Assembly (NCBI RefSeq): GCF_947503705.1
Contig: NZ_CANNES010000002.1
Coordinates: forward strand, 62,001-126,000
DNA length: 64,000 bases
Source of the DNA: an uncultured Tateyamaria sp.
GTDB lineage: Bacteria; Pseudomonadota; Alphaproteobacteria; Rhodobacterales; Rhodobacteraceae
Direction of reading: 5' to 3'
This document shows positions 1-64,000 of this stretch, piece by piece. A program made the position numbers and the translations under genes. Each line of letters begins with the position of its first letter. Positions within the stretch are counted from its first letter, which is position 1. Under the pieces are notes generated by a model, which saw only the letters and a list, made by a program, of their open reading frames with translations, made no database searches and was not told the DNA's origin.

Positions 1-2241
1 AAACATGGGCAAGCGCCAACCAAATGCTTCGACATTTACAATCGACAAAAGCACCCAGGCCAGCGCGAGGCCCAGGGGGACCGAACATACAAAGACCAGC
101 ACCGCGAGTGCCAACGCGCGCAAAAGCTCCAACTGACCCAGGCGCCGCCGTGTGAGGCCCAACGCCCACACGGGCGCCAGTTGCGGCACGCGCAGATCGG
201 CCAAGGTCAAAAGGCTCATGAGGATGGCAAAGCCCGCCACGGTCAGGGTTAATGCGTTCAGGGCCGCGGTCACGGTAAAGGTCCGCTCGAAGACACTGAG
301 CGACATCTCCTTGATTGCGGACTGGTTGATCATGGCGCTTTGAGGGATGGCCAATGTATCGGCAATCTCAATGCGCAGCGCTTGGGTGTCATCGGTGCGG
401 ATACCAAATTGCCGTGGGGTCTGGCCGGGATAGAGCATATCAAAGACCGTCTCGGACACCACCACCTGGCCCAGGGGATTGCCGTAGTCCCCCACGACCG
501 CCGCAATGGGCAGAACCAGATCAGGGGCAATGGTAACCCTGTCGCCCGTCCACAGGTCTGCGCGGCGGGCCAGTTGTTCGTTTACTACGACCGCCTCGCC
601 TCGGGCGATCTTGTCCCAGGCCATGGGCAGCGCATCCAGAAAGGCCCAATTCTCGCGATAGGTTGGTCCGACCCGCACGCCAAAAACGCGCACAGGCAAA
701 CCAGCCACTTGGGTTTGAGTGGACATCAGAGGCAGCGTTTCGAGGTTTTTGTCAGCGAGGAACGCGGCGAGGGCATTGCTTTGCTCGGCCGTATCAACCT
801 GCACAAACAGCTCCGGTGCGAGCCGCTGATCGAGAAACCCGACAAAGGTCAGTCGAAAGCTCGACACCATCGTGGCCACGCCAATATTGGCCGAAATGGC
901 CAACAACAAGGCCATGAGCGCCAGGCTCAGCCCCGGCAATTGCTGGCGTGTGTCGGCCCAGAACCATTGCCAGATTGGGCCCTGAGCCGCACGTTGCATC
1001 GAGGACAAGGCGCGTTCGGCCAATACCGGAAGCGCCAGCGCCGCGCCGATCATCAGACAGGCCAGCAAGGCAAAGGCCGGGATCAATCCATCCGCCACGA
1101 TTGCCAACACGGCCGCAGCACCCAATAAGGCAACCGCCGCTACCATCTGCCACCGCAACCGACGTCCCGATGCCATGACCCATGCGCGCGGGCGCACGCT
1201 GGCCAGGATGGGCATGCGCGCGATCTGCCAGATCCGGCCTGCAAGCGCCGCCGCGGTACCCAGTACGGCGATCAAAAGCCCCGACAGCCACCATTCCGGG
1301 CGTAGCTGCAAGGTGCCAGACACTTGCGCCCCATAAAGGCCCCGCAATGTGGCCGCCACATCAGGCAACAACAGCGCTGCGATGACGTAACCCAGAACCA
1401 CGCCGATCACGGCACCCAAGGCGGCCAGGGTCAGCATTTCGATCGTGATCACCACCAGCAACATGCGCAAGGGTGCACCAATGGCCCGCAAGGTTCGGAT
1501 CATGCCGCGCCGTTGTTCAAACGCGAGACCGATTGTGCTGTGTACGATGAAAAGCCCCACTGCAAAGCTGAGCAAACCAAAGGCGGTCAGGTTCAGGTGG
1601 AAACTGTCGGTAAGCTGTCCGATATCGGCGGTCTGTTGGGCTGTCTGCACCCTCAGGTCAGGCGCGATGTCTGCCAGCGTCGGCCGGGTCATCGGCTGTT
1701 CCGGCAAGATGATCAGGCGGGACAGATCAGTGCGCCCCAGCACGTCCTGCACAACGCCGACGTCGCCAACCGCAACGCCCGGGGCGATGCCCGCATCCAC
1801 AATGACGCGCGCGTGCGCGTCCAAAGCCTGAGCCGTTTCTGCCGTTGCAAAGAGTTGCCCGGCCGCATCACCGATCATGGGCAAGGCATCTGTACCCGCC
1901 GTGGGCCCAAGGCCCGCAGGCGAGGTGAGCGGATCAATTCCAACCAGACGAACGCCTTCGAAAGGTGCGTCGATGACGGGTGAGACCAGCCAGCCGGCAC
2001 GGCGCAGCGCCACATATGTCTCTTGCGCGATCACGTTGCCCTGGCGCGGGACAAGTTGATCAAATTGGCCCTCACCCAAAGTGGCCGCCGCGGCGTCATA
2101 GCTGGCGCGTGCCTCACTGTTGATCGCCTGAACGCCAGACCAAAGCCCTGTGGCCAGCGCCAACCCCACGAGATAGGCAAAAAGCTGGATCGGATTGCGC
2201 CGCCAATGAGACAAGAGCGCAGCAAGGCAGGCCCAAATCAT
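1..2241 (-). CDS. ABC transporter permease, FtsX/MacB-like (3' end outside window)
   Basis: The frame stays open from an ATG at 2241 down to base 1, giving at least 747 codons, so the gene is cut by the window edge near its C-terminus. The N-terminus reads [20 protein letters not shown], one basic stretch then a membrane helix. The last visible residues contain VNVEAFGWRLP, a motif typical of the final FtsX domain of large permeases, preceded by a hydrophobic helix. Several other hydrophobic stretches lie between, as expected for a permease with two FtsX domains of about 800 residues. The start overlaps the stop of the ATPase gene by ATGA, so the two are translationally coupled and form one exporter or lipoprotein-release type complex in the inner membrane. 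The substrate cannot be told from sequence. Confidence 0.85.
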   Translation of the reverse strand, partial: MIWACLAALLSHWRRNPIQLFAYLVGLALATGLWSGVQAINSEARASYDAAAATLGEGQFDQLVPRQGNVIAQETYVALRRAGWLVSPVIDAPFEGVRLVGIDPLTSPAGLGPTAGTDALPMIGDAAGQLFATAETAQALDAHARVIVDAGIAPGVAVGDVGVVQDVLGRTDLSRLIILPEQPMTRPTLADIAPDLRVQTAQQTADIGQLTDSFHLNLTAFGLLSFAVGLFIVHSTIGLAFEQRRGMIRTLRAIGAPLRMLLVVITIEMLTLAALGAVIGVVLGYVIAALLLPDVAATLRGLYGAQVSGTLQLRPEWWLSGLLIAVLGTAAALAGRIWQIARMPILASVRPRAWVMASGRRLRWQMVAAVALLGAAAVLAIVADGLIPAFALLACLMIGAALALPVLAERALSSMQRAAQGPIWQWFWADTRQQLPGLSLALMALLLAISANIGVATMVSSFRLTFVGFLDQRLAPELFVQVDTAEQSNALAAFLADKNLETLPLMSTQTQVAGLPVRVFGVRVGPTYRENWAFLDALPMAWDKIARGEAVVVNEQLARRADLWTGDRVTIAPDLVLPIAAVVGDYGNPLGQVVVSETVFDMLYPGQTPRQFGIRTDDTQALRIEIADTLAIPQSAMINQSAIKEMSLSVFERTFTVTAALNALTLTVAGFAILMSLLTLADLRVPQLAPVWALGLTRRRLGQLELLRALALAVLVFVCSVPLGLALAWVLLSIVNVEAFGWRLPMF

Positions 2242-2894
2242 GTGATCAGACCGCCCGCCAAGTGAAATTCGCGGTCCATCCGGGCCGCAACCTTGGGCGA
2301 ATGGGTCACGACCAACAGCGCCGCGCCGGTATCTGCGACAAGCGCGAGCATCTGATCCAACACGGTAGCGGCTGTTGTTTCATCCAGATTGCCGGTGGGC
2401 TCATCAGCCAGCAGCAATTTTGGTTTGGCCGCCAAAGCGCGTGCGATAGCGACCCGTTGTTGTTGCCCGCCGGACAGGGTTTCCGGATATTTGTCCAGAT
2501 GGTCGGCCAAGCCCAGCACGCCAACGAGATGGTCACGAAAAGCCGGATCGTCCCGCCCTGCCAGTCGGGCCTGAAAGGAGATATTGGCCGCGACGCTCAG
2601 CGACGGGATCAGGTTGAACTGTTGGAAAACCAGCGCGATGTCTGTGCGGCGCAGCGCTGCGCGGCCACCATCATCCATCGCGCGCAGATCGTGACCACAG
2701 ACGTGCACATCACCTGCGTCCGCCTGCTCCAACCCGCCCGCGATATGCAGCAGCGTGCTTTTGCCGCTACCGGATTCGCCGGTCAGCGCCAGGGTTTGCT
2801 GCGCTTCCATCCCAAAGGACACGCCACGCAAGACGGGCACAGACCCATCCGTGTCCGTAAATGCCTTTTGGACACCGTTGAATTCAAGCAGCAT
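2238..2894 (-). CDS. ABC transporter ATP-binding protein, LolD/MacB type
   Basis: This 218-residue cytoplasmic ATPase shows a Walker A motif (GESGSGKST), a Q-loop ([12 protein letters not shown]), the signature [15 protein letters not shown] and a Walker B followed by DEPTGNLDE. The DEPTGNLD form is typical of the LolD/MacB/FtsE group that works with FtsX-fold permeases, which fits the coupled permease gene. I chose the ATG at 2894 because AAGGGGA stands just upstream; an in-frame ATG at 2957 would add 21 residues unlike the family. It is transcribed away from the polyol operon. Function is energising the permease; cargo is unknown. Confidence 0.9.
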
Positions 2895-3275
2895 ACCGTT
2901 CCCCTTGCCGACCCCATAGGTATGCCATCGCAAAGAGTTTGACAGGACGCAGGACAAAAAACTGCGCGGCCTGGATTTGCCCTCACAGGGCGAATTGCGA
3001 ACGTCGAAACCGCAGATGCCAATCTGTCAGGCACTCTGCGGCAATTTTGAGCAGCGGCTCTCAGGATTGGAAAAAACTGGCCGTAGGTGACGATTCGCAA
3101 TGCGCAACTGCTGGAAATTTTTAGGCTCACCTCGTTCAAAACGGGCAAACTTCGTACCAAAATGTAGATTTTGTATGTGTGTTTGCGGGTATGATATTGG
3201 CGGACGCCCCTCGGAATGTGTCAACATAAAGACACGAAGAAAATCAACGGACCTGTGATTTCTGGGAGGAACAAC
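2895..3275. promoter_or_regulatory. Divergent intergenic region upstream of the ABC exporter and the smo operon
   Basis: This 381-base gap separates the minus-strand exporter genes from the plus-strand polyol operon and must hold promoters for both. I could not fix a convincing -35/-10 pair. A short inverted repeat, GTGTC at 3218-3222 and GACAC at 3231-3235, lies about 40 bases before the smoE start and could be a regulator site or leader hairpin. CCAATC at 3019-3024 and GATTGG at 3065-3070 form a looser pair. The AraC-type regulator in the operon is the natural candidate to bind here. No gene is evident in the gap. Confidence 0.5.
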
Positions 3276-4571
3276 ATGAAATCTCTACGTAACTCGGCCC
3301 TTGGCCTGACTCTGGGCGTGGCCGCTGCCTCGACTGCGTTTGCCGATGGCCATGCCAAAGAATTGACAATTGCGATCGTGAACAATGGTCACATGATCAA
3401 CATGCAAAAGGTCGCCGAAGCCTATACCGAAGAAACCGGTGTTGCCCTGAACTGGGTGTCGCTGGAAGAGGGCGTTCTGCGCGAGCAGGTCACATCGGAC
3501 ACCGCCACCGGCGGCGGTCAGTACGACATCATCAACATCGGCATGCAGGAAGCACCCATCTGGGGTCAAGCAGGCTGGATCGAGCCGCTGGAATTCGGCG
3601 CAGACTATGACGTTGACGACATGCTGCCTGCCATGCGCAACGGTTTGTCCCATGACGGTACGCTTTATGCGGCGCCGTTCTACGGTGAATCGTCCATGGT
3701 CATGTACCGCAAGGACCTGACAGACGCTGCTGGCGTCACAATCGCGGACAACGACAGCTGGGACAACGTGAAGGCCGCAGCCGCAGCCATCCACGACCCC
3801 GACAATGGCGTCTACGGTGCCTGCCTGCGTGGTAAGCCGGGTTGGGGCGACAACATGGCGTTCGTGACGACAGTCGTGAACTCCTTCGGTGGTGCCTGGT
3901 TCGACGCGGACTTTAAACCAACTCTGGAATCCGACGAATGGAAAGCAGCCATCAACTTCTACGTTGACCTGCTGGGCACATATGGCCCTCCCGGCTCCGA
4001 AGGTAACTCCTTCAACGAGATCCTGGCCCTCTACAACGAAGGCAAATGCGGCATGTGGATCGACGCCACAATTGCGGCCTCGTTCCTTGAAGTTGACGGT
4101 GTTGCATACGCTCAGTCGCCAAATGCTGGTAACCCGGTTGGCGCGAACTGGCTGTGGGCATGGGCAATGGCTGTTCCTGCAGGCACAGAGAATGCGGCAG
4201 AAGCCAAAGCATTCATCGAGTGGGCCACATCCAAAGACTACATCCAAGCCGTTGGCAACCACCCAGACTTTGGTTGGGGTTCCGTTCCAACAGGTACACG
4301 TGCGTCGACATATGCGATCCCTGAGTTCCAAGCTGTTGCCGGTTTTGCCGCAGCTGAGAAAGCAGCGATTGACTCGGCGGCACCTGAAGCAACTGACATC
4401 AAGCCTTACGTAGGCGTTCAGTTTGCTGCGATCCCCGAATTCCCCGAAGTGGGTTCGGCCGTCGCTCAGGAAATCGCGGCAGCTCTGTCCGGTGCCAAGT
4501 CGGTTGACGAAGCTCTGGCAGCCAGCCAAGCGGCAGCCGATGCCATCATGAAGGAAGCGGGTTACTACTAA
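3276..4571 (+). CDS. smoE: Polyol (sorbitol/mannitol) ABC transporter substrate-binding protein
   Basis: This 431-residue periplasmic protein starts at the ATG at 3276 after GGGAGGA; an upstream frame start at 3216 is unlikely. It has a classic Sec signal peptide (MKSLRNSALGLTLGVAAAS, cleavage probably after AFA) and the body of a family 1 extracellular solute-binding protein, including the run WLWAWAMAVPAG and the repeated pattern of family 1 sugar binders. Identification as SmoE rests mainly on context: two permeases, a sorbitol dehydrogenase-like SDR, a mannitol dehydrogenase and a sugar-type ATPase follow on the same strand, as in the polyol locus of Rhodobacter sphaeroides. It should capture hexitols in the periplasm. 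The exact polyol preference cannot be read from sequence. Confidence 0.88.
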   Translation: MKSLRNSALGLTLGVAAASTAFADGHAKELTIAIVNNGHMINMQKVAEAYTEETGVALNWVSLEEGVLREQVTSDTATGGGQYDIINIGMQEAPIWGQAGWIEPLEFGADYDVDDMLPAMRNGLSHDGTLYAAPFYGESSMVMYRKDLTDAAGVTIADNDSWDNVKAAAAAIHDPDNGVYGACLRGKPGWGDNMAFVTTVVNSFGGAWFDADFKPTLESDEWKAAINFYVDLLGTYGPPGSEGNSFNEILALYNEGKCGMWIDATIAASFLEVDGVAYAQSPNAGNPVGANWLWAWAMAVPAGTENAAEAKAFIEWATSKDYIQAVGNHPDFGWGSVPTGTRASTYAIPEFQAVAGFAAAEKAAIDSAAPEATDIKPYVGVQFAAIPEFPEVGSAVAQEIAAALSGAKSVDEALAASQAAADAIMKEAGYY

Positions 4572-4590
4572 CCCTTCCGCCTAAATGACA

Positions 4591-4624
4591 GAAAGGTCCG
4601 GTCGGTTTTGATATCGGGCCTTTC
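4591..4624 (+). promoter_or_regulatory. Intercistronic stem-loop after smoE
   Basis: GAAAGGTCC at 4591-4599 pairs with GGGCCTTTC at 4616-4624, a nine-pair stem with one G-U pair and a loop of about 16 bases. It lies 20 bases after the smoE stop and is followed by CACCCCC, not a T run. Hairpins at this place in binding-protein operons usually protect the upstream message or partly terminate, so that binding protein is made in excess over permeases. That role here is inferred from position. Confidence 0.55.
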
Positions 4625-4747
4625 ACCCCCAGCGGATAGCCCTGTTTGGTTTGGCCCTCGCGCCCGTTTCCTGCGCCGCTGCTTGACACACGACAAACGC
4701 TTTCAACACACTCAGTGCAACTCTCGATTTGCAAGGGATCTCTAGAC

Positions 4748-5686
4748 ATGGCCGATAGAACGATACCCAAATTGCTCCAAACACCTGCCGTTGTGCTGCT
4801 GCTGATTTGGATGCTCGTCCCCCTCAGCATGACGCTCTATTTCTCTTTCATCCGCTACGTACTGAACAGCCTGCGGCGCCCCGAGTGGACGACGCCCAGC
4901 ATCAGCAACTGGCGTGGCTTCGGGAACTATGAATACGTTCTCAACGCCAAGGACTTCTGGTTCGCCATCCAAAACTCTGTCCTGATCGTCAGCAGCATTC
5001 TGGTCCTGACAGTCATCCTGGGCCTCGGCATCGCGGTCCTGGTCAACCGGACCTTCCCCGGGCGCGGCATTGTGCGGGTCCTGTTGATCTCGCCCTTCTT
5101 TGTGATGCCTGCGGTGAACGCGGTTTTGTGGATCAACATGATCCTCGATCCGGTCCTGGGCCTGCAAGGGATCGCAGTGGGCGGCCTGAACAACATAATC
5201 GACGGGCTACGCGACTTCCCGGTTCTGGGCGCCTTCTTCTCGCTTTGGCCAGAACTTGAACCGATCTCGTTCCGAGCCACGCAAACCTCGGCCTATGCGG
5301 TCATCATGATGGTGACATGGCAATGGACGCCCTTTGCGGTGCTGATCTTCATGACCTCATTGCAATCCGAGGACGAGTCGCAAAAAGAAGCGGCTACCCT
5401 GGACGGTGCAGGCGCATGGTCGCAATTCATCAACCTGACGGTGCCCCACCTGGCGCGGCCCATCGCAATCGTCGTGATGATCCAGTCGATCTTTCACCTG
5501 TCGCTTTATGCCGAGATCGAAATCGTCAGCCGCGGGAATGGGAACAAGAACCTGCCCTACCTGATCGGTGAATTCACCTCCAACAATATCGGTGCTGCAA
5601 GCGCCACGGGCATCTTCGCCGTAATCCTTGCCAACATCATCGCAATCTTCTTGCTGCGTATGGTTGGCAAAAGTCTGATGGACTAA
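4748..5686 (+). CDS. smoF: Polyol ABC transporter permease 1
   Basis: This is a 312-residue inner-membrane permease of the MalF/UgpA class. The start at 4748 follows AAGGGATCT; the frame is open from 4646 but the extra residues are not membrane-protein-like. Hydrophobic helices are visible from residue 10 onward (VVLLLIWMLVPLSMTLYFSF), and the cytoplasmic EAA loop that docks the ATPase reads EAATLDGAGAWSQFINLTVP. It pairs with the second permease 12 bases downstream and with SmoK. The 176-base gap after smoE contains the stem-loop described separately, which suggests the permeases are expressed below smoE. Confidence 0.9.
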   Translation: MADRTIPKLLQTPAVVLLLIWMLVPLSMTLYFSFIRYVLNSLRRPEWTTPSISNWRGFGNYEYVLNAKDFWFAIQNSVLIVSSILVLTVILGLGIAVLVNRTFPGRGIVRVLLISPFFVMPAVNAVLWINMILDPVLGLQGIAVGGLNNIIDGLRDFPVLGAFFSLWPELEPISFRATQTSAYAVIMMVTWQWTPFAVLIFMTSLQSEDESQKEAATLDGAGAWSQFINLTVPHLARPIAIVVMIQSIFHLSLYAEIEIVSRGNGNKNLPYLIGEFTSNNIGAASATGIFAVILANIIAIFLLRMVGKSLMD

Positions 5687-5698
5687 GGGGAAAGACCA

Positions 5699-6535
5699 AT
5701 GGCAACTGTCGCTCAAACTTCCAAATTCAGTAACATCTTCTGGCCCGTCGTGGCCTGGGTTGTGGCCCTGATCTTCTTCTTTCCGATCTTCTGGCTGGTC
5801 TTCACCAGCTTCAAGACAGACGCCGACGCGGTGAAGCCGGAGTTCCTGTTCTTCTTCACGCCGACGCTGGAAAACTACACCAACATGACCGAGAACTACG
5901 ATTACTGGCGCTTTGCCATCAACTCAGTCATCACCTCGACCTTCGCTACGCTCTTTGCACTTTTCGTGGGCGTGCCATCGGCCTATGCCATGGCGTTCAA
6001 CCCGTCCCGCCACACCAAGGACATCCTGATGTGGATGCTGTCGACCAAGATGCTGCCCGCTGCGGCCGTGCTTTATCCTATGACCTTCCTGACCAAGAAC
6101 TTCCTGGGCATCTTTGACACCCACTTCCTGGTCATTCTGGTCCTGTGTCTGATCAACCTGCCCATCGTGATCTGGATGCTATTCACCTATTTCAAAGAGA
6201 TCCCCAAAGAGATCATCGAAGCCTCGAAAATGGACGGCGTCACCACTTGGGGCGAGATCAAGGATATCCTGATCCCGCTGGCCTGGGGTGGCGTGGCCTC
6301 TACGGCGCTGCTTTGCTTCATCTTCTGCTGGAACGAAGCATACTGGACCGTGCGTCTGACCACGACCGAGGCGGCGACGCTGTCCAAGCTGATCGAAGGT
6401 AACCGCGCGCCCGAGGGCCTCTTCTTTGGCCGGTTGTCGGCTGTGTCCACGGCTGCCGTCGGCCCGATCATCGTGCTGGGCTGGTTCTGTCAGAAACAGC
6501 TGGTCCAAGGCCTGACATTCGGGGCGGTGAAGTAA
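5699..6535 (+). CDS. smoG: Polyol ABC transporter permease 2
   Basis: This 278-residue permease of the MalG class begins with a long first helix (VVAWVVALIFFFPIFWLVF) and carries the EAA docking loop EASKMDGVTTWGEIKDILIP. Six hydrophobic segments are visible and the length is normal for the family. The start codon follows AAGGGGAAAGACC. Its stop codon overlaps the next start as TAATG, so the dehydrogenase behind it is coupled in translation. It forms the second half of the polyol channel with SmoF. Confidence 0.9.
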   Translation: MATVAQTSKFSNIFWPVVAWVVALIFFFPIFWLVFTSFKTDADAVKPEFLFFFTPTLENYTNMTENYDYWRFAINSVITSTFATLFALFVGVPSAYAMAFNPSRHTKDILMWMLSTKMLPAAAVLYPMTFLTKNFLGIFDTHFLVILVLCLINLPIVIWMLFTYFKEIPKEIIEASKMDGVTTWGEIKDILIPLAWGGVASTALLCFIFCWNEAYWTVRLTTTEAATLSKLIEGNRAPEGLFFGRLSAVSTAAVGPIIVLGWFCQKQLVQGLTFGAVK

Positions 6536-7299
6536 TGACCCTGAACGCGGCCCCCACGGATCTCACTGGCAAAACTGCCCTTGTCACCGGCGCTGCCGGC
6601 GGCATCGGCGCCAGTGCAGTGGCGCATTTTGCGGCGCTGGGGGCCACGGTCTATGCCACGGATATCGCGGACAGCTTTGATGGGCCCGCAACATATGCCA
6701 AGTTCGACATGGCCAGCGAAGACGGGCTGAGTGCCCTCACGGACTGGATCACCGAGATCAAGCCTGACATCCTGTTCAACAATGCCGCCCTCTTTGCCAT
6801 GGGCAGCATTCTCGAAGAAGGCGATCTGGCCCAACTCGACAAACTCTTTGGTGTCAATGTACGCGGTTTCTATGCCGTCATGCAGGCGTGCGCCAAATCG
6901 ATGGTGGCAGAGGGCAAGCCCGGGTCCATCATCAATCTTGCCTCCCAAGCAGGACATCGCGGCGAAGCTTTGGTGGCGCATTATTGCGCGACCAAAGCCG
7001 CCGTGATCAGTTACACACAATCGGCTGCATTGGCCCTTGCCCCGCACAAGATCCGCGTCAACGCGATCAGCCCCGGTGTGATCGACACGCCGATGTGGGC
7101 CACCGTTGACGCCCTGTTTGCCCGGTTTGAGGGCAAGGAACTTGGCCAAAAGAAACGCGAAGTCGGCGAGGCTGTGCCCCTTGGCTACATGGGTACACCG
7201 GACGACGTGGCTCGCGCCGCGGTCTTTCTGGCCAGCGATCAATCAGCGTATATGACCGCCCAGACCATCGGTGTCGATGGCGGCAATGTGTTGAGGTAG
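6535..7299 (+). CDS. smoS: Sorbitol (L-iditol 2-) dehydrogenase-like SDR
   Basis: This is a 254-residue cytoplasmic short-chain dehydrogenase. The NAD-binding glycine motif TGAAGGIG is at residues 18-25, the NNAA motif near 82-85, and the catalytic set is Ser137, Tyr150 and Lys154 in YCATK. The stretch NLASQAGHRGEALV and the end VDGGN match the SmoS/galactitol-dehydrogenase group, which oxidises sorbitol to fructose and galactitol to tagatose with NAD. It overlaps smoG by one base. Its place inside the transporter operon supports a role in the first oxidation of imported polyol. Other hexitols remain possible substrates. Confidence 0.85.
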   Translation: MTLNAAPTDLTGKTALVTGAAGGIGASAVAHFAALGATVYATDIADSFDGPATYAKFDMASEDGLSALTDWITEIKPDILFNNAALFAMGSILEEGDLAQLDKLFGVNVRGFYAVMQACAKSMVAEGKPGSIINLASQAGHRGEALVAHYCATKAAVISYTQSAALALAPHKIRVNAISPGVIDTPMWATVDALFARFEGKELGQKKREVGEAVPLGYMGTPDDVARAAVFLASDQSAYMTAQTIGVDGGNVLR

Positions 7300-7303
7300 G
7301 GCC

Positions 7304-8197
7304 ATGTCGATTATTGAACCCAAGATCGAGCTTGTGGATCGAACAACCCGGTCGATCCGTTACCTGGAACACGGCTGGCCCACGGAACTCTGCCGCTGGC
7401 ACGCCCATGAAGAATACGAATTGCACCTGATCGTGGCGACACGGGGCAAAGCCTTTGTCGGCGACTATATCGGTGACTTCGAGGCCGGTGATCTGTTCCT
7501 GACGGGCCCGAACCTGCCCCACAACTGGGTCACCGACAAGGTGTGGACCGAACCGCTTGAGATGCGGGACATGCTGGTCCAGTTCAGCCACGAAAGCTTT
7601 GAGAAACTAGCCGAAGGGTTCCCCGAGTTCAATGAGGTGCGCAATATGCTGACCCTCGCACAGTCGGGAATCCAGTTCCAGGGCTTCAACCCCACCTTTG
7701 CGCGTGGCCATTTCGAGAGCATCCGCAACAATGAAGGCCCCGAACGCATTCTGGCCTTCATCCGTTTCCTTGTCCGCCTCAATGAACATGCGGAGAAAAA
7801 GGTGCTGTCGGTGAGCAAACTGGTGCAAGCCGGGGGTGGCAGCAAACATGCCCGCATTGGCGAGGCCGTGGATTACATCGTGTCCAACTTCAAGGAAGAG
7901 ATGTCTGTGGCCCAGGCGGCAGAAAAGGCTCGCATGACCCAAGCCACATTCAGCCGGAATTTTCAGGCCGTGACGGGGCACAAATTCGTGGAATTCGTCA
8001 ACAGCGTCCGCATCGGACAGGCCTGCGGGATGCTCTACGCCACCGATGATCCGATCTCGAAAATCAGCTTGCAGGCCGGGTTCCAGAACCTTGCCAACTT
8101 CAATCGGCATTTCTTGAAAGTGAAGGGCATGACCCCGTCAGAATACCGCGAAACCGCGCGCAAAGACCTTGCCCCCACTCTGGAGCATTCATCATGA
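7304..8197 (+). CDS. AraC-family transcriptional regulator of the polyol operon
   Basis: This 297-residue protein has an N-terminal cupin-like sensor half (WHAHEEYELHLIV, with paired His and Glu, near residue 30) and a C-terminal double helix-turn-helix from about residue 185 (MSVAQAAEKARMTQATFSRNF, then ISKISLQAGFQNLANFNRHF). It lies inside the operon, four bases after smoS, and its stop overlaps the mtlK start as ATGA. It most likely senses a polyol or its keto product and activates the promoter before smoE, giving positive feedback because it is part of the same transcript. Ligand and sites are not shown by the sequence. Confidence 0.88.
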   Translation: MSIIEPKIELVDRTTRSIRYLEHGWPTELCRWHAHEEYELHLIVATRGKAFVGDYIGDFEAGDLFLTGPNLPHNWVTDKVWTEPLEMRDMLVQFSHESFEKLAEGFPEFNEVRNMLTLAQSGIQFQGFNPTFARGHFESIRNNEGPERILAFIRFLVRLNEHAEKKVLSVSKLVQAGGGSKHARIGEAVDYIVSNFKEEMSVAQAAEKARMTQATFSRNFQAVTGHKFVEFVNSVRIGQACGMLYATDDPISKISLQAGFQNLANFNRHFLKVKGMTPSEYRETARKDLAPTLEHSS

Positions 8198-9602
8198 ACC
8201 TGTCCACGACATCGCGGGTCCATGCGACCACCTATGACCGGGCTGCGTGCGCCATTGGCGTGGTGCATCTGGGCTTTGGGGCGTTCCACCGGGCGCATCA
8301 GGCAGTGTATCTTGATGACTACATGGATGCATCAGGCGATCTGCGCTGGGGAATTGCCGCGGTAAATCTGCGCGCCTCCGAGGCGGGACAATTCCAGAAA
8401 GCGGCAGAAGACACAGCGCGTCATGACGGCTATTTCCTGAAATCGGTATCCGCCAAGGGCGAAGAGACCCTGCGCCGCGTCCGTGCTCACGTCTATTTCG
8501 CGGATTGGAGCGATGCGCCCGCCCCGACAGAGGCCCTTTTGGCCGCCCCGTCGGTGCACCTGGTTACGATCACTGTCACCGAAAGCGGCTATTACACCGA
8601 TCCGAATGGCAACTTGAACCGCCAGAACCCGGTCATCGCCAGCGAAGTCTCAGGGGCATCGGCCAGCAGCGTCTATGGCTATCTGCGTGCGGCCCTGCGC
8701 CAGCGTATGGAGCAGTCGGGCGCGCCTTTGACCATCGCGTGCTGTGACAACATCCGCCAGAACGGCAAGATGCTGCGCCGCAACCTCATGGACTATCTCG
8801 AGGCCTGCAATGATGCGGCCCTGGCCAAATGGGTCAGCGAAAATGTCGCCTTCCCCTGCTCGATGGTGGATCGGATCACGCCGCGCAGTTCAGACGCCCT
8901 GGCGGCAGATCTGTCTGCTCTCATTGGTGTGGACGTGACCTCGCCCATCATGGCCGAAGACTTCATGCAATGGGTGCTTCAGGACAGTGCCAGTGGCCCT
9001 ATGCCCGATCTGGGTCGGGCTGGCGTGACTGTCACCTCGGATGTGGACCCGTATGAGGAAACCAAGATCCGCGTGCTGAACGGCGGCCACACAGCGTTGT
9101 GCTATCTGGCCGCGCTCAAAGGGGTCGAAACCTTTGATGCCGCCATGCGAGTGCCTGAACTCAACGCGCATTTCCACAACTTTGAAAGCCGCGAAGTTCT
9201 GCCTGCGATTACACTGCCCCTGCCCTTTTCAAAGGACTTATACCTGTCGCAGATTGCCGACCGCTTTGGCAACCGCGCCATTGGCGACACCGTCGCGCGC
9301 ATTTGTGCCGATGGCATGGCCAAGTTCCCGATCTTTATCCAACCCACGCTGCGGGGCTGTTTTGAGCAGGGGATCATGCCGATCCACACCATCCGCAGCA
9401 TCGCCAGTTGGCATGTGTTCGCAAGCCATGTGGCGGCGGGCAAAATACCCTTTGACTACGTCGAACCACAGTGGAGCGCGCTGAGCGCGATGCTGGGCAC
9501 TGACGCCTTTATCACCAGTCGCCAGCTCTGGAGCGACCTTCCCGAAACATATCCAGAATTCGCGGACGCGTTGCGCCGCGAGATTGCAGAAATGGAGACA
9601 AA

Positions 9603-9615
<13 letters not shown>
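8194..9615 (+). CDS. mtlK: Mannitol 2-dehydrogenase / polyol dehydrogenase
   Basis: This 473-residue protein belongs to the long-chain polyol-specific dehydrogenase family (mannitol, D-arabinitol, fructuronate reductases). The N-terminal Rossmann motif reads [17 protein letters not shown] (residues about 26-42), and the conserved active-site block [15 protein letters not shown] lies near residue 290, with the catalytic lysine and the Asn-His pair. It would oxidise mannitol to fructose with NAD in the cytoplasm. It starts on the ATGA shared with the AraC gene and overlaps smoK by 13 bases. No fructokinase or xylulokinase is in the window, so the next step is encoded elsewhere. Confidence 0.9.
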
Positions 9616-10637
<1,022 letters not shown>

Positions 10638-10663
10638 TTAGCCCACATTGCCGAACAAAACCG

Positions 10664-10696
10664 GGCCTGACCTTTGCCAAAGGGTCAGGCCTTTTT
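10664..10696 (+). terminator. Rho-independent terminator of the polyol operon
   Basis: GGCCTGACC (10664-10672) pairs perfectly with GGTCAGGCC (10683-10691); the inner TTT/AAA bases extend the stem, and TTTTT follows at 10692-10696. It stands 27 bases after the smoK stop and separates the operon from the kinase genes. Confidence 0.92.
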
Positions 10697-10788
10697 CGTG
10701 CCAGGGGGTGAAACGATACCGATAGCGTCACACCGCATTTGCCGCTAGCCTGACCTGAACGGTATTTGAGCCTTTCAGACAAAGCGAT

Positions 10789-13700
10789 TTGCACCCATTG
10801 GAACGAGAAAACCGCCCCGCCGCCATACGGCCTGCGTCTGATCAGGACGCCACCCTCAGCGCCTCGGACACCGTGGCGCAGTTGGCGGCGATGTCGCAAA
10901 TCATGCAGGCCATCAACGCCTCGCGCCACGACACGGGCCCCATTTTCGACGCCATCCTCGAAAATGCCCAGCGGCTTTGCAACGCGCCAATGGCAGGGCT
11001 TGTTCTGGCCACGGCCCAGGACGACCACCAGACCCTGGCCGCCTATGTCGGCATGTTCCCCAAGGCGATTGAGCTGTTTGAAACAGGCCAGATGAAGGTC
11101 GATCCGACCCTGTCTTATGCCGCCAAATGCATCGCGGAGGGTGAGTTGATCGCCCTGCCCGACATGGGCCAAAGCGACCTCTACCAAAACGGCAGCCCCG
11201 TCGTTCGCTCCATGGTCGATGACAGCTACATCCGCAGTGTCCTGTTTGTTCCGCTGATCCGGGACGGATCGGCCATCGGCCTGATCACCCTCTTCCGACA
11301 AGAGGTGGACCCGTTCAGTGACAGCGAGATTGCCCTGATCCGCACCTTTGCCACCCAGGCCGTGATCGCCATCGACAACGCCCAGCAGTTCCACGACATG
11401 CAATTGCGGCTGGAACGCGAGGCGGCCACCAAACAGGTCCTCGCCGTCATCAGCCAAAACCGCGACGACGAAAAACCTGTATTTGACGCGATCCTGGAAC
11501 AGGCGGAACGGCTGTGCGGGGCCGACGGCAGCGGGCTGCAATTGCTCAACGATGCGGGCACTGCGTTGCAGATCGAGGCCACCGGCGCTTCGAATGATTA
11601 CGGTTCTTTCCCTCTGGGCACGACGTTTCCATTGGATTTACCCCTTGGCATGTGCATCGCCGTGCGCGAGGCCCGCGTTGTCCATTACGAAGACCTCAAG
11701 GAAACCGAGCTTTACAAGCAAGGTCATGAGGGTCGGCGCAAATTGGTCGATGTCGAAGGAGTGCGGTCGTTCCTGAACGTTCCCCTGCTTAGGAACGGCG
11801 TCGGTTTCGGCAACATTACCCTGTCGCGGCGCGTGCCAAAGCCGTTCACGGCTGACGAAATTGCGCTGGTCGAAACCTTTGCAGCCCAGGCTGTTATTGC
11901 CATCGACAACGTCCGCCAGTTCCGCGAAGTCCAGACCCGGCTCGAGCGGGAACAGGGCATGGCCGATGTACTTGAGGTCATCAGCCAAAGTCGCGATGAC
12001 GAACAGCCGGTGTTCGAGGTGATCCTGAAAACCGCGGCACGCCTGTGCGGTGCTGACGCCGCCGCCGTTGCCATGGGGCAGGAGGGCGACACGCACCAGA
12101 CCTTGAACGCCTCAATCGGCACGGATCAGGCTACGATTGACGTCTATGACGCCGGGCTGGTCAGTATGAACCCGGAGATTTCCATGGTCGCCAAAGCGAT
12201 CATCACGCGAAGCGTTGTCCATATCGAGGACATGGCCGACACCGAAGGATACCGATCTGGCAACGTGCACTTCAAAACGGTCGTGGACGATACCGGCATC
12301 CGCACCAACCTTTTTGTGCCGCTGATCTCGAATGGTAAGGGCATTGGCGCGCTGATCCTGTTCCGCAAAGAAGTGCGGCCCTACAAAGCGGACGAGATCG
12401 CGCTGGTCGAGACCTTTGCCGCTCAAGCCGTGATCGCCATCGACAATGTGCGCCAGTTCCGCGAGGTGCAAAACCGGCTTGAACGCGAGCGCGCCTCGTC
12501 CGAAATTCTGGACGTCATCAGCCACAGCCGCGACGACGACACGCCCGTGTTTCAGGCGATTGTCGAGAACGCGGAACGGCTGTGCAATGCACCCATGACG
12601 ATGCTCCTTTTGCTGAACGAGGCCCACACACAGTGGCAATTGGTAGCCAGCGCCGGGGCCGCCACCCGTTCGATGGAAACCGGGGACACCTGGACCGTTA
12701 CGCCAAATGACGCATTGTATCAAAGCGTTGCGCAAGGACACCCCATCCAGCAAGACGACCTGAAAACCACGAAACTCTATCAAGACGGTGCTGTCGGCAT
12801 GCGCCAATTGGTGGATGGCGAAGGGCTGCGCACCCGGGTCGCCGTGCCCTTGGTGTCAAACGGCAAGGGGCTGGGGGTGCTGGTCTTGTGTCGGCGCGAA
12901 GTTGCGCGCTTTGCCCGAGGCGACATCGACCTGGTGGCGACCTTTGCAGACCAAGCAGTGGTGGCCATCGAAAACACTCGCCAATTCCGTGAGGTGCAGC
13001 AATCGCTGGGCCGACAAACCGCCACGTCGGACATCCTGAGGGTGATCAACACCTCCGGCGCGGACTTGCAGCCGGTCTTTGATCTTGTCACCCACAAGGC
13101 GGCGGAACTGTGCGGAGCACAGTTTTGCATCATGTGGCGCTATGACGGACGGTTGAACCATTTTTGCGCCAGCCACGGATTCTCGTCTGATCAGATGGCG
13201 ACGTACAAGGCCAATTGGCCCGCCCCACTGATCGAAAACTCGCTGAGCACACGTGTGATCCGCTCTGGTGACATCGAACATATCGAAGATGCGCAAGACC
13301 CGTCCTATTTCGACCACGACATCGCAAAGGCCTCCGGGTTTCGGCACTTACTTGGCGTGCCCATGCGGGTCGGCGACAATGTCTGGGGTGCGATCATCAT
13401 GGCCTTCGCCGAAGGGGACAAACCGACACAGGCCGATATCGATCTGGTCGACACCTTTGCGCGGCAAGCGGGCATCGCCATCAAGAACGCCCAGCTTTTT
13501 CACGACACCCAGGAGGCACTCGAACAACAGACCGCCACCGCCGATGTTCTCAAGGCAATCAGTGAGGATGCTTTTGACCTGCCATCGGTCTTGCAGCGGT
13601 TGATCGAGGCGGCCGCGCGGCTGTGTGATGCGTCGATCTGCATTCTGTTCAACCGTGAGGGGGACAAGCTTGTTCTGGGGGCGAATACCGGGTGCTCTCC

Positions 13701-16149
13701 CGAGATGATCACCTTTCACCAGAATAATCCGCATGCTTTGGACCGGACAAATGTTGCCGGTCGTGCCGTACTGGAACGCCGCACGATCCATATTCCCGAC
13801 ATTACGCTCGACCCCGATTTCGCAACACCGCAATCAACCACATTGGGTGGCTGGCGGTCCATTATCGCGGTGCCCTTGATCCGCGACGGCGTGGTAATCG
13901 CGGTGCTGGACCTCGCGCGTCCCGATCCAACTCCGTTCACGGCCCGCCAAATTGAACTGGTCGAAACCTTTGCCGATCAGGCGGTAATCGCGCTCAACAA
14001 CACGCGCCTGTTCGAAGAGGTGGAACAGCGCACCGACGAGGTCGAGGCCGCATTGGCACGGCAAACCGCCAGCGCTGACATTCTGCGCATTATCAGCCAA
14101 TCGCCCACAGACACGACGCCGGTTTTTCACGCCATTGCAAAGGCTGGCAACCAATTGCTGAGCTGCGACAGTGTGGTTGTGATGTTGCGGGACAGCGACA
14201 CCCTGACGCCTGTTGCGGGGGTCCAAAATGGCGAGGTGCTGACAACGCTCGTCCGTCGGAAAATCCCGATTGATCCAGGCCGCAATTACCCATCCCGTGT
14301 CGTGGTTACTGGCGAAATGGTTCACATCCCCGATCACACAAAGGTTGACCTGCCCCCGCACGAAGTGGACACCTTTGCCAAATTCAACCTAAAATCCGTT
14401 CTGTTTCTGCCGCTTATTCGCGAGGGCGAAAGCGTCGGCGTCCTGATTTTCACACGGACCGACGCGCCGCGCGCCTTCTCGGAGGACGAGATCGAGTTGG
14501 GCAATTCGTTCTGTGACCAGGCGGTAATTGCCATCGAGAACGTCCGCCTCTTTCAGGAGGCGCAAGAGGCGCGGGCTGCGGCCGAACAGGCCAATGAAGC
14601 CAAAAGCGCGTTCCTCGCAACGATGAGCCACGAAATCCGAACGCCCATGAATGCCGTCATCGGGATGAGCGGGCTTTTGATCGACACAAATCTTGATGCG
14701 GAACAACACGATTACGCACGCACCATCCGCGACAGCGGTGACGCCTTGCTGGGCATCATCAACGAGATCCTCGATTTTTCAAAAATCGAAGCTGGCCAGA
14801 TGGATATCGAGGATCACCCCTTTGACCTGCGCGAGTGTATCGAGTCCGCTCTCGACCTGATCGCCGGCCGCGCGGCGGAAAAACAGCTCGATGTGGCCTA
14901 TATTCTTGACGACAGCGTACCCCCTGCCATCAGCGCCGACCTGACGCGGATGCGACAGATTTTGCTTAATCTGTTGTCCAATGCGGTGAAGTTCACGGAT
15001 GAAGGCGAAGTTGTCCTGTCCGTCAAGGCGGTGCCTGGCAAACGGGACGCGCTGAGCCTTGAATTCACCGTCAAGGATACCGGCATCGGCCTGACAGATG
15101 TGGGCATGAGCCGCCTCTTCCAATCCTTCAGCCAGGCCGACAGCTCAACGACCCGCAAATATGGTGGCACGGGCCTTGGCCTCGCGATCTCCAAGCGGTT
15201 GGCGGAATTGATGGGGGGAACGATGTGGGCCACCAGCGACGGCGCTGGACAAGGTTCAACCTTTCATTTCACCATTTCGGCGACCACTGCCGATATGCCG
15301 GACATAAAAGCCTGCACCCTGATCGGGCAGCAATCGGAACTGGTGGGCAAACGTTTGTTGATCGTTGACGACAATGCCACCAACCTCAAGATACTGGCAC
15401 TGCAGACCGAAAAATGGGGCACCAAAACAGATGCGTTTTCCACCCCTGCCGCGGCTCTGGAACGGCTAAAATCGAAAAACGTTTATGACCTCGCGATCCT
15501 CGATATGCACATGCCTGACATGGACGGTGTGGCATTGGCCAAGGCCATACGCACCCTGCGCCCTCATCTGCCCATGATCCTCTTCAGCTCCCTTGGTCTG
15601 CGCGACAGCGACGCACCCAATGATCTTTGCGCTGCATACCTCGCCAAACCGCTGCGACAATCACAGCTGTTCGACACGCTTGTGACCCTGTTTAACGCAG
15701 CACCCGCACCTGATGCTAAACCCACCGCAAAACCCAAAGCCGACCCTGAAATGGGCAAGCGCCATCCTTTGCGCATTCTTCTGGCCGAAGACAATCTGGT
15801 GAACCAGAAACTTGCCATTCGATTGTTAGAGCAAATGGGCTACCGCGCCGATCTGGCGAGCAACGGCAAAGAGGCATTGGAAAGCGTCGCCCGCCAGACT
15901 TACGACGTTGTGCTCATGGACGTTCAGATGCCCGAGATGGACGGGCTGGAGGCCACGCGCAGAATCACTGCCGATAATGCCCCCGATGCCCGCCCCCGGA
16001 TCGTGGCCATGACCGCCAACGCGATGCAAGGGGATCGCGAGATGTGCCTTGAGGCAGGCATGGACGACTATATCGCCAAGCCCATTCGGGTCGAACGGTT
16101 GATCGACGCGCTTATGGCCGTCCCGCCCCATATGAAGGAAGACAAATGA
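10789..16149 (+). CDS. Giant soluble hybrid histidine kinase with seven GAF domains and two receiver domains
   Basis: This 1786-residue protein starts with seven tandem GAF-type repeats, each opened by a helix ending in a form of PVFxxIxxxAxRLC; the openings lie near residues 45, 225, 402, 581, 757, 928 and 1105, a period of about 177. A kinase core follows: His1281 in SHEIRTPMN, N-box QILLNLLSNAVKF, G1 DTGIGL and G2 GGTGLGLAI. Two receivers end the protein, with phospho-acceptors Asp1572 (ILDMHMPDMDG) and Asp1711 (LMDVQMPEMDG). No membrane segment or signal peptide is seen, so it is cytoplasmic. A TTG at 10789 is the first start after an in-frame stop at 10756; no clear ribosome site is visible, and TTG at 10798 or ATG at 10891 are alternatives. 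It overlaps the Hpt gene by ATGA. The ligand sensed is unknown. Confidence 0.9.
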   Translation: MHPLERENRPAAIRPASDQDATLSASDTVAQLAAMSQIMQAINASRHDTGPIFDAILENAQRLCNAPMAGLVLATAQDDHQTLAAYVGMFPKAIELFETGQMKVDPTLSYAAKCIAEGELIALPDMGQSDLYQNGSPVVRSMVDDSYIRSVLFVPLIRDGSAIGLITLFRQEVDPFSDSEIALIRTFATQAVIAIDNAQQFHDMQLRLEREAATKQVLAVISQNRDDEKPVFDAILEQAERLCGADGSGLQLLNDAGTALQIEATGASNDYGSFPLGTTFPLDLPLGMCIAVREARVVHYEDLKETELYKQGHEGRRKLVDVEGVRSFLNVPLLRNGVGFGNITLSRRVPKPFTADEIALVETFAAQAVIAIDNVRQFREVQTRLEREQGMADVLEVISQSRDDEQPVFEVILKTAARLCGADAAAVAMGQEGDTHQTLNASIGTDQATIDVYDAGLVSMNPEISMVAKAIITRSVVHIEDMADTEGYRSGNVHFKTVVDDTGIRTNLFVPLISNGKGIGALILFRKEVRPYKADEIALVETFAAQAVIAIDNVRQFREVQNRLERERASSEILDVISHSRDDDTPVFQAIVENAERLCNAPMTMLLLLNEAHTQWQLVASAGAATRSMETGDTWTVTPNDALYQSVAQGHPIQQDDLKTTKLYQDGAVGMRQLVDGEGLRTRVAVPLVSNGKGLGVLVLCRREVARFARGDIDLVATFADQAVVAIENTRQFREVQQSLGRQTATSDILRVINTSGADLQPVFDLVTHKAAELCGAQFCIMWRYDGRLNHFCASHGFSSDQMATYKANWPAPLIENSLSTRVIRSGDIEHIEDAQDPSYFDHDIAKASGFRHLLGVPMRVGDNVWGAIIMAFAEGDKPTQADIDLVDTFARQAGIAIKNAQLFHDTQEALEQQTATADVLKAISEDAFDLPSVLQRLIEAAARLCDASICILFNREGDKLVLGANTGCSPEMITFHQNNPHALDRTNVAGRAVLERRTIHIPDITLDPDFATPQSTTLGGWRSIIAVPLIRDGVVIAVLDLARPDPTPFTARQIELVETFADQAVIALNNTRLFEEVEQRTDEVEAALARQTASADILRIISQSPTDTTPVFHAIAKAGNQLLSCDSVVVMLRDSDTLTPVAGVQNGEVLTTLVRRKIPIDPGRNYPSRVVVTGEMVHIPDHTKVDLPPHEVDTFAKFNLKSVLFLPLIREGESVGVLIFTRTDAPRAFSEDEIELGNSFCDQAVIAIENVRLFQEAQEARAAAEQANEAKSAFLATMSHEIRTPMNAVIGMSGLLIDTNLDAEQHDYARTIRDSGDALLGIINEILDFSKIEAGQMDIEDHPFDLRECIESALDLIAGRAAEKQLDVAYILDDSVPPAISADLTRMRQILLNLLSNAVKFTDEGEVVLSVKAVPGKRDALSLEFTVKDTGIGLTDVGMSRLFQSFSQADSSTTRKYGGTGLGLAISKRLAELMGGTMWATSDGAGQGSTFHFTISATTADMPDIKACTLIGQQSELVGKRLLIVDDNATNLKILALQTEKWGTKTDAFSTPAAALERLKSKNVYDLAILDMHMPDMDGVALAKAIRTLRPHLPMILFSSLGLRDSDAPNDLCAAYLAKPLRQSQLFDTLVTLFNAAPAPDAKPTAKPKADPEMGKRHPLRILLAEDNLVNQKLAIRLLEQMGYRADLASNGKEALESVARQTYDVVLMDVQMPEMDGLEATRRITADNAPDARPRIVAMTANAMQGDREMCLEAGMDDYIAKPIRVERLIDALMAVPPHMKEDK

Positions 16150-16481
16150 CACAGCCACTGATTGATGCCTCTGTCCTTGACGAACTGAGTGAAGCGATGG
16201 GGCAGGATTTCGCCGCCGAGTTGATCGCCACCTTTCTGAACGAAGGCCCCGTTATGTTGGCCCAGTTGAAAGAGGCAGCGACGGCTGAGGATGCAGATGC
16301 CTACCGGCGCGCCGCTCATTCGATCAAATCCAACGCCCAGATTTTCGGTGCCACCGCGTTGGCCAATCAGGCACGTGACATGGAATTGGGGACGCTTGAG
16401 GACGCCGAACTGGCCGTCGGATCGCTGGAAACCACTTATGATCAGACCGCTCAAGCCCTGAAGGTGGCCTTGGATGCGTGA
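16146..16481 (+). CDS. Histidine phosphotransfer (Hpt) protein
   Basis: This 111-residue helical protein carries the Hpt phospho-site in AAHSIKSNAQIFGA, with His58 followed by the usual Lys61 and the Gly/Ala turn. It should carry phosphate between the receiver domains of the hybrid kinase and the receiver of the downstream cyclase. It overlaps the kinase stop by ATGA and the next gene by eight bases, so the three proteins are made together. Length and helix pattern are normal for a stand-alone Hpt. Confidence 0.9.
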   Translation: MTQPLIDASVLDELSEAMGQDFAAELIATFLNEGPVMLAQLKEAATAEDADAYRRAAHSIKSNAQIFGATALANQARDMELGTLEDAELAVGSLETTYDQTAQALKVALDA

Positions 16482-17499
16482 TGCAAAGGGCCATCTGCTC
16501 ATCGTGGACGACAACAAGGTCAATCGTCTGTTGATGTGCCGCAGTGTCGAGATATTGGGGCATCGTGCCTCGACCGCCGAGAACGGCAAAGTCGCAATGC
16601 AGATGCTGTCCGAGCAGAGCTTTGACATGATGCTTCTCGACATCGAGATGCCCGAAATGGACGGGTTCGAAGTGCTGGAGGCCCTGAAAGCAGACAGCAA
16701 CCTGCGCGATCTGCCAGTCATCGTAACCTCGTCCGTTGAAGGGCTGGACAACATCGTGCGCTGCATCGAACTGGGCGCCGAAGACTACATCCCCAAGCCT
16801 GTCAACAAGACCCTGTTGAACGCTCGCGTAAGTTCGAGCCTCGAGAAAAAACGGCTCTACGACGAGCAGAAGGACCTGCTTCGACGCTTTGCCACGGATG
16901 AGGTGGCACAGGACCTGCGCGAACAGGGCTTCGCCATCGGCGGGCGCCGGATCAGCGCGACGGTTCTGTTCTGCGACATCCGTGATTTCACCGCCCTGTC
17001 CGAAGACATGGCGCCCGAAGACACAATCGACCTGCTCAACACATACTACACATTGATGTTTGAGGCTGTGACCAGTCATGGCGGCATCGTGAGCCTCATG
17101 GTGGGAGACGGGTTGATGGCTCTGTTTGGTGCGCCGCAACCTCTTGATAACTCTGCGCAATGCGCCGTCTCTGCCGCGCAGGAAATGCAAAGCATGGTCG
17201 CAGGACTTAACGAAGAGCGCGCAGCCCTTGAACAACCCGAGCTGAAAATCGGCGTTGGTATCGCAACTGGCGAAGTTGTGGCCGGATACGCAGGCACGGA
17301 TGCGCGCGCGACCTACACCTGCATCGGCAAAACCGTGAACCTCGCCGCCCGCCTGGAGGCGCACACAAAAGTCGTGGACCATGCAATCCTGATTGATCAC
17401 GCAACTTGGACGCAGATGTCCGATCATCAGGCATGCCAACCTGTTTCGTCGGTCCAGTTCAAAGGGTTTTCGGAAACCCTCAATGTCTTTGGACTTTGA
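16474..17499 (+). CDS. Response regulator with C-terminal class III nucleotide cyclase
   Basis: This 341-residue protein has a receiver domain (VDDN near residue 12, phospho-acceptor Asp56 in LLDIEMPEMDG, Lys in the PKPV loop near 111) and, after a helical linker, a class III cyclase domain from about residue 160. Metal-binding aspartates are Asp168 (FCDIRDFTAL) and Asp212 (MVGDGLMALFGAP), and the NxxxR pair is in TVNLAARLE. The position that is usually the adenine-selecting Lys is Leu208 (SLMVGD), and the partner position is Thr in ATYTCIG, so ATP versus GTP use cannot be assigned. It probably makes a cyclic nucleotide when phosphorylated through the upstream kinase and Hpt. The start at 16474 lies inside the Hpt gene. 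Confidence 0.9.
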   Translation: MRDAKGHLLIVDDNKVNRLLMCRSVEILGHRASTAENGKVAMQMLSEQSFDMMLLDIEMPEMDGFEVLEALKADSNLRDLPVIVTSSVEGLDNIVRCIELGAEDYIPKPVNKTLLNARVSSSLEKKRLYDEQKDLLRRFATDEVAQDLREQGFAIGGRRISATVLFCDIRDFTALSEDMAPEDTIDLLNTYYTLMFEAVTSHGGIVSLMVGDGLMALFGAPQPLDNSAQCAVSAAQEMQSMVAGLNEERAALEQPELKIGVGIATGEVVAGYAGTDARATYTCIGKTVNLAARLEAHTKVVDHAILIDHATWTQMSDHQACQPVSSVQFKGFSETLNVFGL

Positions 17500-17530
17500 T
17501 TAGATAAAGGGCCTTGGGCGTATCAAACGT

Positions 17531-18451
17531 TCAAGTGGACCCCGAGTGTGCTTTTGCGAACCAAGCCTGCAACGCTTCGGCCACCTGCACCACAGGACTT
17601 CGCTCCGGCTCGTCAGAGCGAAACTCGCACTTCCAATTGACGACAATAGGCTTAGGGGACAAAGGCAGCGCAACGATGCGCTTGGACAGGATATGCGGCT
17701 CTACCGCCCATCGGGCGAGGATGCTTGTTCCCTGATTGGCCGCGACCAGTTCGATGATCGCTTCCGGTATCTCAACTGATGCGGTCCAGGTCGGATAGCG
17801 CCTTTCGGGGCGAAACAATCGCGCAAACTCCTGATCCGGTTCAGGGATTTTCGTGAATGTGATGAACCTCTGCCCTTCGATGTCACGCGCTGAAACCGTG
17901 TCGAACTTTGCCAGCGGGTGTTCAGGCGCGCAGATGCACACCAAAGGATCCGTAAACAGCGGCAACGCCCGCGTGGCCGGGTGCCCGTGTTCACCAGAGG
18001 TAATGGCGAGATCCACGTGCCGGTCCAGTAACGACGGGATCAGACCGCGCCGCGTGTCAGACATGATCTGAATGTCAATGCGCTCGGTCTGTGTGCGAAA
18101 GCTTTCGAGGAAGCTGGGGAACCAATGGAAGGCGCTGTAATTCTCGACAGCGATGCGCACGACATGGTCGATGCCTGCGTTCATCCGCCGGACTTCATCT
18201 TCGATCAGGAACAGTTCTTCGAGAAATTTTTCACTGAAGTTGGCGAGGTATTCCGCCGCGGCCGTCATGCGCAATCGCTTGTGGGTCCGTTCAAAGAGCG
18301 GCACACCAAGGCGCCTCTCGGCCTCTTTTATCCGATGGGACAATGCCGAAGGTGTCAGCCCAAGGGTGTCGGCGGCGTCAACAACCCGCCCGGTCCGACC
18401 AAGGGATCGGATCATTTGCAGGTGTCTTATGTCGAGGCGTGGTTCTTGCAT
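17531..18451 (-). CDS. LysR-family regulator, MetR-like
   Basis: This 306-residue regulator has an N-terminal winged helix (RVVDAADTLGLTPSALSHRI, then LGVPLFER) and a substrate-binding half that begins IAVENYSAFHWFPSFLESF. That stretch resembles the matching segment of E. coli MetR, so I place it in the MetR branch. MetR responds to homocysteine; whether this protein does is unknown. It is divergent from an aminotransferase gene 103 bases away, and a MetR-form box (TGAA-N5-TTCA) lies just upstream of its own start. Start at 18451 gives normal family length. Confidence 0.85.
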   Translation of the reverse strand: MQEPRLDIRHLQMIRSLGRTGRVVDAADTLGLTPSALSHRIKEAERRLGVPLFERTHKRLRMTAAAEYLANFSEKFLEELFLIEDEVRRMNAGIDHVVRIAVENYSAFHWFPSFLESFRTQTERIDIQIMSDTRRGLIPSLLDRHVDLAITSGEHGHPATRALPLFTDPLVCICAPEHPLAKFDTVSARDIEGQRFITFTKIPEPDQEFARLFRPERRYPTWTASVEIPEAIIELVAANQGTSILARWAVEPHILSKRIVALPLSPKPIVVNWKCEFRSDEPERSPVVQVAEALQAWFAKAHSGST

Positions 18452-18463
18452 GGATCAACTTGC

Positions 18464-18478
18464 ATGAAGGAAATTCAT
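18464..18478. promoter_or_regulatory. Putative MetR-type operator
   Basis: ATGAA (18464-18468), five spacer bases, then TTCAT (18474-18478) form the TGAA-N5-TTCA pattern known for MetR sites. It lies 13 bases upstream of the LysR start, in the gap shared with the aminotransferase gene. The regulator reads as MetR-like, so site and protein agree. Confidence 0.5.
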
Positions 18479-18554
18479 CAAAACTGACATTATACGACAT
18501 TGCGCCTCAGTAAACATTATTGAAAGCTGAAGCCGAAAATAGTGAGGCCACACA

Positions 18555-19943
18555 ATGAACACGCAATCTGCAATGAATTCGCCCCGCGCTTATGATCGGT
18601 TGAATCACGTCCACGGGCAGACGGATTTGCGGGGCCATCAGGACAATGGGCCGACTGCAATGGTCGTGAATGGCCACGGGGTGCGGTTCGTTACAGACGA
18701 AGGGCAAAGCATCATTGACGGCTTTTCCGGCCTGGGCTGCGTTTCGCTTGGCTATAACAATGATCGTCTGGCCAAGGCCGCCTTCGAACAGATGCAAGAA
18801 CTGCCCTTTGCGCCCACGTTTTATGGCCGCTCGCATCCGAAAGTCGCAGAGTTGGCCCACACGCTGACGTCCAAGGCTGCCGTGCCTTTCGAGAAGGCCA
18901 TGTTCCAATGCTCGGGGTCCGAGGCGAACGATACGATGATCAAGTTCATCTGGGCGCGCAACATCGCCCGTAGTCAGCCACAGCGGCGTCGGATGATTTC
19001 GCGGTGGCGCGGATACTACGGAAACACAGTAGCTGCTGTGGCGCTTTCCGGGCAGCCGCATATGCATGCCAATTTTGGTCTTCCAATGGATGACTTTCTA
19101 AAGCTTTCCACCCCCAACTATTACCTCCACGCTGCTGACGGAGAGAACGAGCTAGAATTCTCGGCACGCATGGCGGCAGAATTTGAAAAGACAGTGCTTG
19201 ATGCGGGTCCCGATACAATCGCGGCCTTTTTTGCGGAACCCATGCAGTCGGGGGGCGGCGCCATTCGTCCACCGGAAGGTTATTGGGACGCGATGCAGGC
19301 CATCATCCGCAAATATGACATCCATTTCCATGTCGACGAGACCGTCACCGGATTTGGCCGCACCGGGCACTACTGGGGGGCACAGGCCTTTGGGCTGACC
19401 CCGGACAGCACTACCTGCGCCAAGGCGCTGACCGCAGCCTTTTTCCCGATGTCAGCCGTTATGTTTCGGCAAGATCTGTTCGATGACCTGATGAAAAATT
19501 CCGATGCAGCCGGCGTACTCGGCCACGGATTCACCTATGCGGGTCACCCGGTCGGTGCCGCCGTCGCGCTTGAGGCCTTGTCGATTTATGACGACATTGA
19601 TCTCGTCGGTCATGTGCAGAAGGTGTCAAAACCATTTCTTGCCGGTTGCGAGGCACTGATGGACCATCCACTGGTTGGCGACGTGCGCGGCATCGGCCTC
19701 TTTTGCGGCATCCAATTGGTACAGGACAAGGCCAGTCGGCGACTTTGGGACCCCAAGCTGAAGGTGGGCACCATGGTTCAGGACAGCGCCCATGCGCGCG
19801 GGCTGTACCTTAGGTCCATCCCCCCAGACCGCATCAGTTTCATGCCACCGCTGATCATCTCCAAAGATGAAATCATTGAGGCCACGGCGATCCTGAAAGA
19901 CGCACTTGATGACGTCTGGGCAGAGGTGCGTGGCCGGGCCTGA
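18555..19943 (+). CDS. Class III (omega-type) pyridoxal-phosphate aminotransferase
   Basis: This 462-residue cytoplasmic enzyme is a fold-type I, class III aminotransferase. The PLP lysine is Lys290 in CAKALTAAFFPMSAV, the ring-nitrogen aspartate is Asp261 in VDETVTGFGRTG, and the phosphate loop is CSGSEANDT near 119-127. The family includes omega-amino acid:pyruvate, diamine and taurine-type transaminases; the exact amine donor cannot be set. It is divergent from the MetR-like regulator, which probably controls it. A hairpin lies 34 bases after its stop. Confidence 0.88.
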   Translation: MNTQSAMNSPRAYDRLNHVHGQTDLRGHQDNGPTAMVVNGHGVRFVTDEGQSIIDGFSGLGCVSLGYNNDRLAKAAFEQMQELPFAPTFYGRSHPKVAELAHTLTSKAAVPFEKAMFQCSGSEANDTMIKFIWARNIARSQPQRRRMISRWRGYYGNTVAAVALSGQPHMHANFGLPMDDFLKLSTPNYYLHAADGENELEFSARMAAEFEKTVLDAGPDTIAAFFAEPMQSGGGAIRPPEGYWDAMQAIIRKYDIHFHVDETVTGFGRTGHYWGAQAFGLTPDSTTCAKALTAAFFPMSAVMFRQDLFDDLMKNSDAAGVLGHGFTYAGHPVGAAVALEALSIYDDIDLVGHVQKVSKPFLAGCEALMDHPLVGDVRGIGLFCGIQLVQDKASRRLWDPKLKVGTMVQDSAHARGLYLRSIPPDRISFMPPLIISKDEIIEATAILKDALDDVWAEVRGRA

Positions 19944-19977
19944 CCAATCAGCGCAGCGCTTAGCCCTTCAACCCGAA

Positions 19978-20001
19978 AAGTCGGCTTTTACGAGCCGACT
20001 T
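19978..20001 (-). terminator. Terminator between convergent genes
   Basis: AAGTCGGCT (19978-19986) and AGCCGACTT (19993-20001) form a perfect nine-pair stem with a six-base loop. Read on the minus strand it is followed by a short T run (CTTTTCGG), so it fits best as the end of the long minus-strand operon, but it may also stop the aminotransferase transcript. Confidence 0.75.
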
Positions 20002-20054
20002 CTATGGCGTGCGACTTGTCATCTCAGGCATAAGCGACAGAAAGCGGCCTCGGG

Positions 20055-21320
20055 CTAGGACGCTGCGCCATCTACGATTTCACGCATGGCCTGAAGGAAG
20101 GCTGACACCTCGGCGACCGAATTGTAGTGGCACATCGAAACGCGCACGGCCGATGGCAACCCCAAAGGATCAAGAATGTTTCCTGAGTAATGATCTGCTT
20201 TGCGGGTGTGCGTTCGGATACCGCGTGCGCGCAGTGCTGTGACCAGATCAGGGGCATCTGTCCCTTCCAGCGTGATGGAAACCAATCCCTCGCGGGCCGG
20301 ATTATCCTCGCCACCGATGATGCCCACGCCCGGCAGGTCCGCCAGACCGGCCAGATTGCCCGTGCCAAAGATCATTGCGTTGGTCAGCGCCTGTTCATGA
20401 TCATGGATGGCCGCGCCCGCCGCCTCGATGCGTGCGCGCTTGTCCTGCGCATCACTCACCTGACCGCCCAGCCAGTCGAAATACTCGACCACATTGGACA
20501 TTGTAGCATAGGCACCTGTGTCGCGTGTTCCCAATTCCCAATTGCCTTCGGGCCCACCGATCAGGCTGTCATGCGGCAATGCGTTCAACCGGGGTGATGT
20601 CCAGGCGATCCCGTAGCCATGGCGCGAAAACACCTTGTAGGGAGAAATCACATAGCCATCGATGTCGTAGCCCTTGATGTCGATCAGCCCATGACTTGCG
20701 TGCTGGATGCCGTCGACAATGATGATCGCATCCGGCGCGACGGAACGGATGGCCTTTGCCACGGCGGCAACATCCACGCCCATGCCGGTCACCGGCGACG
20801 TGTGCAGGATCGTGGCCACCCGGATGTCAGGGCGCAGATGCGGGATGTAATCCTCCGCCGTCACGCAGCCGGTCGCATCATTGTGCGGCACCTGAACATA
20901 GGGCTTGCCTGCCACCTTGGCCCAGCGTGTGCAGGCACTGCGGGTCGCAGGGTGCTCAAGTGTCGACCCGAGGACAACACCACCGTCCTCTGTTTCCAGA
21001 ATGGCGTTCATGATCAGTCGAAACAGCAGTTCAGTCCCGCTTTCACCGGCAAAGATATCCCCCTCTGGCGCGTTGAAGAAGACACGCATATCGTCCTTGG
21101 CCTGATTGATCACACGCACAAGTTCATGTGCCATTTCATTGTCGCGCCCCTGATTGTCCGGGATCGCGGCAAAGTGGTTGGACGTCTCGACAACGCTGTT
21201 CAACGTCAAGGCACCGCCCGCGTTTTCAAAGAAGACGCGCGGCCCGGCCACAGGGCAAGTTTCGACATGTGCAAAACGCCCGCGAATGTCGGCCATCAAG
21301 GTGGGGTTGTCGGTAATCAT
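20055..21320 (-). CDS. Class V aminotransferase / cysteine-desulfurase-fold PLP enzyme
   Basis: This 421-residue enzyme has the class V aminotransferase fold used by cysteine desulfurases, isopenicillin epimerases and several lyases. Lys229 (ISPYKVFSRHG) is the expected PLP lysine, and Asp203 and His207 lie in VDGIQHASH, matching the cofactor-binding D-x-x-[QH] block. No SufE partner or obvious desulfurase Cys loop is seen, and the catabolic context argues against an iron-sulfur role. It is the last gene of the TRAP-linked operon, 48 bases after the DUF4392 gene with AGAAGG before its start. It probably transaminates or cleaves an amino acid in that pathway; the substrate is unknown. Confidence 0.82.
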   Translation of the reverse strand: MITDNPTLMADIRGRFAHVETCPVAGPRVFFENAGGALTLNSVVETSNHFAAIPDNQGRDNEMAHELVRVINQAKDDMRVFFNAPEGDIFAGESGTELLFRLIMNAILETEDGGVVLGSTLEHPATRSACTRWAKVAGKPYVQVPHNDATGCVTAEDYIPHLRPDIRVATILHTSPVTGMGVDVAAVAKAIRSVAPDAIIIVDGIQHASHGLIDIKGYDIDGYVISPYKVFSRHGYGIAWTSPRLNALPHDSLIGGPEGNWELGTRDTGAYATMSNVVEYFDWLGGQVSDAQDKRARIEAAGAAIHDHEQALTNAMIFGTGNLAGLADLPGVGIIGGEDNPAREGLVSITLEGTDAPDLVTALRARGIRTHTRKADHYSGNILDPLGLPSAVRVSMCHYNSVAEVSAFLQAMREIVDGAAS

Positions 21321-21368
21321 TGGTGTCTGCCTTCTCTGAGACCGCCATGGGTTCTTGTGGTTTTAAAT

Positions 21369-22376
21369 TTAGGCCAGGGCCTTGCGTACAACGGCCTCGG
21401 CCATTTCCGCCAATGCTATATGGGTCGTGTCACGGATACCATCGACGTGAGGGTCGATTATGCCGTCAGCCGAATTGATCAGGCCGTTGGCCGTCATCAC
21501 CTCTAGCAGCCGTGCCTCCATTGCCGGTGTGTGAACCAAACGGGCGTCGCCAACGCGCAAAGCCATTGCGGCGCAAATAGCGCTGCAGCCCCAGTTCGAA
21601 ACGGCCGCCGTCACCAGAACATCCGCACCGCTGACCGCGCCGATACCCCCGCCACAAGGGCAATCACCAGGGCCGCCGTAAGGGATCGCCGTTTTGACCA
21701 CGTCCGCCACCACGCCCATGCCAATCTCGTTCCCGCCATCGCCGACTGCAACGACAGGTATGCCCCGCGCCAGACCTTCGTCAAAGAGCATATCAATACG
21801 CGCCCGGCCCATACCATAGTCGCGCCCGCGCATGTTGTAATAAATGCCGTTCTCGTTGCGCCCGACACGCTCTGTCGAAAACAAAAGGTCAGGCTTCAAA
21901 CGCTTTAGCATGTCGCGCGCCGCCGCCTGCCCGGCTACATCCTCAACCGGATAGGATTCCAGCACAACGCAAGCCATAGACCCGTCGGCGCTGGCCTCCC
22001 TTGCGGTCGCATGGTCAACCACGGCTAGGCCACAGGCTCGCAGAACCGCCGCCATCGCCGCGATCAACGTTTCTTCGATCACCACGACGGTTGTGGCCCT
22101 GCGCGCCAGCCACAGGGCCCGCACCACCGCCGCGGCCCCCGATGGGCCGTCATTTTCACCCAGTTCGGGCGACAGCCACGCGCGCGACACCGAACCGGTC
22201 GTCACGATCACCGAGCCCCCCTGGGGGATCGCCAGCAATCTGTCCGCTGCCGCCGCCACGAGGGGGCCACCAACAAGCGCACGCGACGCGTCATATAGCG
22301 GTTCAATCCCGCGGTTGCCGATGTCGAGGTTGACCAATCTGTCCAGCTGTTCGTCATATTTGACAAAATCGCTCAT
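21369..22376 (-). CDS. DUF4392 / D-glutamate cyclase-like protein
   Basis: This 335-residue protein resembles the DUF4392 family, whose mammalian member is D-glutamate cyclase (D-glutamate to 5-oxo-D-proline). Diagnostic blocks are ERVGRNENGIYYNMRGRDYG and VGDGGNEIGMG, followed by a Cys-rich PCGGG loop. An early motif, IVTTGSVSRAWLSPELGENDGPSG, is also family-like. I chose the ATG at 22376, preceded by GGGGGAAGC and overlapping the upstream stop by ATGA; a start at 22409 lies inside the previous gene. The context with PLP enzymes and dehydrogenases suggests it handles an acidic amino acid, possibly of D-form; this is inference. Confidence 0.78.
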   Translation of the reverse strand: MSDFVKYDEQLDRLVNLDIGNRGIEPLYDASRALVGGPLVAAAADRLLAIPQGGSVIVTTGSVSRAWLSPELGENDGPSGAAAVVRALWLARRATTVVVIEETLIAAMAAVLRACGLAVVDHATAREASADGSMACVVLESYPVEDVAGQAAARDMLKRLKPDLLFSTERVGRNENGIYYNMRGRDYGMGRARIDMLFDEGLARGIPVVAVGDGGNEIGMGVVADVVKTAIPYGGPGDCPCGGGIGAVSGADVLVTAAVSNWGCSAICAAMALRVGDARLVHTPAMEARLLEVMTANGLINSADGIIDPHVDGIRDTTHIALAEMAEAVVRKALA

Positions 22377-23632
22377 CTGCTTCCCCCAAACAGTGTTTCC
22401 TCGAACCACGCCCCGTCATCCAGTCGCTCTGCGACCATTCCCGCGGCTCTGTCCAGCGCTGTCACCAATGCCGCCACGCCCCCAACCGCGTCCAATGCGC
22501 CAGCAGTGGGTTTCAAGCGCAGCGACACCCGCCCGCCCGGGGCCCCATGCGTGTTTACCGTCAACACCCCATTGTCACGCAAAAGGATCATCCCAATCGC
22601 TGCGGTTGCTTCGGCCGGCACGATGTTTGCAGTCTTGCGTCCGGCCATCACAAGCACCCGTTTCAGAACATCCTGTTCATCCAGCATCGGCCCTAAGTCA
22701 GAGCGTTGCACAACGTCCGCACCCCAGGCATGCGCCAAGGCATCAGCAATGGACTGACCATCGCGGGCCTCATTGCGCAAATCCTCTGGGTCAAACTTTT
22801 GCAGGCTGCGCATCGCACCCGCCGCAATCGGTGCGCGGGCCTCTTGGCCCAGCTCTGACGCCTTGGCGAGTGTTGCCAGAACCGGCGTGGATGCACCGCA
22901 CAGGATACCGGCCCGGGGGCCGGACAAACCCGCCTTGTCGGCATTGGTGATCGCAAAATCCGCCCCCATGGTCAGGCTTTCAGCCCCACCATACAGCACG
23001 GGCCGAAGCCGCGCGCCATATGCTTCGTCCATGAAAACCGTCGCACCCGCTGCCTTGCCTGCGGAAATGGCAACATCTGTCTGTGCGTCCGGCAGCCGCG
23101 CCAGTGTACTGGTCACTGTGGTCAGCACCATCAAGGCGGGGCGATGTTCCACAAGCGCTGCGGCAGGCACGGCACTGCCCGGTATCTCGATCAGCTCGAC
23201 ACCCGCCAGTTTGCAGCCGCGCACAACGGACGCGTGGCTTCGGTCACCGTCGGGCACCACGGACACAACGGGCCGCCCATCTGACAGAGCCAGGATGGCA
23301 GCGACGATCCCGGCGCTGGTCCGGTTGGTTACGGCCACGGTGTCTCCGCCCCCGAAATGGGTAATGGCGACCTCTGCCAATTCGCCAGCGAAAAGACCGG
23401 GGCCGATCCATTCCTCGCAATAGGTATCCAGGTCTTCGGGTTTGAGCGGGAAGTAACGCGGATTACCGGTGAAAACGCCGATGGCTTCGCTTCCCCGCGA
23501 CGCAACGACATCCGCTGCAATCGCCTGCGCGTGCCGCAGACGTCGAATTTCCGCTGCGCTGTCCGTCAGAAACCGGCCGCGAGCAAAGCCCACGGAAGGA
23601 TCAAGCGCATTGCCGAAACGATCATTGCCCAT
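22373..23632 (-). CDS. SelA-like PLP-dependent enzyme
   Basis: This 419-residue enzyme looks like the SelA/DgaE branch of fold-type I PLP enzymes. Lys233 in NADKAGLSGPRAGILCG stands where SelA proteins carry their PLP lysine before a GPQAG-type loop, and Asp202 in FMDEAYGA is the cofactor aspartate. SelA-like enzymes outside selenocysteine synthesis include ammonia lyases of amino-sugar acids. No selenocysteine genes are near, so a lyase or related catabolic role is likelier. The ATG at 23632 comes two bases after the aldehyde dehydrogenase stop; an ATG-like start at 23656 would overlap that gene. Coupled to the next gene by ATGA. Confidence 0.72.
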   Translation of the reverse strand: MGNDRFGNALDPSVGFARGRFLTDSAAEIRRLRHAQAIAADVVASRGSEAIGVFTGNPRYFPLKPEDLDTYCEEWIGPGLFAGELAEVAITHFGGGDTVAVTNRTSAGIVAAILALSDGRPVVSVVPDGDRSHASVVRGCKLAGVELIEIPGSAVPAAALVEHRPALMVLTTVTSTLARLPDAQTDVAISAGKAAGATVFMDEAYGARLRPVLYGGAESLTMGADFAITNADKAGLSGPRAGILCGASTPVLATLAKASELGQEARAPIAAGAMRSLQKFDPEDLRNEARDGQSIADALAHAWGADVVQRSDLGPMLDEQDVLKRVLVMAGRKTANIVPAEATAAIGMILLRDNGVLTVNTHGAPGGRVSLRLKPTAGALDAVGGVAALVTALDRAAGMVAERLDDGAWFEETLFGGSR

Positions 23633-23634
23633 GA

Positions 23635-25110
23635 TTAGACTGCCGCCGTCACGCATTTGCGGAACGTGTAGGCCTCAAGCGCGCCTTCGATGGAGTACTC
23701 AGACCCCATGCCCGATTGTTTGATCCCGCCATAGGACATGCCGGGGATTTGCCCGCCGCCCTGATTTACCTGAACCCAGCCTGCATCAATCGCCCGGGTC
23801 ATCCGAATGATCGTGCTCATGTCGTGGGTAAAGATAAAAGCGGCCAGCCCGTAATGCGTATCGTTGGCCTGAGCGATCATGTCAGCCTCGTCCTCCCAAG
23901 CGAGTGCGACAAGCACCGGGCCGAACACCTCTTCGCGCGCAATGCGCCAGGAATTGTCGAGGCCGGTCAGGATCGTCGGGATCGGGTGAAAGCCCGCGTC
24001 TGTGCCCTTGGGCGTCTCGCCGGTGAGGAAGATCGCCCCCTGCGCTTCGGCCTCGGCGACATAGGCGCAGATTTCGTCGTAACGCTCGGCATTGACCACG
24101 GCACCAATGTCGCTGTCTTCGTCGAGGGCATCGCCGACGGTCATGGCAGCGGCCTTTTCCGCGACGCGGGGCATCAGGTCATCCCAGACCGATTTATGGA
24201 CAAACAGGCGCGACCCGGCGGTGCAGCTTTGCCCCTGCCGCGCAAAGCGCATGGCATTCACGACCCCCTGTGCCGTGGCGTCGATCCGCTCGGGCGTGCA
24301 GGCATCGGGAAAGATGATGCAGGGGCTCTTGCCGCCCAGTTCAAGCGTCACATTGGCGATCCTGTCGGCGGTGGAATGGGACACCAGCTTGCCGACCTCG
24401 GACGATCCGGTGAACGAAACCTTTGCAATGCCGGGATGATTGGCAAGGGCGGCACCTGCCTCTTCGCCAAGGCCCGTGACCACGTTGAAGACACCTGGGG
24501 GGAATATATCAGCGGCCAATTCAACCAACCGCAATACAGCCAAAGGCGCGTCTTCGGCAGGTTTCAGCACAAGGCAATTACCGGTGGCCAGTGCCATTGA
24601 AATCTTGACCGCCCCCAGCTGCAGCGGTGAATTCCACGGAATAATCGACCCGACAACGCCCAGCGGTTCACGCGTGGCATAGGAGAAAATTCCCGGCCCC
24701 AACGGCAATGTCTCGCCTTTTTGTTCGACGGCCACACCACCGTAATACTTCAGCACACCTGCAGCACCCGCCGCTTCGCCGCGCGACTGGGTGCGCACCG
24801 CGTTTCCACTTTCAGCAGCCAGAATGCGGGCGACTTCCTCCGCGTGGGCGCTGAGCCGGTTGCCCAGTTCGGTCAGCATCGCGCCCCGTTCGGATGCAGG
24901 GCGCGCAGCCCAATCGCGACGCGCACGTTCAGCGGCGGCAACGGCGAGGTCAATTTCGGCTGCTGTTCCGCGCCCAATTTCACAGATCACTTTGCGACGG
25001 GACGGGTTTTCCACCGCCAGTTTTGCGCCGTTCTCCGGCCAGTGCCATCTTCCGTCTATGTATGATCCGGCAAGCCCGTCGGTCGGCAAGGTGTATTCAA
25101 GTAGTGCCAT
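23635..25110 (-). CDS. NAD(P)-dependent aldehyde dehydrogenase
   Basis: This 491-residue enzyme has all hallmarks of the aldehyde dehydrogenase superfamily: Asn160 in IIPWNSPL, Glu257 in TLELGGKSP, the glycine motif FTGSSEVGK near 233-241 and the nucleophile Cys296 in GQSCTAGSR. It would oxidise a semialdehyde or aldehyde intermediate to a carboxylate. It sits three bases after the hydroxyacid dehydrogenase gene, which can supply such a semialdehyde. The exact substrate is not visible. Confidence 0.92.
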   Translation of the reverse strand: MALLEYTLPTDGLAGSYIDGRWHWPENGAKLAVENPSRRKVICEIGRGTAAEIDLAVAAAERARRDWAARPASERGAMLTELGNRLSAHAEEVARILAAESGNAVRTQSRGEAAGAAGVLKYYGGVAVEQKGETLPLGPGIFSYATREPLGVVGSIIPWNSPLQLGAVKISMALATGNCLVLKPAEDAPLAVLRLVELAADIFPPGVFNVVTGLGEEAGAALANHPGIAKVSFTGSSEVGKLVSHSTADRIANVTLELGGKSPCIIFPDACTPERIDATAQGVVNAMRFARQGQSCTAGSRLFVHKSVWDDLMPRVAEKAAAMTVGDALDEDSDIGAVVNAERYDEICAYVAEAEAQGAIFLTGETPKGTDAGFHPIPTILTGLDNSWRIAREEVFGPVLVALAWEDEADMIAQANDTHYGLAAFIFTHDMSTIIRMTRAIDAGWVQVNQGGGQIPGMSYGGIKQSGMGSEYSIEGALEAYTFRKCVTAAV

Positions 25111-25113
25111 GTT

Positions 25114-25998
25114 TCAGTCCTGTGCTTCATCGGGCAGCGCCCGCAACGTTTTGTAGATCGCGGAAAAGTCCAAATTTCCGTCCATTCTCGCAAACTCCGT
25201 GAACGCGCGCGCAGCTTCTGCGCCGAAGGGTGTGATCTGACCTGTGGAAGTCGCCGCCGCTTGCGCCAGTCGCAAATCCTTTGCCATGAGCGCCGAGGCG
25301 AAGCCCGGGGCAAATGCGTTAGACGACGGCGCGGCAGGCACCACGCCCGGGATGGGACAGCGATTTTCGAGCGTCCAGCTCTGCGCAGCGGCACCTGCGC
25401 AAAGCGCATAGAACTTGTGCAGGTCCAGTTGCAACGCGTCAGCCAGCGCAAAGCCTTCCATCACCGCCATTGCCGTGATGCCGCAGATCATGTTGTGGCA
25501 CGCCTTGGCCGCCTGCCCCGAACCTGCCGGGCCAAAGAACGTGATCTTTGCGCCCATGGCTTCCAGAACTGGCTTGGCTCTAGCAAAGGCTTCATCCGCG
25601 CCGCCGACCATAAAGCTGAGGCTGCCCGCCTCCGCCCCTGTTGGCCCACCGGATACCGGCGCATCCAGCATCATGAGGTCCTTCGACTTGGCTTGGGCGG
25701 CCAAATCGCGCGCCGTATCAACGTCTATGGTCGAGCAGTCGATAAGCAGCGCGCTAGAGGCCGCCCCGGCGTGGACGACCTCGGCGTGGACCTTGGCGAC
25801 GTGCCGCCCTTCGGGCAACATGGTCACAATGATCTCTGCCTCGGCGATGGCCGCAGCCGTTGGCTCAACCGCACCATCGAACATGGCGCGCATCTCGGCA
25901 GAGATATCCATGCCGAGAACATCATGACCCGCCGCCTGCAACACTTTCGCCATGGGCCGCCCCATCGTGCCCAGCCCGATAAAAGCAATATTTGCCAT
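25114..25998 (-). CDS. Beta-hydroxyacid dehydrogenase (3-hydroxyisobutyrate dehydrogenase family)
   Basis: This 294-residue NAD(P)-dependent enzyme shows the Rossmann start IAFIGLGTMGRPMAKVL, the substrate motif DAPVSGGPTGAEAGSL near 112-126 and the catalytic Lys165 in GSGQAAKACHNM. The family oxidises beta-hydroxy acids to semialdehydes (3-hydroxyisobutyrate, tartronate semialdehyde, hydroxymethylglutarate and similar). The start is the ATG at 25998, after GGAAAGAGAG; a TTG just before it is less likely. It lies 19 bases after the TRAP permease gene and directly before the aldehyde dehydrogenase. Confidence 0.9.
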   Translation of the reverse strand: MANIAFIGLGTMGRPMAKVLQAAGHDVLGMDISAEMRAMFDGAVEPTAAAIAEAEIIVTMLPEGRHVAKVHAEVVHAGAASSALLIDCSTIDVDTARDLAAQAKSKDLMMLDAPVSGGPTGAEAGSLSFMVGGADEAFARAKPVLEAMGAKITFFGPAGSGQAAKACHNMICGITAMAVMEGFALADALQLDLHKFYALCAGAAAQSWTLENRCPIPGVVPAAPSSNAFAPGFASALMAKDLRLAQAAATSTGQITPFGAEAARAFTEFARMDGNLDFSAIYKTLRALPDEAQD

Positions 25999-26017
25999 CA
26001 ATTCTCTCTTTCCATAG

Positions 26018-27304
26018 TCAGCGCATCAACATCTCTGGCAGCCACAAGGCCAAGTTCGGAAACACGGCAAGCAGCGCAATCATCGCAGCCATGGCCACAA
26101 CGAACGGCAACGCCCCCAGCATGACATCCGTCATCGGGCCGCGCCCACGCACCCCCTGCACAACATAAAGGTTCAACCCGATGGGCGGGGTAATCAGAGC
26201 AGTTTCAATCAGGATCATCATGACGATCCCGTACCAGACCGGGTCAAAGCCAAGGCTGAACATCAAGGGCGCGATGATCGGGATCGTCGTGATCATCATG
26301 GATAGCGTTTCCATGAAGCAGCCAAGCACCACATAAAAAATAACAACGGCCAGCAGCATCTGCATCGGTGACAGCCCAAGTCCTGTCACAAACTGGTTGA
26401 GCTGCGAGGTCAGACCGATGCCGGACAGGATCATGTTCAGGATATATGCCGCCATGATGATCAGAACGATCATGGCCGTGGTCACGACCGTGCCTTCCAG
26501 CGCCTCGTTCAGCATCTTCCAGTTCAGCCGCCCCCGCCCCGCCGCGATGATCAATGCGGCGACAACTCCCAAAGCCGCAGCCTCGGTCGGCGTGGCAAAG
26601 CCTGCATAAATCGAGCCAATCACCACGACAAAGACCATGATGGGAGGCAGAACCCCGATTGTGCCTGCGAACCGTTCGGCCAGAGTATAGTGAGCGCGGT
26701 GACCCGCCATTTCGGGCCGCAACAGCACGATGCCTATGATCGCCGCCATAAACAGCCCCGCCAGCATCAGCCCGGGAATGATCCCCGCGATATAAAGCTG
26801 CGGAACAGAGGTGTTGGTCAGAATACCGTAAATGATCAGGTTCACCGACGGCGGGATCAGAATGCCAAGTGTGCCACCCGCTGCAAGTGTGCCAAGAAAC
26901 AGCTTGGGTCCATAACCGTGGCGGTCAATCTGCGGCACAGCAACCGTGCCGATCGTGGCCGCCGTTGCGACGGAAGAGCCGGAAGTGGCCGAGAAAAGCG
27001 CACAGGCCCCGATATTGGCATGCATCACGCCACCCGGGAGCCAGCCCAACCATTTGGCCAGCGCGTCATACATCGCGTCAGCCACACCCGAGCGCAGCAT
27101 GATCTCTCCGAGCAGGACAAACAACGGGATCGCCATAAGCAGGAAGCCGGATGAGGCTGTCCAAGCAACCTCGCCCGACGCCTGATAGAGCGGCAGGAAA
27201 CCGAAAGTGCGATCCAGAGTGACGGCCATCACGCCCAGAGCCGCCGCAATCGGCAGGCTAAGCGCGATCAAGACGATCAAGAGAATGAGGGCAGTCATGA
27301 GCAT
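26018..27304 (-). CDS. dctM: TRAP transporter large permease (DctM type)
   Basis: This 428-residue inner-membrane protein is the large subunit of a tripartite TRAP importer. It begins with a strong helix (LILLIVLIALSLPIAAALG) and carries family motifs such as FSATSGSSVATAATIG and GGTLGILIPPSVNLIIYG near residues 105-155, plus PTEAAALG. About 12 hydrophobic segments are visible and length is normal. It works with the small permease four bases upstream and the periplasmic receptor. AGGAG precedes the start. Confidence 0.93.
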   Translation of the reverse strand: MLMTALILLIVLIALSLPIAAALGVMAVTLDRTFGFLPLYQASGEVAWTASSGFLLMAIPLFVLLGEIMLRSGVADAMYDALAKWLGWLPGGVMHANIGACALFSATSGSSVATAATIGTVAVPQIDRHGYGPKLFLGTLAAGGTLGILIPPSVNLIIYGILTNTSVPQLYIAGIIPGLMLAGLFMAAIIGIVLLRPEMAGHRAHYTLAERFAGTIGVLPPIMVFVVVIGSIYAGFATPTEAAALGVVAALIIAAGRGRLNWKMLNEALEGTVVTTAMIVLIIMAAYILNMILSGIGLTSQLNQFVTGLGLSPMQMLLAVVIFYVVLGCFMETLSMMITTIPIIAPLMFSLGFDPVWYGIVMMILIETALITPPIGLNLYVVQGVRGRGPMTDVMLGALPFVVAMAAMIALLAVFPNLALWLPEMLMR

Positions 27305-27307
27305 CGG

Positions 27308-27877
27308 TTATCTACGCTCCTGCGCGTCACGAATTTCGGCGTCGGTTTCTTCTTGCGCGCCGCGCACTCCGGCAATCGCATGCGCAGACGTCAGGTCGCG
27401 GCGCAGCAACGCGCGAATGGTTTCGGCGATCAGAATGGCCGTGACCGCACCAAAAACCCAAAGGCCTGCCGCCCAAAGCCCGTGCGGAATCCAACGCGGC
27501 ACCTGCATCTGACTGTTGGAGACAGCACCCGTGCGCCATGAGTTTTCGAACAATCCGGTGGCAAACCAGGCAAGGAAAATAGCGAAGGCAAACATGGAAA
27601 TCAAAGCAAGCAGATCAAGGACAGCCTGCCCCGGTCGGGGCAGCTGTGCGTGCAAGATGTCGATACGCACATGGGCGCGCCGGACGATCGCCAAAGAGCA
27701 ACCCCAAGTCACTGTAATCGCCAGGATATAGCCCGCAACTTCGTCGGCATTGATGAGGCTGATCCCCAAAAGTTTGCGGCTAACCACTTCAACAGCGATC
27801 ATCGCGACCGACAGCAGCAATGCCACGCCGCAGATGCGCGCCATCCAAGTCGAAACACGTTCAGCAAACTCATACAT
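27308..27877 (-). CDS. dctQ: TRAP transporter small permease (DctQ type)
   Basis: This 189-residue membrane protein has the four-helix layout of DctQ, with the family motif GCSLAIVRRAHVRIDIL near residue 62. The ATG at 27877 follows CAGGACCGG and is preferred; an ATG at 27895 adds six residues but has no ribosome site. It couples the periplasmic receptor to the large permease. The C-terminal tail beyond the last helix is charged and cytoplasmic. Confidence 0.88.
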   Translation of the reverse strand: MYEFAERVSTWMARICGVALLLSVAMIAVEVVSRKLLGISLINADEVAGYILAITVTWGCSLAIVRRAHVRIDILHAQLPRPGQAVLDLLALISMFAFAIFLAWFATGLFENSWRTGAVSNSQMQVPRWIPHGLWAAGLWVFGAVTAILIAETIRALLRRDLTSAHAIAGVRGAQEETDAEIRDAQERR

Positions 27878-27961
27878 GGCCGGTCCTGACGACATTTTGT
27901 GGGTGACTTATCGACCGCGCAACCTGCGCCGCGCGGTCGGATTTGGAATGGGCGTTTGACG

Positions 27962-29002
27962 CTATTCGATGGTCACACCGACCACCGAACCGACGGATGC
28001 ATTCCATGTTGCGACACAGTCTGCGCCACATTGTGCGCCCCAATTTGCCAGCACCACGTCGCGCAAGATCTTGTCGCGCAACTCGATATCCGCGTCGCTT
28101 ACCGAAACACGGGTCATGCTGCCGGGATTGTCGCGCGTACAGCCCGCCTCGCCTGCGTTGCAGGCAAAACCTTCGGCGGTTTCGCTGCCAGCCCCGGCCC
28201 AGACTTCGTTTTCAAAGGCTGTGAACTGATCTGTCAGGAAGGTGCGGACACTTTCGTCCAGTCCGTCCCAGAGTTCGCCATTGGCCACAAGTACGACAGG
28301 CGACCACGCGATGGGCAATTCATAAATGTGGGTCGCAACCTCATTCCAGCGGGCGTTGAAGCCAGACATCGATCCGGTGATCGCACAGTCGATCACTCCG
28401 GTTTGCAGGCCTTGTACCACTTCCCCAAAACTCATCGAGACAGCCGTTGCACCGAGGGCATCGACAAAATCCCCAATGGCCGAGCCTGACGCGCGGATCT
28501 TGCGCCCTTCAAGATCGGACAGGCCCGACAAGGCATCACGGCAATAAACGACTTGGGCGGAATAGGGATAGACCCCCAACAATTCGACGCCATAAGCCGT
28601 GCGGTATTCTTCGGCCATGACTGGCTTCCAAGCGTCCGAAATGGCACGCGCCGTCGCAATATCGGGCGCAAGGCCAGGCAGGTCGTTTCCACCGTTCAAG
28701 GCGTTGTCGCCGATCAGATAGCCCATCGGTGTTTCCGCGAATTGCAGCGTGCCTTGCTCAACAAGGCGAATGATTTCGGACCCATCCATACCCAGTTCAT
28801 TGAAGGGGCGAATATCGGCAGTGATCGCACCGCCAGACACTTCGGGCAGTGTCTTTGTAAAGAACGGCTGAGTGAAATCGGTATACATCGACACCATCCC
28901 CCAAGAGCCGACGACATTCAGCTTGGTTTCGGGCAAGTCCTCGGCGACTGCGGGGGCCGCAGCAAGGACAAGGGCGAGTGCAGATAGATTTGGCAGCTTC
29001 AT
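27962..29002 (-). CDS. dctP: TRAP transporter substrate-binding protein (DctP type)
   Basis: This 346-residue periplasmic receptor has a signal peptide (MKLPNLSALALVLAAAPAVA) and DctP-family features, including the segment LEGRKIRASGS with the arginine that usually holds the ligand carboxylate. Two Cys pairs are visible near the C-terminus (CNAGEAGC and CGADC), plus one Cys near residue 155, suggesting disulfides in the periplasm. The ligand should be an organic acid or amino acid. Strong GGAGGGAATGAA precedes the start. First structural gene of the operon after the LysR gene. Confidence 0.9.
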   Translation of the reverse strand: MKLPNLSALALVLAAAPAVAEDLPETKLNVVGSWGMVSMYTDFTQPFFTKTLPEVSGGAITADIRPFNELGMDGSEIIRLVEQGTLQFAETPMGYLIGDNALNGGNDLPGLAPDIATARAISDAWKPVMAEEYRTAYGVELLGVYPYSAQVVYCRDALSGLSDLEGRKIRASGSAIGDFVDALGATAVSMSFGEVVQGLQTGVIDCAITGSMSGFNARWNEVATHIYELPIAWSPVVLVANGELWDGLDESVRTFLTDQFTAFENEVWAGAGSETAEGFACNAGEAGCTRDNPGSMTRVSVSDADIELRDKILRDVVLANWGAQCGADCVATWNASVGSVVGVTIE

Positions 29003-29047
29003 TTCATTCCCTCCATGAGAAACATGAAGTGAGCCTAGAAAATCGCA

Positions 29048-29065
29048 ACAATCGAATCCAATTGT
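29048..29065. promoter_or_regulatory. Candidate regulator site before dctP
   Basis: An imperfect 18-base palindrome (ACAAT outer arms, seven of nine positions paired) lies 45 bases upstream of the dctP start, in the 89-base gap behind the LysR gene. Its size and T/A edges fit a LysR-type site, but it could be chance. Confidence 0.3.
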
Positions 29066-29091
29066 CGTTTTTGCTCGGTCTCAATCGTTTT

Positions 29092-29991
29092 TTACGATCT
29101 GAGTGACTTCCAATCCTGTGCGATCATGGCCGCAATGCCTGCGGCCTCTTGGGCAAGGTCATTGCCTGGTTCTGTCCGATAGGACGCTGTGAAACTAAGC
29201 GGATTGAGCACAATCGGCGTCGTGATCTCTACCAGTTTTCCAGCTTCGATATAGGGCGCTGCATAGATTTGTGGGGCTGTGCATACGGCCAGTTTTGCCT
29301 CGGCAATCGCCACGCTGGCACCCAGTGCGTTGGACGAAAACAATCGCGGTGTCTGGACACCCGCCAGACGAAGACTTTCGACCAGCTCGATATAGGGTCG
29401 CGAATTCATTGCATAGCTCAGGATCGGAAAGGCCGCCAGCGCTTCCACAGTAACCACATCCGTTGCAGCAAGCGGGTGATCAGGCGCGACAGCCCAGATC
29501 ATCGGCAACTCCAACAGTGGCACGTTGGCGATGAGGGCATGTGAAATCGGGCCCATCAAGAGCGCCAAATCCAGCCCCCTCTCCACGAGTTGATCCCTTT
29601 GGAAAGCGGTGTTGTTGACGATGATCTCGACGCTGGAATTGGGGTATTGTTGAGAATATGCCCCAATAAACCCGGGCAAAATAGTCGAGGCGAGTGTCTC
29701 GGATACGCCCAAGCGAAGGGTGCCTTCACGGTAGGGGTCAAGGCCCACAGCACGTGACATGCGGTCCATGCTTGCAATCACTTCGGTCGCATGGGTCAGC
29801 AGTTCGCGCCCCTTCGGTGTCAAAGCCACTGAATTCGAAGTGCGCGCAAACAATTCCGCGCCAAGATCGCTTTCAAGCCCGGCAATCCGTGCTGACACGG
29901 TGGACTGGGTCGTGTTCAGCTGGCTGGCAACTTTTCCAAAGTGCCGCAGATGGGCCAGCGCGACAAAGGTTTCCAGCGTGATCCGTTTCAT
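29092..29991 (-). CDS. LysR-family regulator of the TRAP operon
   Basis: This 299-residue regulator starts ITLETFVALAHLRHFGKVAS and has a standard winged helix (LNTTQSTVSARIAGLESDLGAELFAR) followed by a two-lobe effector domain beginning GTLRLGVSET. Unlike many LysR genes it is on the same strand as its probable targets and lies 89 bases upstream of dctP, so it may be co-transcribed as well as acting on the promoter in that gap. Its effector is probably the transported acid or a metabolite of it. Confidence 0.88.
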   Translation of the reverse strand: MKRITLETFVALAHLRHFGKVASQLNTTQSTVSARIAGLESDLGAELFARTSNSVALTPKGRELLTHATEVIASMDRMSRAVGLDPYREGTLRLGVSETLASTILPGFIGAYSQQYPNSSVEIIVNNTAFQRDQLVERGLDLALLMGPISHALIANVPLLELPMIWAVAPDHPLAATDVVTVEALAAFPILSYAMNSRPYIELVESLRLAGVQTPRLFSSNALGASVAIAEAKLAVCTAPQIYAAPYIEAGKLVEITTPIVLNPLSFTASYRTEPGNDLAQEAAGIAAMIAQDWKSLRS

Positions 29992-30262
29992 GGTGCCCCG
30001 TTCAGGAATAGGCCATGGGCGGCAAAACTACGGGCAAAGGTATACTGCACCTGCGTGCGATCAGGTCGCCTGTTTCAAATGTAGTAATGCGGTTCATGGC
30101 CAGCTTTCGTAGGTTGGGTTCAGTCACGCTACAACCAAACAAAGCTCCAAAGAAATGTATTCTTGGGTGAAAACCCCTCATCTGGATGCGCGAATTTTTG
30201 AATTGAGTTCATCAAGGCTGCTTGTGCAGTGTCTGCGCAAACGCGCTTCATGAAAGAGTAAC

Positions 30263-31759
30263 ATGGCACGCAGAAGCAAAAGACGCACGTCCGTCACGGC
30301 AACAGCTGTTGCGCCCGCACCGCGAGGTGGGCGTTTTCGTCCATTGGATGCGGATGGGGTCGCGCGGATCGTTCAGGCGGCGATGGATATTCTGGCCCGG
30401 ACCGGGATCGGAGGATGCCCGCCCGACATAGCCGGACGCATGGTGGACGCGGGCGCGACGCGACGCGCGGATGGGCGCGTCTGCTTTCCCCAGGCAATGG
30501 TTGAGACTGCCATCGCCCGTGCAGCAAAGCGTGTCAATCTGCCGGGCTTTGTCGAGAACTTGGGCCTGACCATCGGTGGTGGCAAAGTGCATATCGGCAC
30601 CGGCGGCGCCGCGACCGAAATCCTGGACAGCAGCACCAACAGTTTTCGCGGTGCGCAGCTTGATGATCTTTATGACTTGATGCGCCTCGTCGGACAGCTG
30701 CCAAACATTCACTACGGCCTGCGCCCGGTAATCGCGCGCGACATGGATCAGCCGTTCTTACTGGATATGAACACGGGTTTTGCCTGCCTCAAGGCTTGCG
30801 CCAAGCCCATCGGCATCAGCTTTGACAGCGCCAAACATCTTGATCCGGTGGTGTCGATGTTTGACATGGCACTGGGACGTGAGGGCGGATTTCGCGCCCA
30901 GCCGTTTTGCTTTGGCGTGATTGTTCATGCGGTCTCGCCACTGCGATACGCGCCCGAGGGCATTGAGATCATGCAACGCGCCATGGCCCATCGGATGCCG
31001 CTGCAAATCTGCACGGCGGCGCAAGCGGGCGCGACTAGTCCGGTCACTTTGGCCGGGGCTTTGGCGCAGGGCCTCGCTGAAACGCTCGCGGGCTTGATGG
31101 TTGTGGATGTGATCGAGCCGGGGTTCCCCTGCATTTTTGCATTCATGCCGTTCATCTCGGATTTGCGCACCGGGGCAATGACCGGCGGGTCCGGAGAGGC
31201 GGCCGTTGCCGCCGCCGCCGCCGCGCAATTGCTGCTTCATCTTGGCCTGCCCTCAACGGCATCTGCGGGCATGACGGATGCCAAGATACCCGATGCGCAG
31301 GCGGGGTATGAAAAGGGGTACACCGTCACACTGGCCGCACAGGCCGGCGCCGACATGATTAACCTCAGTGTCGGGATGCTCGGGTCGATCATGGCCGCAT
31401 CGCCGGAGGCTCTGGTCATCGACGACGACATGTGCGGTGCCATTCTGCGCACCGTGCGCGGGGTCGAAATGACGGACACCGCGATTGATCTGGACCGGAT
31501 CGAGGCGGTGGCCACGGGGGCCGGCCACTATCTGGGCGAGGCGCAGACGCTGGAACTGATGAAAACGGAATACGTCTATCCCAGCATTGGCAACCGACAA
31601 AGCATCTCTGACTGGACTGACGCCGGGTCCCTCACGATCTGGGATGTTGCCAAGGATCGCACTGCAGAACTGCTGGCCGAAAAGCCAACCCATTTGCCTG
31701 CCGAGCGGGAAGCGGCGATCCGCGCCGCCTTTGATATTCGACTGACTGAAGGAAGTTGA
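30263..31759 (+). CDS. MttB-family (trimethylamine methyltransferase-like) protein
   Basis: This 498-residue protein belongs to the MttB superfamily of corrinoid-dependent methyltransferases. Signature segments include GKVHIGTGGAATEILD, HAVSPLRYAPEGIEIM and AGGTD-like stretches in the barrel, with no in-frame TAG, so it is a non-pyrrolysine member. Relatives demethylate glycine betaine, proline betaine or carnitine. The N-terminus is basic (MARRSKRRTS) and probably not a signal. It is followed four bases later by an FAD/folate demethylase-like gene. No corrinoid-binding protein gene is seen nearby, which leaves its methyl acceptor open. Confidence 0.85.
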   Translation: MARRSKRRTSVTATAVAPAPRGGRFRPLDADGVARIVQAAMDILARTGIGGCPPDIAGRMVDAGATRRADGRVCFPQAMVETAIARAAKRVNLPGFVENLGLTIGGGKVHIGTGGAATEILDSSTNSFRGAQLDDLYDLMRLVGQLPNIHYGLRPVIARDMDQPFLLDMNTGFACLKACAKPIGISFDSAKHLDPVVSMFDMALGREGGFRAQPFCFGVIVHAVSPLRYAPEGIEIMQRAMAHRMPLQICTAAQAGATSPVTLAGALAQGLAETLAGLMVVDVIEPGFPCIFAFMPFISDLRTGAMTGGSGEAAVAAAAAAQLLLHLGLPSTASAGMTDAKIPDAQAGYEKGYTVTLAAQAGADMINLSVGMLGSIMAASPEALVIDDDMCGAILRTVRGVEMTDTAIDLDRIEAVATGAGHYLGEAQTLELMKTEYVYPSIGNRQSISDWTDAGSLTIWDVAKDRTAELLAEKPTHLPAEREAAIRAAFDIRLTEGS

Positions 31760-31763
31760 CCCG

Positions 31764-34190
31764 ATGATAAACACTGCTCGCGTTGTTGTGATTGGCGGAG
31801 GCGCCGTTGGCACTTCGATCCTCTATCATCTCGCTCTGGCCGGCGTCACCGATACGCTGCTTCTGGAGCGCAACGAGCTGACGTCGGGTTCGACCTGGCA
31901 TGCAGCAGGCAATATTCCGACCTATGCGACCTCGTGGCTTGGGATGCGTGCAGGGAATTACGGCTGGGCGACCTATAAAGACCTCGCCGAAAAAGTCGAC
32001 AGTGCGATCACCTATCGCCATACGCAGGCGTTCTGGCCTGCCCATACCGAGGCTCGGATGGACCTCTTTCGCCACCTTTGCGGTGTGTCCGAAAGCGCTG
32101 GTTTCGATCTGCGCATGCTCACCCCATCCGAGATGGACGAGATGCACCCGTTTTGGCATCCGGATGACACTGTTCTGGGCGGCATCCTGGACCCCTACGA
32201 AGGCGACATAGACCCCAGCCAACTGACCCAGGCCCTGGCCAAGGGAGCGCGCCAACTGGGCGCGCAGGTGGAACGGTTCGCACCGGTGACTGCGATCGAA
32301 CGAACAGCATCGGGCGAGTGGTTGGTGAGCTGTCCGAAGGGCCGCGTAAAGGCCGAAATCGTCATCAACGCGGGTGGCTTCTATGGCCGCAAGATCGCTG
32401 AAATGGCGGGATTGTCGGCGCCCGTCGTCACCCTCGAACATCAATACCTGGTAACCGAGCCGCTGGCGGCGCTCGAAGCGCACAGTGATCTTTTCCCGCT
32501 CGTGCGCGATCCTGACATCCGCTTTTATCTGCGTCGCGAACGCAACGCGTTTCTTGTCGGCTCTTACGCCCATGATGGCCGACCCGCCTGGAAACACGAC
32601 GGGCCGCCGGATGATTTTGCGCACCAGCTCTTCCCCGACAGTGTGGAGGATATTCTCGACGTGCTGGAGGCGACGATGGCGCATGTTCCCCTGCTGGGCG
32701 AAGCGGGCGCGCAGCGCTTTGTGAATGGCCCCATCGCCTATGCGCCTGACGCTTTGCCGCTGGTCGGACCGGCCGCAGGCGCCCCAAATTTCTATCATGC
32801 CGCCGGTGTGCAGGTCGGCATCACCCATTCAGCCGCAATCGGCAAGGCCATGGCCGAATGGATCACCGAAGGGGAAACCGAATGGGACCTTGCCGCATGG
32901 GATCCGCGCCGCTTTGGCGATTGGGCGACACAGGATTACGCCCATGCGCGGGCGTCGCAGCACTATGACCTGCAATACGCTATCCCCTACCCGCACCGGA
33001 ACATGCAGCGCGGACGCCCGGTGCAATCGACGCCACTTTATGAGCGCCTGAAAGCGGACGGCGCAGTCATGGGCCAGATCGCGGGGTGGGAACGCGCCTT
33101 CTGGTTCCAGACCGATACCATCAAGGACGGCGGCGACGACGGTCTATCGTTTCATCATGAACCCTGGCAAGACGCCGTCGCACGGGAATGCCGGACAATC
33201 GCAGAAAGCGTCGGCGTGATGGATCATGGTGGCTTCACAAAATACGATGTGCGCGGCCCGGGGGCCGAAACGTTCTTATCCAGACTGATGTGTGGCGGCA
33301 TCCCTAAATCCGGTCGTGTGCGGCTGGGGTACATGCTCACACCCAAGGGACATTTCTGGTCCGAAGCAACGGTGGCACGCCTGGCCGAGGATCGGTTCTT
33401 GCTGTGCGGCCCGACTTTGGCCGATCTGAGGGATTTTGACTGGCTCAGCGCCCAATTGCCAGAAGATGGCGTCACATTACAACGCGGATATGCGCATGAC
33501 GCGGCGTTGATGGTCATGGGACCAAAATCGCGCGAGGTGCTGCAACCCCTGACCGATGCCGATCTCTCTGCGGACGCGGCTCCATGGCTCTCTGTCGCGG
33601 AAATTACCGTGGCGGGCATTCCTGTGACAGCAATGCGGGTGTCTTATGTGGGCGAGTTGGGGTGGGAACTGCATCTGGCCTCTGAGCATCTTGTCCACGT
33701 TTATGAGGCCATAATGGCCAATGTCGGCAAATTTGGCGGGTGCCAATTCGGCTCTTATGCCCTGAATGCGATGCGGATCGAAAAGGGGTATCACGGCTGG
33801 GGCGCAGATTTCGGGACAGAATATACGCTGTTTGATGCTGGCCTCGACCGTTTTGCAAATATGAAGAAGGGCGATTTTACCGGGCGCGACGCTGTTTTGG
33901 CCCAAGCGCAGACCACTGCAAATTGGGAATGGGTCGGCTTGGAGATCACCGAACCCGCGTCCGAGCCGATGCCCTCGGACCCGATCATGAAGGATGGCGC
34001 TCTGATCGGTTACGTGACCTCGGCCAGTCATGGCTACCGAACGGGCAAAAACCTTGTTTTGGGCTACGTCAAGAGAGGCACTCTTGGCGCGGCCGAGGAT
34101 TGTACAGTTCGCATGTTTGGTAATGACTGCACTGCGACCCGCCACAACCCCTACGTCTACGATCCTGAGAACGCCCGCTTGAAATCCTGA
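31764..34190 (+). CDS. Dimethylglycine/sarcosine dehydrogenase-like FAD and folate protein
   Basis: This 808-residue protein has an N-terminal FAD domain (VVVIGGGAVGTSILYHLA, residues 7-24) and a C-terminal GcvT/aminomethyltransferase-like folate domain from about residue 430. His46 in SGSTWHAAG corresponds to the histidine that binds FAD covalently in dimethylglycine and sarcosine dehydrogenases. Family members oxidise N-methyl groups and pass the one-carbon unit to tetrahydrofolate. The start follows GAAGGAAG, four bases after the MttB-like gene, so both likely act on one methylated amine. The precise substrate is not set. Confidence 0.88.
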   Translation: MINTARVVVIGGGAVGTSILYHLALAGVTDTLLLERNELTSGSTWHAAGNIPTYATSWLGMRAGNYGWATYKDLAEKVDSAITYRHTQAFWPAHTEARMDLFRHLCGVSESAGFDLRMLTPSEMDEMHPFWHPDDTVLGGILDPYEGDIDPSQLTQALAKGARQLGAQVERFAPVTAIERTASGEWLVSCPKGRVKAEIVINAGGFYGRKIAEMAGLSAPVVTLEHQYLVTEPLAALEAHSDLFPLVRDPDIRFYLRRERNAFLVGSYAHDGRPAWKHDGPPDDFAHQLFPDSVEDILDVLEATMAHVPLLGEAGAQRFVNGPIAYAPDALPLVGPAAGAPNFYHAAGVQVGITHSAAIGKAMAEWITEGETEWDLAAWDPRRFGDWATQDYAHARASQHYDLQYAIPYPHRNMQRGRPVQSTPLYERLKADGAVMGQIAGWERAFWFQTDTIKDGGDDGLSFHHEPWQDAVARECRTIAESVGVMDHGGFTKYDVRGPGAETFLSRLMCGGIPKSGRVRLGYMLTPKGHFWSEATVARLAEDRFLLCGPTLADLRDFDWLSAQLPEDGVTLQRGYAHDAALMVMGPKSREVLQPLTDADLSADAAPWLSVAEITVAGIPVTAMRVSYVGELGWELHLASEHLVHVYEAIMANVGKFGGCQFGSYALNAMRIEKGYHGWGADFGTEYTLFDAGLDRFANMKKGDFTGRDAVLAQAQTTANWEWVGLEITEPASEPMPSDPIMKDGALIGYVTSASHGYRTGKNLVLGYVKRGTLGAAEDCTVRMFGNDCTATRHNPYVYDPENARLKS

Positions 34191-34480
34191 ACGCGTTTCA
34201 CTTGTCGCAAGAAGGGAGAGCGCCTGGTCCATCTCCGCCGGACAGTTGTCGACATCACGCTCAGAGTATTTGAGGCGTCCGCCGTGATAATTTCGCGCTC
34301 TCGTTCCGGCACGCTGAGGGTTCTGGAGCGCGAAATACACTCAACTTTTGCAGATCAGGCGTCTCAATTCTGTCATCGCGGGCAGCAATGCTAATGAGCG
34401 TCGCGCTGCCGCTCACGCATTCAGAAATCCTGTTCAGAACAGCCTCCATCGCGTCGGATGCACCATTTTCCTGTCTCGGA

Positions 34481-34509
34481 TTGCATCTCTCAGGTCGATC
34501 CCCTATCTG
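34481..34509 (+). promoter_or_regulatory. Putative sigma-70 promoter of the DevBCA-type operon
   Basis: TTGCAT (34481-34486) and TATCTG (34504-34509) are 17 bases apart. The predicted transcription start, near 34516, falls inside the palindrome just downstream. The gap 34191-34543 holds no gene that I can support; its first 290 bases show only short non-coding frames. Confidence 0.5.
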
Positions 34510-34510
34510 C

Positions 34511-34530
34511 TAATGACGCATACGTCATTA
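34511..34530. promoter_or_regulatory. Perfect palindromic operator overlapping the transcription start
   Basis: TAATGACG (34511-34518) and CGTCATTA (34523-34530) are exact inverted repeats around CATA, 20 bases in all. Size and symmetry suit a TetR- or MarR-type dimer. Binding would cover the predicted start site and block the exporter operon. No regulator gene lies next to it. Confidence 0.65.
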
Positions 34531-34543
34531 ATGGATGTACACA

Positions 34544-35788
34544 ATGCCCGATCCAGCACCAAAAGACCTTCCCATGACGGATAACGGCATCGCGCGCGCC
34601 GCCGTGGAGAAGGAAAACATCGGCAAACCCGGAAAAGCACGCGGGCGCAATGGGCGCGTGGCGCAATTCATCCTGACCATACCCGGGTTTATTCTGGCCA
34701 TCTTTTTAGGCGGCGTCATTGGGCTCTACTATCAACCCCCGGGGCTTCAGGCGATTTTCACAGCGACCGGACTGGAACCCGGGGGTGGCACCGACACCCC
34801 AATCGCTCAGGCGATCCTGCAGATCCAAACGCAGGAAGAAGTTGCTGTAATCTCGGGCGGCGATGTTGTCGCATTGGGCCGTGTTATCCCACAGGGCGAC
34901 ATTGTAACCGTTGCCCCCCCATTCGGAGCAGGCGATGCCCGAGTAGAGGAATTGCGCGTGCGCGAAGGTGATAGTGTTGCAGCAGGTGACCTGCTTGCCG
35001 TCCTCGACAATCGCGATCAGCTTGAAAGCACAGTCGAGGCCGCCCGCGCCGCCTTGCAAGTTCGACAAGCCGCGCTGCTACAGGCGCGCGCGGACGTCAT
35101 GGCCAGCCTACGAGAGGCGCGTGCCGCGTTGGAACGGGCGGAAGCGACCGCACAAGCCGCCAACGCCGAACTGGAACGGGCCACCTCGCTTTTGGAACGG
35201 GGCGTGACAACTAGGGCGGTCTTTGATGCCGCATTGGCCCGCGCAACCGAGGCGCAACGTGATGTTGCCAGCCGAGAAGCGACTTTGTCGCGCTTCGACG
35301 TTGAGGGCGACGCACCGCAACCGGCCATTTTGCTCGCAGAGGCAGAGGTCGCAGCGGCCAAAGTTGATCTGTCAAGCGCGGAGCTTTCACTGGACGAGTC
35401 CTTTGTGCGCGCGCCCATCGACGGCACCGTGATTACGATCAATGTCCGACCCGGCGAAAAGCCTGGAAATGACGGCATCATGGAACTTGGAAACACGGCA
35501 GAAATGAATGTGGAGGCCGAGGTTTATCAGTCGATGATCGGCCGCGTCGCGATTGGCGACCCGGTCGAAATCACCGCAGACGCATTCTCGACCCCATTGA
35601 ACGGTACGGTATCAGCCATCGGGCTGGCGATTGGCCGCCAGACGATCACATCTGATGACCCGGCTGCAAACACTGATGCGCGTGTGGTCGATGTGATCGT
35701 GTCACTCGATGCGGCCTCGTCGTCACGTGCGGCACGGCTGACCAATCTCGAGGTCATTACCCGCATCGACGCAGGCCGCGCCCCGTGA
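34544..35788 (+). CDS. Membrane fusion protein of a DevB/HlyD-type exporter
   Basis: This periplasmic adaptor has a short cytoplasmic tail, one membrane anchor (FILTIPGFILAIFLGGVIGLYY, about residues 42-63), a lipoyl-like half (VEELRVREGDSVAAGDLLAVLDN), a long alanine-rich coiled-coil hairpin (about 150-250) and the return half FVRAPIDGTVITINVRPGE. The layout matches DevB of the cyanobacterial DevBCA exporter. The start is uncertain: ATG at 34535, 34544 or 34574; I use 34544 because GGA stands eight bases before it. It overlaps the permease start by ATGA. It should bridge the inner-membrane transporter and an outer-membrane TolC-like channel. Confidence 0.82.
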   Translation: MPDPAPKDLPMTDNGIARAAVEKENIGKPGKARGRNGRVAQFILTIPGFILAIFLGGVIGLYYQPPGLQAIFTATGLEPGGGTDTPIAQAILQIQTQEEVAVISGGDVVALGRVIPQGDIVTVAPPFGAGDARVEELRVREGDSVAAGDLLAVLDNRDQLESTVEAARAALQVRQAALLQARADVMASLREARAALERAEATAQAANAELERATSLLERGVTTRAVFDAALARATEAQRDVASREATLSRFDVEGDAPQPAILLAEAEVAAAKVDLSSAELSLDESFVRAPIDGTVITINVRPGEKPGNDGIMELGNTAEMNVEAEVYQSMIGRVAIGDPVEITADAFSTPLNGTVSAIGLAIGRQTITSDDPAANTDARVVDVIVSLDAASSSRAARLTNLEVITRIDAGRAP

Positions 35789-36960
35789 CACGTTTGATGA
35801 CACTTCTCACGGGGAGGCTCCCGATTGGCTGGCTGCAACTGGCGCACAGTCGCACCCGGCTGACTGCGGCACTGGCAGGCGTTGCCTTTGCAAATATTCT
35901 TGTCTTCGTCCAGTTGGGGATACTCGGCTCTCTTAACGATTCCACGATCGCCCCCTATGGCCTGTTTGAGGCTGACATCATGATTTCGTCAGTTGATGCA
36001 AACACGCTGCTCGACGGCTCGAACGTGGCGCGGGTGCGGCTGTTTCAGGCACTTGCAGTGCCCGGGGTGTCGGACGCCGCCCCGCTGTACATTCAAAATG
36101 TGGAATGGTCCCGACCTGATGGCGGAACCTCGACCTTGCAAACTGTGGGGCTGGAGCCCGAAGCCGCCGCATTCATTCCATCGCGTCTGGCCGACGTCAT
36201 CCCCCAACTCATTTTGCCAAACACCATTCTGTTGGATTCCGGTACGCGCGGCTTGGCCCGAGAGGCACTGGAAGGCGTGACACCTTCGACCCCTTACCGA
36301 CTGGAATTGTCCGGCCAAACCATCTCGGCCATCGGGACGGTGCGGATCGGAGGCGGGTTCACTGCGGATGGGTCGATCTATGCTTCGGATCAAACATTTC
36401 TGAACCTTTTTCAAAACCGAAGTTCTGCCGCACCAAACCATATCCTCGTCAATGTCGACGAAGGGCTTGATCCCGACGTTGTCGTTGCGCGGCTGCAAGA
36501 GGCATTGCCGACGGATGTAGTGAAAATCGGAACCAAAGACGACACCGCTGCGGCCGATCTGGCCTACCAGACCACGGAACGGCCGACCGGAATCATCTTT
36601 GGCTTTGGTGTCATCATCGGCATCATCGTCGGCATCGTCATCGTGTATCAGGTGCTGTCCACAGACGTGGCCGACCACCTGCGAGAATATGCAACCTTCA
36701 AGGCGATGGGCTATGCGCAACGGTTCTTTCTCGGGATTGTGCTGGAAGAAGCCGTTATCCTGGCCGTGCTCGGGTTTATCCCGGGTGTTTTGATATCATG
36801 GGGCCTCTACACAGGCATGGCGGCTGCGACCGGCTTGCCCTTGGAGATGGGGATAGGTCGCGCCCTGTCAGTTCTGGTTGGGACGATTTTGGCCTGCGTT
36901 CTGTCGGGCGTCATTGCCACCCGCCGCCTTGCGGCCGCAGATCCGGCAGATCTGTTCTGA
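35785..36960 (+). CDS. ABC exporter permease, DevC type
   Basis: This 391-residue membrane protein has an N-terminal helix (LAGVAFANILVFVQLGILGSL), a large periplasmic domain (about residues 50-265) and a three-helix FtsX domain at the C-terminus (GIIFGFGVIIGIIVGIVIVYQ, then two more), with EYATFKAMGY as the coupling segment typical of FtsX permeases. This is the topology of DevC/MacB-type permeases. It overlaps the adaptor gene by ATGA and the ATPase gene by TGATG, so the complex is made stoichiometrically. Confidence 0.85.
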   Translation: MTRLMTLLTGRLPIGWLQLAHSRTRLTAALAGVAFANILVFVQLGILGSLNDSTIAPYGLFEADIMISSVDANTLLDGSNVARVRLFQALAVPGVSDAAPLYIQNVEWSRPDGGTSTLQTVGLEPEAAAFIPSRLADVIPQLILPNTILLDSGTRGLAREALEGVTPSTPYRLELSGQTISAIGTVRIGGGFTADGSIYASDQTFLNLFQNRSSAAPNHILVNVDEGLDPDVVVARLQEALPTDVVKIGTKDDTAAADLAYQTTERPTGIIFGFGVIIGIIVGIVIVYQVLSTDVADHLREYATFKAMGYAQRFFLGIVLEEAVILAVLGFIPGVLISWGLYTGMAAATGLPLEMGIGRALSVLVGTILACVLSGVIATRRLAAADPADLF

Positions 36961-37709
36961 TGGCGCGGGATATGAGCCAACCCACGGATGTGGCAATTGC
37001 GGTCAATGGGCTGGACCACCATTTTGGCACCGGTGAGGCCCGTAAACAGGCCATTTTCGACGTAAACCTACAGGTTGAACGCGGAAAACTGACGATCCTG
37101 ATGGGTCCGTCCGGCTCTGGCAAAACCACCGTTCTGACCTTGATGGGATGCCTGCGCGAGGTTGAAGAGGGCAGCGTCAATCTGCTGGGCACCGAATTGA
37201 ACGGCGCGACCGAGGCGCAGCTTGTTGGGCTGCGCCGGAGGCTCGGCTTCATTTTCCAGGCGCACAACCTTCACGAAAGCCTGACCGCGACACAGAATGT
37301 GCTCATGGGCCTTCAGGTCCATGGGCCCGGCGACCAGCGCAAGCAGATCGCCGCAGCACATCACATGCTGGCTTTGGTCGGCCTCGAAGATCGCCTTGAT
37401 TACCTGCCCGGCAGCCTTTCGGGTGGCCAGAAACAGCGAGTGGCCGTGGCCCGTGCGTTGGTCTCTAACCCAGACGTCATTTTCGCAGATGAGCCCACAG
37501 CCGCGCTGGACAAGGACTCCGGCCGAACAGTGGTCGAAATGCTGAAGGCTCTCGGTCAGGAACGCGGGACCACAACCGTCATGGTCACCCACGACAATCG
37601 CATCCTTGAACTGGCAGACAGGATCGTAACGCTTGAAGAAGGGCGGCTCGTGAGAGACGAATTCCCCAGACGCCAGACCCTCACGAGTGCTGCGGTCAAG
37701 GAGACATGA
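36960..37709 (+). CDS. ABC exporter ATP-binding protein, DevA type
   Basis: This 249-residue ATPase has Walker A MGPSGSGKTT followed by VLTLMGCLR, a Q-loop IFQAHNLHESL, signature LSGGQKQRVAVARAL and Walker B with DEPTAALDK. The wording around Walker A is close to the DevA group. I start it at the ATG at 36960, which overlaps the permease stop as TGATG; an ATG at 36975 is an alternative. It drives the exporter; the cyanobacterial relatives move glycolipids, but the cargo here is unknown. Confidence 0.88.
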   Translation: MARDMSQPTDVAIAVNGLDHHFGTGEARKQAIFDVNLQVERGKLTILMGPSGSGKTTVLTLMGCLREVEEGSVNLLGTELNGATEAQLVGLRRRLGFIFQAHNLHESLTATQNVLMGLQVHGPGDQRKQIAAAHHMLALVGLEDRLDYLPGSLSGGQKQRVAVARALVSNPDVIFADEPTAALDKDSGRTVVEMLKALGQERGTTTVMVTHDNRILELADRIVTLEEGRLVRDEFPRRQTLTSAAVKET

Positions 37710-37711
37710 CA

Positions 37712-38065
37712 ATGCGCGAAACTTTCAAACCAACCGCGCTTGCAGTCTCATTGCTCTTGGGGTCCGCCATGCCTGTTGCGGCGAATTCCTTGAATGGCGA
37801 TCAGATCAGGGCATTCTTTATTGGCACGCCCTTCGAGGTCCGGCGCCTGGGCATGCGCGCTCAGCTTGTCTATGCCCAAGACGGAACCTTCATCATGGAT
37901 GGCTGACGCATGGCGGTCCGTGGCACCTGGGAAATCACCGGCAACACACTCTGTGCCACCATGCTGTCAGGGCCAAGAAAAGGCGAACAGTGCTTTACCC
38001 TTGAGGCGCTGGAAGGTGGCGGCTTTCGAACTTCCGAGGGGATGGTTCTAAACCCACTTCAATGA
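37712..38065 (+). pseudogene. Small secreted protein gene interrupted by an in-frame TGA
   Basis: The frame starts at ATG 37712, nine bases after AAGGAG, and encodes a signal peptide (ETFKPTALAVSLLLGSAMP) and a short domain. A TGA at 37904-37906 stops it after 64 codons, but the same frame then runs to a second stop at 38063-38065 with clearly protein-like sequence (GTWEITGNTLCATML, then GEQCFTLEALEGGGF). DG, GTWEI and the Cys residues look like one continuous small domain. A single-base change (for example TGG to TGA) would explain it; sequence error or recoding are alternatives. It is the last gene of the exporter operon and may be a periplasmic accessory. I do not recognise the family firmly. 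Confidence 0.65.
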
Positions 38066-38126
38066 GCCAGAGCTGGCGGGCGACGGAAGGATTTGCCACC
38101 TTACCGAACAGAACCAGCCAGCGTGG

Positions 38127-39132
38127 TCATATTTTGACAACGATTTTCCCCAAATGGCTGTTCTTTGCCATGTAAGCATAGGCTTGCGACACATCGTTGA
38201 GCGGGAAGATGCGATCGATGACAGGGTTCAGGTCACCCCTCGCCCAAAGCGGTGTCAAATACTCCACGGTTGCTTTGCGACGGTCCGGGTGATCCAGAAG
38301 GTGCCAGACAAGGTGAAATCCCCTGATTGTAATTCCCTTTGTCAGTATCGGATAGAACGGCAACTCCGGAACCTGGCCTGATTGAAAAGCCCATCAGCAC
38401 CATTGTCCCTTCAGCCGCCAAAGCGTCCGCCGCAGGTGCAATCATCTCTCCGATAACAGAATCGCAAACGAGGTCCACGCCCTTGCCCTTTGTGATCTCC
38501 GCGAGACGCTCGACCATATCCTCCTCTTGGGAAACGATCACGTGGTCCGCGCCTGCCTGCTTGAGGGCAGAGACCTTGAGACTTGTTCGCGTCGTTGCAA
38601 TGCTGCGGGCGCGCAGTTGCCTGAGGATCTGAAAGGCCGCAGTCCCAACGCTTGAGCTTGCGCCGGTTATCAATGCGGTTTTACCGGCGGCATTGGCCGT
38701 CATTTCGCCCGCTTGCACAATCATGCCATAGGCGGTGGCATAGGCCATCCAAAAGGCGGCGGCGTCCTCAAAACTGACACCGTCTGGGATCTGTTCCAAT
38801 GCGGCGGCGGGAACGTTGACAACCTCCGCCAGCGTTCCGTATTTTGCCCAATCCATCATCGGCAAGACACACACACGCTCACCTACAGCGTGGTTGCGCA
38901 CCTCGGGACCTACGGCAACGATTTCGCCTGCACCCTCGGCGCCCAACGGTGCTGCCGGAATAGGCGGCTCCACCAAGTACTGCCCGGCGAGATACAGTAG
39001 TTCGGCGCGGTTCAAACCTGCCGCGCGCATACGCACCTGAACCTCGCCCGCGCCGGGAGGGGAAATGTCGCGGTCCACCAGCTTGATCTGTTCCGGCCCA
39101 CCAAGGCTGTCGAATTGGGCAGTCATCGGCAT
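38127..39132 (-). pseudogene. Quinone oxidoreductase-like zinc-free MDR gene with a frameshift
   Basis: The 5' part encodes the MDR fold: PLGAEGAGEIVAVGPEV, then the cofactor segment KTALITGASSSVGTAAFQI and FEDAAAFWMAYATAY. After MGF the frame fails: it runs into unrelated residues, whereas the +1 frame gives PFYPILTKGITIRGFHLVW and ends GKIVVKI, the normal C-terminus. One extra base in the run of four A at 38385-38388 (plus strand) explains the break. No zinc ligands of alcohol dehydrogenases are evident. AAGGA lies seven bases before the ATG at 39132; an ATG at 39138 is possible. The gene is divergent from a LysR regulator. Either a pseudogene or a one-base sequence error. Confidence 0.8.
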
Positions 39133-39212
39133 TGTCATGTCCTTTTCAGCAAGTACTCCGCCGCACCCTATTGGTGCTAATTCGCTTGTTCACGCAGTAA
39201 ATTGGCATCAAT

Positions 39213-40130
39213 GTGGTGCAAAAATGCGAGGCGACTTTGGACTGGGAAGAGATCAAGACATTGCGTGCCGTTGTGCAGCACAAAACCGTGCGCGGCGCTG
39301 GGGATGCCCTTGGGATCCATCACACAACAGTGGGCCGCCGGATCGACTCGCTCGAAGCCTCACTTGGCACCAGCCTTTTCAATCGCACGCCGGACGGGCT
39401 ATTATTGACGTCAGCCGGAGAGCACCTTTTCGCAGTTGCCCAGACCTTTGGCGAGGCTTTGATAGAGGCCGAGCGTAGCATTGCTGGGCTGGATCACGAA
39501 CTGGCAGGTGCGCTTTCGGTCACGATGCCCGAACCCCTGCTCAACACTCTCTTTGTGCCAGAGCTGCCCCAGTTCGTCGAACACTTTGCGTCTGTGGAAC
39601 TGCGTTTTGATACGTCTCTTTCGATCCGGGACGTGGCCCGCCGCGAGGCGGATTTCGCAGTCAGATTGGACAATAACCCGCCTGACACTTTGGTGGGAAA
39701 GCGGCTCTTCGCCTATAACGAGGCTGTGTATGCGACGCCGGAATACCTTCGACGTGATCCGAAATCCTATCGGTGGCTGGGTTGGGGATCGGCAACGCAG
39801 GGGGCGCCAGAATGGGTGCGCACTTCCGAGTTTCCGGACAACTCGGTGTGGGGCGTTTTCCCGACAATCCCATCGCAGCATGCTGCCGCGCAAGCGGGGC
39901 TTGGCCTGGCGATCCTGCCTTGCCTGTTTGGGGATGCGGATCCGGGATTGTGCCGCGCGGGGCGCAGGGCACCGGTGAAGAGTCGCGACATCTGGCTGTT
40001 GACTCACAATGACCTGCGCCGCACGGCGCGGGTCCAAGCCTTTATGCGGTTCGCCGAAGATATCTTGCGACGGAACGAGGCACGCCTCTTGGGTGAACTA
40101 CCGACTAATCTGCAAAAACGCACCGCTTAG
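39213..40130 (+). CDS. LysR-family regulator
   Basis: This roughly 300-residue regulator has the winged helix VRGAGDALGIHHTTVGRRIDSLE followed by LGTSLFNR and a LysR effector half (ALSVTMPEPLLNTLFVPELP). HHTTVGRRI is the form seen in a LysR subgroup often divergent from oxidoreductases. The start is uncertain: GTG at 39213 or 39216, or a TTG at 39237 that follows GAGG and would give LDWEEIKTLRAVV, the usual family beginning. It is 80 bases from the divergent MDR gene, its probable target. Confidence 0.82.
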   Translation: MVQKCEATLDWEEIKTLRAVVQHKTVRGAGDALGIHHTTVGRRIDSLEASLGTSLFNRTPDGLLLTSAGEHLFAVAQTFGEALIEAERSIAGLDHELAGALSVTMPEPLLNTLFVPELPQFVEHFASVELRFDTSLSIRDVARREADFAVRLDNNPPDTLVGKRLFAYNEAVYATPEYLRRDPKSYRWLGWGSATQGAPEWVRTSEFPDNSVWGVFPTIPSQHAAAQAGLGLAILPCLFGDADPGLCRAGRRAPVKSRDIWLLTHNDLRRTARVQAFMRFAEDILRRNEARLLGELPTNLQKRTA

Positions 40131-40209
40131 CTGAAAATACACTACGTGATGCCGCGATTTTGCGATGCTACTTCTGAACCTAAGCGAAATTGCCGGTTCG
40201 GAATGCACC

Positions 40210-41154
40210 ATGCTCGACAGATCAATAGACGTACACTCCCGCATCAAAGAACTGGGGCTTGAGGAAGAGTACCCGTTTGCTTCCAACTTCGCACAAACAG
40301 CGATGGGCCAAATGCACTATCTCGATGAAGGCGAGATAAGTAACCGTTCGACCGTTCTCGCCCTTCACGGCAACCCCTCTTGGTCGTTTCTTTACCGCGC
40401 CCTTGTCAAAGGCCTGTCGGGTCAGAGGCGCGTTGTCGCCAATGATCACATTGGCTTTGGGTTGTCGGACAAACCGAAAGATGAAGCCGCCTATACGCTA
40501 AAGGCCCATATCGGCAACCTTGAAGCACTGGTCCTCAAGCTCGACCTGACGAACATCACATTGGTCATGCAGGATTGGGGCGGGCCTATTGGCTTGGGCG
40601 TTGCGGCGCGGCATCCAGATCGGATCCGCGCGCTGGTTGTGATGAACACATTCGGTTTCTACCCGCCAGTCGACGGGATGGACCCCGAAAGGCTGAAACT
40701 GCCGCCACCGCTTTTGATGATGCGTTCACGGGGGCTGGGCGACTTCATGGTCCGCCGCTTGGGCTTTTTCGAGCGGCAAGTCATGACGATGGCCACGGCG
40801 AACAAACAAACAAGGGCAGCAAAGCGCGCCTATCGAGACATCTTTCGCAACCCGGCCGAGCGAGCGGGTGTCATGGCCTTTCCGCGCATGATCCCGACCA
40901 GTACGGCCCACCCGGCGGCAAAGATACTGCTGCAAGAGACCGGCCCATTTGTCGAACAGTTTCAAGGCCCCGCCCAAATCTTCTGGGGGCTGAAGGATCC
41001 GTTGATCCCGATCGGCGCACTGGCGGCATGGAAAAAACGTCTACCCCAAGCGGACGTCACCACGTTCGAGTCCGCCCGTCACTATCTGCAAGACGATGAG
41101 CCGGAAGCGCTGGTGCGCGGGCTAGAGACATTTCTGCAAACCAGGGTCGATTGA
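40210..41154 (+). CDS. Alpha/beta hydrolase, haloalkane dehalogenase-like
   Basis: This 314-residue hydrolase has the HGNPSWSFLYR oxyanion/halide loop (residues 53-63), an aspartate nucleophile Asp122 in MQDWGGPIG, acid Asp263 in LKDPLIP and His291 in ARHYLQDDEPE. Asp followed by Trp and the Asn in HGN are haloalkane dehalogenase hallmarks; the acid after strand 7 fits subfamilies I or III. A related epoxide hydrolase or C-C hydrolase role is less likely. The ATG at 40210 gives the normal N-terminus; an ATG at 40165 adds 15 unconvincing residues. The next gene is a second, differently built member of the family. Confidence 0.78.
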   Translation: MLDRSIDVHSRIKELGLEEEYPFASNFAQTAMGQMHYLDEGEISNRSTVLALHGNPSWSFLYRALVKGLSGQRRVVANDHIGFGLSDKPKDEAAYTLKAHIGNLEALVLKLDLTNITLVMQDWGGPIGLGVAARHPDRIRALVVMNTFGFYPPVDGMDPERLKLPPPLLMMRSRGLGDFMVRRLGFFERQVMTMATANKQTRAAKRAYRDIFRNPAERAGVMAFPRMIPTSTAHPAAKILLQETGPFVEQFQGPAQIFWGLKDPLIPIGALAAWKKRLPQADVTTFESARHYLQDDEPEALVRGLETFLQTRVD

Positions 41155-41184
41155 CCCACCAATCCCAAACCAACCGAGGTGAAA

Positions 41185-42180
41185 ATGAAACTTTCCAGAC
41201 GCATTATGTTGCAGGGCTCCGCAGCAGTCCTCGCTTTAGTCGCTGCAGGCCCGGTTCCAGCACAGGGGTTCGTGCCCTCCGCCGCAATGCCATTTGAAAA
41301 GAAGTATGTCGACGTAAACGGGTCCCGAATGGCCTATGTCGATGAAGGCACAGGACCTGTCGTGCTGTTTCTGCATGGCAATCCGACATCGTCCTACTTG
41401 TGGCGCAACATCATTCCCTTCGTTCTTGATGGCGATACCGAGACCGCCTCGGACTACCGCGCTATTGCACCCGACCTGATCGGCATGGGCGATAGCGACA
41501 AACCCGACATCGACTACACCTTTGCGGATCACGCGGCGTACCTGGACGGATTTATCGCTGCATTGGGGCTTGAGGACATCACCCTCGTGATTCACGATTG
41601 GGGGTCTGTTCTGGGTATGCGTTATGCGCGTTTGAACGAAGGCAACGTGCAAGCGGTGGCCTTCATGGAAGCTGGGATACCACCTGCACTTCCCGCACCC
41701 AGCCTTGAGGCCATGGGAGAGCCAAGCGCTTCGCTCTTTGGCATGCTTCGGTCTCCTGCCGGGGAAGCCGCCGTTTTACAGGGTAATTTCTTCGTCGAAG
41801 AGGTGTTGGGCAAGATGGCCGTCGCCACTCCACTGTCACAAGAGGTGTTGGATCATTACCGCGCGCCCTTCCCCACGCCGGAAAGCCGCAAACCTACATT
41901 GGCCTGGCCCCGCCAGGTGCCCATCGCAGGCGAGCCTGCCGACACCGCTGCCGTCATCACTGCCAATGGCGAATGGCTCTATTCCAACGAGTTGCCAAAA
42001 CTGATGCTGCATGTCGCCCCGGGAGCGCTTATGCCGCCGCCTGTCGTGGAATACGTCAAGGCCAATGCATCCAACCTCGAAGATGTTTTCCTCGGGCCGG
42101 GCATACATTTTATTCAGGAAGATCACCCCGAAGCCATAGGACGTGCCTTGCGCGACTGGCTTGACCGTTTGCCCGGCTGA
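41185..42180 (+). CDS. Exported haloalkane dehalogenase-like hydrolase (subfamily II features)
   Basis: This 331-residue protein opens with a possible Tat signal (SRRIMLQGSAAVLALVAAG, residues 4-22) and AQG before the mature part. The hydrolase core shows HGNPTSSYLWRNIIP (residues 64-78), nucleophile Asp138 in VIHDWGSVLG, Glu162 in AFMEAGIPP where subfamily II enzymes carry their acid, and His308 in GPGIHFIQEDHPE. This is the DhaA/LinB arrangement. Export of such an enzyme is uncommon. The ATG at 41185 follows GAGGTG; the GTG at 41179 is less likely. It is 30 bases after the first dehalogenase-like gene, so both probably share a transcript. Confidence 0.78.
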   Translation: MKLSRRIMLQGSAAVLALVAAGPVPAQGFVPSAAMPFEKKYVDVNGSRMAYVDEGTGPVVLFLHGNPTSSYLWRNIIPFVLDGDTETASDYRAIAPDLIGMGDSDKPDIDYTFADHAAYLDGFIAALGLEDITLVIHDWGSVLGMRYARLNEGNVQAVAFMEAGIPPALPAPSLEAMGEPSASLFGMLRSPAGEAAVLQGNFFVEEVLGKMAVATPLSQEVLDHYRAPFPTPESRKPTLAWPRQVPIAGEPADTAAVITANGEWLYSNELPKLMLHVAPGALMPPPVVEYVKANASNLEDVFLGPGIHFIQEDHPEAIGRALRDWLDRLPG

Positions 42181-42191
42181 GGAGTGGAACA

Positions 42192-42539
42192 ATGGACACG
42201 CGCGCCCCGACATTCGTGGTCACACAGTTGAACATGACGGACATGACCCGCCATCAAGCGGAATATGCCGACCCGCTCAACGCGATCAACGACCGGCACG
42301 GCGTCGAGACAGCTATCGCCACACTGATAAAGCCTGCGAAGGAAGGAAAGGTTGCAGCCAATTTGATCGCCGTCCTGCACTCTCCTTAGCAAATCACAGT
42401 TGAGGCTTGGCACGGCGAACCTGACGACCAAGTACTGATCAATCTGCGCCAATCGGCATCTGACGCCCAAACCCCATCTCTCATCACCCTGAACCGGATG
42501 GCCCAAGCCAATCAAACGACAGAAAGACAAGACCGATGA
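42192..42539 (+). pseudogene. DUF1330-like small protein gene interrupted by an in-frame TAG
   Basis: Behind a good ribosome site (GAGGAGTGGAACA) the frame from ATG 42192 encodes 65 residues up to TAG at 42387-42389, then continues in the same frame to a TGA at 42537-42539 that overlaps the next start as ATGA. Both parts look like one alpha/beta-barrel protein of the DUF1330 type: FVVTQLNMTDMTRHQAEYAD in front, and AVLHSP, stop, QITVEAWHGEPDDQVLINLR behind. A single base change to TAG would explain the break. The family call is tentative. Decay, sequence error or readthrough are all possible. Confidence 0.6.
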
Positions 42540-42934
42540 CATTCGAAATTGCACTGATCGGATTTGCCCTCGTGACCATGACGGCACTGACAATCGAGAT
42601 CGTTTACGCCTATGTCACCCAAGGGTTCAGCTATGGGTTTTCCTCTAACCGTCCCGTGATCGAGCGGAGTGCCTTGGGCCTGCGCCTTCAGCGTGCTTAC
42701 CAAAACCAGATTGAGTCGGCGGCCTATATCGTACCGGTTCTTTCAGGTGCTGCCCTGCTTGGGGTGACCGGCGAAGGGCCCGCACTTGCTGCCGCCATCA
42801 TCGTATTCGGACGCGCGGCATTCGTCTTGCTTTACTATACCGGCATTCCTTTCATCCGCATTCTTGGCTTCTCCTGCGGCTCTCTCGGATCGCTGTATTT
42901 GTCGGTACAGTGCTTGTTTTTGCTGGCGGCCTGA
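42536..42934 (+). CDS. MAPEG-family membrane protein
   Basis: This 132-residue protein has four hydrophobic helices and the MAPEG pattern: RAYQNQIESAAYIVPVL in the loop after helix 1 and GRAAFVLLYYTGIPFIRILGF in helices 3-4. MAPEG proteins are membrane glutathione-linked enzymes or their relatives; activity here is unproven. The start overlaps the previous frame's stop by ATGA, which supports that frame having been a real gene. It ends 69 bases before a convergent LysR gene. Confidence 0.85.
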   Translation: MTFEIALIGFALVTMTALTIEIVYAYVTQGFSYGFSSNRPVIERSALGLRLQRAYQNQIESAAYIVPVLSGAALLGVTGEGPALAAAIIVFGRAAFVLLYYTGIPFIRILGFSCGSLGSLYLSVQCLFLLAA

Positions 42935-43003
42935 CCTCTTACGAACGATAGCCGTTTAGTCTGTGACCAGCCTGGGTTGCCCTTGAAAAAGCCGACAGAT
43001 TGG

Positions 43004-43921
43004 TCACGATCTTGCAACAAGGCTCGCCCATCTGTCCTTCGCAAGTTCCCTTGCGAGGTGATCAAAAGTAAGCCGGATGCGTCGGCTCGTTTGAATTTCG
43101 CGATGCGTGACCAGCCATGTCTGCATGCTGAAGGCTGGGGCGTCGGGCAGGATTCGGCGCAGGCCAAGGCGACCCTCGGCAACGATTGTCGGAAGGAATG
43201 CGATACCTGCACCATCACGTACCAGTTCATACATCGTACTGCCGTTTGACGTCGTGATGCCGAAGTTCTTTTTCGTAACAGGAATGCCCATTGCGGCGAT
43301 CTGCGGAACCAGACGTTCTGGTGATTGATAGCCGATAAAATTGGCATCAGCGAAATGAGCAAGCGCTGTCGCGGGGCCCAGTTCGTCAAGATACGATTGT
43401 GAGGCAAAGAGCGAAATTTCGATGTCTGCAATCCGTTTGGCGATCAAGTCTGGTTGTTCGGGGCGCACATGACGAATGGCGATATCAGCATCGCGTCTCG
43501 TCAGGTCGGACATCTCGTTTGAGGGGACAAGCTCGACGCTGATGCCTGGATGGGCGCTGCGCAATGAGATCAGGCAACGCGGCAAAGCATAGGCCGCCAT
43601 CGCGTCACTTGATGTGATGCGCACCGTGCCTTCGATGGTTTGGCTTTGACCTGTCGCAACGCGCGAAATTTGCGTTGCCGCGTCCGCCATGTGTCGAACA
43701 TGCGCCAAAAGCTCGGTACCGGCCTCAGTGATCTGCATCACACGAGGACCGCGTTCAAAAAGAGTCAGGTCAAGCGCGTCTTCCAACGCCGATATCTGTC
43801 GGCTGAGCGTCGGCTGCGTCTGTTGCAACGCGCGCGCTGCACCCGACAAGGAGCCTTGTTCGACCACTGCGAGGAAGGCGCGAATATGGTTCCAATCGAA
43901 AGAGATCGCATCCCAGTTCAT
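43004..43921 (-). CDS. LysR-family regulator
   Basis: This 305-residue regulator has the winged helix GSLSGAARALQQTQPTLSRQIS followed by LTLFERG, and an effector half beginning GTVRITSSDAMAAYALP, a form common in regulators next to small membrane proteins or oxidoreductases. I use the ATG at 43921 (MNWDAISFDWNHI); the frame is open to 43999 but the extra residues are not family-like. It is divergent from the DUF6326 gene 92 bases away. Confidence 0.85.
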   Translation of the reverse strand: MNWDAISFDWNHIRAFLAVVEQGSLSGAARALQQTQPTLSRQISALEDALDLTLFERGPRVMQITEAGTELLAHVRHMADAATQISRVATGQSQTIEGTVRITSSDAMAAYALPRCLISLRSAHPGISVELVPSNEMSDLTRRDADIAIRHVRPEQPDLIAKRIADIEISLFASQSYLDELGPATALAHFADANFIGYQSPERLVPQIAAMGIPVTKKNFGITTSNGSTMYELVRDGAGIAFLPTIVAEGRLGLRRILPDAPAFSMQTWLVTHREIQTSRRIRLTFDHLARELAKDRWASLVARS

Positions 43922-44013
43922 GGATTTTTGTATAGATGTTATCCGAAAATCGTCAATTCCATTCAAGTTTCGAATAGCGGAAATACCCGGTCGACCCAAT
44001 TCTGGAGAGGCAT

Positions 44014-44448
44014 ATGTTAACCCGCCGAGAAACCAATGACCTTAGGCCAACCCTGTCGCTGCTTTGGTTGTTCGCCATTTTGAACATGGTTTTTCGCGAC
44101 ATCCACGAATTCACCATGGCTGACACGATCAATGAAGTGTTGTCTGGAACCGTAAACGGAAACCCGATGTCCGAGACAGTCTTGCTGTTTGGTGCGTTCG
44201 CAGTCGAATTGCTGCTGCTAGGTTTCCTGTTGTCGGCTGTTTTGCCGAAGCGGTGGGCGCGCGGTCTCAACCTCGTTCTTGTACCGCTGGCGGTTGCGGG
44301 CGTGTTCTCCATGCCCCCGGCCGACCCTGACGACCTGTTTTTCGCGCTGGTGGAGTTGTGCGCGTTTGTCACGGCTTTCGTTTTGGCCTGGCGTTGGACA
44401 CCCGATGCACAGTCGCACGAAGATTTTGGAAACCAGAATGCGACATGA
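44014..44448 (+). CDS. DUF6326-like four-helix membrane protein
   Basis: This 144-residue protein has four hydrophobic segments and the early motif LSLLWLFAILNMVFRDIHEF followed by a loop with GTVNGNPMSETVLL, which I recognise as the DUF6326 pattern. No function is known for that family. It is divergent from a LysR gene and overlaps the following methyltransferase by 11 bases. The C-terminal tail (about 20 residues) is polar and cytoplasmic. Confidence 0.75.
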   Translation: MLTRRETNDLRPTLSLLWLFAILNMVFRDIHEFTMADTINEVLSGTVNGNPMSETVLLFGAFAVELLLLGFLLSAVLPKRWARGLNLVLVPLAVAGVFSMPPADPDDLFFALVELCAFVTAFVLAWRWTPDAQSHEDFGNQNAT

Positions 44449-45193
44449 CAGTGCAACACCTGAGAAGGATATGACGCCTTCCTACTCAATTCCCGTGTTT
44501 TCCCGATCTCTCGGCAGCTGGCGTCTTTCCGTCGAGCGGAGCGCATTTGATCAAGGTGTGCTTGCCGCGCATTACGATAAGAAGTCGGAGCAGTGGCAAA
44601 ACATCGTCGATCGCTATGGTTTTGTGCCAGCCTACCAAGGGCTCATCCAGGGGGTCATGTGCCACCCACACTATCGCCAACATGCCTCCTCGTTGCGCGT
44701 TCTTGATGCAGGGGTCGGAACAGGCGCGATGTCGGCGGCCTTTCGCGAGCATATGGATGGCCATTTGGTCCTAGACGCGGTCGACATCTCCCAGGCCATG
44801 CTGCAACAGGCACAGCAACGCCTGCGCCATCCAAAAACAACGCTGAACCTTAGACGCGCAAACCTTGCAAACCTGCCTTACGCCGACAGCTCATTCGACG
44901 TTGTTCTCGCCGCCCATGTCATCGAGCATCTGCCCGATCCCAAGGTTGCTTTGGCCGAGTTGTACCGCGTTTTGAAACCCGGTGGCATCCTGATCGGCAG
45001 CATCACGCGGACATCGCTCTTTGGAGCGTTAGTTCAAATGTTGTGGCGAACACATCGCGTTTCATCGTCCGTTGCGCTGAACTGGTTGAACGCCTGTGGG
45101 CTACAGGCGACCAGGATCATTCCGTACAGAACGGACAGTCCCGCAAGCAGGCTCAGCCTCGGTTGCGTCGGTCGAAAGCCAAGCTTCACGTAG
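44438..45193 (+). CDS. SAM-dependent methyltransferase (class I)
   Basis: This about 251-residue enzyme has motif I VLDAGVGTGAMSAAF, the acidic turn VDISQAMLQQA, and the later motifs SFDVVLAAHVIEHLPDP and LYRVLKPGGILIGSI of the UbiE/methyltransferase 11 group. The N-terminal 60 residues are a likely substrate cap. The ATG at 44438 overlaps the DUF6326 gene; an ATG at 44471 after GAGAAGG is an equal alternative. Substrate is unknown. Together with the preceding membrane protein it forms a two-gene operon. Confidence 0.82.
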   Translation: MRHDSATPEKDMTPSYSIPVFSRSLGSWRLSVERSAFDQGVLAAHYDKKSEQWQNIVDRYGFVPAYQGLIQGVMCHPHYRQHASSLRVLDAGVGTGAMSAAFREHMDGHLVLDAVDISQAMLQQAQQRLRHPKTTLNLRRANLANLPYADSSFDVVLAAHVIEHLPDPKVALAELYRVLKPGGILIGSITRTSLFGALVQMLWRTHRVSSSVALNWLNACGLQATRIIPYRTDSPASRLSLGCVGRKPSFT

Positions 45194-45386
45194 TGCATTT
45201 CAGATGCCATAGGTCATCGCGGGTTTCCATTTTGATCGTCTTCGTTAACGCGGTTGTCCGATCAACGGTCGTTCGCAACCGTGATACACCTTTACACGAA
45301 TTTGCATGAGGGTGACGCGCGGGTGCTTCTGTTGCCTGACCTGCAGTATTGGCTTACGCAAAGCGCAATCAAAAAGGACTGCGCAA

Positions 45387-46466
45387 GTGTCAAAGAACAG
45401 CTGGAAAATTGCCGTCATCCCCGGCGACGGGATCGGAACAGAGACAACGCCAGAAGGCATTCGAGTTCTGGAGGCTGCCTCGAAACGCTTCGATCTGGGG
45501 TTTGACTTTGCCGATCACGACTTTGCCAGCGCTGATTATTACGCAAAACACGGACAGATGATGCCCGATGATTGGAAAGATCATTTGACGGGCAGTGATG
45601 CCCTGTTTTTCGGGGCCGTTGGTTGGCCCGAGGTTGTGCCCGATCACGTCTCGCTCTGGGGCTCGCTCATTCAGTTCCGCCGCGAATTTGATCAATATGT
45701 CAGCCTGCGGCCAGCCCGCGCCATGCCCGGGGTGCCGCTGCCGTTGGCGGGTCGCGCGCCCGGTGACATCGACATGATGATCGTGCGCGAGAACACCGAG
45801 GGCGAATATTCGTCCATCGGGGGCAAGATGTTCCCCGGCACAGATCGAGAAATCGTGCTGCAAGAAACCGTCATGACTCGCGTCGGCGTCGATCGCATCC
45901 TGAAATACGCCTTTGATCTGGCGGCAAAGCGCGGCAAGCATCTGACGTCAGCGACAAAATCCAACGGGATTTCGATCACGATGCCCTATTGGGATGAGCG
46001 AGTGGTTGAGATGGCAGCGCACTATCCGGATGTCAAAGTCGATAAGTATCACATTGATATTCTAACGGCACAGTTCGTCCTTCATCCGGACTGGTTTGAC
46101 GTCGTTGTGGCCTCCAACCTCTTTGGCGACATCCTGTCCGACCTTGGCCCCGCCTGCACGGGCACCATCGGGATTGCCCCGTCGGGCAACATCAACCCGG
46201 AAGGCAAATTCCCTTCCCTGTTCGAGCCTGTCCATGGCTCCGCCCCGGATATCGCCGGTAAAGGTATCGCCAACCCGGTCGGGCAGATCTGGGCTGCGGC
46301 CATGATGCTGGAGCACTTGGGCGCGCAAGAGGCCAGCACCTCGATTATTGCCGCCATTGAACGGGTGTTGTCGGAGGAAGCTTTGCGCACGCCGGACCTT
46401 GGCGGCCCTGCCGACACCAAAACGTGCGGCGCGGCCATTGCGGACGCCGTGTCGGAAGGCTCTTAA
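45387..46466 (+). CDS. Tartrate dehydrogenase / D-malate dehydrogenase-like decarboxylating enzyme
   Basis: This 359-residue protein belongs to the isocitrate/isopropylmalate dehydrogenase family. It starts KIAVIPGDGIG, has VRENTEGEYSSIGGK near residue 135, the metal and hydroxyacid site SNLFGDILSDLG and the NAD loop EPVHGSAPDIAGKGIANP. GAVGWP and the ENTEGEY form point to the tartrate dehydrogenase (TtuC)/D-malate group instead of LeuB. I use the GTG at 45387, eight bases after AAGGAC. The following hydrolase starts immediately after its stop. It would oxidise and decarboxylate a 2-hydroxydicarboxylate in the cytoplasm. Confidence 0.88.
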   Translation: MSKNSWKIAVIPGDGIGTETTPEGIRVLEAASKRFDLGFDFADHDFASADYYAKHGQMMPDDWKDHLTGSDALFFGAVGWPEVVPDHVSLWGSLIQFRREFDQYVSLRPARAMPGVPLPLAGRAPGDIDMMIVRENTEGEYSSIGGKMFPGTDREIVLQETVMTRVGVDRILKYAFDLAAKRGKHLTSATKSNGISITMPYWDERVVEMAAHYPDVKVDKYHIDILTAQFVLHPDWFDVVVASNLFGDILSDLGPACTGTIGIAPSGNINPEGKFPSLFEPVHGSAPDIAGKGIANPVGQIWAAAMMLEHLGAQEASTSIIAAIERVLSEEALRTPDLGGPADTKTCGAAIADAVSEGS

Positions 46467-47357
46467 GTGGTTGCGTCAGCTTTTCTAGAGGGCTTTGACG
46501 TCCAACGGGTCCAACTGCCTGATCTCGCCATTAACTACGCCATTGCCGGCACAGGCCCCCCGGTTTTGCTTCTGCATGGTCATCCCCAAACCCACGTCGT
46601 CTGGCGCAAGGTGGCACCCCGCCTAGTCAAGGCAGGGTATCAAGTGATTGCGCCCGATCTCAGGGGCTATGGGGACAGTGACAAGCCGACAAGTGATCCC
46701 ACGCATTTTACCTATTCCAAAAGGGTCATGGCGGCGGACCAGATTGCTTTGATGGACCACCTCGGTCACGCGACGTTTTCGGTTGTCGGTCATGATCGCG
46801 GCGGCCGGGTCGCGCATCGCCTTGCGCTTGATTTTCCGGGTTCGGTGGACCGGTTGGTTGTCCTCGACATTGCGCCCACCCTCACGATGTACGCGAAGAC
46901 CGATCAAGAGTTCGCCACGCGCTATTTCTGGTGGTTTTTCCTGATCCAGCCGGATGGGCTGCCCGAGAAAATGATCGCTTGCGACCCGGAGTATTTCCTG
47001 CGCAGACATATTGCGGGCCAAGTGAAGATCGAAGGATCTGTGGACGAGGTTGCGATGGCTGAATACCTGCGCAGCTACCGTGATCCAGCCACCCTGCATG
47101 CGATTTGCGAAGACTACCGCGCATCTGCAAGCATTGATCTGGAGCATGATCGCGAGGATCAGAACAGCCGCATTATTGCGCCCTTATTGGCTATTTGGGG
47201 TACACATAGCGTTGTCGGTGCCCTTTATGACGTCCGGGCGACTTGGGCGGAAAAGGCAACACACGTTACCGGCGTCGCTCTGCCATGCGGACATGCAATT
47301 CCCGAAGAGGCACCGACTGAATTGACCGCGCAAATCCTTGAATTTCTAAAGGGCTGA
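46467..47357 (+). CDS. Fluoroacetate dehalogenase-like alpha/beta hydrolase
   Basis: This 296-residue hydrolase has Asp110-Arg111 and Arg114 in VGHDRGGRVAHRLA, Asp134 in VLDIAPT, Trp156 in WWFFLIQP, Tyr217 in CEDYRAS and His276 in CGHAIPEEAP, the full layout of fluoroacetate dehalogenases. One change stands out: the residue before Trp156, a His in the Rhodopseudomonas enzyme that helps hold fluoride, is Trp155 here. It may therefore act on other 2-haloacids or esters. GTG at 46467 follows the dehydrogenase stop directly, with GGAAGG before it, so both are coupled. A 2-hydroxyacid made by dehalogenation could feed a neighbour dehydrogenase, but this is only inference. Confidence 0.8.
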   Translation: MVASAFLEGFDVQRVQLPDLAINYAIAGTGPPVLLLHGHPQTHVVWRKVAPRLVKAGYQVIAPDLRGYGDSDKPTSDPTHFTYSKRVMAADQIALMDHLGHATFSVVGHDRGGRVAHRLALDFPGSVDRLVVLDIAPTLTMYAKTDQEFATRYFWWFFLIQPDGLPEKMIACDPEYFLRRHIAGQVKIEGSVDEVAMAEYLRSYRDPATLHAICEDYRASASIDLEHDREDQNSRIIAPLLAIWGTHSVVGALYDVRATWAEKATHVTGVALPCGHAIPEEAPTELTAQILEFLKG

Positions 47358-47380
47358 GGCAACGATGGGTAGCCTCTTTT
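47356..47380 (+). terminator. Weak terminator after the hydrolase gene
   Basis: GAGGC (47356-47360) pairs with GCCTC (47372-47376) and TTTT follows at 47377-47380. The stem is short, so efficiency is doubtful; it lies between convergent genes. Confidence 0.4.
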
Positions 47381-47442
47381 GCCCCAGCTTTCGGATGTTT
47401 ACACCACAATCAACGCTGCGCTACGCCACGGATACCGCCGGG

Positions 47443-47925
47443 TCAGGGCTGAGAGGGATTGGTGGCAAGGCGATACTTGCGAAACACTTCCCCGTCAAAT
47501 GTGACTTCGCCTTCAAAACGGGCGCCAATACGGGCAAGGGCGCCAAGCTTTTTACGAGTCGGCGGAAGGCAGAACGTTACGGACGGGATGCGCGCATCTC
47601 CCCGCGCAAATGACAGCGCTTGCTCTGTCACCCGCGTGCCAATGCCAAAGGCAGACGGCTTTAGAACCAGTCCGAAATCCCAGTCGGAATCCTCAAGCTG
47701 AAAGCCGCCCCATCCCACATAATCTCCATTCGCCAAGACGGCCCAATGACCCAGCCCGTCCTGATCCCAACGAGCCTCTTTCATCGCCACAAAGTCAGAC
47801 GCACGCTGCACGTCCCAAGCCGCATCCAGCAAAGGCATATGCACCGCCAAGACGGGATCAGACATATGGGCAGCAATCTCTTCCAACGGGATCGTCGAGA
47901 GACGCGAGAAAACGATTTCGGTCAT
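47443..47925 (-). CDS. GNAT-family N-acetyltransferase
   Basis: This 160-residue protein resembles RimJ/RimL-type GNAT enzymes: a leading strand (IVFSRLSTIPLEEI), GLGHWAVLANGDYVGWGGF in strand 2-3, and the acetyl-CoA segment FGIGTRVTEQALSFA near residue 93. The canonical Q/RxxGxG/A loop is reduced, which is common in the family. The substrate is unknown. It is divergent from the WYL fragment with only four bases between the two frames. Confidence 0.75.
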   Translation of the reverse strand: MTEIVFSRLSTIPLEEIAAHMSDPVLAVHMPLLDAAWDVQRASDFVAMKEARWDQDGLGHWAVLANGDYVGWGGFQLEDSDWDFGLVLKPSAFGIGTRVTEQALSFARGDARIPSVTFCLPPTRKKLGALARIGARFEGEVTFDGEVFRKYRLATNPSQP

Positions 47926-47929
47926 ACGC

Positions 47930-48403
47930 TTGGCGTCGTCCTTTCAAAACTCAGACGGCACCTTTTCAAGCAAGCCAACCAGGTCCGCAAGGGATTTCGC
48001 CAACGGGTTTCGCTTAAGCTCTAAAGCGGTTGCCCAACGGCTTGTGGGATACGCAATTTGTCGCCCTGAGGCAGGCTTTTACGCACCGGCCACACTGGGG
48101 AATAGCATCTCTTTCATTCGTCTGGCCATTCGGCGTCGCAAGAAAATCGGCCTGACCTATACCGATAACACCAGTCAAAAGACCAATCGCGTGATCTGGC
48201 CCATTTTTCTGGGATACCGTGAGACAAGCCTCATCATCGCCGCGTGGTGCGAGTTGCGCGCGGGGTTTCGATACTTTCGGACCGAACGGATCATCGAGGC
48301 AAGCGTGCTTAAGGACAATATCCCAAATCGAATGGACCTTGTTCCGGCAGAGTGGCACCGCGCAACCGACGCAGAGCGACAACGCTATGAAGAAGGTCGA
48401 TGA
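47930..48403 (+). pseudogene. Orphan WYL-domain fragment of a YafY-type regulator
   Basis: Residues about 62-125 of this 157-residue frame are a typical WYL domain: FIRLAIRRRKKIGLTYTD, NRVIWPIFLGY, IIAAWCELRAGFRYFRTERI. Normal YafY-type regulators have an N-terminal helix-turn-helix of about 60 residues and a linker before this; here the upstream 60 residues are not HTH-like, and the frame begins four bases from the divergent GNAT gene. I read it as the 3' remnant of a regulator whose front was lost. A functional stand-alone WYL protein cannot be excluded. The start codon is uncertain. Confidence 0.65.
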
Positions 48404-48666
48404 GACGGCGTGCTTAACGGCTGGCTTGGGGCCCGGAACCGGAGCAGAAGAAGTCCTCCCGCAGGGCTGCTCCTGCCTTTGTTCCGTTCGTTTTGTGAAG
48501 TAGATAGTTTACTAGTGACAGGCGCGGACACCACACGCAGGAAGCTCTGCTGACACGCGCTGGCAAAACAATGCGTAACGTTTGGACTTACTGGCCGTCG
48601 TAACACAGCTTCTAGCGGGCGATTTCGCAAAGACTTCGCCCCGTCACGACGAAGTTAATTCGCTGT

Positions 48667-51033
48667 TCACCCGTTGGAATGATTGAACAAATAGGGCTCT
48701 TCGGTCAGTCCGACATAAAAAGGCTTAAGCGCTTGCAGGTTGAGAAGCGGTGCACTGGGGCTGTTGTCGCGGGTCTGCCAATATTCATTGCCAAGGCTCC
48801 ATTGCGTCAGCCCGCCCAACCTTTCTTGCATCGCATTTACGTTCCCCATCATATCGGACACACCAACCGCGCTGCTGGCGCCGCGCCAGGTGATATTGCG
48901 CGCCGCTGTGAACGGGATCGCATCCAAGACAATCGTCGCAGTCCCTTTATCGGTTTTGCGTGATGCGATTGGTGCACTTATCTGCGCACTCAAAACAATA
49001 CCTTTCGCCGTGAATACGATAACATGTCCGTCACGCGTGTGGCCGTGGCTGTCTTGCTCTGAACCTTCAATAATTGTCGAGACGTGGCACCCGTTTTCCG
49101 ACTTCGCCGAGGCCGCTAATAGCCCAGAAGCGAAGCGGCCCTGATCTGCTTCCCACGCCACCATTATCACGATCTCGCCGCTCGGCAGCACGAGCGGTAT
49201 CCCTTTGACGTTCTCTGCAAATGCGTCGAGGTTCATGACTTGGCGGTCAAAACCGCTATGCTCAGCCTCGACGAAGTAGTAGCCGGGTGGCACCCATTTA
49301 AACGAGGACGGCGAAACGTGATGCCGCTTCTCGTGGCCCTCCCAAGAAATGGATATTCCCGCCCCAAGTTCGCATTTCCGCAGGAAGGGTGTCTCTATCC
49401 ACGTCCGATATATCTTGCGGTAGTCACGCGCCAACCCCGCCAGAATGGCGTTGAGCTTTTTGTCCAGTTCGGCGTCCGGATACTTGCCACCAGATGTCCC
49501 GAGATGGTCATTCAAAAGCGCCTTCACACGACCATTCAACGTGTCGAACGCATTCGCAATCGCCTTTGGATAAAGCTTTAGGCTGCCTTCCTTCAGACCT
49601 AGCGCGTCAGCATGATGATAGGTGCGTGCCAATGTCTCCAGGTCGCTTGCAAGGGTGCGAAGACGCACCAAGGCGGGCGAAAACGTTCCGCTTGGAATTG
49701 CATTGAACTGAGGCTCTGCCAACCATGGGAAAATTTGCCCCCAGGGCACAAACCACGCACCAACAGCGACGAAGTCTGCAAAAGGGTCCGCAGCAGCCGA
49801 AACTGCCTGTTTTGCGCGTGGTGCGGCGACGCGCATGCGAGGTGCCTCGTTGTCGGTGTTCGCGGCTTCGGCATTGGTATCTGGATCGACCGGTTCCACC
49901 TGCTCATCCAGGCCCGTCAAATCATTCGGCTCCGCCGCTTGGCGCAGGAATGCATCCAGTGACATCGGGGCCACACCATCCGCCTTGGCCTGTTTCACGT
50001 AGGCGTCAAAGGCCTGCGCTTTTGCCAGTGCATTGAGACCGTCCAGGTCCTTGACCTCTGCAATGGCATCCGAGACGCCTTTCTTCGACTTGCGCTTAAC
50101 CGTATCTGGCGCTTCCGGAATGCTGGGAATAGGCGCGCTGCCCAATTGCCCAATTGACGTCTTCCCGATTGTGTCGACGTTTTTCAACAAGATGGCTTGC
50201 AGCGTTTCCTCCCACTTATCGACCAGCGGCTCGACACATTTGCCATGACTGATCCGCTCCACGCGACCGCTGCGCATCTGGTCTTCGTTTAACTCTGTAT
50301 GGCCGAAACTGCCGGAAACCCCGACACTCGCACCCGTTCCGGCATAGGAAAATTCACCCGTCACGCCACCTTTCCAGAGCGTTTCCGAGGTGACGGAATC
50401 AAAGCTCAGTCTGACACCGCCCCAACCGCCCCAAACGATACCAACTGTCAGCAATTCACCGGCGCTCTTGAAGAACTCTTCTTTTGCATTCAGCCAAGTC
50501 CTGAAATTCTCGTCAAATTGCAGGTTCTCCGGATCGTTTGTGTTGCCGCTTTGGATCAAAGCTTGGTAAGCGCTCAGAACAGCCATCATTCGGTTGTAAT
50601 GGCCCTGCCCGCTGTCGTCCTCTGGCGCCGCATCGTCCGGTGCGCCAACGAGTGACGCGATAAAGGCCTCTGGGCTCAGGGCGTCAAAATCTATGTATTC
50701 AATGCCCGCCGTCACAAAACGCTGCATCGAGATCGACAAGGCGTTCTTGGCATTGGATGCTTCTCTGGACACGGTCGCCGACAGGCCCGCCTTGACCTGA
50801 GACACGCCGCTCACCCCATAGCTGCCCGTGACCGACAGGTTCGCCTCGTTCAGATTAGCGGTATGGATGTATTGCGAATTGCTGGTGACCACGTCCATGG
50901 TCTTTTGAATTTTCGAGTTTGTCGCGGTAATTCCGTTCATCAGGACAGGTGGTCCGACCCGTCGAGTTTTCCCAAAAACAACTGCCCCGATTTGCAGCCC
51001 TTCCAGGATCATAGGCCCCTTGTCATTGCTCAT
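48667..51033 (-). CDS. Large protein with an N-terminal MACPF-like (perforin-like) region
   Basis: This 788-residue protein has no signal peptide. Its N-terminal part shows GELLTVGIVWGG (residues 192-203), which keeps the spacing G-x3-x6-GG of the MACPF signature, flanked by segments rich in alternating Ser/Thr/Gly (SVTGSYGVSGVSQVKAGLSA near 67-86; TGEFSYAGTGASVGVSGSFG near 225-244) like the membrane-inserting hairpins of that fold. A charged helical linker (about 330-430) and a C-terminal part with beta-rich segments (WVPPGYYFVEAEHSGF; GHVIVFTAKGIVLSAQISAP) follow. The ATG at 51033 has GAGGG seven bases upstream; an ATG at 51096 is less likely. It stands alone on its strand, with a WYL fragment nearby. 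Function is unknown; a pore-forming effector is a hypothesis. Confidence 0.6.
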   Translation of the reverse strand: MSNDKGPMILEGLQIGAVVFGKTRRVGPPVLMNGITATNSKIQKTMDVVTSNSQYIHTANLNEANLSVTGSYGVSGVSQVKAGLSATVSREASNAKNALSISMQRFVTAGIEYIDFDALSPEAFIASLVGAPDDAAPEDDSGQGHYNRMMAVLSAYQALIQSGNTNDPENLQFDENFRTWLNAKEEFFKSAGELLTVGIVWGGWGGVRLSFDSVTSETLWKGGVTGEFSYAGTGASVGVSGSFGHTELNEDQMRSGRVERISHGKCVEPLVDKWEETLQAILLKNVDTIGKTSIGQLGSAPIPSIPEAPDTVKRKSKKGVSDAIAEVKDLDGLNALAKAQAFDAYVKQAKADGVAPMSLDAFLRQAAEPNDLTGLDEQVEPVDPDTNAEAANTDNEAPRMRVAAPRAKQAVSAAADPFADFVAVGAWFVPWGQIFPWLAEPQFNAIPSGTFSPALVRLRTLASDLETLARTYHHADALGLKEGSLKLYPKAIANAFDTLNGRVKALLNDHLGTSGGKYPDAELDKKLNAILAGLARDYRKIYRTWIETPFLRKCELGAGISISWEGHEKRHHVSPSSFKWVPPGYYFVEAEHSGFDRQVMNLDAFAENVKGIPLVLPSGEIVIMVAWEADQGRFASGLLAASAKSENGCHVSTIIEGSEQDSHGHTRDGHVIVFTAKGIVLSAQISAPIASRKTDKGTATIVLDAIPFTAARNITWRGASSAVGVSDMMGNVNAMQERLGGLTQWSLGNEYWQTRDNSPSAPLLNLQALKPFYVGLTEEPYLFNHSNG

Positions 51034-51659
51034 CCAAATACCCTCAATAAAAGCAAGTTCATTAATTCTTGTTTTAACTCTAGAGCGCTTGGTCAAGTTC
51101 GACCAGATGTTGTGTGAACCGCCGGTTGTCCATCGAGAAAACGGGTATTTTTGCGCCCAAGCGCACAGTTATTAATGAGTCCGAGGGCTTGGCGCATTGC
51201 GTTTTGATCGCGACATTAAGCGGTCTTGGGTTCATGTAGAACGGCGACAAAACGGGTTTCATGCGGCGTATCCGTAGCAATCTTTGAAGTGGAGAGATGT
51301 TTCGAGCCGGAACGCATCCGAAATGAAAATGTGAACGGATTCGGCATTTGTCGGCTGGCCCCCTTTGCGCGTTATCTGATGTCGTTTGTCAGCCAAGCAT
51401 CGCAGACCTCCTTGGCGGATCTAGCCAACAGAGAGCTTTCGCGACTTGGAATTCATGGCCCGGTCGAGCAACGCCTTCTTGTCCTCAAACGTCTTTGTTT
51501 ACGCATTGCCTTTTGACGTTGCAGCGCCCAGCGCAGCTTGGAAAAACCCGATCGGCACATAAGAGCTGGCAGACCCATTCTGCCGAAACACCCACGTCCC
51601 GTCATGGCCGCACAAGCGGTCAGTTTTGTGCCGCCGTGTTTTTGCGTTAAACCTTTTCC
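51034..51659. other. Gene-poor gap of about 630 bases
   Basis: Both strands carry only short frames with no family signal and no convincing start plus ribosome site. It must contain the promoters for the minus-strand MACPF-like gene and the plus-strand methyltransferase. The stretch 51034-51080 is AT-rich next to the MACPF-like gene. No repeat ends or transposase remains were recognised. Confidence 0.5.
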
Positions 51660-52436
51660 ATGTTGAAATTCGATGAAGCGACAACCAAACTTCTTGAGGT
51701 GGCCTATCAAGGCGGCGATGTCAGTCGCCGCAGGAGAATGGCTTTCGATGCGTTGCACCTGTGTGAAGGTGACACGGTTGCCGATATCGGATGCGGCAAT
51801 GGGCTTCTGACCGCAGAGATTGCCCGCGCCGTTGGTGCGTCAGGACAGGTCATCGGGATCGACCCAAGTGCCGATATGCGTGCCGCCGCAAAAAATCGCT
51901 GCGCAGCCATACCGACCGCCCAGATCATTGATGGGTCGGCAGAGGTGCTTCCCCTTCCAACCGGTGGCGTGGACAAAGCCGTCGCTGTTCAAGTTCTTGA
52001 ATACCTCAGCGATATTCCCGCATCTGTGGCGGAAGCGCATCGCGTTCTAAAGTCGGGCGGCAGGTTCGTCGCTGTCGATACCGGCTGCAAAACGCTGGAT
52101 TGGTTCTCTGAAGACGAAGATCGAATGCGTCGCGTGCAGAAGGCGTGGGATCATCATTACGTTGAACCACGAGTTGCGGCGCTTTGGACTACTCTCGCAA
52201 AGGATGCCGGGTTCGTTGGGCACGAAGTGCATCCTTTCACATTTTGCGACACGACGCTTAGGCCCGACGGGATTGCGTTCATGCTCTTGCATCTGATGTC
52301 ACGATATGCGGCAGAGAATGGACATATGAGGGTTACGGAGACCGACGCCTGGTTTGATGAACAGGTCGCCCTCGCACAGCAAGGACGGTTCTTTTTCTCG
52401 CTCACATACTACTGCATGGGTGCAATAAAGCCCTAG
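51660..52436 (+). CDS. SAM-dependent methyltransferase (class I)
   Basis: This 258-residue enzyme has motif I VADIGCGNGLLTAEIARAVG, the acidic turn IGIDPSADM, the post-I region AEVLPLPTGGVDKAVAVQVLEYL and motif III HRVLKSGGRFVAVDTG. It belongs to the broad methyltransferase 11/25 group; the C-terminal third is a cap with aromatic residues. The substrate cannot be read. It is alone on the plus strand, convergent with the racemase gene 204 bases away. Confidence 0.85.
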   Translation: MLKFDEATTKLLEVAYQGGDVSRRRRMAFDALHLCEGDTVADIGCGNGLLTAEIARAVGASGQVIGIDPSADMRAAAKNRCAAIPTAQIIDGSAEVLPLPTGGVDKAVAVQVLEYLSDIPASVAEAHRVLKSGGRFVAVDTGCKTLDWFSEDEDRMRRVQKAWDHHYVEPRVAALWTTLAKDAGFVGHEVHPFTFCDTTLRPDGIAFMLLHLMSRYAAENGHMRVTETDAWFDEQVALAQQGRFFFSLTYYCMGAIKP

Positions 52437-52640
52437 CGGGCCATTGAGATCAAGTCTGTAAGACGCTGTGACCACTGGCAGGTCTGATTGCAATTGGTCG
52501 TTTTTCACGCAGGTACAGCGCCTCCTTTTGACTCAGCCCCAGTCTTGGTGTTTGGTCTGGTTTAAGACACTGCTCGCTGTCTTAGCGCGCTTGGTCTCCA
52601 ACGCTTTGACTATAGCCAGCGACCGTTGGGTGCTGACTGG

Positions 52641-53276
52641 TCACAACTGACTTGCAAAGACTGCCGCCGCGCGAACCCCGTCTATGAGGCGAATTTGAGA
52701 AACGGGCGCAACGCGTTTTTGAATATCAACCATGCCACCGCAGCCAAGAACGACGGATTGCACTCCGTCCTCGCGCGCGGCCTTTTCAATCTCGACGATG
52801 ACTTGCTCAATGGCCGCATCGGCATCGTTTTCCAGGGCAAGAACAGGAACGCCGCTTGCCCGGACTTTGCCCAGCTGCCCTGACAAGCCGTAAGTACGGA
52901 CGTTTTCTTCGAGTACAGGCACGGAAACATCGAGTGTCGTAACAACCGAAAACCGACCCCCGGCAATAGCAGCCAGATGATAAGCCGCCTGACCGATGCC
53001 GATCACCGGGCAGTTGGCAAGATCGCGCGCGGCAGGAAGGGCAGTGTCGTCAAAGCATCCGATGATGATCGCTGAAGCCCCTTGGTCAGAAGCTTTCGCG
53101 ACCAGTTTCAAAAGGGGTCCTTCGGCCAGTTTTCCGTCTTCCGCCCCTTGAATTGCGGGAGGGCCATCATGGGACGTCCACCCTTCAAACCCGACCGTTG
53201 GCGCTGTTTCCCGTGCGGTGCGCAGCATCGCCTCGGTCATCGAACCGGTGCTGTTGGGGTTGATCAAAATGATCAT
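52641..53276 (-). CDS. Aspartate/glutamate/hydantoin racemase-family protein
   Basis: This 211-residue protein has the early strand IILINPNST and the two catalytic cysteines Cys74 (IIGCFDDTALPAARD) and Cys179 (VVLGCGGMVDI). The length and the NPNS start fit the hydantoin racemase branch. It would invert the alpha carbon of a hydantoin or related amino-acid derivative in the cytoplasm. The ATG at 53276 follows AAGGGATGC and overlaps the permease stop by ATGA; upstream starts are inside the permease. It is the last gene of a polyamine-type ABC operon. Confidence 0.85.
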   Translation of the reverse strand: MIILINPNSTGSMTEAMLRTARETAPTVGFEGWTSHDGPPAIQGAEDGKLAEGPLLKLVAKASDQGASAIIIGCFDDTALPAARDLANCPVIGIGQAAYHLAAIAGGRFSVVTTLDVSVPVLEENVRTYGLSGQLGKVRASGVPVLALENDADAAIEQVIVEIEKAAREDGVQSVVLGCGGMVDIQKRVAPVSQIRLIDGVRAAAVFASQL

Positions 53277-54112
53277 AGCATCCCCTTGCCTGCATCTGAT
53301 CCCATACGGGCCTTGCGCCGCGTGCTCAGCATAGCGAGGCACAGAAACAGGCCAATCATCAGCAGCGAGAATACCGTGGTCAATGTGCCAAGCGCGTAGA
53401 GCACCGGCGTGGTGACATTTGTCGTCATCCCAAAAATTTCGAGCGGCAGGGTGTTGTAGCTGCCTGATGTCAAAAGGGTGCGGGCAAATTCGTCATAGCT
53501 GAGCGTGAAACCAAAAAGCGCCACACCGATGAGCGAGGGGCCGATGATCGGCAGCACCACGTGGCGCAGGGTTTGCCAGGACGTCGCGCCCAGATCGCGG
53601 GCCGCTTCCTCATAGCTTTTGTCAAAACGGTTGAAGACGGCAAACATGATCAGCAAACCGAACGGCAGCGTCCAGGTGAGCTGCGAGCCAAACCCGGAAG
53701 TAGACCAATGCACGTTCAGCCCCGATTGCGAAAAGATCAGGCCTACTCCGAGCGAGATCAGAATGGACGGGATTACCAGCGATGTGATGATCAGATAGAA
53801 CAGGATGCCGGAGCCTTTGAATTTTTTGCGAAAGGCCAGTCCGCCCATCACCGACAGCACGACGGTTGTCACCATTACCATCAAACCGAGTATGAAGCTG
53901 CGCCGGAAGCTGCCCCAGATATCGCCGACCGCCTGTTGTTCAAAGAGATCGCGGAACCAGTGTAGCGAAGTGCCCCGCATCGGGAAGGTAAGCCCGCCGC
54001 CTGGCCCCTGAAACGACAGGATCGCAATGGTGATCGTGGGCCCGTAGAGGAACAGCAGGAACAGAGCAAAAAATACGCTGAGGACATAAAAGGATTTGGA
54101 CCGCCGCTCCAT
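53273..54112 (-). CDS. ABC transporter permease 2, PotC type
   Basis: This 279-residue permease has a first helix (YVLSVFFALFLLFLYGPTI), about six hydrophobic segments and the EAA loop EAARDLGATSWQTLRHVVLP. It is of the spermidine/putrescine (PotC) class. The ATG at 54112 follows AAGGAG and lies one base after the PotB-like stop; an ATG at 54139 is inside that gene. It overlaps the racemase by ATGA. The transported substance may be the racemase substrate. Confidence 0.9.
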   Translation of the reverse strand: MERRSKSFYVLSVFFALFLLFLYGPTITIAILSFQGPGGGLTFPMRGTSLHWFRDLFEQQAVGDIWGSFRRSFILGLMVMVTTVVLSVMGGLAFRKKFKGSGILFYLIITSLVIPSILISLGVGLIFSQSGLNVHWSTSGFGSQLTWTLPFGLLIMFAVFNRFDKSYEEAARDLGATSWQTLRHVVLPIIGPSLIGVALFGFTLSYDEFARTLLTSGSYNTLPLEIFGMTTNVTTPVLYALGTLTTVFSLLMIGLFLCLAMLSTRRKARMGSDAGKGML

Positions 54113-54113
54113 T

Positions 54114-54968
54114 CTACAGCTCCTTCCGGATATCGACAAAGCGCAGCATGATCCCGATGACGATCAGCACCGTCAGAAGCAACACGACTGCCGTGGCTGA
54201 AGCCGAAGGATAGGCCAAGAGCGCGATGTCGTTCGAGATCAGGCGACCCACATTGGCCGATTGCGATCCCGACATGAACCGAACTGTGATGAAATCACCC
54301 ATCACCAGTGTAACCACAAAGATGGTGCCGATCATGATCCCCGGTTTGGTGAGCGGGATAATAACATTCCACAGAATTTGCGCGCCTGATGCGCCAGCGT
54401 CCCGCGCTGCCTCAATCAGGCTCTTGTCGATCCGCATCATCGTGTTGAAGATCGGAACGACCATGAACAGCGTATAGAGATGCACAAAGGCGAGGATGAC
54501 GGCAAAGTCGCTGAAGAGCAGCCAATCGAGCGGTTCGTCAATCACACCCCATGAAATCAGAGCGGAATTGGCAATGCCGTTGCGCCCCAAAAACGGAATC
54601 CAGGAAATCATTCGGATGATGTTCGACGTCCAGAACGGGATCGTGCACAGCAAGAACAAAACAATCTGCCAGGTCAGGCTGCGGACATGGAAGGCGAGGA
54701 AATAAGCGACGGTGAACCCGATGCCCAAGGTAAGTGCCCAGGTGATAAGCGCATATTTGAAGGTGTTGAAAAAGACCCGGTAGGTGACGTTTGAGCCAAA
54801 TAGAAACTCGTAATTCTCAAAATCAAAAGCGGGGATGATCGAAAACTCTGTGGCTTGCCAAAAACTGACCACCACGATCATCACGATTGGCAACACGAGG
54901 AAAAAGATTAGAACCGCCATGGTCGGCAGCGCCATCAGCCATCCAATGATTGTGTTGTTTTTGAGCAC
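54114..54968 (-). CDS. ABC transporter permease 1, PotB type
   Basis: This 284-residue permease starts with a GTG at 54968 and a strong first helix (GWLMALPTMAVLIFFLVLPI). Its EAA loop reads EAARDAGASGAQILWNVIIP. Length and topology match PotB. The ribosome site is weak. It lies 57 bases after the binding-protein gene and directly before the second permease. Confidence 0.9.
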   Translation of the reverse strand: MLKNNTIIGWLMALPTMAVLIFFLVLPIVMIVVVSFWQATEFSIIPAFDFENYEFLFGSNVTYRVFFNTFKYALITWALTLGIGFTVAYFLAFHVRSLTWQIVLFLLCTIPFWTSNIIRMISWIPFLGRNGIANSALISWGVIDEPLDWLLFSDFAVILAFVHLYTLFMVVPIFNTMMRIDKSLIEAARDAGASGAQILWNVIIPLTKPGIMIGTIFVVTLVMGDFITVRFMSGSQSANVGRLISNDIALLAYPSASATAVVLLLTVLIVIGIMLRFVDIRKEL

Positions 54969-55025
54969 GTTTGAGCTTTCTGGAGAGAATTGGGATGAGC
55001 ACGCACGCGCCCATCCCAGAGGTCA

Positions 55026-56285
55026 TCAAGCTGCGATGAACTCGTTCCATTTGCGGACCATGTACTGGTTTTCGTCCATGACAGCGTTCCAACAGGCCAC
55101 AGCCCCCATGCGATCCTGGAACGATCCACCGTCGCGCAATTCGCCCGCTTTGGCCAGAGCGTCACCGGTCGGCGAGGTGATGGTGTCGGTGGCCGCTTTA
55201 CCCTCGAACCAATAGCCCCATTCATTTTCCGACATGAAGTTTTTGGATGTTTCGGGCACGGCCGAGTAGTACCCCTGACGCATAAGGTAGCCGCCGACCC
55301 ATCCGTCGAGATACCAGTTGATGTACTCATAGGCCGCATCACGTTCGAGGCCGGTCAAGGCCGCCGATAGACCAATACCTCCCCCCCATGACCGATAACC
55401 CTCTTCCAGCGGTTGATAGACGCACGGCACGCCTTTGGACTTCACTGCAGTAATCGCTGGCGACCACATGGACTGGATCACAACTTCGCCCGAGGCCATC
55501 AGGTTCACACTCTCATCGAATGACTTCCAGAAGGCGCGGAACTGACCGTTTTTCTTGGCCTCGGTAAAGATCGCCATGGTCAGGTCGATCTCTTCCCGGG
55601 TCATGTTGCCCTTGTCGGGGTAGGTGTATTCACCCATCGATTCCACGACCATTGCCATGTCCATGATCCCGATGGACGAGATATCGAGGATCGAAGCCTT
55701 GCCTTTAAATTCAGGATTCAGAAGTTCGGACCAATTGTTGATCGGGCGGCCAATCAGGTCGGGGCGAATACCCAGCGTGTCGGCGTTGTAAATGGTCGGG
55801 ATGAGGGTCATCCAACCACTTTCGTTGTCGACAAAACCCTTGCCATCGGGGCCTTCGGTAAAGCCGACAGTGTGGGGTGCGGTGCCTTGGGCGATTGTGC
55901 TTTCGGGTGTAAGCTTGCCGTTGCGGAAAATACCAACGATCTTGTCGTAGTTCTTGATCTTGGACGTATCCATCGCTTGCAGGTTCCCGGTCGGCCAGAC
56001 CTTTTTGCAGATCCAGTATTCGATGTCGGCAATGTCAAAGCTGTTTGGCTGCGTCGCCGCGCGCTGTGTGACGCTGTCGCTGTCCAGCGCTGTCATTTCG
56101 AGAGTGAACCCAAGGTCTTCCTTCACCTTGTTGGCCACATCATTCAGGTTGGACACACCCGTGCCGAATTGGCGCAGGGTGACGTCTTTGATGTTTTGCG
56201 CCCAGATCATCGGGGCACCCAAAGTCGTGCCGGCGGCAAAGGCGGCACCGCCCTTGAGAACATTGCGTCTTGATAGTGTGGTCAT
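55026..56285 (-). CDS. ABC transporter substrate-binding protein, PotD type, Tat-exported
   Basis: This 419-residue periplasmic protein opens with a twin-arginine signal (SRRNVLKGGAAFAAG, residues 5-19) and has the family 1/8 binding-protein fold used by PotD relatives (FDIADIEYWICKKVW, GEVVIQSMWSPAITAVKSKG, AYEYINWYLDGWVGGYL). The ATG at 56285 has GGAGAG before it; an ATG at 56300 is less likely. Tat export implies folding in the cytoplasm. Ligand is unknown and need not be a polyamine, given the racemase in the operon. Confidence 0.9.
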   Translation of the reverse strand: MTTLSRRNVLKGGAAFAAGTTLGAPMIWAQNIKDVTLRQFGTGVSNLNDVANKVKEDLGFTLEMTALDSDSVTQRAATQPNSFDIADIEYWICKKVWPTGNLQAMDTSKIKNYDKIVGIFRNGKLTPESTIAQGTAPHTVGFTEGPDGKGFVDNESGWMTLIPTIYNADTLGIRPDLIGRPINNWSELLNPEFKGKASILDISSIGIMDMAMVVESMGEYTYPDKGNMTREEIDLTMAIFTEAKKNGQFRAFWKSFDESVNLMASGEVVIQSMWSPAITAVKSKGVPCVYQPLEEGYRSWGGGIGLSAALTGLERDAAYEYINWYLDGWVGGYLMRQGYYSAVPETSKNFMSENEWGYWFEGKAATDTITSPTGDALAKAGELRDGGSFQDRMGAVACWNAVMDENQYMVRKWNEFIAA

Positions 56286-56312
56286 GTCATTTCTCTCCAT
56301 GTCAGGGGGTTT

Positions 56313-57299
56313 TCAGGCCGTAAGCTTGTGCAGGTTTGCGTCGTCCCAGGTCAGACCGACCTGATCGCCTGGGTTGAGGGGGTCGTTGAAAAATGTGGCT
56401 TCGGGGACCAGCGCGCTGATGTCCTGATCGCCCGCCACACGGGCCAGCACAGACACATGCGCGCCTTGGTACTCGACGGCCAGAATGCTGCCTTGCAGGT
56501 GCCCCATGCCCCTGTGCAACAGTCCGACAGCATCTGCGCGGATGGCAAACCGGCCCTGGGGCAAGGCAATCACATTGTGCCCGCCGATGAACTGCGCGAC
56601 GAAGGCGGTCTTGGGGGCGTTGAAGACAATGCGTGCACTGCCCGCCTGTTCGATAACCGCGTTGTTCATCACGACGATTTCGTCCGCCAGTGCGAGTGCC
56701 TCGTCCTGTCCGTGGGTCACGTGGATGAAACTGATGCCAAGCTCGCGTTGCAACTTGCGCAACTCGCCGCGCATCCGGATGCGCAAGAACGGATCAAGAG
56801 CTGATAGCGGCTCGTCGAGCAGCAAGACTTGCGGGCGGGTAATCAAAGCTCGCGCCAAGGCAACGCGCTGTTGCTGGCCGCCCGACAACTGATCCGGAAG
56901 GCGGTCGCCCAAGGCGCTGAGGTCGACCAGTTCAAGCATCTCACCCGCTTTTCGCAGGCGTCCGGATCTGTCGTCACCGCGCATTTTCAAGCTGAATGCG
57001 ACGTTGTCGATCACGCTCAGGTGCGGGAAGAGGGCGTAGTTCTGGAACATCATTGCCGTGCCGCGTTTGGCCGGAGACAGATAGGAAATGTCGGCGCCAC
57101 CCAGCAGGATGGCACCGTCCGTGACACCCTCGTGCCCTGCAATCATTCGCAAGGTTGAGGATTTTCCACAGCCGGAGGGGCCTAACAGGCAAGCGTAGCC
57201 ACCGGGTTGAAACTTGTGGTCGATGGCATCAACGGCAACCGTTACACCGTACCGCTTGGTCACGGAAACAAGTTCCAACTGTTGTTGCGTTGCAGTCAT
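56313..57299 (-). CDS. ABC transporter ATP-binding protein, PotA type
   Basis: This 328-residue ATPase has Walker [11 protein letters not shown]-loop [12 protein letters not shown], signature [15 protein letters not shown], Walker B with DEPLSALDP and a C-terminal TOBE region from about residue 240. The H-loop reads [10 protein letters not shown], with Gly where Asp is common (THDQ). It is the first gene of the minus-strand operon, divergent from the GntR regulator, and lies 27 bases before the binding-protein gene. Confidence 0.92.
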
Positions 57300-57441
57300 C
57301 TATCCCTCGCTCAGTTGCTTGACTGAACGCGGCGGGTTGGCAGCAAGGCAAATTCGGAATCCGATTTCCCGAGACACGTCACCCGGTCTGCTGAAAATTC
57401 ATGCTACGCAATCCGTGCATGACGCCAAATTGAGCACAAAA

Positions 57442-57451
57442 TTGTATACAA
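57442..57451. promoter_or_regulatory. Putative GntR (FCD) operator
   Basis: TTGTATACAA is a perfect ten-base palindrome in an AT-rich stretch between the divergent PotA-like and GntR genes. Short palindromes of TTGTxxACAA form are usual sites of FCD-type GntR regulators, so binding by the adjacent product is likely. Confidence 0.6.
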
Positions 57452-57529
57452 AATTATTTACACTTGGGTACAAGCGCCAGACTTGAGGCATCCGGATGGC
57501 TCTGCCATGTGTATGAACGAGACAAAGAG

Positions 57530-58228
57530 ATGACACGCCACATGCACCTAGCCCCCAAGCAATCTGCCACCAGTGATGCCATTGCACAGGCGATTTCACT
57601 GGCCATTCACGAGCACAGGATCGCACCGGGCACCAAGTTGGGCGAGGACGAGCTGGCGGAAATCTACGGCGTTTCGCGAACGGTTGTGCGTGCGGCCCTG
57701 CAAACACTGTCGCATATCAAGCTGATCGACATTCGGCGCAATAGGGGCGCGTCGGTGGCCTCTCCTTCGACAACTGAGGCACATGAGGTTTTTGAAGCGC
57801 GCGAACTGCTGGAACCGCGCACCGCACGCAGTGCCGCTAAACGGGCGACACCGGCAGATATCACGCGACTTGAGCGGCACATTAATGATGAACACGCCGC
57901 ACTTGCTGCATCTGACCCGGGCCGCGCGCTCCATCTGTCGGGTCTGTTTCACACCGAAATTGCTCGGATCGCCGACCAGGCGACAATTGCTGGGTTCATT
58001 GAAACACTTGTTGCGCGGTCCTCGCTGATCATCGCGCTCTATTGGCGCAGGGAAAGCGCGCTGTGCGAAAAACATGCGCACCATGCTTTGGTTCAGGCCC
58101 TTGCCGATCAGAACGAAGATCAGGCTGAACAGTTGATGCGCAGTCACCTTGTCGACCTTCACTCGGCGCTCGATCTACGAGAACGCAATGCCCGCACCCT
58201 TTCGCTCAGGGATGCATTATCTCAATGA
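57530..58228 (+). CDS. GntR-family (FCD domain) transcriptional regulator
   Basis: This 232-residue regulator has a winged helix (GTKLGEDELAEIYGVSRTVVRAALQTL) and an all-helical FCD effector domain with the metal/ligand residues in DPGRALHLSGLFHTEI and the later His residues of HHALVQAL and RSHLVDLHSAL. The ATG at 57530 is used; ATG at 57542 is possible and a TTG at 57464 is unlikely. It is divergent from the PotA-like operon, probably its repressor, and its stop overlaps the GNAT start by ATGA. Confidence 0.88.
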   Translation: MTRHMHLAPKQSATSDAIAQAISLAIHEHRIAPGTKLGEDELAEIYGVSRTVVRAALQTLSHIKLIDIRRNRGASVASPSTTEAHEVFEARELLEPRTARSAAKRATPADITRLERHINDEHAALAASDPGRALHLSGLFHTEIARIADQATIAGFIETLVARSSLIIALYWRRESALCEKHAHHALVQALADQNEDQAEQLMRSHLVDLHSALDLRERNARTLSLRDALSQ

Positions 58229-59055
58229 GCATTCGCGCGATGACTGCTGATGACTTGCAAACCGTCCTTGGGTGGGCCACCGACGAAGGTTGGAACCCCG
58301 GCCTGGATGACGCTGCAGCATTCCTTGCCGCTGATCCATCCGGTTTCCTCTTAAAGGAAGTGGATGGCGCACCCGTTGCGGCCATTTCGGTGGTCAATCA
58401 CAACGCCGCCCTCGCATTCCTCGGCCTCTACCTGTGCAAGCCGGATTTTCGTGGACAAGGGCACGGCATGGACGTCTGGCGCGCGGGCATTGCCCATGCC
58501 GGAACGCGCAGCGTCGGCTTGGACGGTGTGCCCGACCAGCAAGAAAACTACGCAAGGTCAGGGTTTGTGAAATACGGCAGCACCATCAGGTTTGAAGGAC
58601 GGATCAACGCGGAAGTCGAAACGAGGGGCCGATCCGCTGCAATCAGTGAGATTGAAACACTGATCACCCATGACGCAAGAGCGTGCGGCGGCGACCGATT
58701 GGCATTTGCGACGGCTTGGTTTCATCCAACGCCAAATCGGCAAACGATGGTTCTGACTGACGGGAGCGAGATCACAGGCTGGGCAACCTTCCGGCGCTGC
58801 ATCTCGGGCACCAAAGTTGGTCCGCTCTACGCCGACACACAGACTGATGCTCAGGTCTTACTCGCTTCAAATCCATTTGCGACGGGCGACGAGCCCGTAA
58901 TTGTAGATGTGCAAGGGCAACAATCACCCCTTGGTAAAATGCTACAACGGAGTGGATTTGAGCCGGTTTTCGAAACGGCCAGAATGTTCAAGGGCCCGCC
59001 ACCTGAGGCGTGCCCAACACGTTTTCATGCAATCGCTACAATGGAACTTGGGTGA
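58225..59055 (+). CDS. Double-domain GNAT acetyltransferase
   Basis: This 276-residue protein has an N-terminal GNAT domain (start SIRAMTADDLQTVLGWATDEGW; acetyl-CoA loop DFRGQGHGMDVW near residues 74-85) and a second GNAT-like half (GRLAFATAW-like strand, ITGWATFRRC, GPLYADTQTDAQVLL). This layout matches the YitH/HolE-type acetyltransferases. Substrate unknown. It is co-expressed with the GntR regulator through the ATGA overlap, so it may modify the transported compound. Confidence 0.82.
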   Translation: MSIRAMTADDLQTVLGWATDEGWNPGLDDAAAFLAADPSGFLLKEVDGAPVAAISVVNHNAALAFLGLYLCKPDFRGQGHGMDVWRAGIAHAGTRSVGLDGVPDQQENYARSGFVKYGSTIRFEGRINAEVETRGRSAAISEIETLITHDARACGGDRLAFATAWFHPTPNRQTMVLTDGSEITGWATFRRCISGTKVGPLYADTQTDAQVLLASNPFATGDEPVIVDVQGQQSPLGKMLQRSGFEPVFETARMFKGPPPEACPTRFHAIATMELG

Positions 59056-59147
59056 CGGGCGTTCCCTGTGTTTGACTGGAAAGCCAGCCCCCCGCGATCT
59101 GCGCATCGCGCGAGTTCAACAGGGTTTGCCGATGTAACTCCGCAATC

Positions 59148-59708
59148 TTATTCACTTAGTCCAGCGGCCTTTTCGATGATGTACCAGTTGCCTTCGTTCC
59201 ACGTGATGGTCTGTACCATTTTGGCGATTTTCCAACCTTCGTCGGTGCGTATCAACCAATTGTCATAGTGGCCGACCATCTTCTGCACCGGGCCACCCTT
59301 GGAGTTTGGAAGGTGGTGCCGGGCATGCAGCATCGAACGGACATACGCGGTATCGCCGTCAATCTGAATTGTCAGCGGCATTGCAATATGCTGCGTGCCC
59401 TCAAGGTTCGCAAAGAAGGGCTTGACCGCACTCACCCAGTCATCGGCTGACAGGGTTTGCAGCCCGCCACCGAGCGAGGCAGTGAAGTCCATCTGGATTT
59501 CATCGGTAAACACCGAGCGGTGCAGGTCCCAATCCTGCATGTCGAATGCAAGACCATAGTTCGTAATGACTTGGCGAATTTCCTCGCGATCCAAAAGGAT
59601 TTGCAATTTGACCTCAGGGCTGCTGACCGGATCTACGATCGGGATTTGCTGCGCGGCAACAAAGGTTGGCAGGAGCGTCGCAGCGACAATTGCGATGATA
59701 GGTTTCAT
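59148..59708 (-). CDS. Exported SnoaL/NTF2-like protein
   Basis: This 186-residue protein has a signal peptide (MKPIIAIVAATLLPTFVAAQ) and a SnoaL-like cone fold: LLDREEIRQVITNYGLAFDMQDWDLHRSVF, a typical NTF2 start, and a C-terminal strand set (GHYDNWLIRTDEGWKIAKMV). Such domains act as cyclases, hydratases or binding proteins. ATG 59708 follows AGAGGA. It lies 76 bases after the SDR gene on the same strand; the two may act on one substrate, but the SDR has no signal peptide. Confidence 0.85.
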   Translation of the reverse strand: MKPIIAIVAATLLPTFVAAQQIPIVDPVSSPEVKLQILLDREEIRQVITNYGLAFDMQDWDLHRSVFTDEIQMDFTASLGGGLQTLSADDWVSAVKPFFANLEGTQHIAMPLTIQIDGDTAYVRSMLHARHHLPNSKGGPVQKMVGHYDNWLIRTDEGWKIAKMVQTITWNEGNWYIIEKAAGLSE

Positions 59709-59784
59709 GATGTTTTCCTCTGAAGAGTAGAACCAGTCGGCGCAGCACTGTATCGCGCGACGCCACCCTGGTTGGACTGGCGTA

Positions 59785-60570
59785 TCAGCGGGCCAGAAAG
59801 CCGCCATTGATGAACAGGGTTTGAGCAGTCACCCATTGGCTTCCATCTGAGGCCAGAAAGTCGATCAGTGGAACGACATCGGTGATTTCCCCCAACCGTC
59901 CGGCCACGCTCATGTTGCTGAGATATGCGGTCGATTGCTCAGTCTCCTCTCCATGAAAAAAGGCTGTGTTGATCGGACCGGGTGCCACGACATTGACAGT
60001 CACACCCCTACTGCCGATTTCCTTGGCAAGCGCCCGGCTGAAGTCTTCAAGTGGCGCCTTGGAACCAGCATAGAGGCCGTACATGCCTGTTGTGGCCCCC
60101 AAAAGGGTTGTGCCCATGTTGATGATCCGGCCGCCATCTTCAATGTGCTTGGCCGCCTGCTGCATGGCAAAGAAAGCAGCCTTGGTGTTGATGCCGAAGG
60201 CACGGTCAAAATCGACTTCAGAAATCTCGGCAAAGGGTTTCTTGACGACGACGCCTGCATTGTTGATGACGATGTCGATCCGCCCAAATGCTTCCTTGGC
60301 ATCGGAAAAGACCGCTTCGATGGCTTTGGTATCAGAAAGATCGCCACTGGTGATCAAGGCGCGGACGCCGTTTTCCTCCACAAGGCGCGCCGTTTCTTCC
60401 GCGTCAGCAATCGAGTGGGCAGAATGGTGATGTACCACGATATCTGCGCCGCGCGCGGCAAGGCTTAGTGCGAAGGCGCGGCCCATGTTGCGCGCAGAGC
60501 CGGTGATCAGAGCAACTTTGCCTGTCAAGTCGCGGCCGTAGTTGGTCGATGTATTAGTGTAGGTTGTCAT
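59785..60570 (-). CDS. Short-chain dehydrogenase/reductase
   Basis: This 261-residue SDR has the cofactor motif TGSARNMG (residues 23-30), NNAG near 103-106 and Tyr167/Lys171 in YAGSK. The usual catalytic Ser is Thr154 in NMGTTLLG. It ends INGGFLAR. ATG 60570 follows GGAGAAAG; an ATG at 60645 is out of family length. It is divergent from a LysR gene 101 bases away and precedes the SnoaL-like gene. Substrate unknown. Confidence 0.88.
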   Translation of the reverse strand: MTTYTNTSTNYGRDLTGKVALITGSARNMGRAFALSLAARGADIVVHHHSAHSIADAEETARLVEENGVRALITSGDLSDTKAIEAVFSDAKEAFGRIDIVINNAGVVVKKPFAEISEVDFDRAFGINTKAAFFAMQQAAKHIEDGGRIINMGTTLLGATTGMYGLYAGSKAPLEDFSRALAKEIGSRGVTVNVVAPGPINTAFFHGEETEQSTAYLSNMSVAGRLGEITDVVPLIDFLASDGSQWVTAQTLFINGGFLAR

Positions 60571-60671
60571 TTTCTTTCTCCATCTGGTTGGAGACAGGAT
60601 CGTTCCTGCCTTGGGGAAGAAGATGGCGCCGGTGATGGAATTCATGTAGGCAGATAAAAGTCATTCACTAC

Positions 60672-61589
60672 ATGTCAAAAAAGCAATTAATGATCGAAAC
60701 GAATGAACAGCTTTTTCTGCGTGTTGTAGACGCGGGCAGCCTCAAGGCCGCCGCCGAACAAGTGCATGCTGATCCCTCGGCGGTGAGCCGCAAGATTGCC
60801 GCGCTTGAAGACAGATTGGGCGTAAAATTGCTGCAGCGGTCGACCAAGCGCTCGACACCAACCGAAGCGGGTGCGCGGTATTACGAGGGAATGCGAGCGT
60901 TGATCTCACAGCAATCCGCGCTCGAGGCGCAAGTTGCGGGATTGGTTGATACGCCTATCGGCATTTTGCGCGTCGCCGCACCGGTCGATTTCGGGGCCGA
61001 ATTCGTCGCCCCCGTTCTAAGTACATTGCAAGAACAGGCTCCAAGTCTGAAGGTGGAATTGCTGCTCGGCAGTACGTTTTCGGATCTGGTGGAACAGAAC
61101 ATCGACGTAGCCATCCGTATCGGACGCCTTCCCGACTCCAGCTTGATTGCCCGAAGGCTCGGAGCGGTGCCCAGAGTAATAGTGGCGTCGAAAGAGTACG
61201 TGCAAAAGCAGGGGTTGCCAGAAACACCGGATCAGACAGAGTTGCACCCGTTCATCATCTATAGGCCCGAACAGAACAACAGCGTGGTCAAGCTGCGTAG
61301 GGCCGGCAAACAAGTCTCGATGCAGATGTCGGGTTCCCTTACGGTGAACAGCGTGTCAGCCATTCGCAAACTCGTATGTGCGGGCAAGGGTCTGCATCTC
61401 GGCCCCACGTGGGTGTTCAAGGACGGTTTAACCGATGGGTCATTGGTCCAGGTGTTGCCAGAATTCGAGTTGGACACCTTTCCGCTTCACGCGCTCTATG
61501 TTCCTACCAGCTACGTCCCCGCCAAAGTCAGGGCATTCATTGACCTGATGATACAGTCGGTACGTTCCAACGCGGCAATATCCGAGTAA
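60672..61589 (+). CDS. LysR-family regulator
   Basis: This 305-residue regulator has the winged helix GSLKAAAEQVHADPSAVSRKIAALE followed by LGVKLLQRSTKR, and the effector half starting GILRVAAPVDFGAEFVAPVL, typical of the LysR subgroup that sits beside SDR and other oxidoreductase genes. The ATG at 60672 is used; ATG at 60690 is possible. A weak inverted repeat, CATGTAG (60643-60649) and CTACATG (60668-60674), overlaps its start. It probably controls the divergent SDR gene. Confidence 0.86.
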   Translation: MSKKQLMIETNEQLFLRVVDAGSLKAAAEQVHADPSAVSRKIAALEDRLGVKLLQRSTKRSTPTEAGARYYEGMRALISQQSALEAQVAGLVDTPIGILRVAAPVDFGAEFVAPVLSTLQEQAPSLKVELLLGSTFSDLVEQNIDVAIRIGRLPDSSLIARRLGAVPRVIVASKEYVQKQGLPETPDQTELHPFIIYRPEQNNSVVKLRRAGKQVSMQMSGSLTVNSVSAIRKLVCAGKGLHLGPTWVFKDGLTDGSLVQVLPEFELDTFPLHALYVPTSYVPAKVRAFIDLMIQSVRSNAAISE

Positions 61590-61774
61590 ACGCAGCACGC
61601 ACTGGAAGGCATCTGACGCGGCCCACTCAGTTGACCCAATCAAAAAGCAGCGCATTTCAGCATTGCCAAACGATTGCTGCATCCAATCACAACTCCGGAT
61701 AATACATCGCGGAGGCTGAGAGCAGCAGAGTTGCGCTTACATAGTTTGCGTTCTCATAAGGTAAGAAGTTGCAG

Positions 61775-62338
61775 CTAATCTGTTCCTTGATCCAATTCAA
61801 TGACCGCGTTTCTACCAGCGTCGATAATCCGGCTGGCTTCTGCATCCGAAGAGGCCAACCGGGCCAGAGTCATCGTTCCTACCAATAGAGCCAATGTCGC
61901 AACGCCATCGTCAGCCGCGGGGTCCCCGGCACCGTTTAACATCGATGAAATGCGGTCAATTGCGTTGGATGCTTCTGCCCGAACTCCGGCCCCAAGCCGG
62001 GTCACCTCTGCTCCGTTGGCGGCGAACGGACACCCCTGCCCTCTGTTCTTTAGGTGAGCGAGGGAGAGATATGTCGCAATGTAGTCTGCGCGTGTCTCGC
62101 TCTGCGTTGCACGTTGCGTCTTGCTCAAGAGTTCATCGGCAGACCTCTCAAATGCAGCGGCGATTAGGTCCTCCTTCGACGGGAAATGGCGATAAAATCC
62201 GCCCTGTGTCAGGCCAGCGGCCTGCATGACATCCGAAACGCTGGTGGCACTGATCCCATTCGTTCGAAACAGCCGCGCAGCCGCATCTATGATCCGTTTA
62301 TGGCTCTTTTGTTTCTCAGCGTCCGACATTCTCGGCAT
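61775..62338 (-). CDS. TetR-family transcriptional regulator
   Basis: This 187-residue repressor has the TetR helix-turn-helix (IIDAAARLFRTNGISATSVSDV then AGLTQGGFYRHFPSKEDLI) and a helical ligand domain with GCPFAANGAEV, the form of the TetR_C_16-like group. ATG 62338 follows AGGAGACGGGCCC. It is divergent from a membrane-protein gene, with repeats between them that fit its operator. Ligand unknown. Confidence 0.9.
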   Translation of the reverse strand: MPRMSDAEKQKSHKRIIDAAARLFRTNGISATSVSDVMQAAGLTQGGFYRHFPSKEDLIAAAFERSADELLSKTQRATQSETRADYIATYLSLAHLKNRGQGCPFAANGAEVTRLGAGVRAEASNAIDRISSMLNGAGDPAADDGVATLALLVGTMTLARLASSDAEASRIIDAGRNAVIELDQGTD

Positions 62339-62362
62339 GGGCCCGTCTCCTGGGGGATTGAC

Positions 62363-62416
62363 ATTTTAGAGGTTGTATAACATCTATATTTTAAGAGTTC
62401 AATGATACTCTAAAAT
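62363..62416. promoter_or_regulatory. Inverted repeats upstream of the TetR gene
   Basis: ATTTTAGAG at 62363-62371 is the exact reverse complement of CTCTAAAAT at 62408-62416, and a third copy, ATTTTAAGAGT at 62388-62398, faces the second with one base inserted. The AT-rich cluster begins 25 bases upstream of the TetR start and is a good place for the repressor and its promoter. Confidence 0.5.
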
Positions 62417-62469
62417 CTCGCCCATTGAGACAGCCATGATCTATCGAGTCAAAATCCCGACAACAGGAA

Positions 62470-62503
62470 GCCCCGGCCTCTCCGATCACAGAGAGGCCGG
62501 GGC
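62470..62503. promoter_or_regulatory. Strong GC-rich hairpin in the leader of the membrane-protein gene
   Basis: A perfect 13-base inverted repeat (62470-62482 and 62491-62503, GCCCCGGCCTCTC and its complement) surrounds an eight-base loop. No T run follows on either strand. It lies 128 bases before the membrane-protein start, so it could be an attenuator, a Rho-linked or partial terminator, or a leftover of another element. Confidence 0.6.
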
Positions 62504-62631
62504 CGTCCGCGTCCTGAAGGCTGGGGGCACTCATATCAATAGATCGACAGCCTTCGGATGCGTCGAAGGTGGCTTTCCTTCCCTTGAATTCGGGCCTGCG
62601 AATTCGTCCATCACAATCTGAAAGAAATAAC

Positions 62632-63372
62632 ATGACAGACTTCCTCATTTTCTATGTGCGCACCTTTGCCGTTGCGCTGCCGCTGATCGCAATGGCGATC
62701 ATGATGATCGGCGTCAGCCGAGCCAATCTGTCTGCGCAACAAACTGGCCTGGCCGTGACGGTCGCTGCGTTCCTTTTCGGGCTTTGGTTCGCAATCGTTG
62801 TGCCACCTTCGGAATCCAACGTCCTGAACGTACCGCCGACCCTTCAGGATCCACCGATTGTGCTGGCTTTCCTGTTTGGCGGTGCCTTGATCATTTGGGG
62901 GCTCGGCTGGCTCACCCCGCTGGGGCGGCGCATCACCTTGGCCACGCCGCTTGCCGCTCTTGCAGCCTTTCAAATTCCCCGCATTATGGGTGGCGTTTTT
63001 CTGATCGGGTGGCTTGGAGGCAGCATCCCACCCGAATTTGCACTGCCTGCAGGGCTGGGTGACATCTGGGCCGGGATCGCGGGATGGCAGGCCAGCAAAG
63101 CCTTGGCAAACGGCGCGCCGGACGCGCGAAAGCTGCTGATACGAGCAAATATCATCGGGATATTGGACTTCGTCTTTGCGGTCGCCCTTGGCATCATGAC
63201 GTCCGAAGGATTTGCACATCTATTGTCCCATGATGCGCCGAACATCGTCAACGATCACCCATTGGCGCTGTTCCCGGCCTTCTTTGTTCCGATCTTCCTC
63301 GGCTTCCATTTTCTGTCGATCAGCAAACTCCGGGCCGAACGTCGGAACAAAGCGATGCCTGCGACATCGTAA
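62632..63372 (+). CDS. Polytopic inner-membrane protein of unknown function
   Basis: This 246-residue protein has six or seven hydrophobic segments, beginning TFAVALPLIAMAIMMIG and ending PAFFVPIFLGFHFLSISKL. No transporter or enzyme motif is recognised; the loop GDIWAGIAGWQA and paired RANIIGILDFVFA are noted. The ATG at 62632 is preceded by GAAAGAAA; an ATG at 62569 adds 21 polar residues and is unlikely. It is divergent from a TetR gene that probably controls it. Confidence 0.75.
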   Translation: MTDFLIFYVRTFAVALPLIAMAIMMIGVSRANLSAQQTGLAVTVAAFLFGLWFAIVVPPSESNVLNVPPTLQDPPIVLAFLFGGALIIWGLGWLTPLGRRITLATPLAALAAFQIPRIMGGVFLIGWLGGSIPPEFALPAGLGDIWAGIAGWQASKALANGAPDARKLLIRANIIGILDFVFAVALGIMTSEGFAHLLSHDAPNIVNDHPLALFPAFFVPIFLGFHFLSISKLRAERRNKAMPATS

Positions 63373-63411
63373 GTCATCTGACCCAAAGCGGGCAAACCAG
63401 CAATCAGGCAC

Positions 63412-63441
63412 TGCTGGTGCGCGCGGCCGCGCGCATCAGCA
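63412..63441 (+). terminator. Near-perfect 30-base palindrome, terminator-like
   Basis: Two 15-base arms (63412-63426 and 63427-63441) pair with a single G-T position and meet at GGCC, 39 bases after the membrane-protein stop. CCCTGCTTTT follows. It probably ends this transcript; a protein-binding palindrome is the alternative. Confidence 0.5.
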
Positions 63442-63788
63442 ACCCTGCTTTTCAGGTTCTGCGACAGCCCCTACATTCAGCCCGTAAGAGGCCCGGAGGG
63501 CATCCTGCTTTTAGCTTCATCGCGGCGCTTCACAGGTTCACGCACACGCCCGGTGCGGCGGCGGCCATGCAAGGGTTCCTGCAAACATCTGACGGCGCTC
63601 TCGGAGCGGCACGTGCAGCCGCATTGACTGGCCCTTTTGCCGACATGTCTTTCCCAACTGTCATGTTTTGTGCGACGACGCTCAGTTAGCTGGTCGCGTC
63701 GTGCCTTATTCCCTGAGACCAACAGGATGGTCCCAGGCGCGAAAGACAGAGCCCATCGTTGAATTTATATACAACCGTCAGACGGGTC
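63442..63788. other. Gap without a supported gene
   Basis: Together with 63373-63411 this leaves about 415 bases between the membrane protein and the edge gene. Frames here give no family signal. Nothing else is seen. Confidence 0.5.
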
Positions 63789-64000
63789 CTAGTGTCGTCC
63801 AAGCAGCTCCTCGGGCAGCGCTTCAAGAAAGCGTTCGAATGGTTTTTGCGACCCCGTCCCACGAGACAAGACAAGGCTGCCGTGTAACAACATGACGACA
63901 CGTTCGGCTCGCGCTTGCCCCACGGCCTTCGCTGTCCCTTGTTCGGTGGCCAGCTGGCTCAGCGCTTCTATCAGCGCCTCGAAAATGCGCTTGATTGCAC
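63789..64000 (-). CDS. TetR-family regulator, C-terminal part (5' end outside window)
   Basis: Read on the minus strand from the right edge, 70 codons are open to a TAG at 63789-63791. The sequence (IFEALIEALSQLATEQGTAK, then VVMLLHGSLVLSRGTGSQKPF and ending LPEELLGRH) matches the C-terminal ligand domain of TetR repressors with the LhGSLvLsRg form. The DNA-binding half lies beyond the window. It is convergent with the membrane-protein gene. Confidence 0.75.
   Translation of the reverse strand, partial: AIKRIFEALIEALSQLATEQGTAKAVGQARAERVVMLLHGSLVLSRGTGSQKPFERFLEALPEELLGRH

What the first reader, a model, noticed from the sequence alone, without database searches (positions are those of the whole stretch)
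20055..29991. TRAP-linked operon with DUF4392, SelA-like and class V PLP enzymes: candidate undescribed catabolic pathway
Eight genes lie in one direction behind a LysR gene with gaps of a few bases or overlaps. They encode TRAP uptake, a beta-hydroxyacid dehydrogenase, an aldehyde dehydrogenase, a SelA-like enzyme, a D-glutamate-cyclase-like DUF4392 protein and a class V PLP enzyme. I know of no described pathway with this set. The dehydrogenase pair suggests hydroxyacid to semialdehyde to acid; the two PLP enzymes and DUF4392 suggest an amino, possibly D-form, acidic substrate.
Basis: partly seen in the sequence, partly recalled or inferred. Interest (0 to 1): 0.75.

Follow-up and report, generated by a model that had tools for sequence, protein, structure and literature searches.

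The report
Undescribed betaine-type catabolic gene cluster
A rare, mobile set of genes in marine bacteria probably strips methyl groups from a betaine-like nutrient and then breaks down the remaining amino acid with an enzyme trio that also sits on soybean-symbiont plasmids; the nutrient itself is still unknown.

Summary
The functional unit is larger. In an Acidimicrobiales MAG all eight enzyme genes lie in one direction. TRAP is variable (3 of 12). Soybean-nodule rhizobial and Burkholderiaceae plasmids carry the trio with a second DUF4392, amino-acid ABC transporters and no MttB. Best reading: B12-linked N-demethylation of a betaine-type amino acid, then PLP, DUF4392 and ALDH breakdown of the bare amino acid; substrate unknown. 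MttB/DMGDH also occur without the trio (4 of 6 other genomes). Interpretation partly supported; pathway not found in the papers searched.

The parts
17531..18451 (-). LysR0: LysR regulator, divergent from AT3; probably the cluster-specific regulator (inferred)
   Evidence: HTH_1 + LysR_substrate; orthologue (43-78%) in 8 of 12 marine-type loci counting the window
18555..19943 (+). AT3: class III aminotransferase (PRK06105-like)
   Evidence: Aminotran_3; NF004767 512.1 bits, cut-off 517; orthologue in 6 of 12 marine-type loci, window included, one of them fragmentary
20055..21320 (-). Class V PLP enzyme, nearest solved relatives UstD and FGM3; PLP lysine K229 (by alignment)
   Evidence: Aminotran_5; PDB 7mkv 3e-23, 9x4u 1e-16; in 8 of 12 marine-type loci (one a fragment at a contig end), but homologues in 54 of 149 family genomes
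21369..22409 (-). DUF4392 / GLUCM-like_C protein with a predicted metal-binding acidic site E85 D87 E180 D224 E228 D323
   Evidence: PF14336 203.5 bits; the six TON_0340 metal residues invariant in 10 of 10 aligned proteins
22373..23656 (-). SelA-like PLP enzyme (MJ0158/TIGR03576 relative), PLP lysine K241 (by alignment)
   Evidence: orthologue followed by DUF4392 in 17 of 17 loci where the contig continues
23635..25110 (-). Aldehyde dehydrogenase, core member
   Evidence: Aldedh 475 bits; none of the 25 NCBIfam models shown reaches its cut-off; orthologue in 17 of 18 loci
25114..26001 (-). 3-hydroxyisobutyrate-dehydrogenase-like beta-hydroxyacid dehydrogenase
   Evidence: TIGR01692 286.8 bits, cut-off 291.6; 11 matches in the own genome including itself, the next at 48%; orthologue in 7 of 12 marine-type loci
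26018..27304 (-). TRAP large permease DctM
   Evidence: PF06808; this TRAP set in 3 of 12 marine-type loci
27308..27895 (-). TRAP small permease DctQ
   Evidence: PF04290
27962..29002 (-). TRAP binding protein DctP, conserved carboxylate Arg170
   Evidence: PF03480; nearest PDB 2pfy 5e-15
29092..29991 (-). LysR regulator that travels with the TRAP genes
   Evidence: close homologue next to the TRAP genes in L011 (89%) and L015 (48%), the two other loci with this TRAP set
30263..31759 (+). MttB-family (non-Pyl) methyltransferase, proposed quaternary-amine:corrinoid demethylase
   Evidence: PF06253 324.1 bits, no stop inside; nearest PDB glycine betaine methyltransferase 9yce 3e-41 and 2qne 4e-41; in 10 of 12 marine-type loci
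31764..34190 (+). DMGDH-like FAD oxidase/GcvT fusion, proposed N-demethylase to tetrahydrofolate
   Evidence: DAO + FAO_M + GCV_T + GCV_T_C; pairs with MttB in 10 of 12 marine-type loci

Best explanation
A sporadic, probably horizontally mobile catabolic cluster (window 17531-34190) for a carboxylate that carries an N-methylated, probably quaternary, amino group, that is, a betaine-type amino acid. Steps: (1) TRAP takes up the carboxylate (inferred; the transporter is interchangeable). (2) MttB moves a methyl group to a corrinoid protein encoded elsewhere in the genome, and the DMGDH-like FAD/GcvT protein oxidatively removes the remaining methyl groups onto tetrahydrofolate (inferred from families). 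(3) This exposes a primary amine, which PLP enzymes need: AT3 and class V (marine version only) and the SelA-like enzyme act on it by transamination, side-chain cleavage and alpha,beta-elimination (inferred). (4) DUF4392, with its metal-binding acidic site, cyclises or opens a small amide/lactam-like intermediate and works with the SelA-like enzyme, its constant neighbour (adjacency shown, reaction inferred). (5) The beta-hydroxyacid dehydrogenase, where present, and ALDH carry a hydroxyl/aldehyde carbon to an acid for central metabolism (inferred). Soil versions lack the demethylation genes and would import the unmethylated amino acid through amino-acid ABC transporters (inferred). Shown here: gene content, co-conservation, conserved catalytic residues and a B12-binding-protein gene in the genome. 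Not shown: any reaction or the substrate.
For: MttB + DMGDH orthologues beside the trio in 10 of 12 marine-type loci; L003 is a 3.1-kb contig and L012 is cut upstream. In L017 (Acidimicrobiales MAG) AT3, class V, MttB, DMGDH, HIBADH, ALDH, SelA-like and DUF4392 lie on one strand, 942-12273, matched stretches at most 42 bases apart, at 49-73% identity, which argues against a recent roseobacter contaminant. SelA-like and close (54-62%) DUF4392 matches are in the same 18 plasmid records; the next DUF4392 hit drops to 37%. Trio identities agree: Mantel rho 0.82, 0.80, 0.73. Among 149 family genomes SelA-like and MttB orthologues (4 each) share 3, hypergeometric 3e-5, 8e-4 without the own genome. 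Own genome has 7 MttB-family genes and a 233-aa B12-binding protein beside homocysteine S-methyltransferase-family and DUF1638 genes; MtgC is a B12-binding protein in Ruegeria, where several MtgB-like genes have unknown substrates (PMC12478193, passages). L006 has a second DMGDH-like gene in tandem. Soil loci lack MttB but keep SelA-like and DUF4392, with amino-acid ABC transporters. DUF4392 metal residues 6 of 6 in 10 of 10 proteins; SelA-like K241 in 8 of 8. Class V recurs beside other DMGDH-like genes in 3 of 15 further family loci and beside an FAD-dependent oxidoreductase of that size in 3 of 4 plasmids opened.
Against: No substrate or reaction is tested. MttB orthologues occur without any close SelA-like gene in 4 of 6 other genomes (G073, G182, G296, G394; against 10, 16), so the demethylation pair is not tied to the trio. 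G053 has the trio but no close MttB anywhere in a 97%-complete genome. On its open side (about 9 kb) L012 shows no MttB or DMGDH. AT3, HIBADH and class V are each missing from some marine-type loci. 12 of 15 further class V loci have no DMGDH-like gene at the threshold used. In the window the MttB/DMGDH genes and AT3 are on the other strand from the operon, so co-transcription is not implied. The unmethylated-substrate idea for soil loci is inference from gene absence. L016 and L017 are MAGs, whose binning can be wrong. DUF4392 homologues have been called a D-glutamate cyclase and a Mn phosphatase, so its reaction is open.
Confidence: 0.6

Rival explanations
1. One reading: the eight TRAP-linked genes alone degrade an acidic, possibly D-form amino or hydroxy acid; the flanking MttB, DMGDH and AT3 genes belong to another pathway.
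For: One compact operon. Soil versions carry the trio without demethylation genes. MttB lives without the SelA-like gene in 4 of 6 other genomes (against 10, 16). DctP is nearest, weakly, to 2pfy, recalled to be a pyroglutamate-binding Bordetella protein.
Against: In 10 of 12 marine-type loci MttB/DMGDH sit beside the trio, in L017 on the same strand in the same run of genes. TRAP is in 3 of 12. Class V is largely independent.
Confidence: 0.15
2. It is an unrecognised version of an already known betaine or cyclic amino-acid route (for example proline/hydroxyproline betaine, carnitine, ectoine or 5-oxoproline), with unusual enzymes filling known steps. This partly overlaps the best explanation.
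For: In SelA-free MttB loci the neighbours are EutA/arylmalonate-decarboxylase-like genes (3 of 3 opened) and hydantoinase/oxoprolinase genes (2 of 3). DctP is weakly similar to 2pfy and 2vpn (recalled as pyroglutamate and ectoine binders). L011 has three enolase-family-looking ORFs nearby (recognised by eye).
Against: EutA (66-67 of 318 bits) and caprolactamase (456 of 1000 bits, L082 only) matches are far below cut-off. The bare products of proline betaine or trimethyllysine are ordinary amino acids that need no SelA-like/DUF4392 step (established knowledge).
Confidence: 0.15
3. Special case of the best explanation, a betaine-lipid head group: MttB/DMGDH convert N,N,N-trimethylhomoserine (from DGTS) or 2-(hydroxymethyl)-3-(trimethylammonio)propanoate (from DGTA) to the free amino acid; dehydrogenase and ALDH oxidise its hydroxymethyl arm; PLP enzymes remove the amine.
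For: The HIBADH-like enzyme misses the 3-hydroxyisobutyrate dehydrogenase equivalog cut-off by 5 bits, and the DGTA head group is 3-hydroxyisobutyrate bearing an ammonio group (recalled chemistry). DGTS occurs in green algae (abstract start); its presence in marine bacteria and DGTA in brown algae are recalled.
Against: No HIBADH orthologue in 5 of 12 marine-type loci (two of them truncated) and non-orthologues in soil. It gives SelA-like and DUF4392 no clear role. I did not look for ether-cleaving or lipase genes, and the one search (20 of 220 papers listed) showed no paper on bacterial use of these head groups by title.
Confidence: 0.08
4. Not a nutrient pathway: the SelA-like/DUF4392 pair repairs or detoxifies a damaged metabolite and hitch-hikes with catabolic genes.
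For: Invariant adjacency with varying partners.
Against: With ALDH in 17 of 18 loci and often with transporters and a LysR gene; rare and sporadic (4 of 149 family genomes), unlike housekeeping repair.
Confidence: 0.05

Closest known systems
MtgB/MtgC/MtgD glycine betaine demethylation of roseobacters and D. hafniense (PMC12478193, passages)
   Same: MttB-superfamily non-Pyl methyltransferase, B12-binding protein encoded in trans, DMGDH-like protein for later demethylation (last point recalled)
   Different: MttB here is only a distant relative of solved glycine betaine methyltransferases (E 3e-41) and is clustered with PLP, DUF4392 and ALDH genes that glycine betaine does not need (established knowledge)
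Mammalian D-glutamate cyclase (PMC5339696, passages) and Thermococcus TON_0340 (PMC5132392, passages)
   Same: DUF4392 domain; six acidic metal residues of TON_0340 conserved
   Different: No DUF1445 domain; beside a SelA-like gene; activity unknown
UstD / FGM3 class V enzymes
   Same: Nearest solved relatives of the class V protein; FGM3 cleaves C-beta/C-gamma of 4-hydroxyarginine to L-alanine and a second product (PMC10967133, passages)
   Different: The putative FGM3 base Tyr225 (PMC10367076, passages) appears to be Phe231 here, as in UstD (matched by eye; chain numbering differs by one); substrate unknown
MJ0158 (TIGR03576) and SelA
   Same: MJ0158 is the nearest solved relative (4e-29); PLP lysine in a conserved -DK-...-GPR- stretch
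   Different: 162 bits against a TIGR03576 cut-off of 304; sits among catabolic genes
Ectoine (Eut) and 5-oxoproline/hydantoin/lactam (HyuAB) routes
   Same: Related gene families take the trio's place in SelA-free MttB/DMGDH loci (L069, L082, L083)
   Different: None of those genes is among the cluster genes of the window; matches are well below equivalog cut-offs

Membership tests
MttB superfamily (PF06253) | Pfam model over cut-off | tested here: met
   324.1 bits against 25
Trimethylamine methyltransferase (TIGR02369, pyrrolysine type) | Equivalog cut-off; in-frame amber codon (feature recalled) | tested here: not met
   278.8 of 525 bits; no stop inside
MtgB-type corrinoid-dependent demethylase | A candidate corrinoid partner protein in the genome | tested here: met
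   233-aa B12-binding protein next to S-methyl_trans-family and DUF1638 genes; partnership itself untested
MtgB-type corrinoid-dependent demethylase | Methyl transfer from a quaternary amine to the corrinoid | not testable with these tools
   needs protein
D-glutamate cyclase | GLUCM-like C-terminal domain with six metal acidic residues | tested here: met
D-glutamate cyclase | DUF1445 N-terminal domain as in the mammalian enzyme | tested here: not met
   346-aa protein, only GLUCM-like_C, residues 22-332
D-glutamate cyclase | D-Glu to 5-oxo-D-Pro activity | not testable with these tools
   needs protein
TIGR03576 (MJ0158 family) | Curated family cut-off | tested here: not met
   162.0 of 304.45 bits; the only NCBIfam hit
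SelA-like PLP enzymes | PLP-binding lysine | tested here: met
   K241 invariant in 8 of 8 and aligned with a lysine of MJ0158; its role is by homology
Cysteine desulfurase (SufS, TIGR01976) | Curated cut-off | tested here: not met
   104.9 of 475.1 and 167.7 of 352.35 bits
UstD/FGM3-type C-C lyases | FGM3 candidate base Tyr225 | tested here: not met
   aligned residue read by eye as Phe231, as in UstD
3-hydroxyisobutyrate dehydrogenase (TIGR01692) | Equivalog cut-off | tested here: not met
   286.8 of 291.6 bits, a near miss
DctP-type TRAP binding protein | Conserved carboxylate arginine | tested here: met
   R170, invariant in 3 of 3, aligned with PDB relatives
Pyroglutamate-binding DctP subfamily | Pyroglutamate binding | not testable with these tools
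   best PDB match only 5e-15; passages name two pyroglutamate-bound B. pertussis DctP proteins, their link to 2pfy/2pfz is recalled

The most novel reading that the evidence does not exclude
A new cobalamin-linked catabolic route for a marine betaine not yet known to be degraded. Its unmethylated core, SelA-like + DUF4392 + ALDH, forms a new two-enzyme chemistry, a PLP eliminase coupled to a metal-dependent DUF4392 cyclase/hydrolase. The same core serves soybean symbionts as a plasmid-borne nutritional trait for a legume amino acid of the same skeleton, and would give the ancient DUF4392 family, which extends to humans, a bacterial pathway context.
Probability: 0.3. Interest if true: 0.8.

Novelty: new variant of a known kind. 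Interest (0 to 1): 0.55.

Why it matters
Roseobacter genomes hold several MttB-family genes whose substrates are unknown (PMC12478193, passages); the genome here holds 7. One of them is now tied to a defined, testable enzyme set. The core trio also appears on soybean-nodule rhizobial plasmids, which suggests a shared chemical skeleton between marine betaines and a plant-associated amino acid. DUF4392 is found from archaea to humans (PMC5132392, passages) with differing activity claims (phosphatase or D-glutamate cyclase); a constant PLP partner and a near-constant ALDH narrow what it can do.

Tried and rejected
AlphaFold2 models of the SelA-like protein (8 sequences, pLDDT 56.5) and DctP (3 sequences, pLDDT 41.8) were too poor, so no fold search was run.

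The promoter/terminator scan of 17400-34600 found no more than shuffles give: 1 promoter-like site against a mean of 6.4, 14 terminator-like sites against 16.2.

Annotation of the S. fredii SelA-like gene in two pieces suggested a broken copy; the matched stretch has no internal stop in L025 or in 8 other loci checked, nor has DUF4392 in 7.

Homoserine, carnitine, ergothioneine, trimethyllysine, proline betaine, allantoin, rhizobitoxine and 5-hydroxylysine were considered as substrates by reasoning only; in my view each leaves at least one core enzyme without a role, and none was tested.

Literature, 10 of 10 searches used: 'DUF4392' gave two papers. 'D-glutamate cyclase' + 'operon' gave two, one listed. 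'glutamate cyclase' + 'selenocysteine synthase' + 'Bradyrhizobium' (two of three) gave none. 'trimethylamine methyltransferase' + 'dimethylglycine dehydrogenase' + 'aminotransferase class V' + TRAP (three of four) gave none. MJ0158 or TIGR03576 gave none. Searches gave background papers; one search gave 65 papers, the 12 listed being noise. 'Not found in the papers searched' means these searches of an open-licence library only. Papers were seen as passages (PMC5132392, PMC5339696, PMC10967133, PMC10367076, PMC12478193, PMC5812351, PMC4646407) or as listings; none was read whole.

Dropped rows: distant SelA-like hits L008/L018 (42%), L009/L019 (32%) and weak fragments L010, L032, L033 were left out of the 18-locus count; 11 of 18 plasmid hits were not opened; 27 of 67 records were not listed. 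One ORF next to the B12-binding gene (L091 2938-4056) had no Pfam match. One script was empty.

Full report
Observation. SelA-like here means the MJ0158/TIGR03576 kind (162 of 304 bits; MJ0158 structure 2aeu E 4e-29), not selenocysteine synthase itself.

Relatives. The SelA-like gene is rare: 1 of 20 genus genomes (the own), 4 of 149 family genomes including the own, 4 of 385 class genomes of which only the own is close (the others 44%, 32% and a fragment), and 3 of 398 phylum genomes with only the own close. One scan of named genomes, which finds near relatives only, gave seven loci, L011-L017. Plasmids gave 18 records, of which I opened seven (L020-L025, L031). With three family genomes (L003, L006, L007) and the window this makes 18 loci: 12 marine-type (window, L003, L006, L007, L011-L017, L022) and 6 soil-type (L020, L021, L023-L025, L031).

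What travels together (identities by tblastn). A DUF4392 orthologue follows the SelA-like gene in 17 of 17 loci whose contig continues (L007 ends inside the SelA-like gene). Plasmid-wide, the 18 records with the SelA-like gene are the same 18 that hold a 54-62% DUF4392; the next hit has 37%. An ALDH orthologue precedes the pair in 17 of 18; in five soil loci a second DUF4392, and in two of these also an MFS gene (L031 by eye), lies between. The exception, L021, has an IS element there. Marine-type loci, of 12, window included: MttB + DMGDH 10, LysR0 8, class V 8 (one a fragment), HIBADH 7, AT3 6 (one fragmentary), this TRAP set 3. Of the two without MttB/DMGDH, L003 is a 3.1-kb contig, and L012 is cut on one side and shows none on the other (about 9 kb). 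In L017 the eight enzyme genes are collinear on one strand (942-12273). L006 adds a second DMGDH-like gene. Identities of the three core proteins agree across loci; shared ancestry of whole genomes would also give agreement, but the loci are sporadic across Rhodobacterales, Hyphomicrobiales, Burkholderiales and Acidimicrobiales (record titles and taxonomy lines).

The soil version. Bradyrhizobium (8) and Sinorhizobium (6) make up 14 of the 18 records; 12 of these 14 list Glycine (soybean or wild soybean) as source. On the Bradyrhizobium elkanii and Sinorhizobium plasmids opened, and in Paraburkholderia caffeinilytica and Caballeronia, the order is beta-hydroxyacid dehydrogenase (33-38% to the window's, non-orthologous), ALDH, DUF4392 number 1 (30-35%), SelA-like (57-60%), DUF4392 number 2 (54-60%), with an amino-acid ABC transporter in or beside the operon (Caballeronia by eye). 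MttB is absent there, and a plasmid-wide search at 1e-120 found MttB orthologues only on two Rhodobacteraceae plasmids. The P. caffeinilytica class V protein is hardly alignable to the window's (16% over 153 residues, E 0.1).

Independence tests. Class V: 54 of 149 family genomes at 1e-60. I opened 15 such loci outside the SelA clusters; none holds a SelA-like or DUF4392 match, 3 have a DMGDH-like match and 12 have none. On plasmids, 3 of 4 opened of 24 records have an FAD-dependent oxidoreductase of similar length next to it. So class V looks like a shared accessory of roseobacter metabolism, partly in N-methyl amino-acid clusters, rather than a hallmark of this one. DUF4392: 4 of 149 at 1e-20; three close ones all in SelA-like genomes and one distant tandem pair in G040; the SelA-like gene of the fourth, G139, is cut by the contig end. 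MttB: 4 of 149 and 4 of 385 at 1e-150, the own genome in both; of the six other genomes two (G086, G139) have the SelA-like gene. Class-level runs scored at most four candidates per genome. I opened three of the four SelA-free MttB loci (L069, L082, L083; G394 not read). An arylmalonate-decarboxylase/EutA-like protein lies beside MttB/DMGDH in all three, hydantoinase/oxoprolinase in L082 and L083 (for L082 the best NCBIfam match is caprolactamase, below cut-off), a Polyketide_cyc2 protein is confirmed in L082, and AT3 + LysR0 are in L082. So one demethylation front end appears to be coupled to two different back ends. Both contain families linked to small cyclic amides or racemisation: DUF4392 (glutamate cyclase) on one side, hydantoinase/oxoprolinase and the Asp/Glu-racemase superfamily (recalled membership) on the other.

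Front end. MttB-superfamily proteins without pyrrolysine demethylate quaternary amines through a corrinoid protein; in Ruegeria pomeroyi MtgBCD does this for glycine betaine, and up to seven MtgB-like genes per genome suggest further substrates (PMC12478193, passages read). The host here has seven MttB-family genes and a 233-aa B12-binding protein next to homocysteine S-methyltransferase-family and DUF1638 genes, so a corrinoid partner could act in trans. The DMGDH-like protein has FAD and GcvT domains, the layout of enzymes that pass N-methyl carbon to tetrahydrofolate (established knowledge). PLP enzymes need a primary amine, which fits demethylation first.

Back end. DUF4392 keeps all six metal-binding acidic residues described for TON_0340 (PMC5132392, passages) in 10 of 10 aligned proteins, the second soil paralogue included. 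The SelA-like protein keeps its PLP lysine. Class V is nearest to UstD and FGM3; FGM3 splits 4-hydroxyarginine, giving L-alanine (PMC10967133, passages), but its proposed base Tyr225 (PMC10367076, passages) appears to be Phe here. DctP keeps the TRAP carboxylate arginine (PMC4646407, passages); its nearest solved relatives (2pfy, 4n4u, 2vpn; E 5e-15 to 3e-13) are too distant to name a ligand.

Verdict. The gene set is real, larger than described, and was not matched to a described pathway in the papers searched. The best reading is betaine-type amino-acid catabolism with a conserved SelA-like/DUF4392/ALDH core. The claim for N-methylated substrates rests on co-conservation and families; the substrate and every reaction remain to be tested.

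Noticed in passing
L068, L071, L084, L085: A second recurring roseobacter cluster: the same class V gene, a DMGDH-like/FAD gene (36% to the window's in L068 and L071), LysR, an MmgE/PrpD gene (annotated in L084 and L085, by eye in L068 and L071) and, in L068 and L071, a 27-29% MttB; its substrate also looks unknown.
   Followed up: partly
L069, L082, L083: MttB/DMGDH orthologues with an EutA/arylmalonate-decarboxylase-like gene, and in L082 and L083 hydantoinase/oxoprolinase, instead of the SelA-like/DUF4392 trio; PdxJ next to L069's pair.
   Followed up: partly
L030 6904-9041; G040:C4 164453-166558; soil loci: Tandem or paired divergent DUF4392 genes recur, as if two paralogues work together.
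   Followed up: no
L011 13789-21273; L015 18122-19411: A HemL-like class III aminotransferase, three enolase-family-looking ORFs (by eye) and a DMGDH-like gene lie next to the Sulfitobacter cluster; L015 also has a class III aminotransferase-like gene beside LysR0 (25% to AT3).
   Followed up: partly
L007 6932-8221; L069 2327-3784; L023 21763-23244: Sulfatase-like genes near three of the loci (Pfam for L007; annotation for L023; by eye for L069).
   Followed up: no
window 10789-16149 and 16474-17499: A 1786-aa hybrid histidine kinase with seven GAF stretches and two receiver stretches, followed by a receiver-guanylate/adenylate cyclase.
   Followed up: partly
Sinorhizobium plasmids: Many S. 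meliloti and S. medicae replicons carry a 29% DUF4392 gene; in the one opened (pSymA, L029) it sits with a tripartite tricarboxylate transporter and, some 6 kb away, hydantoinase genes.
   Followed up: no
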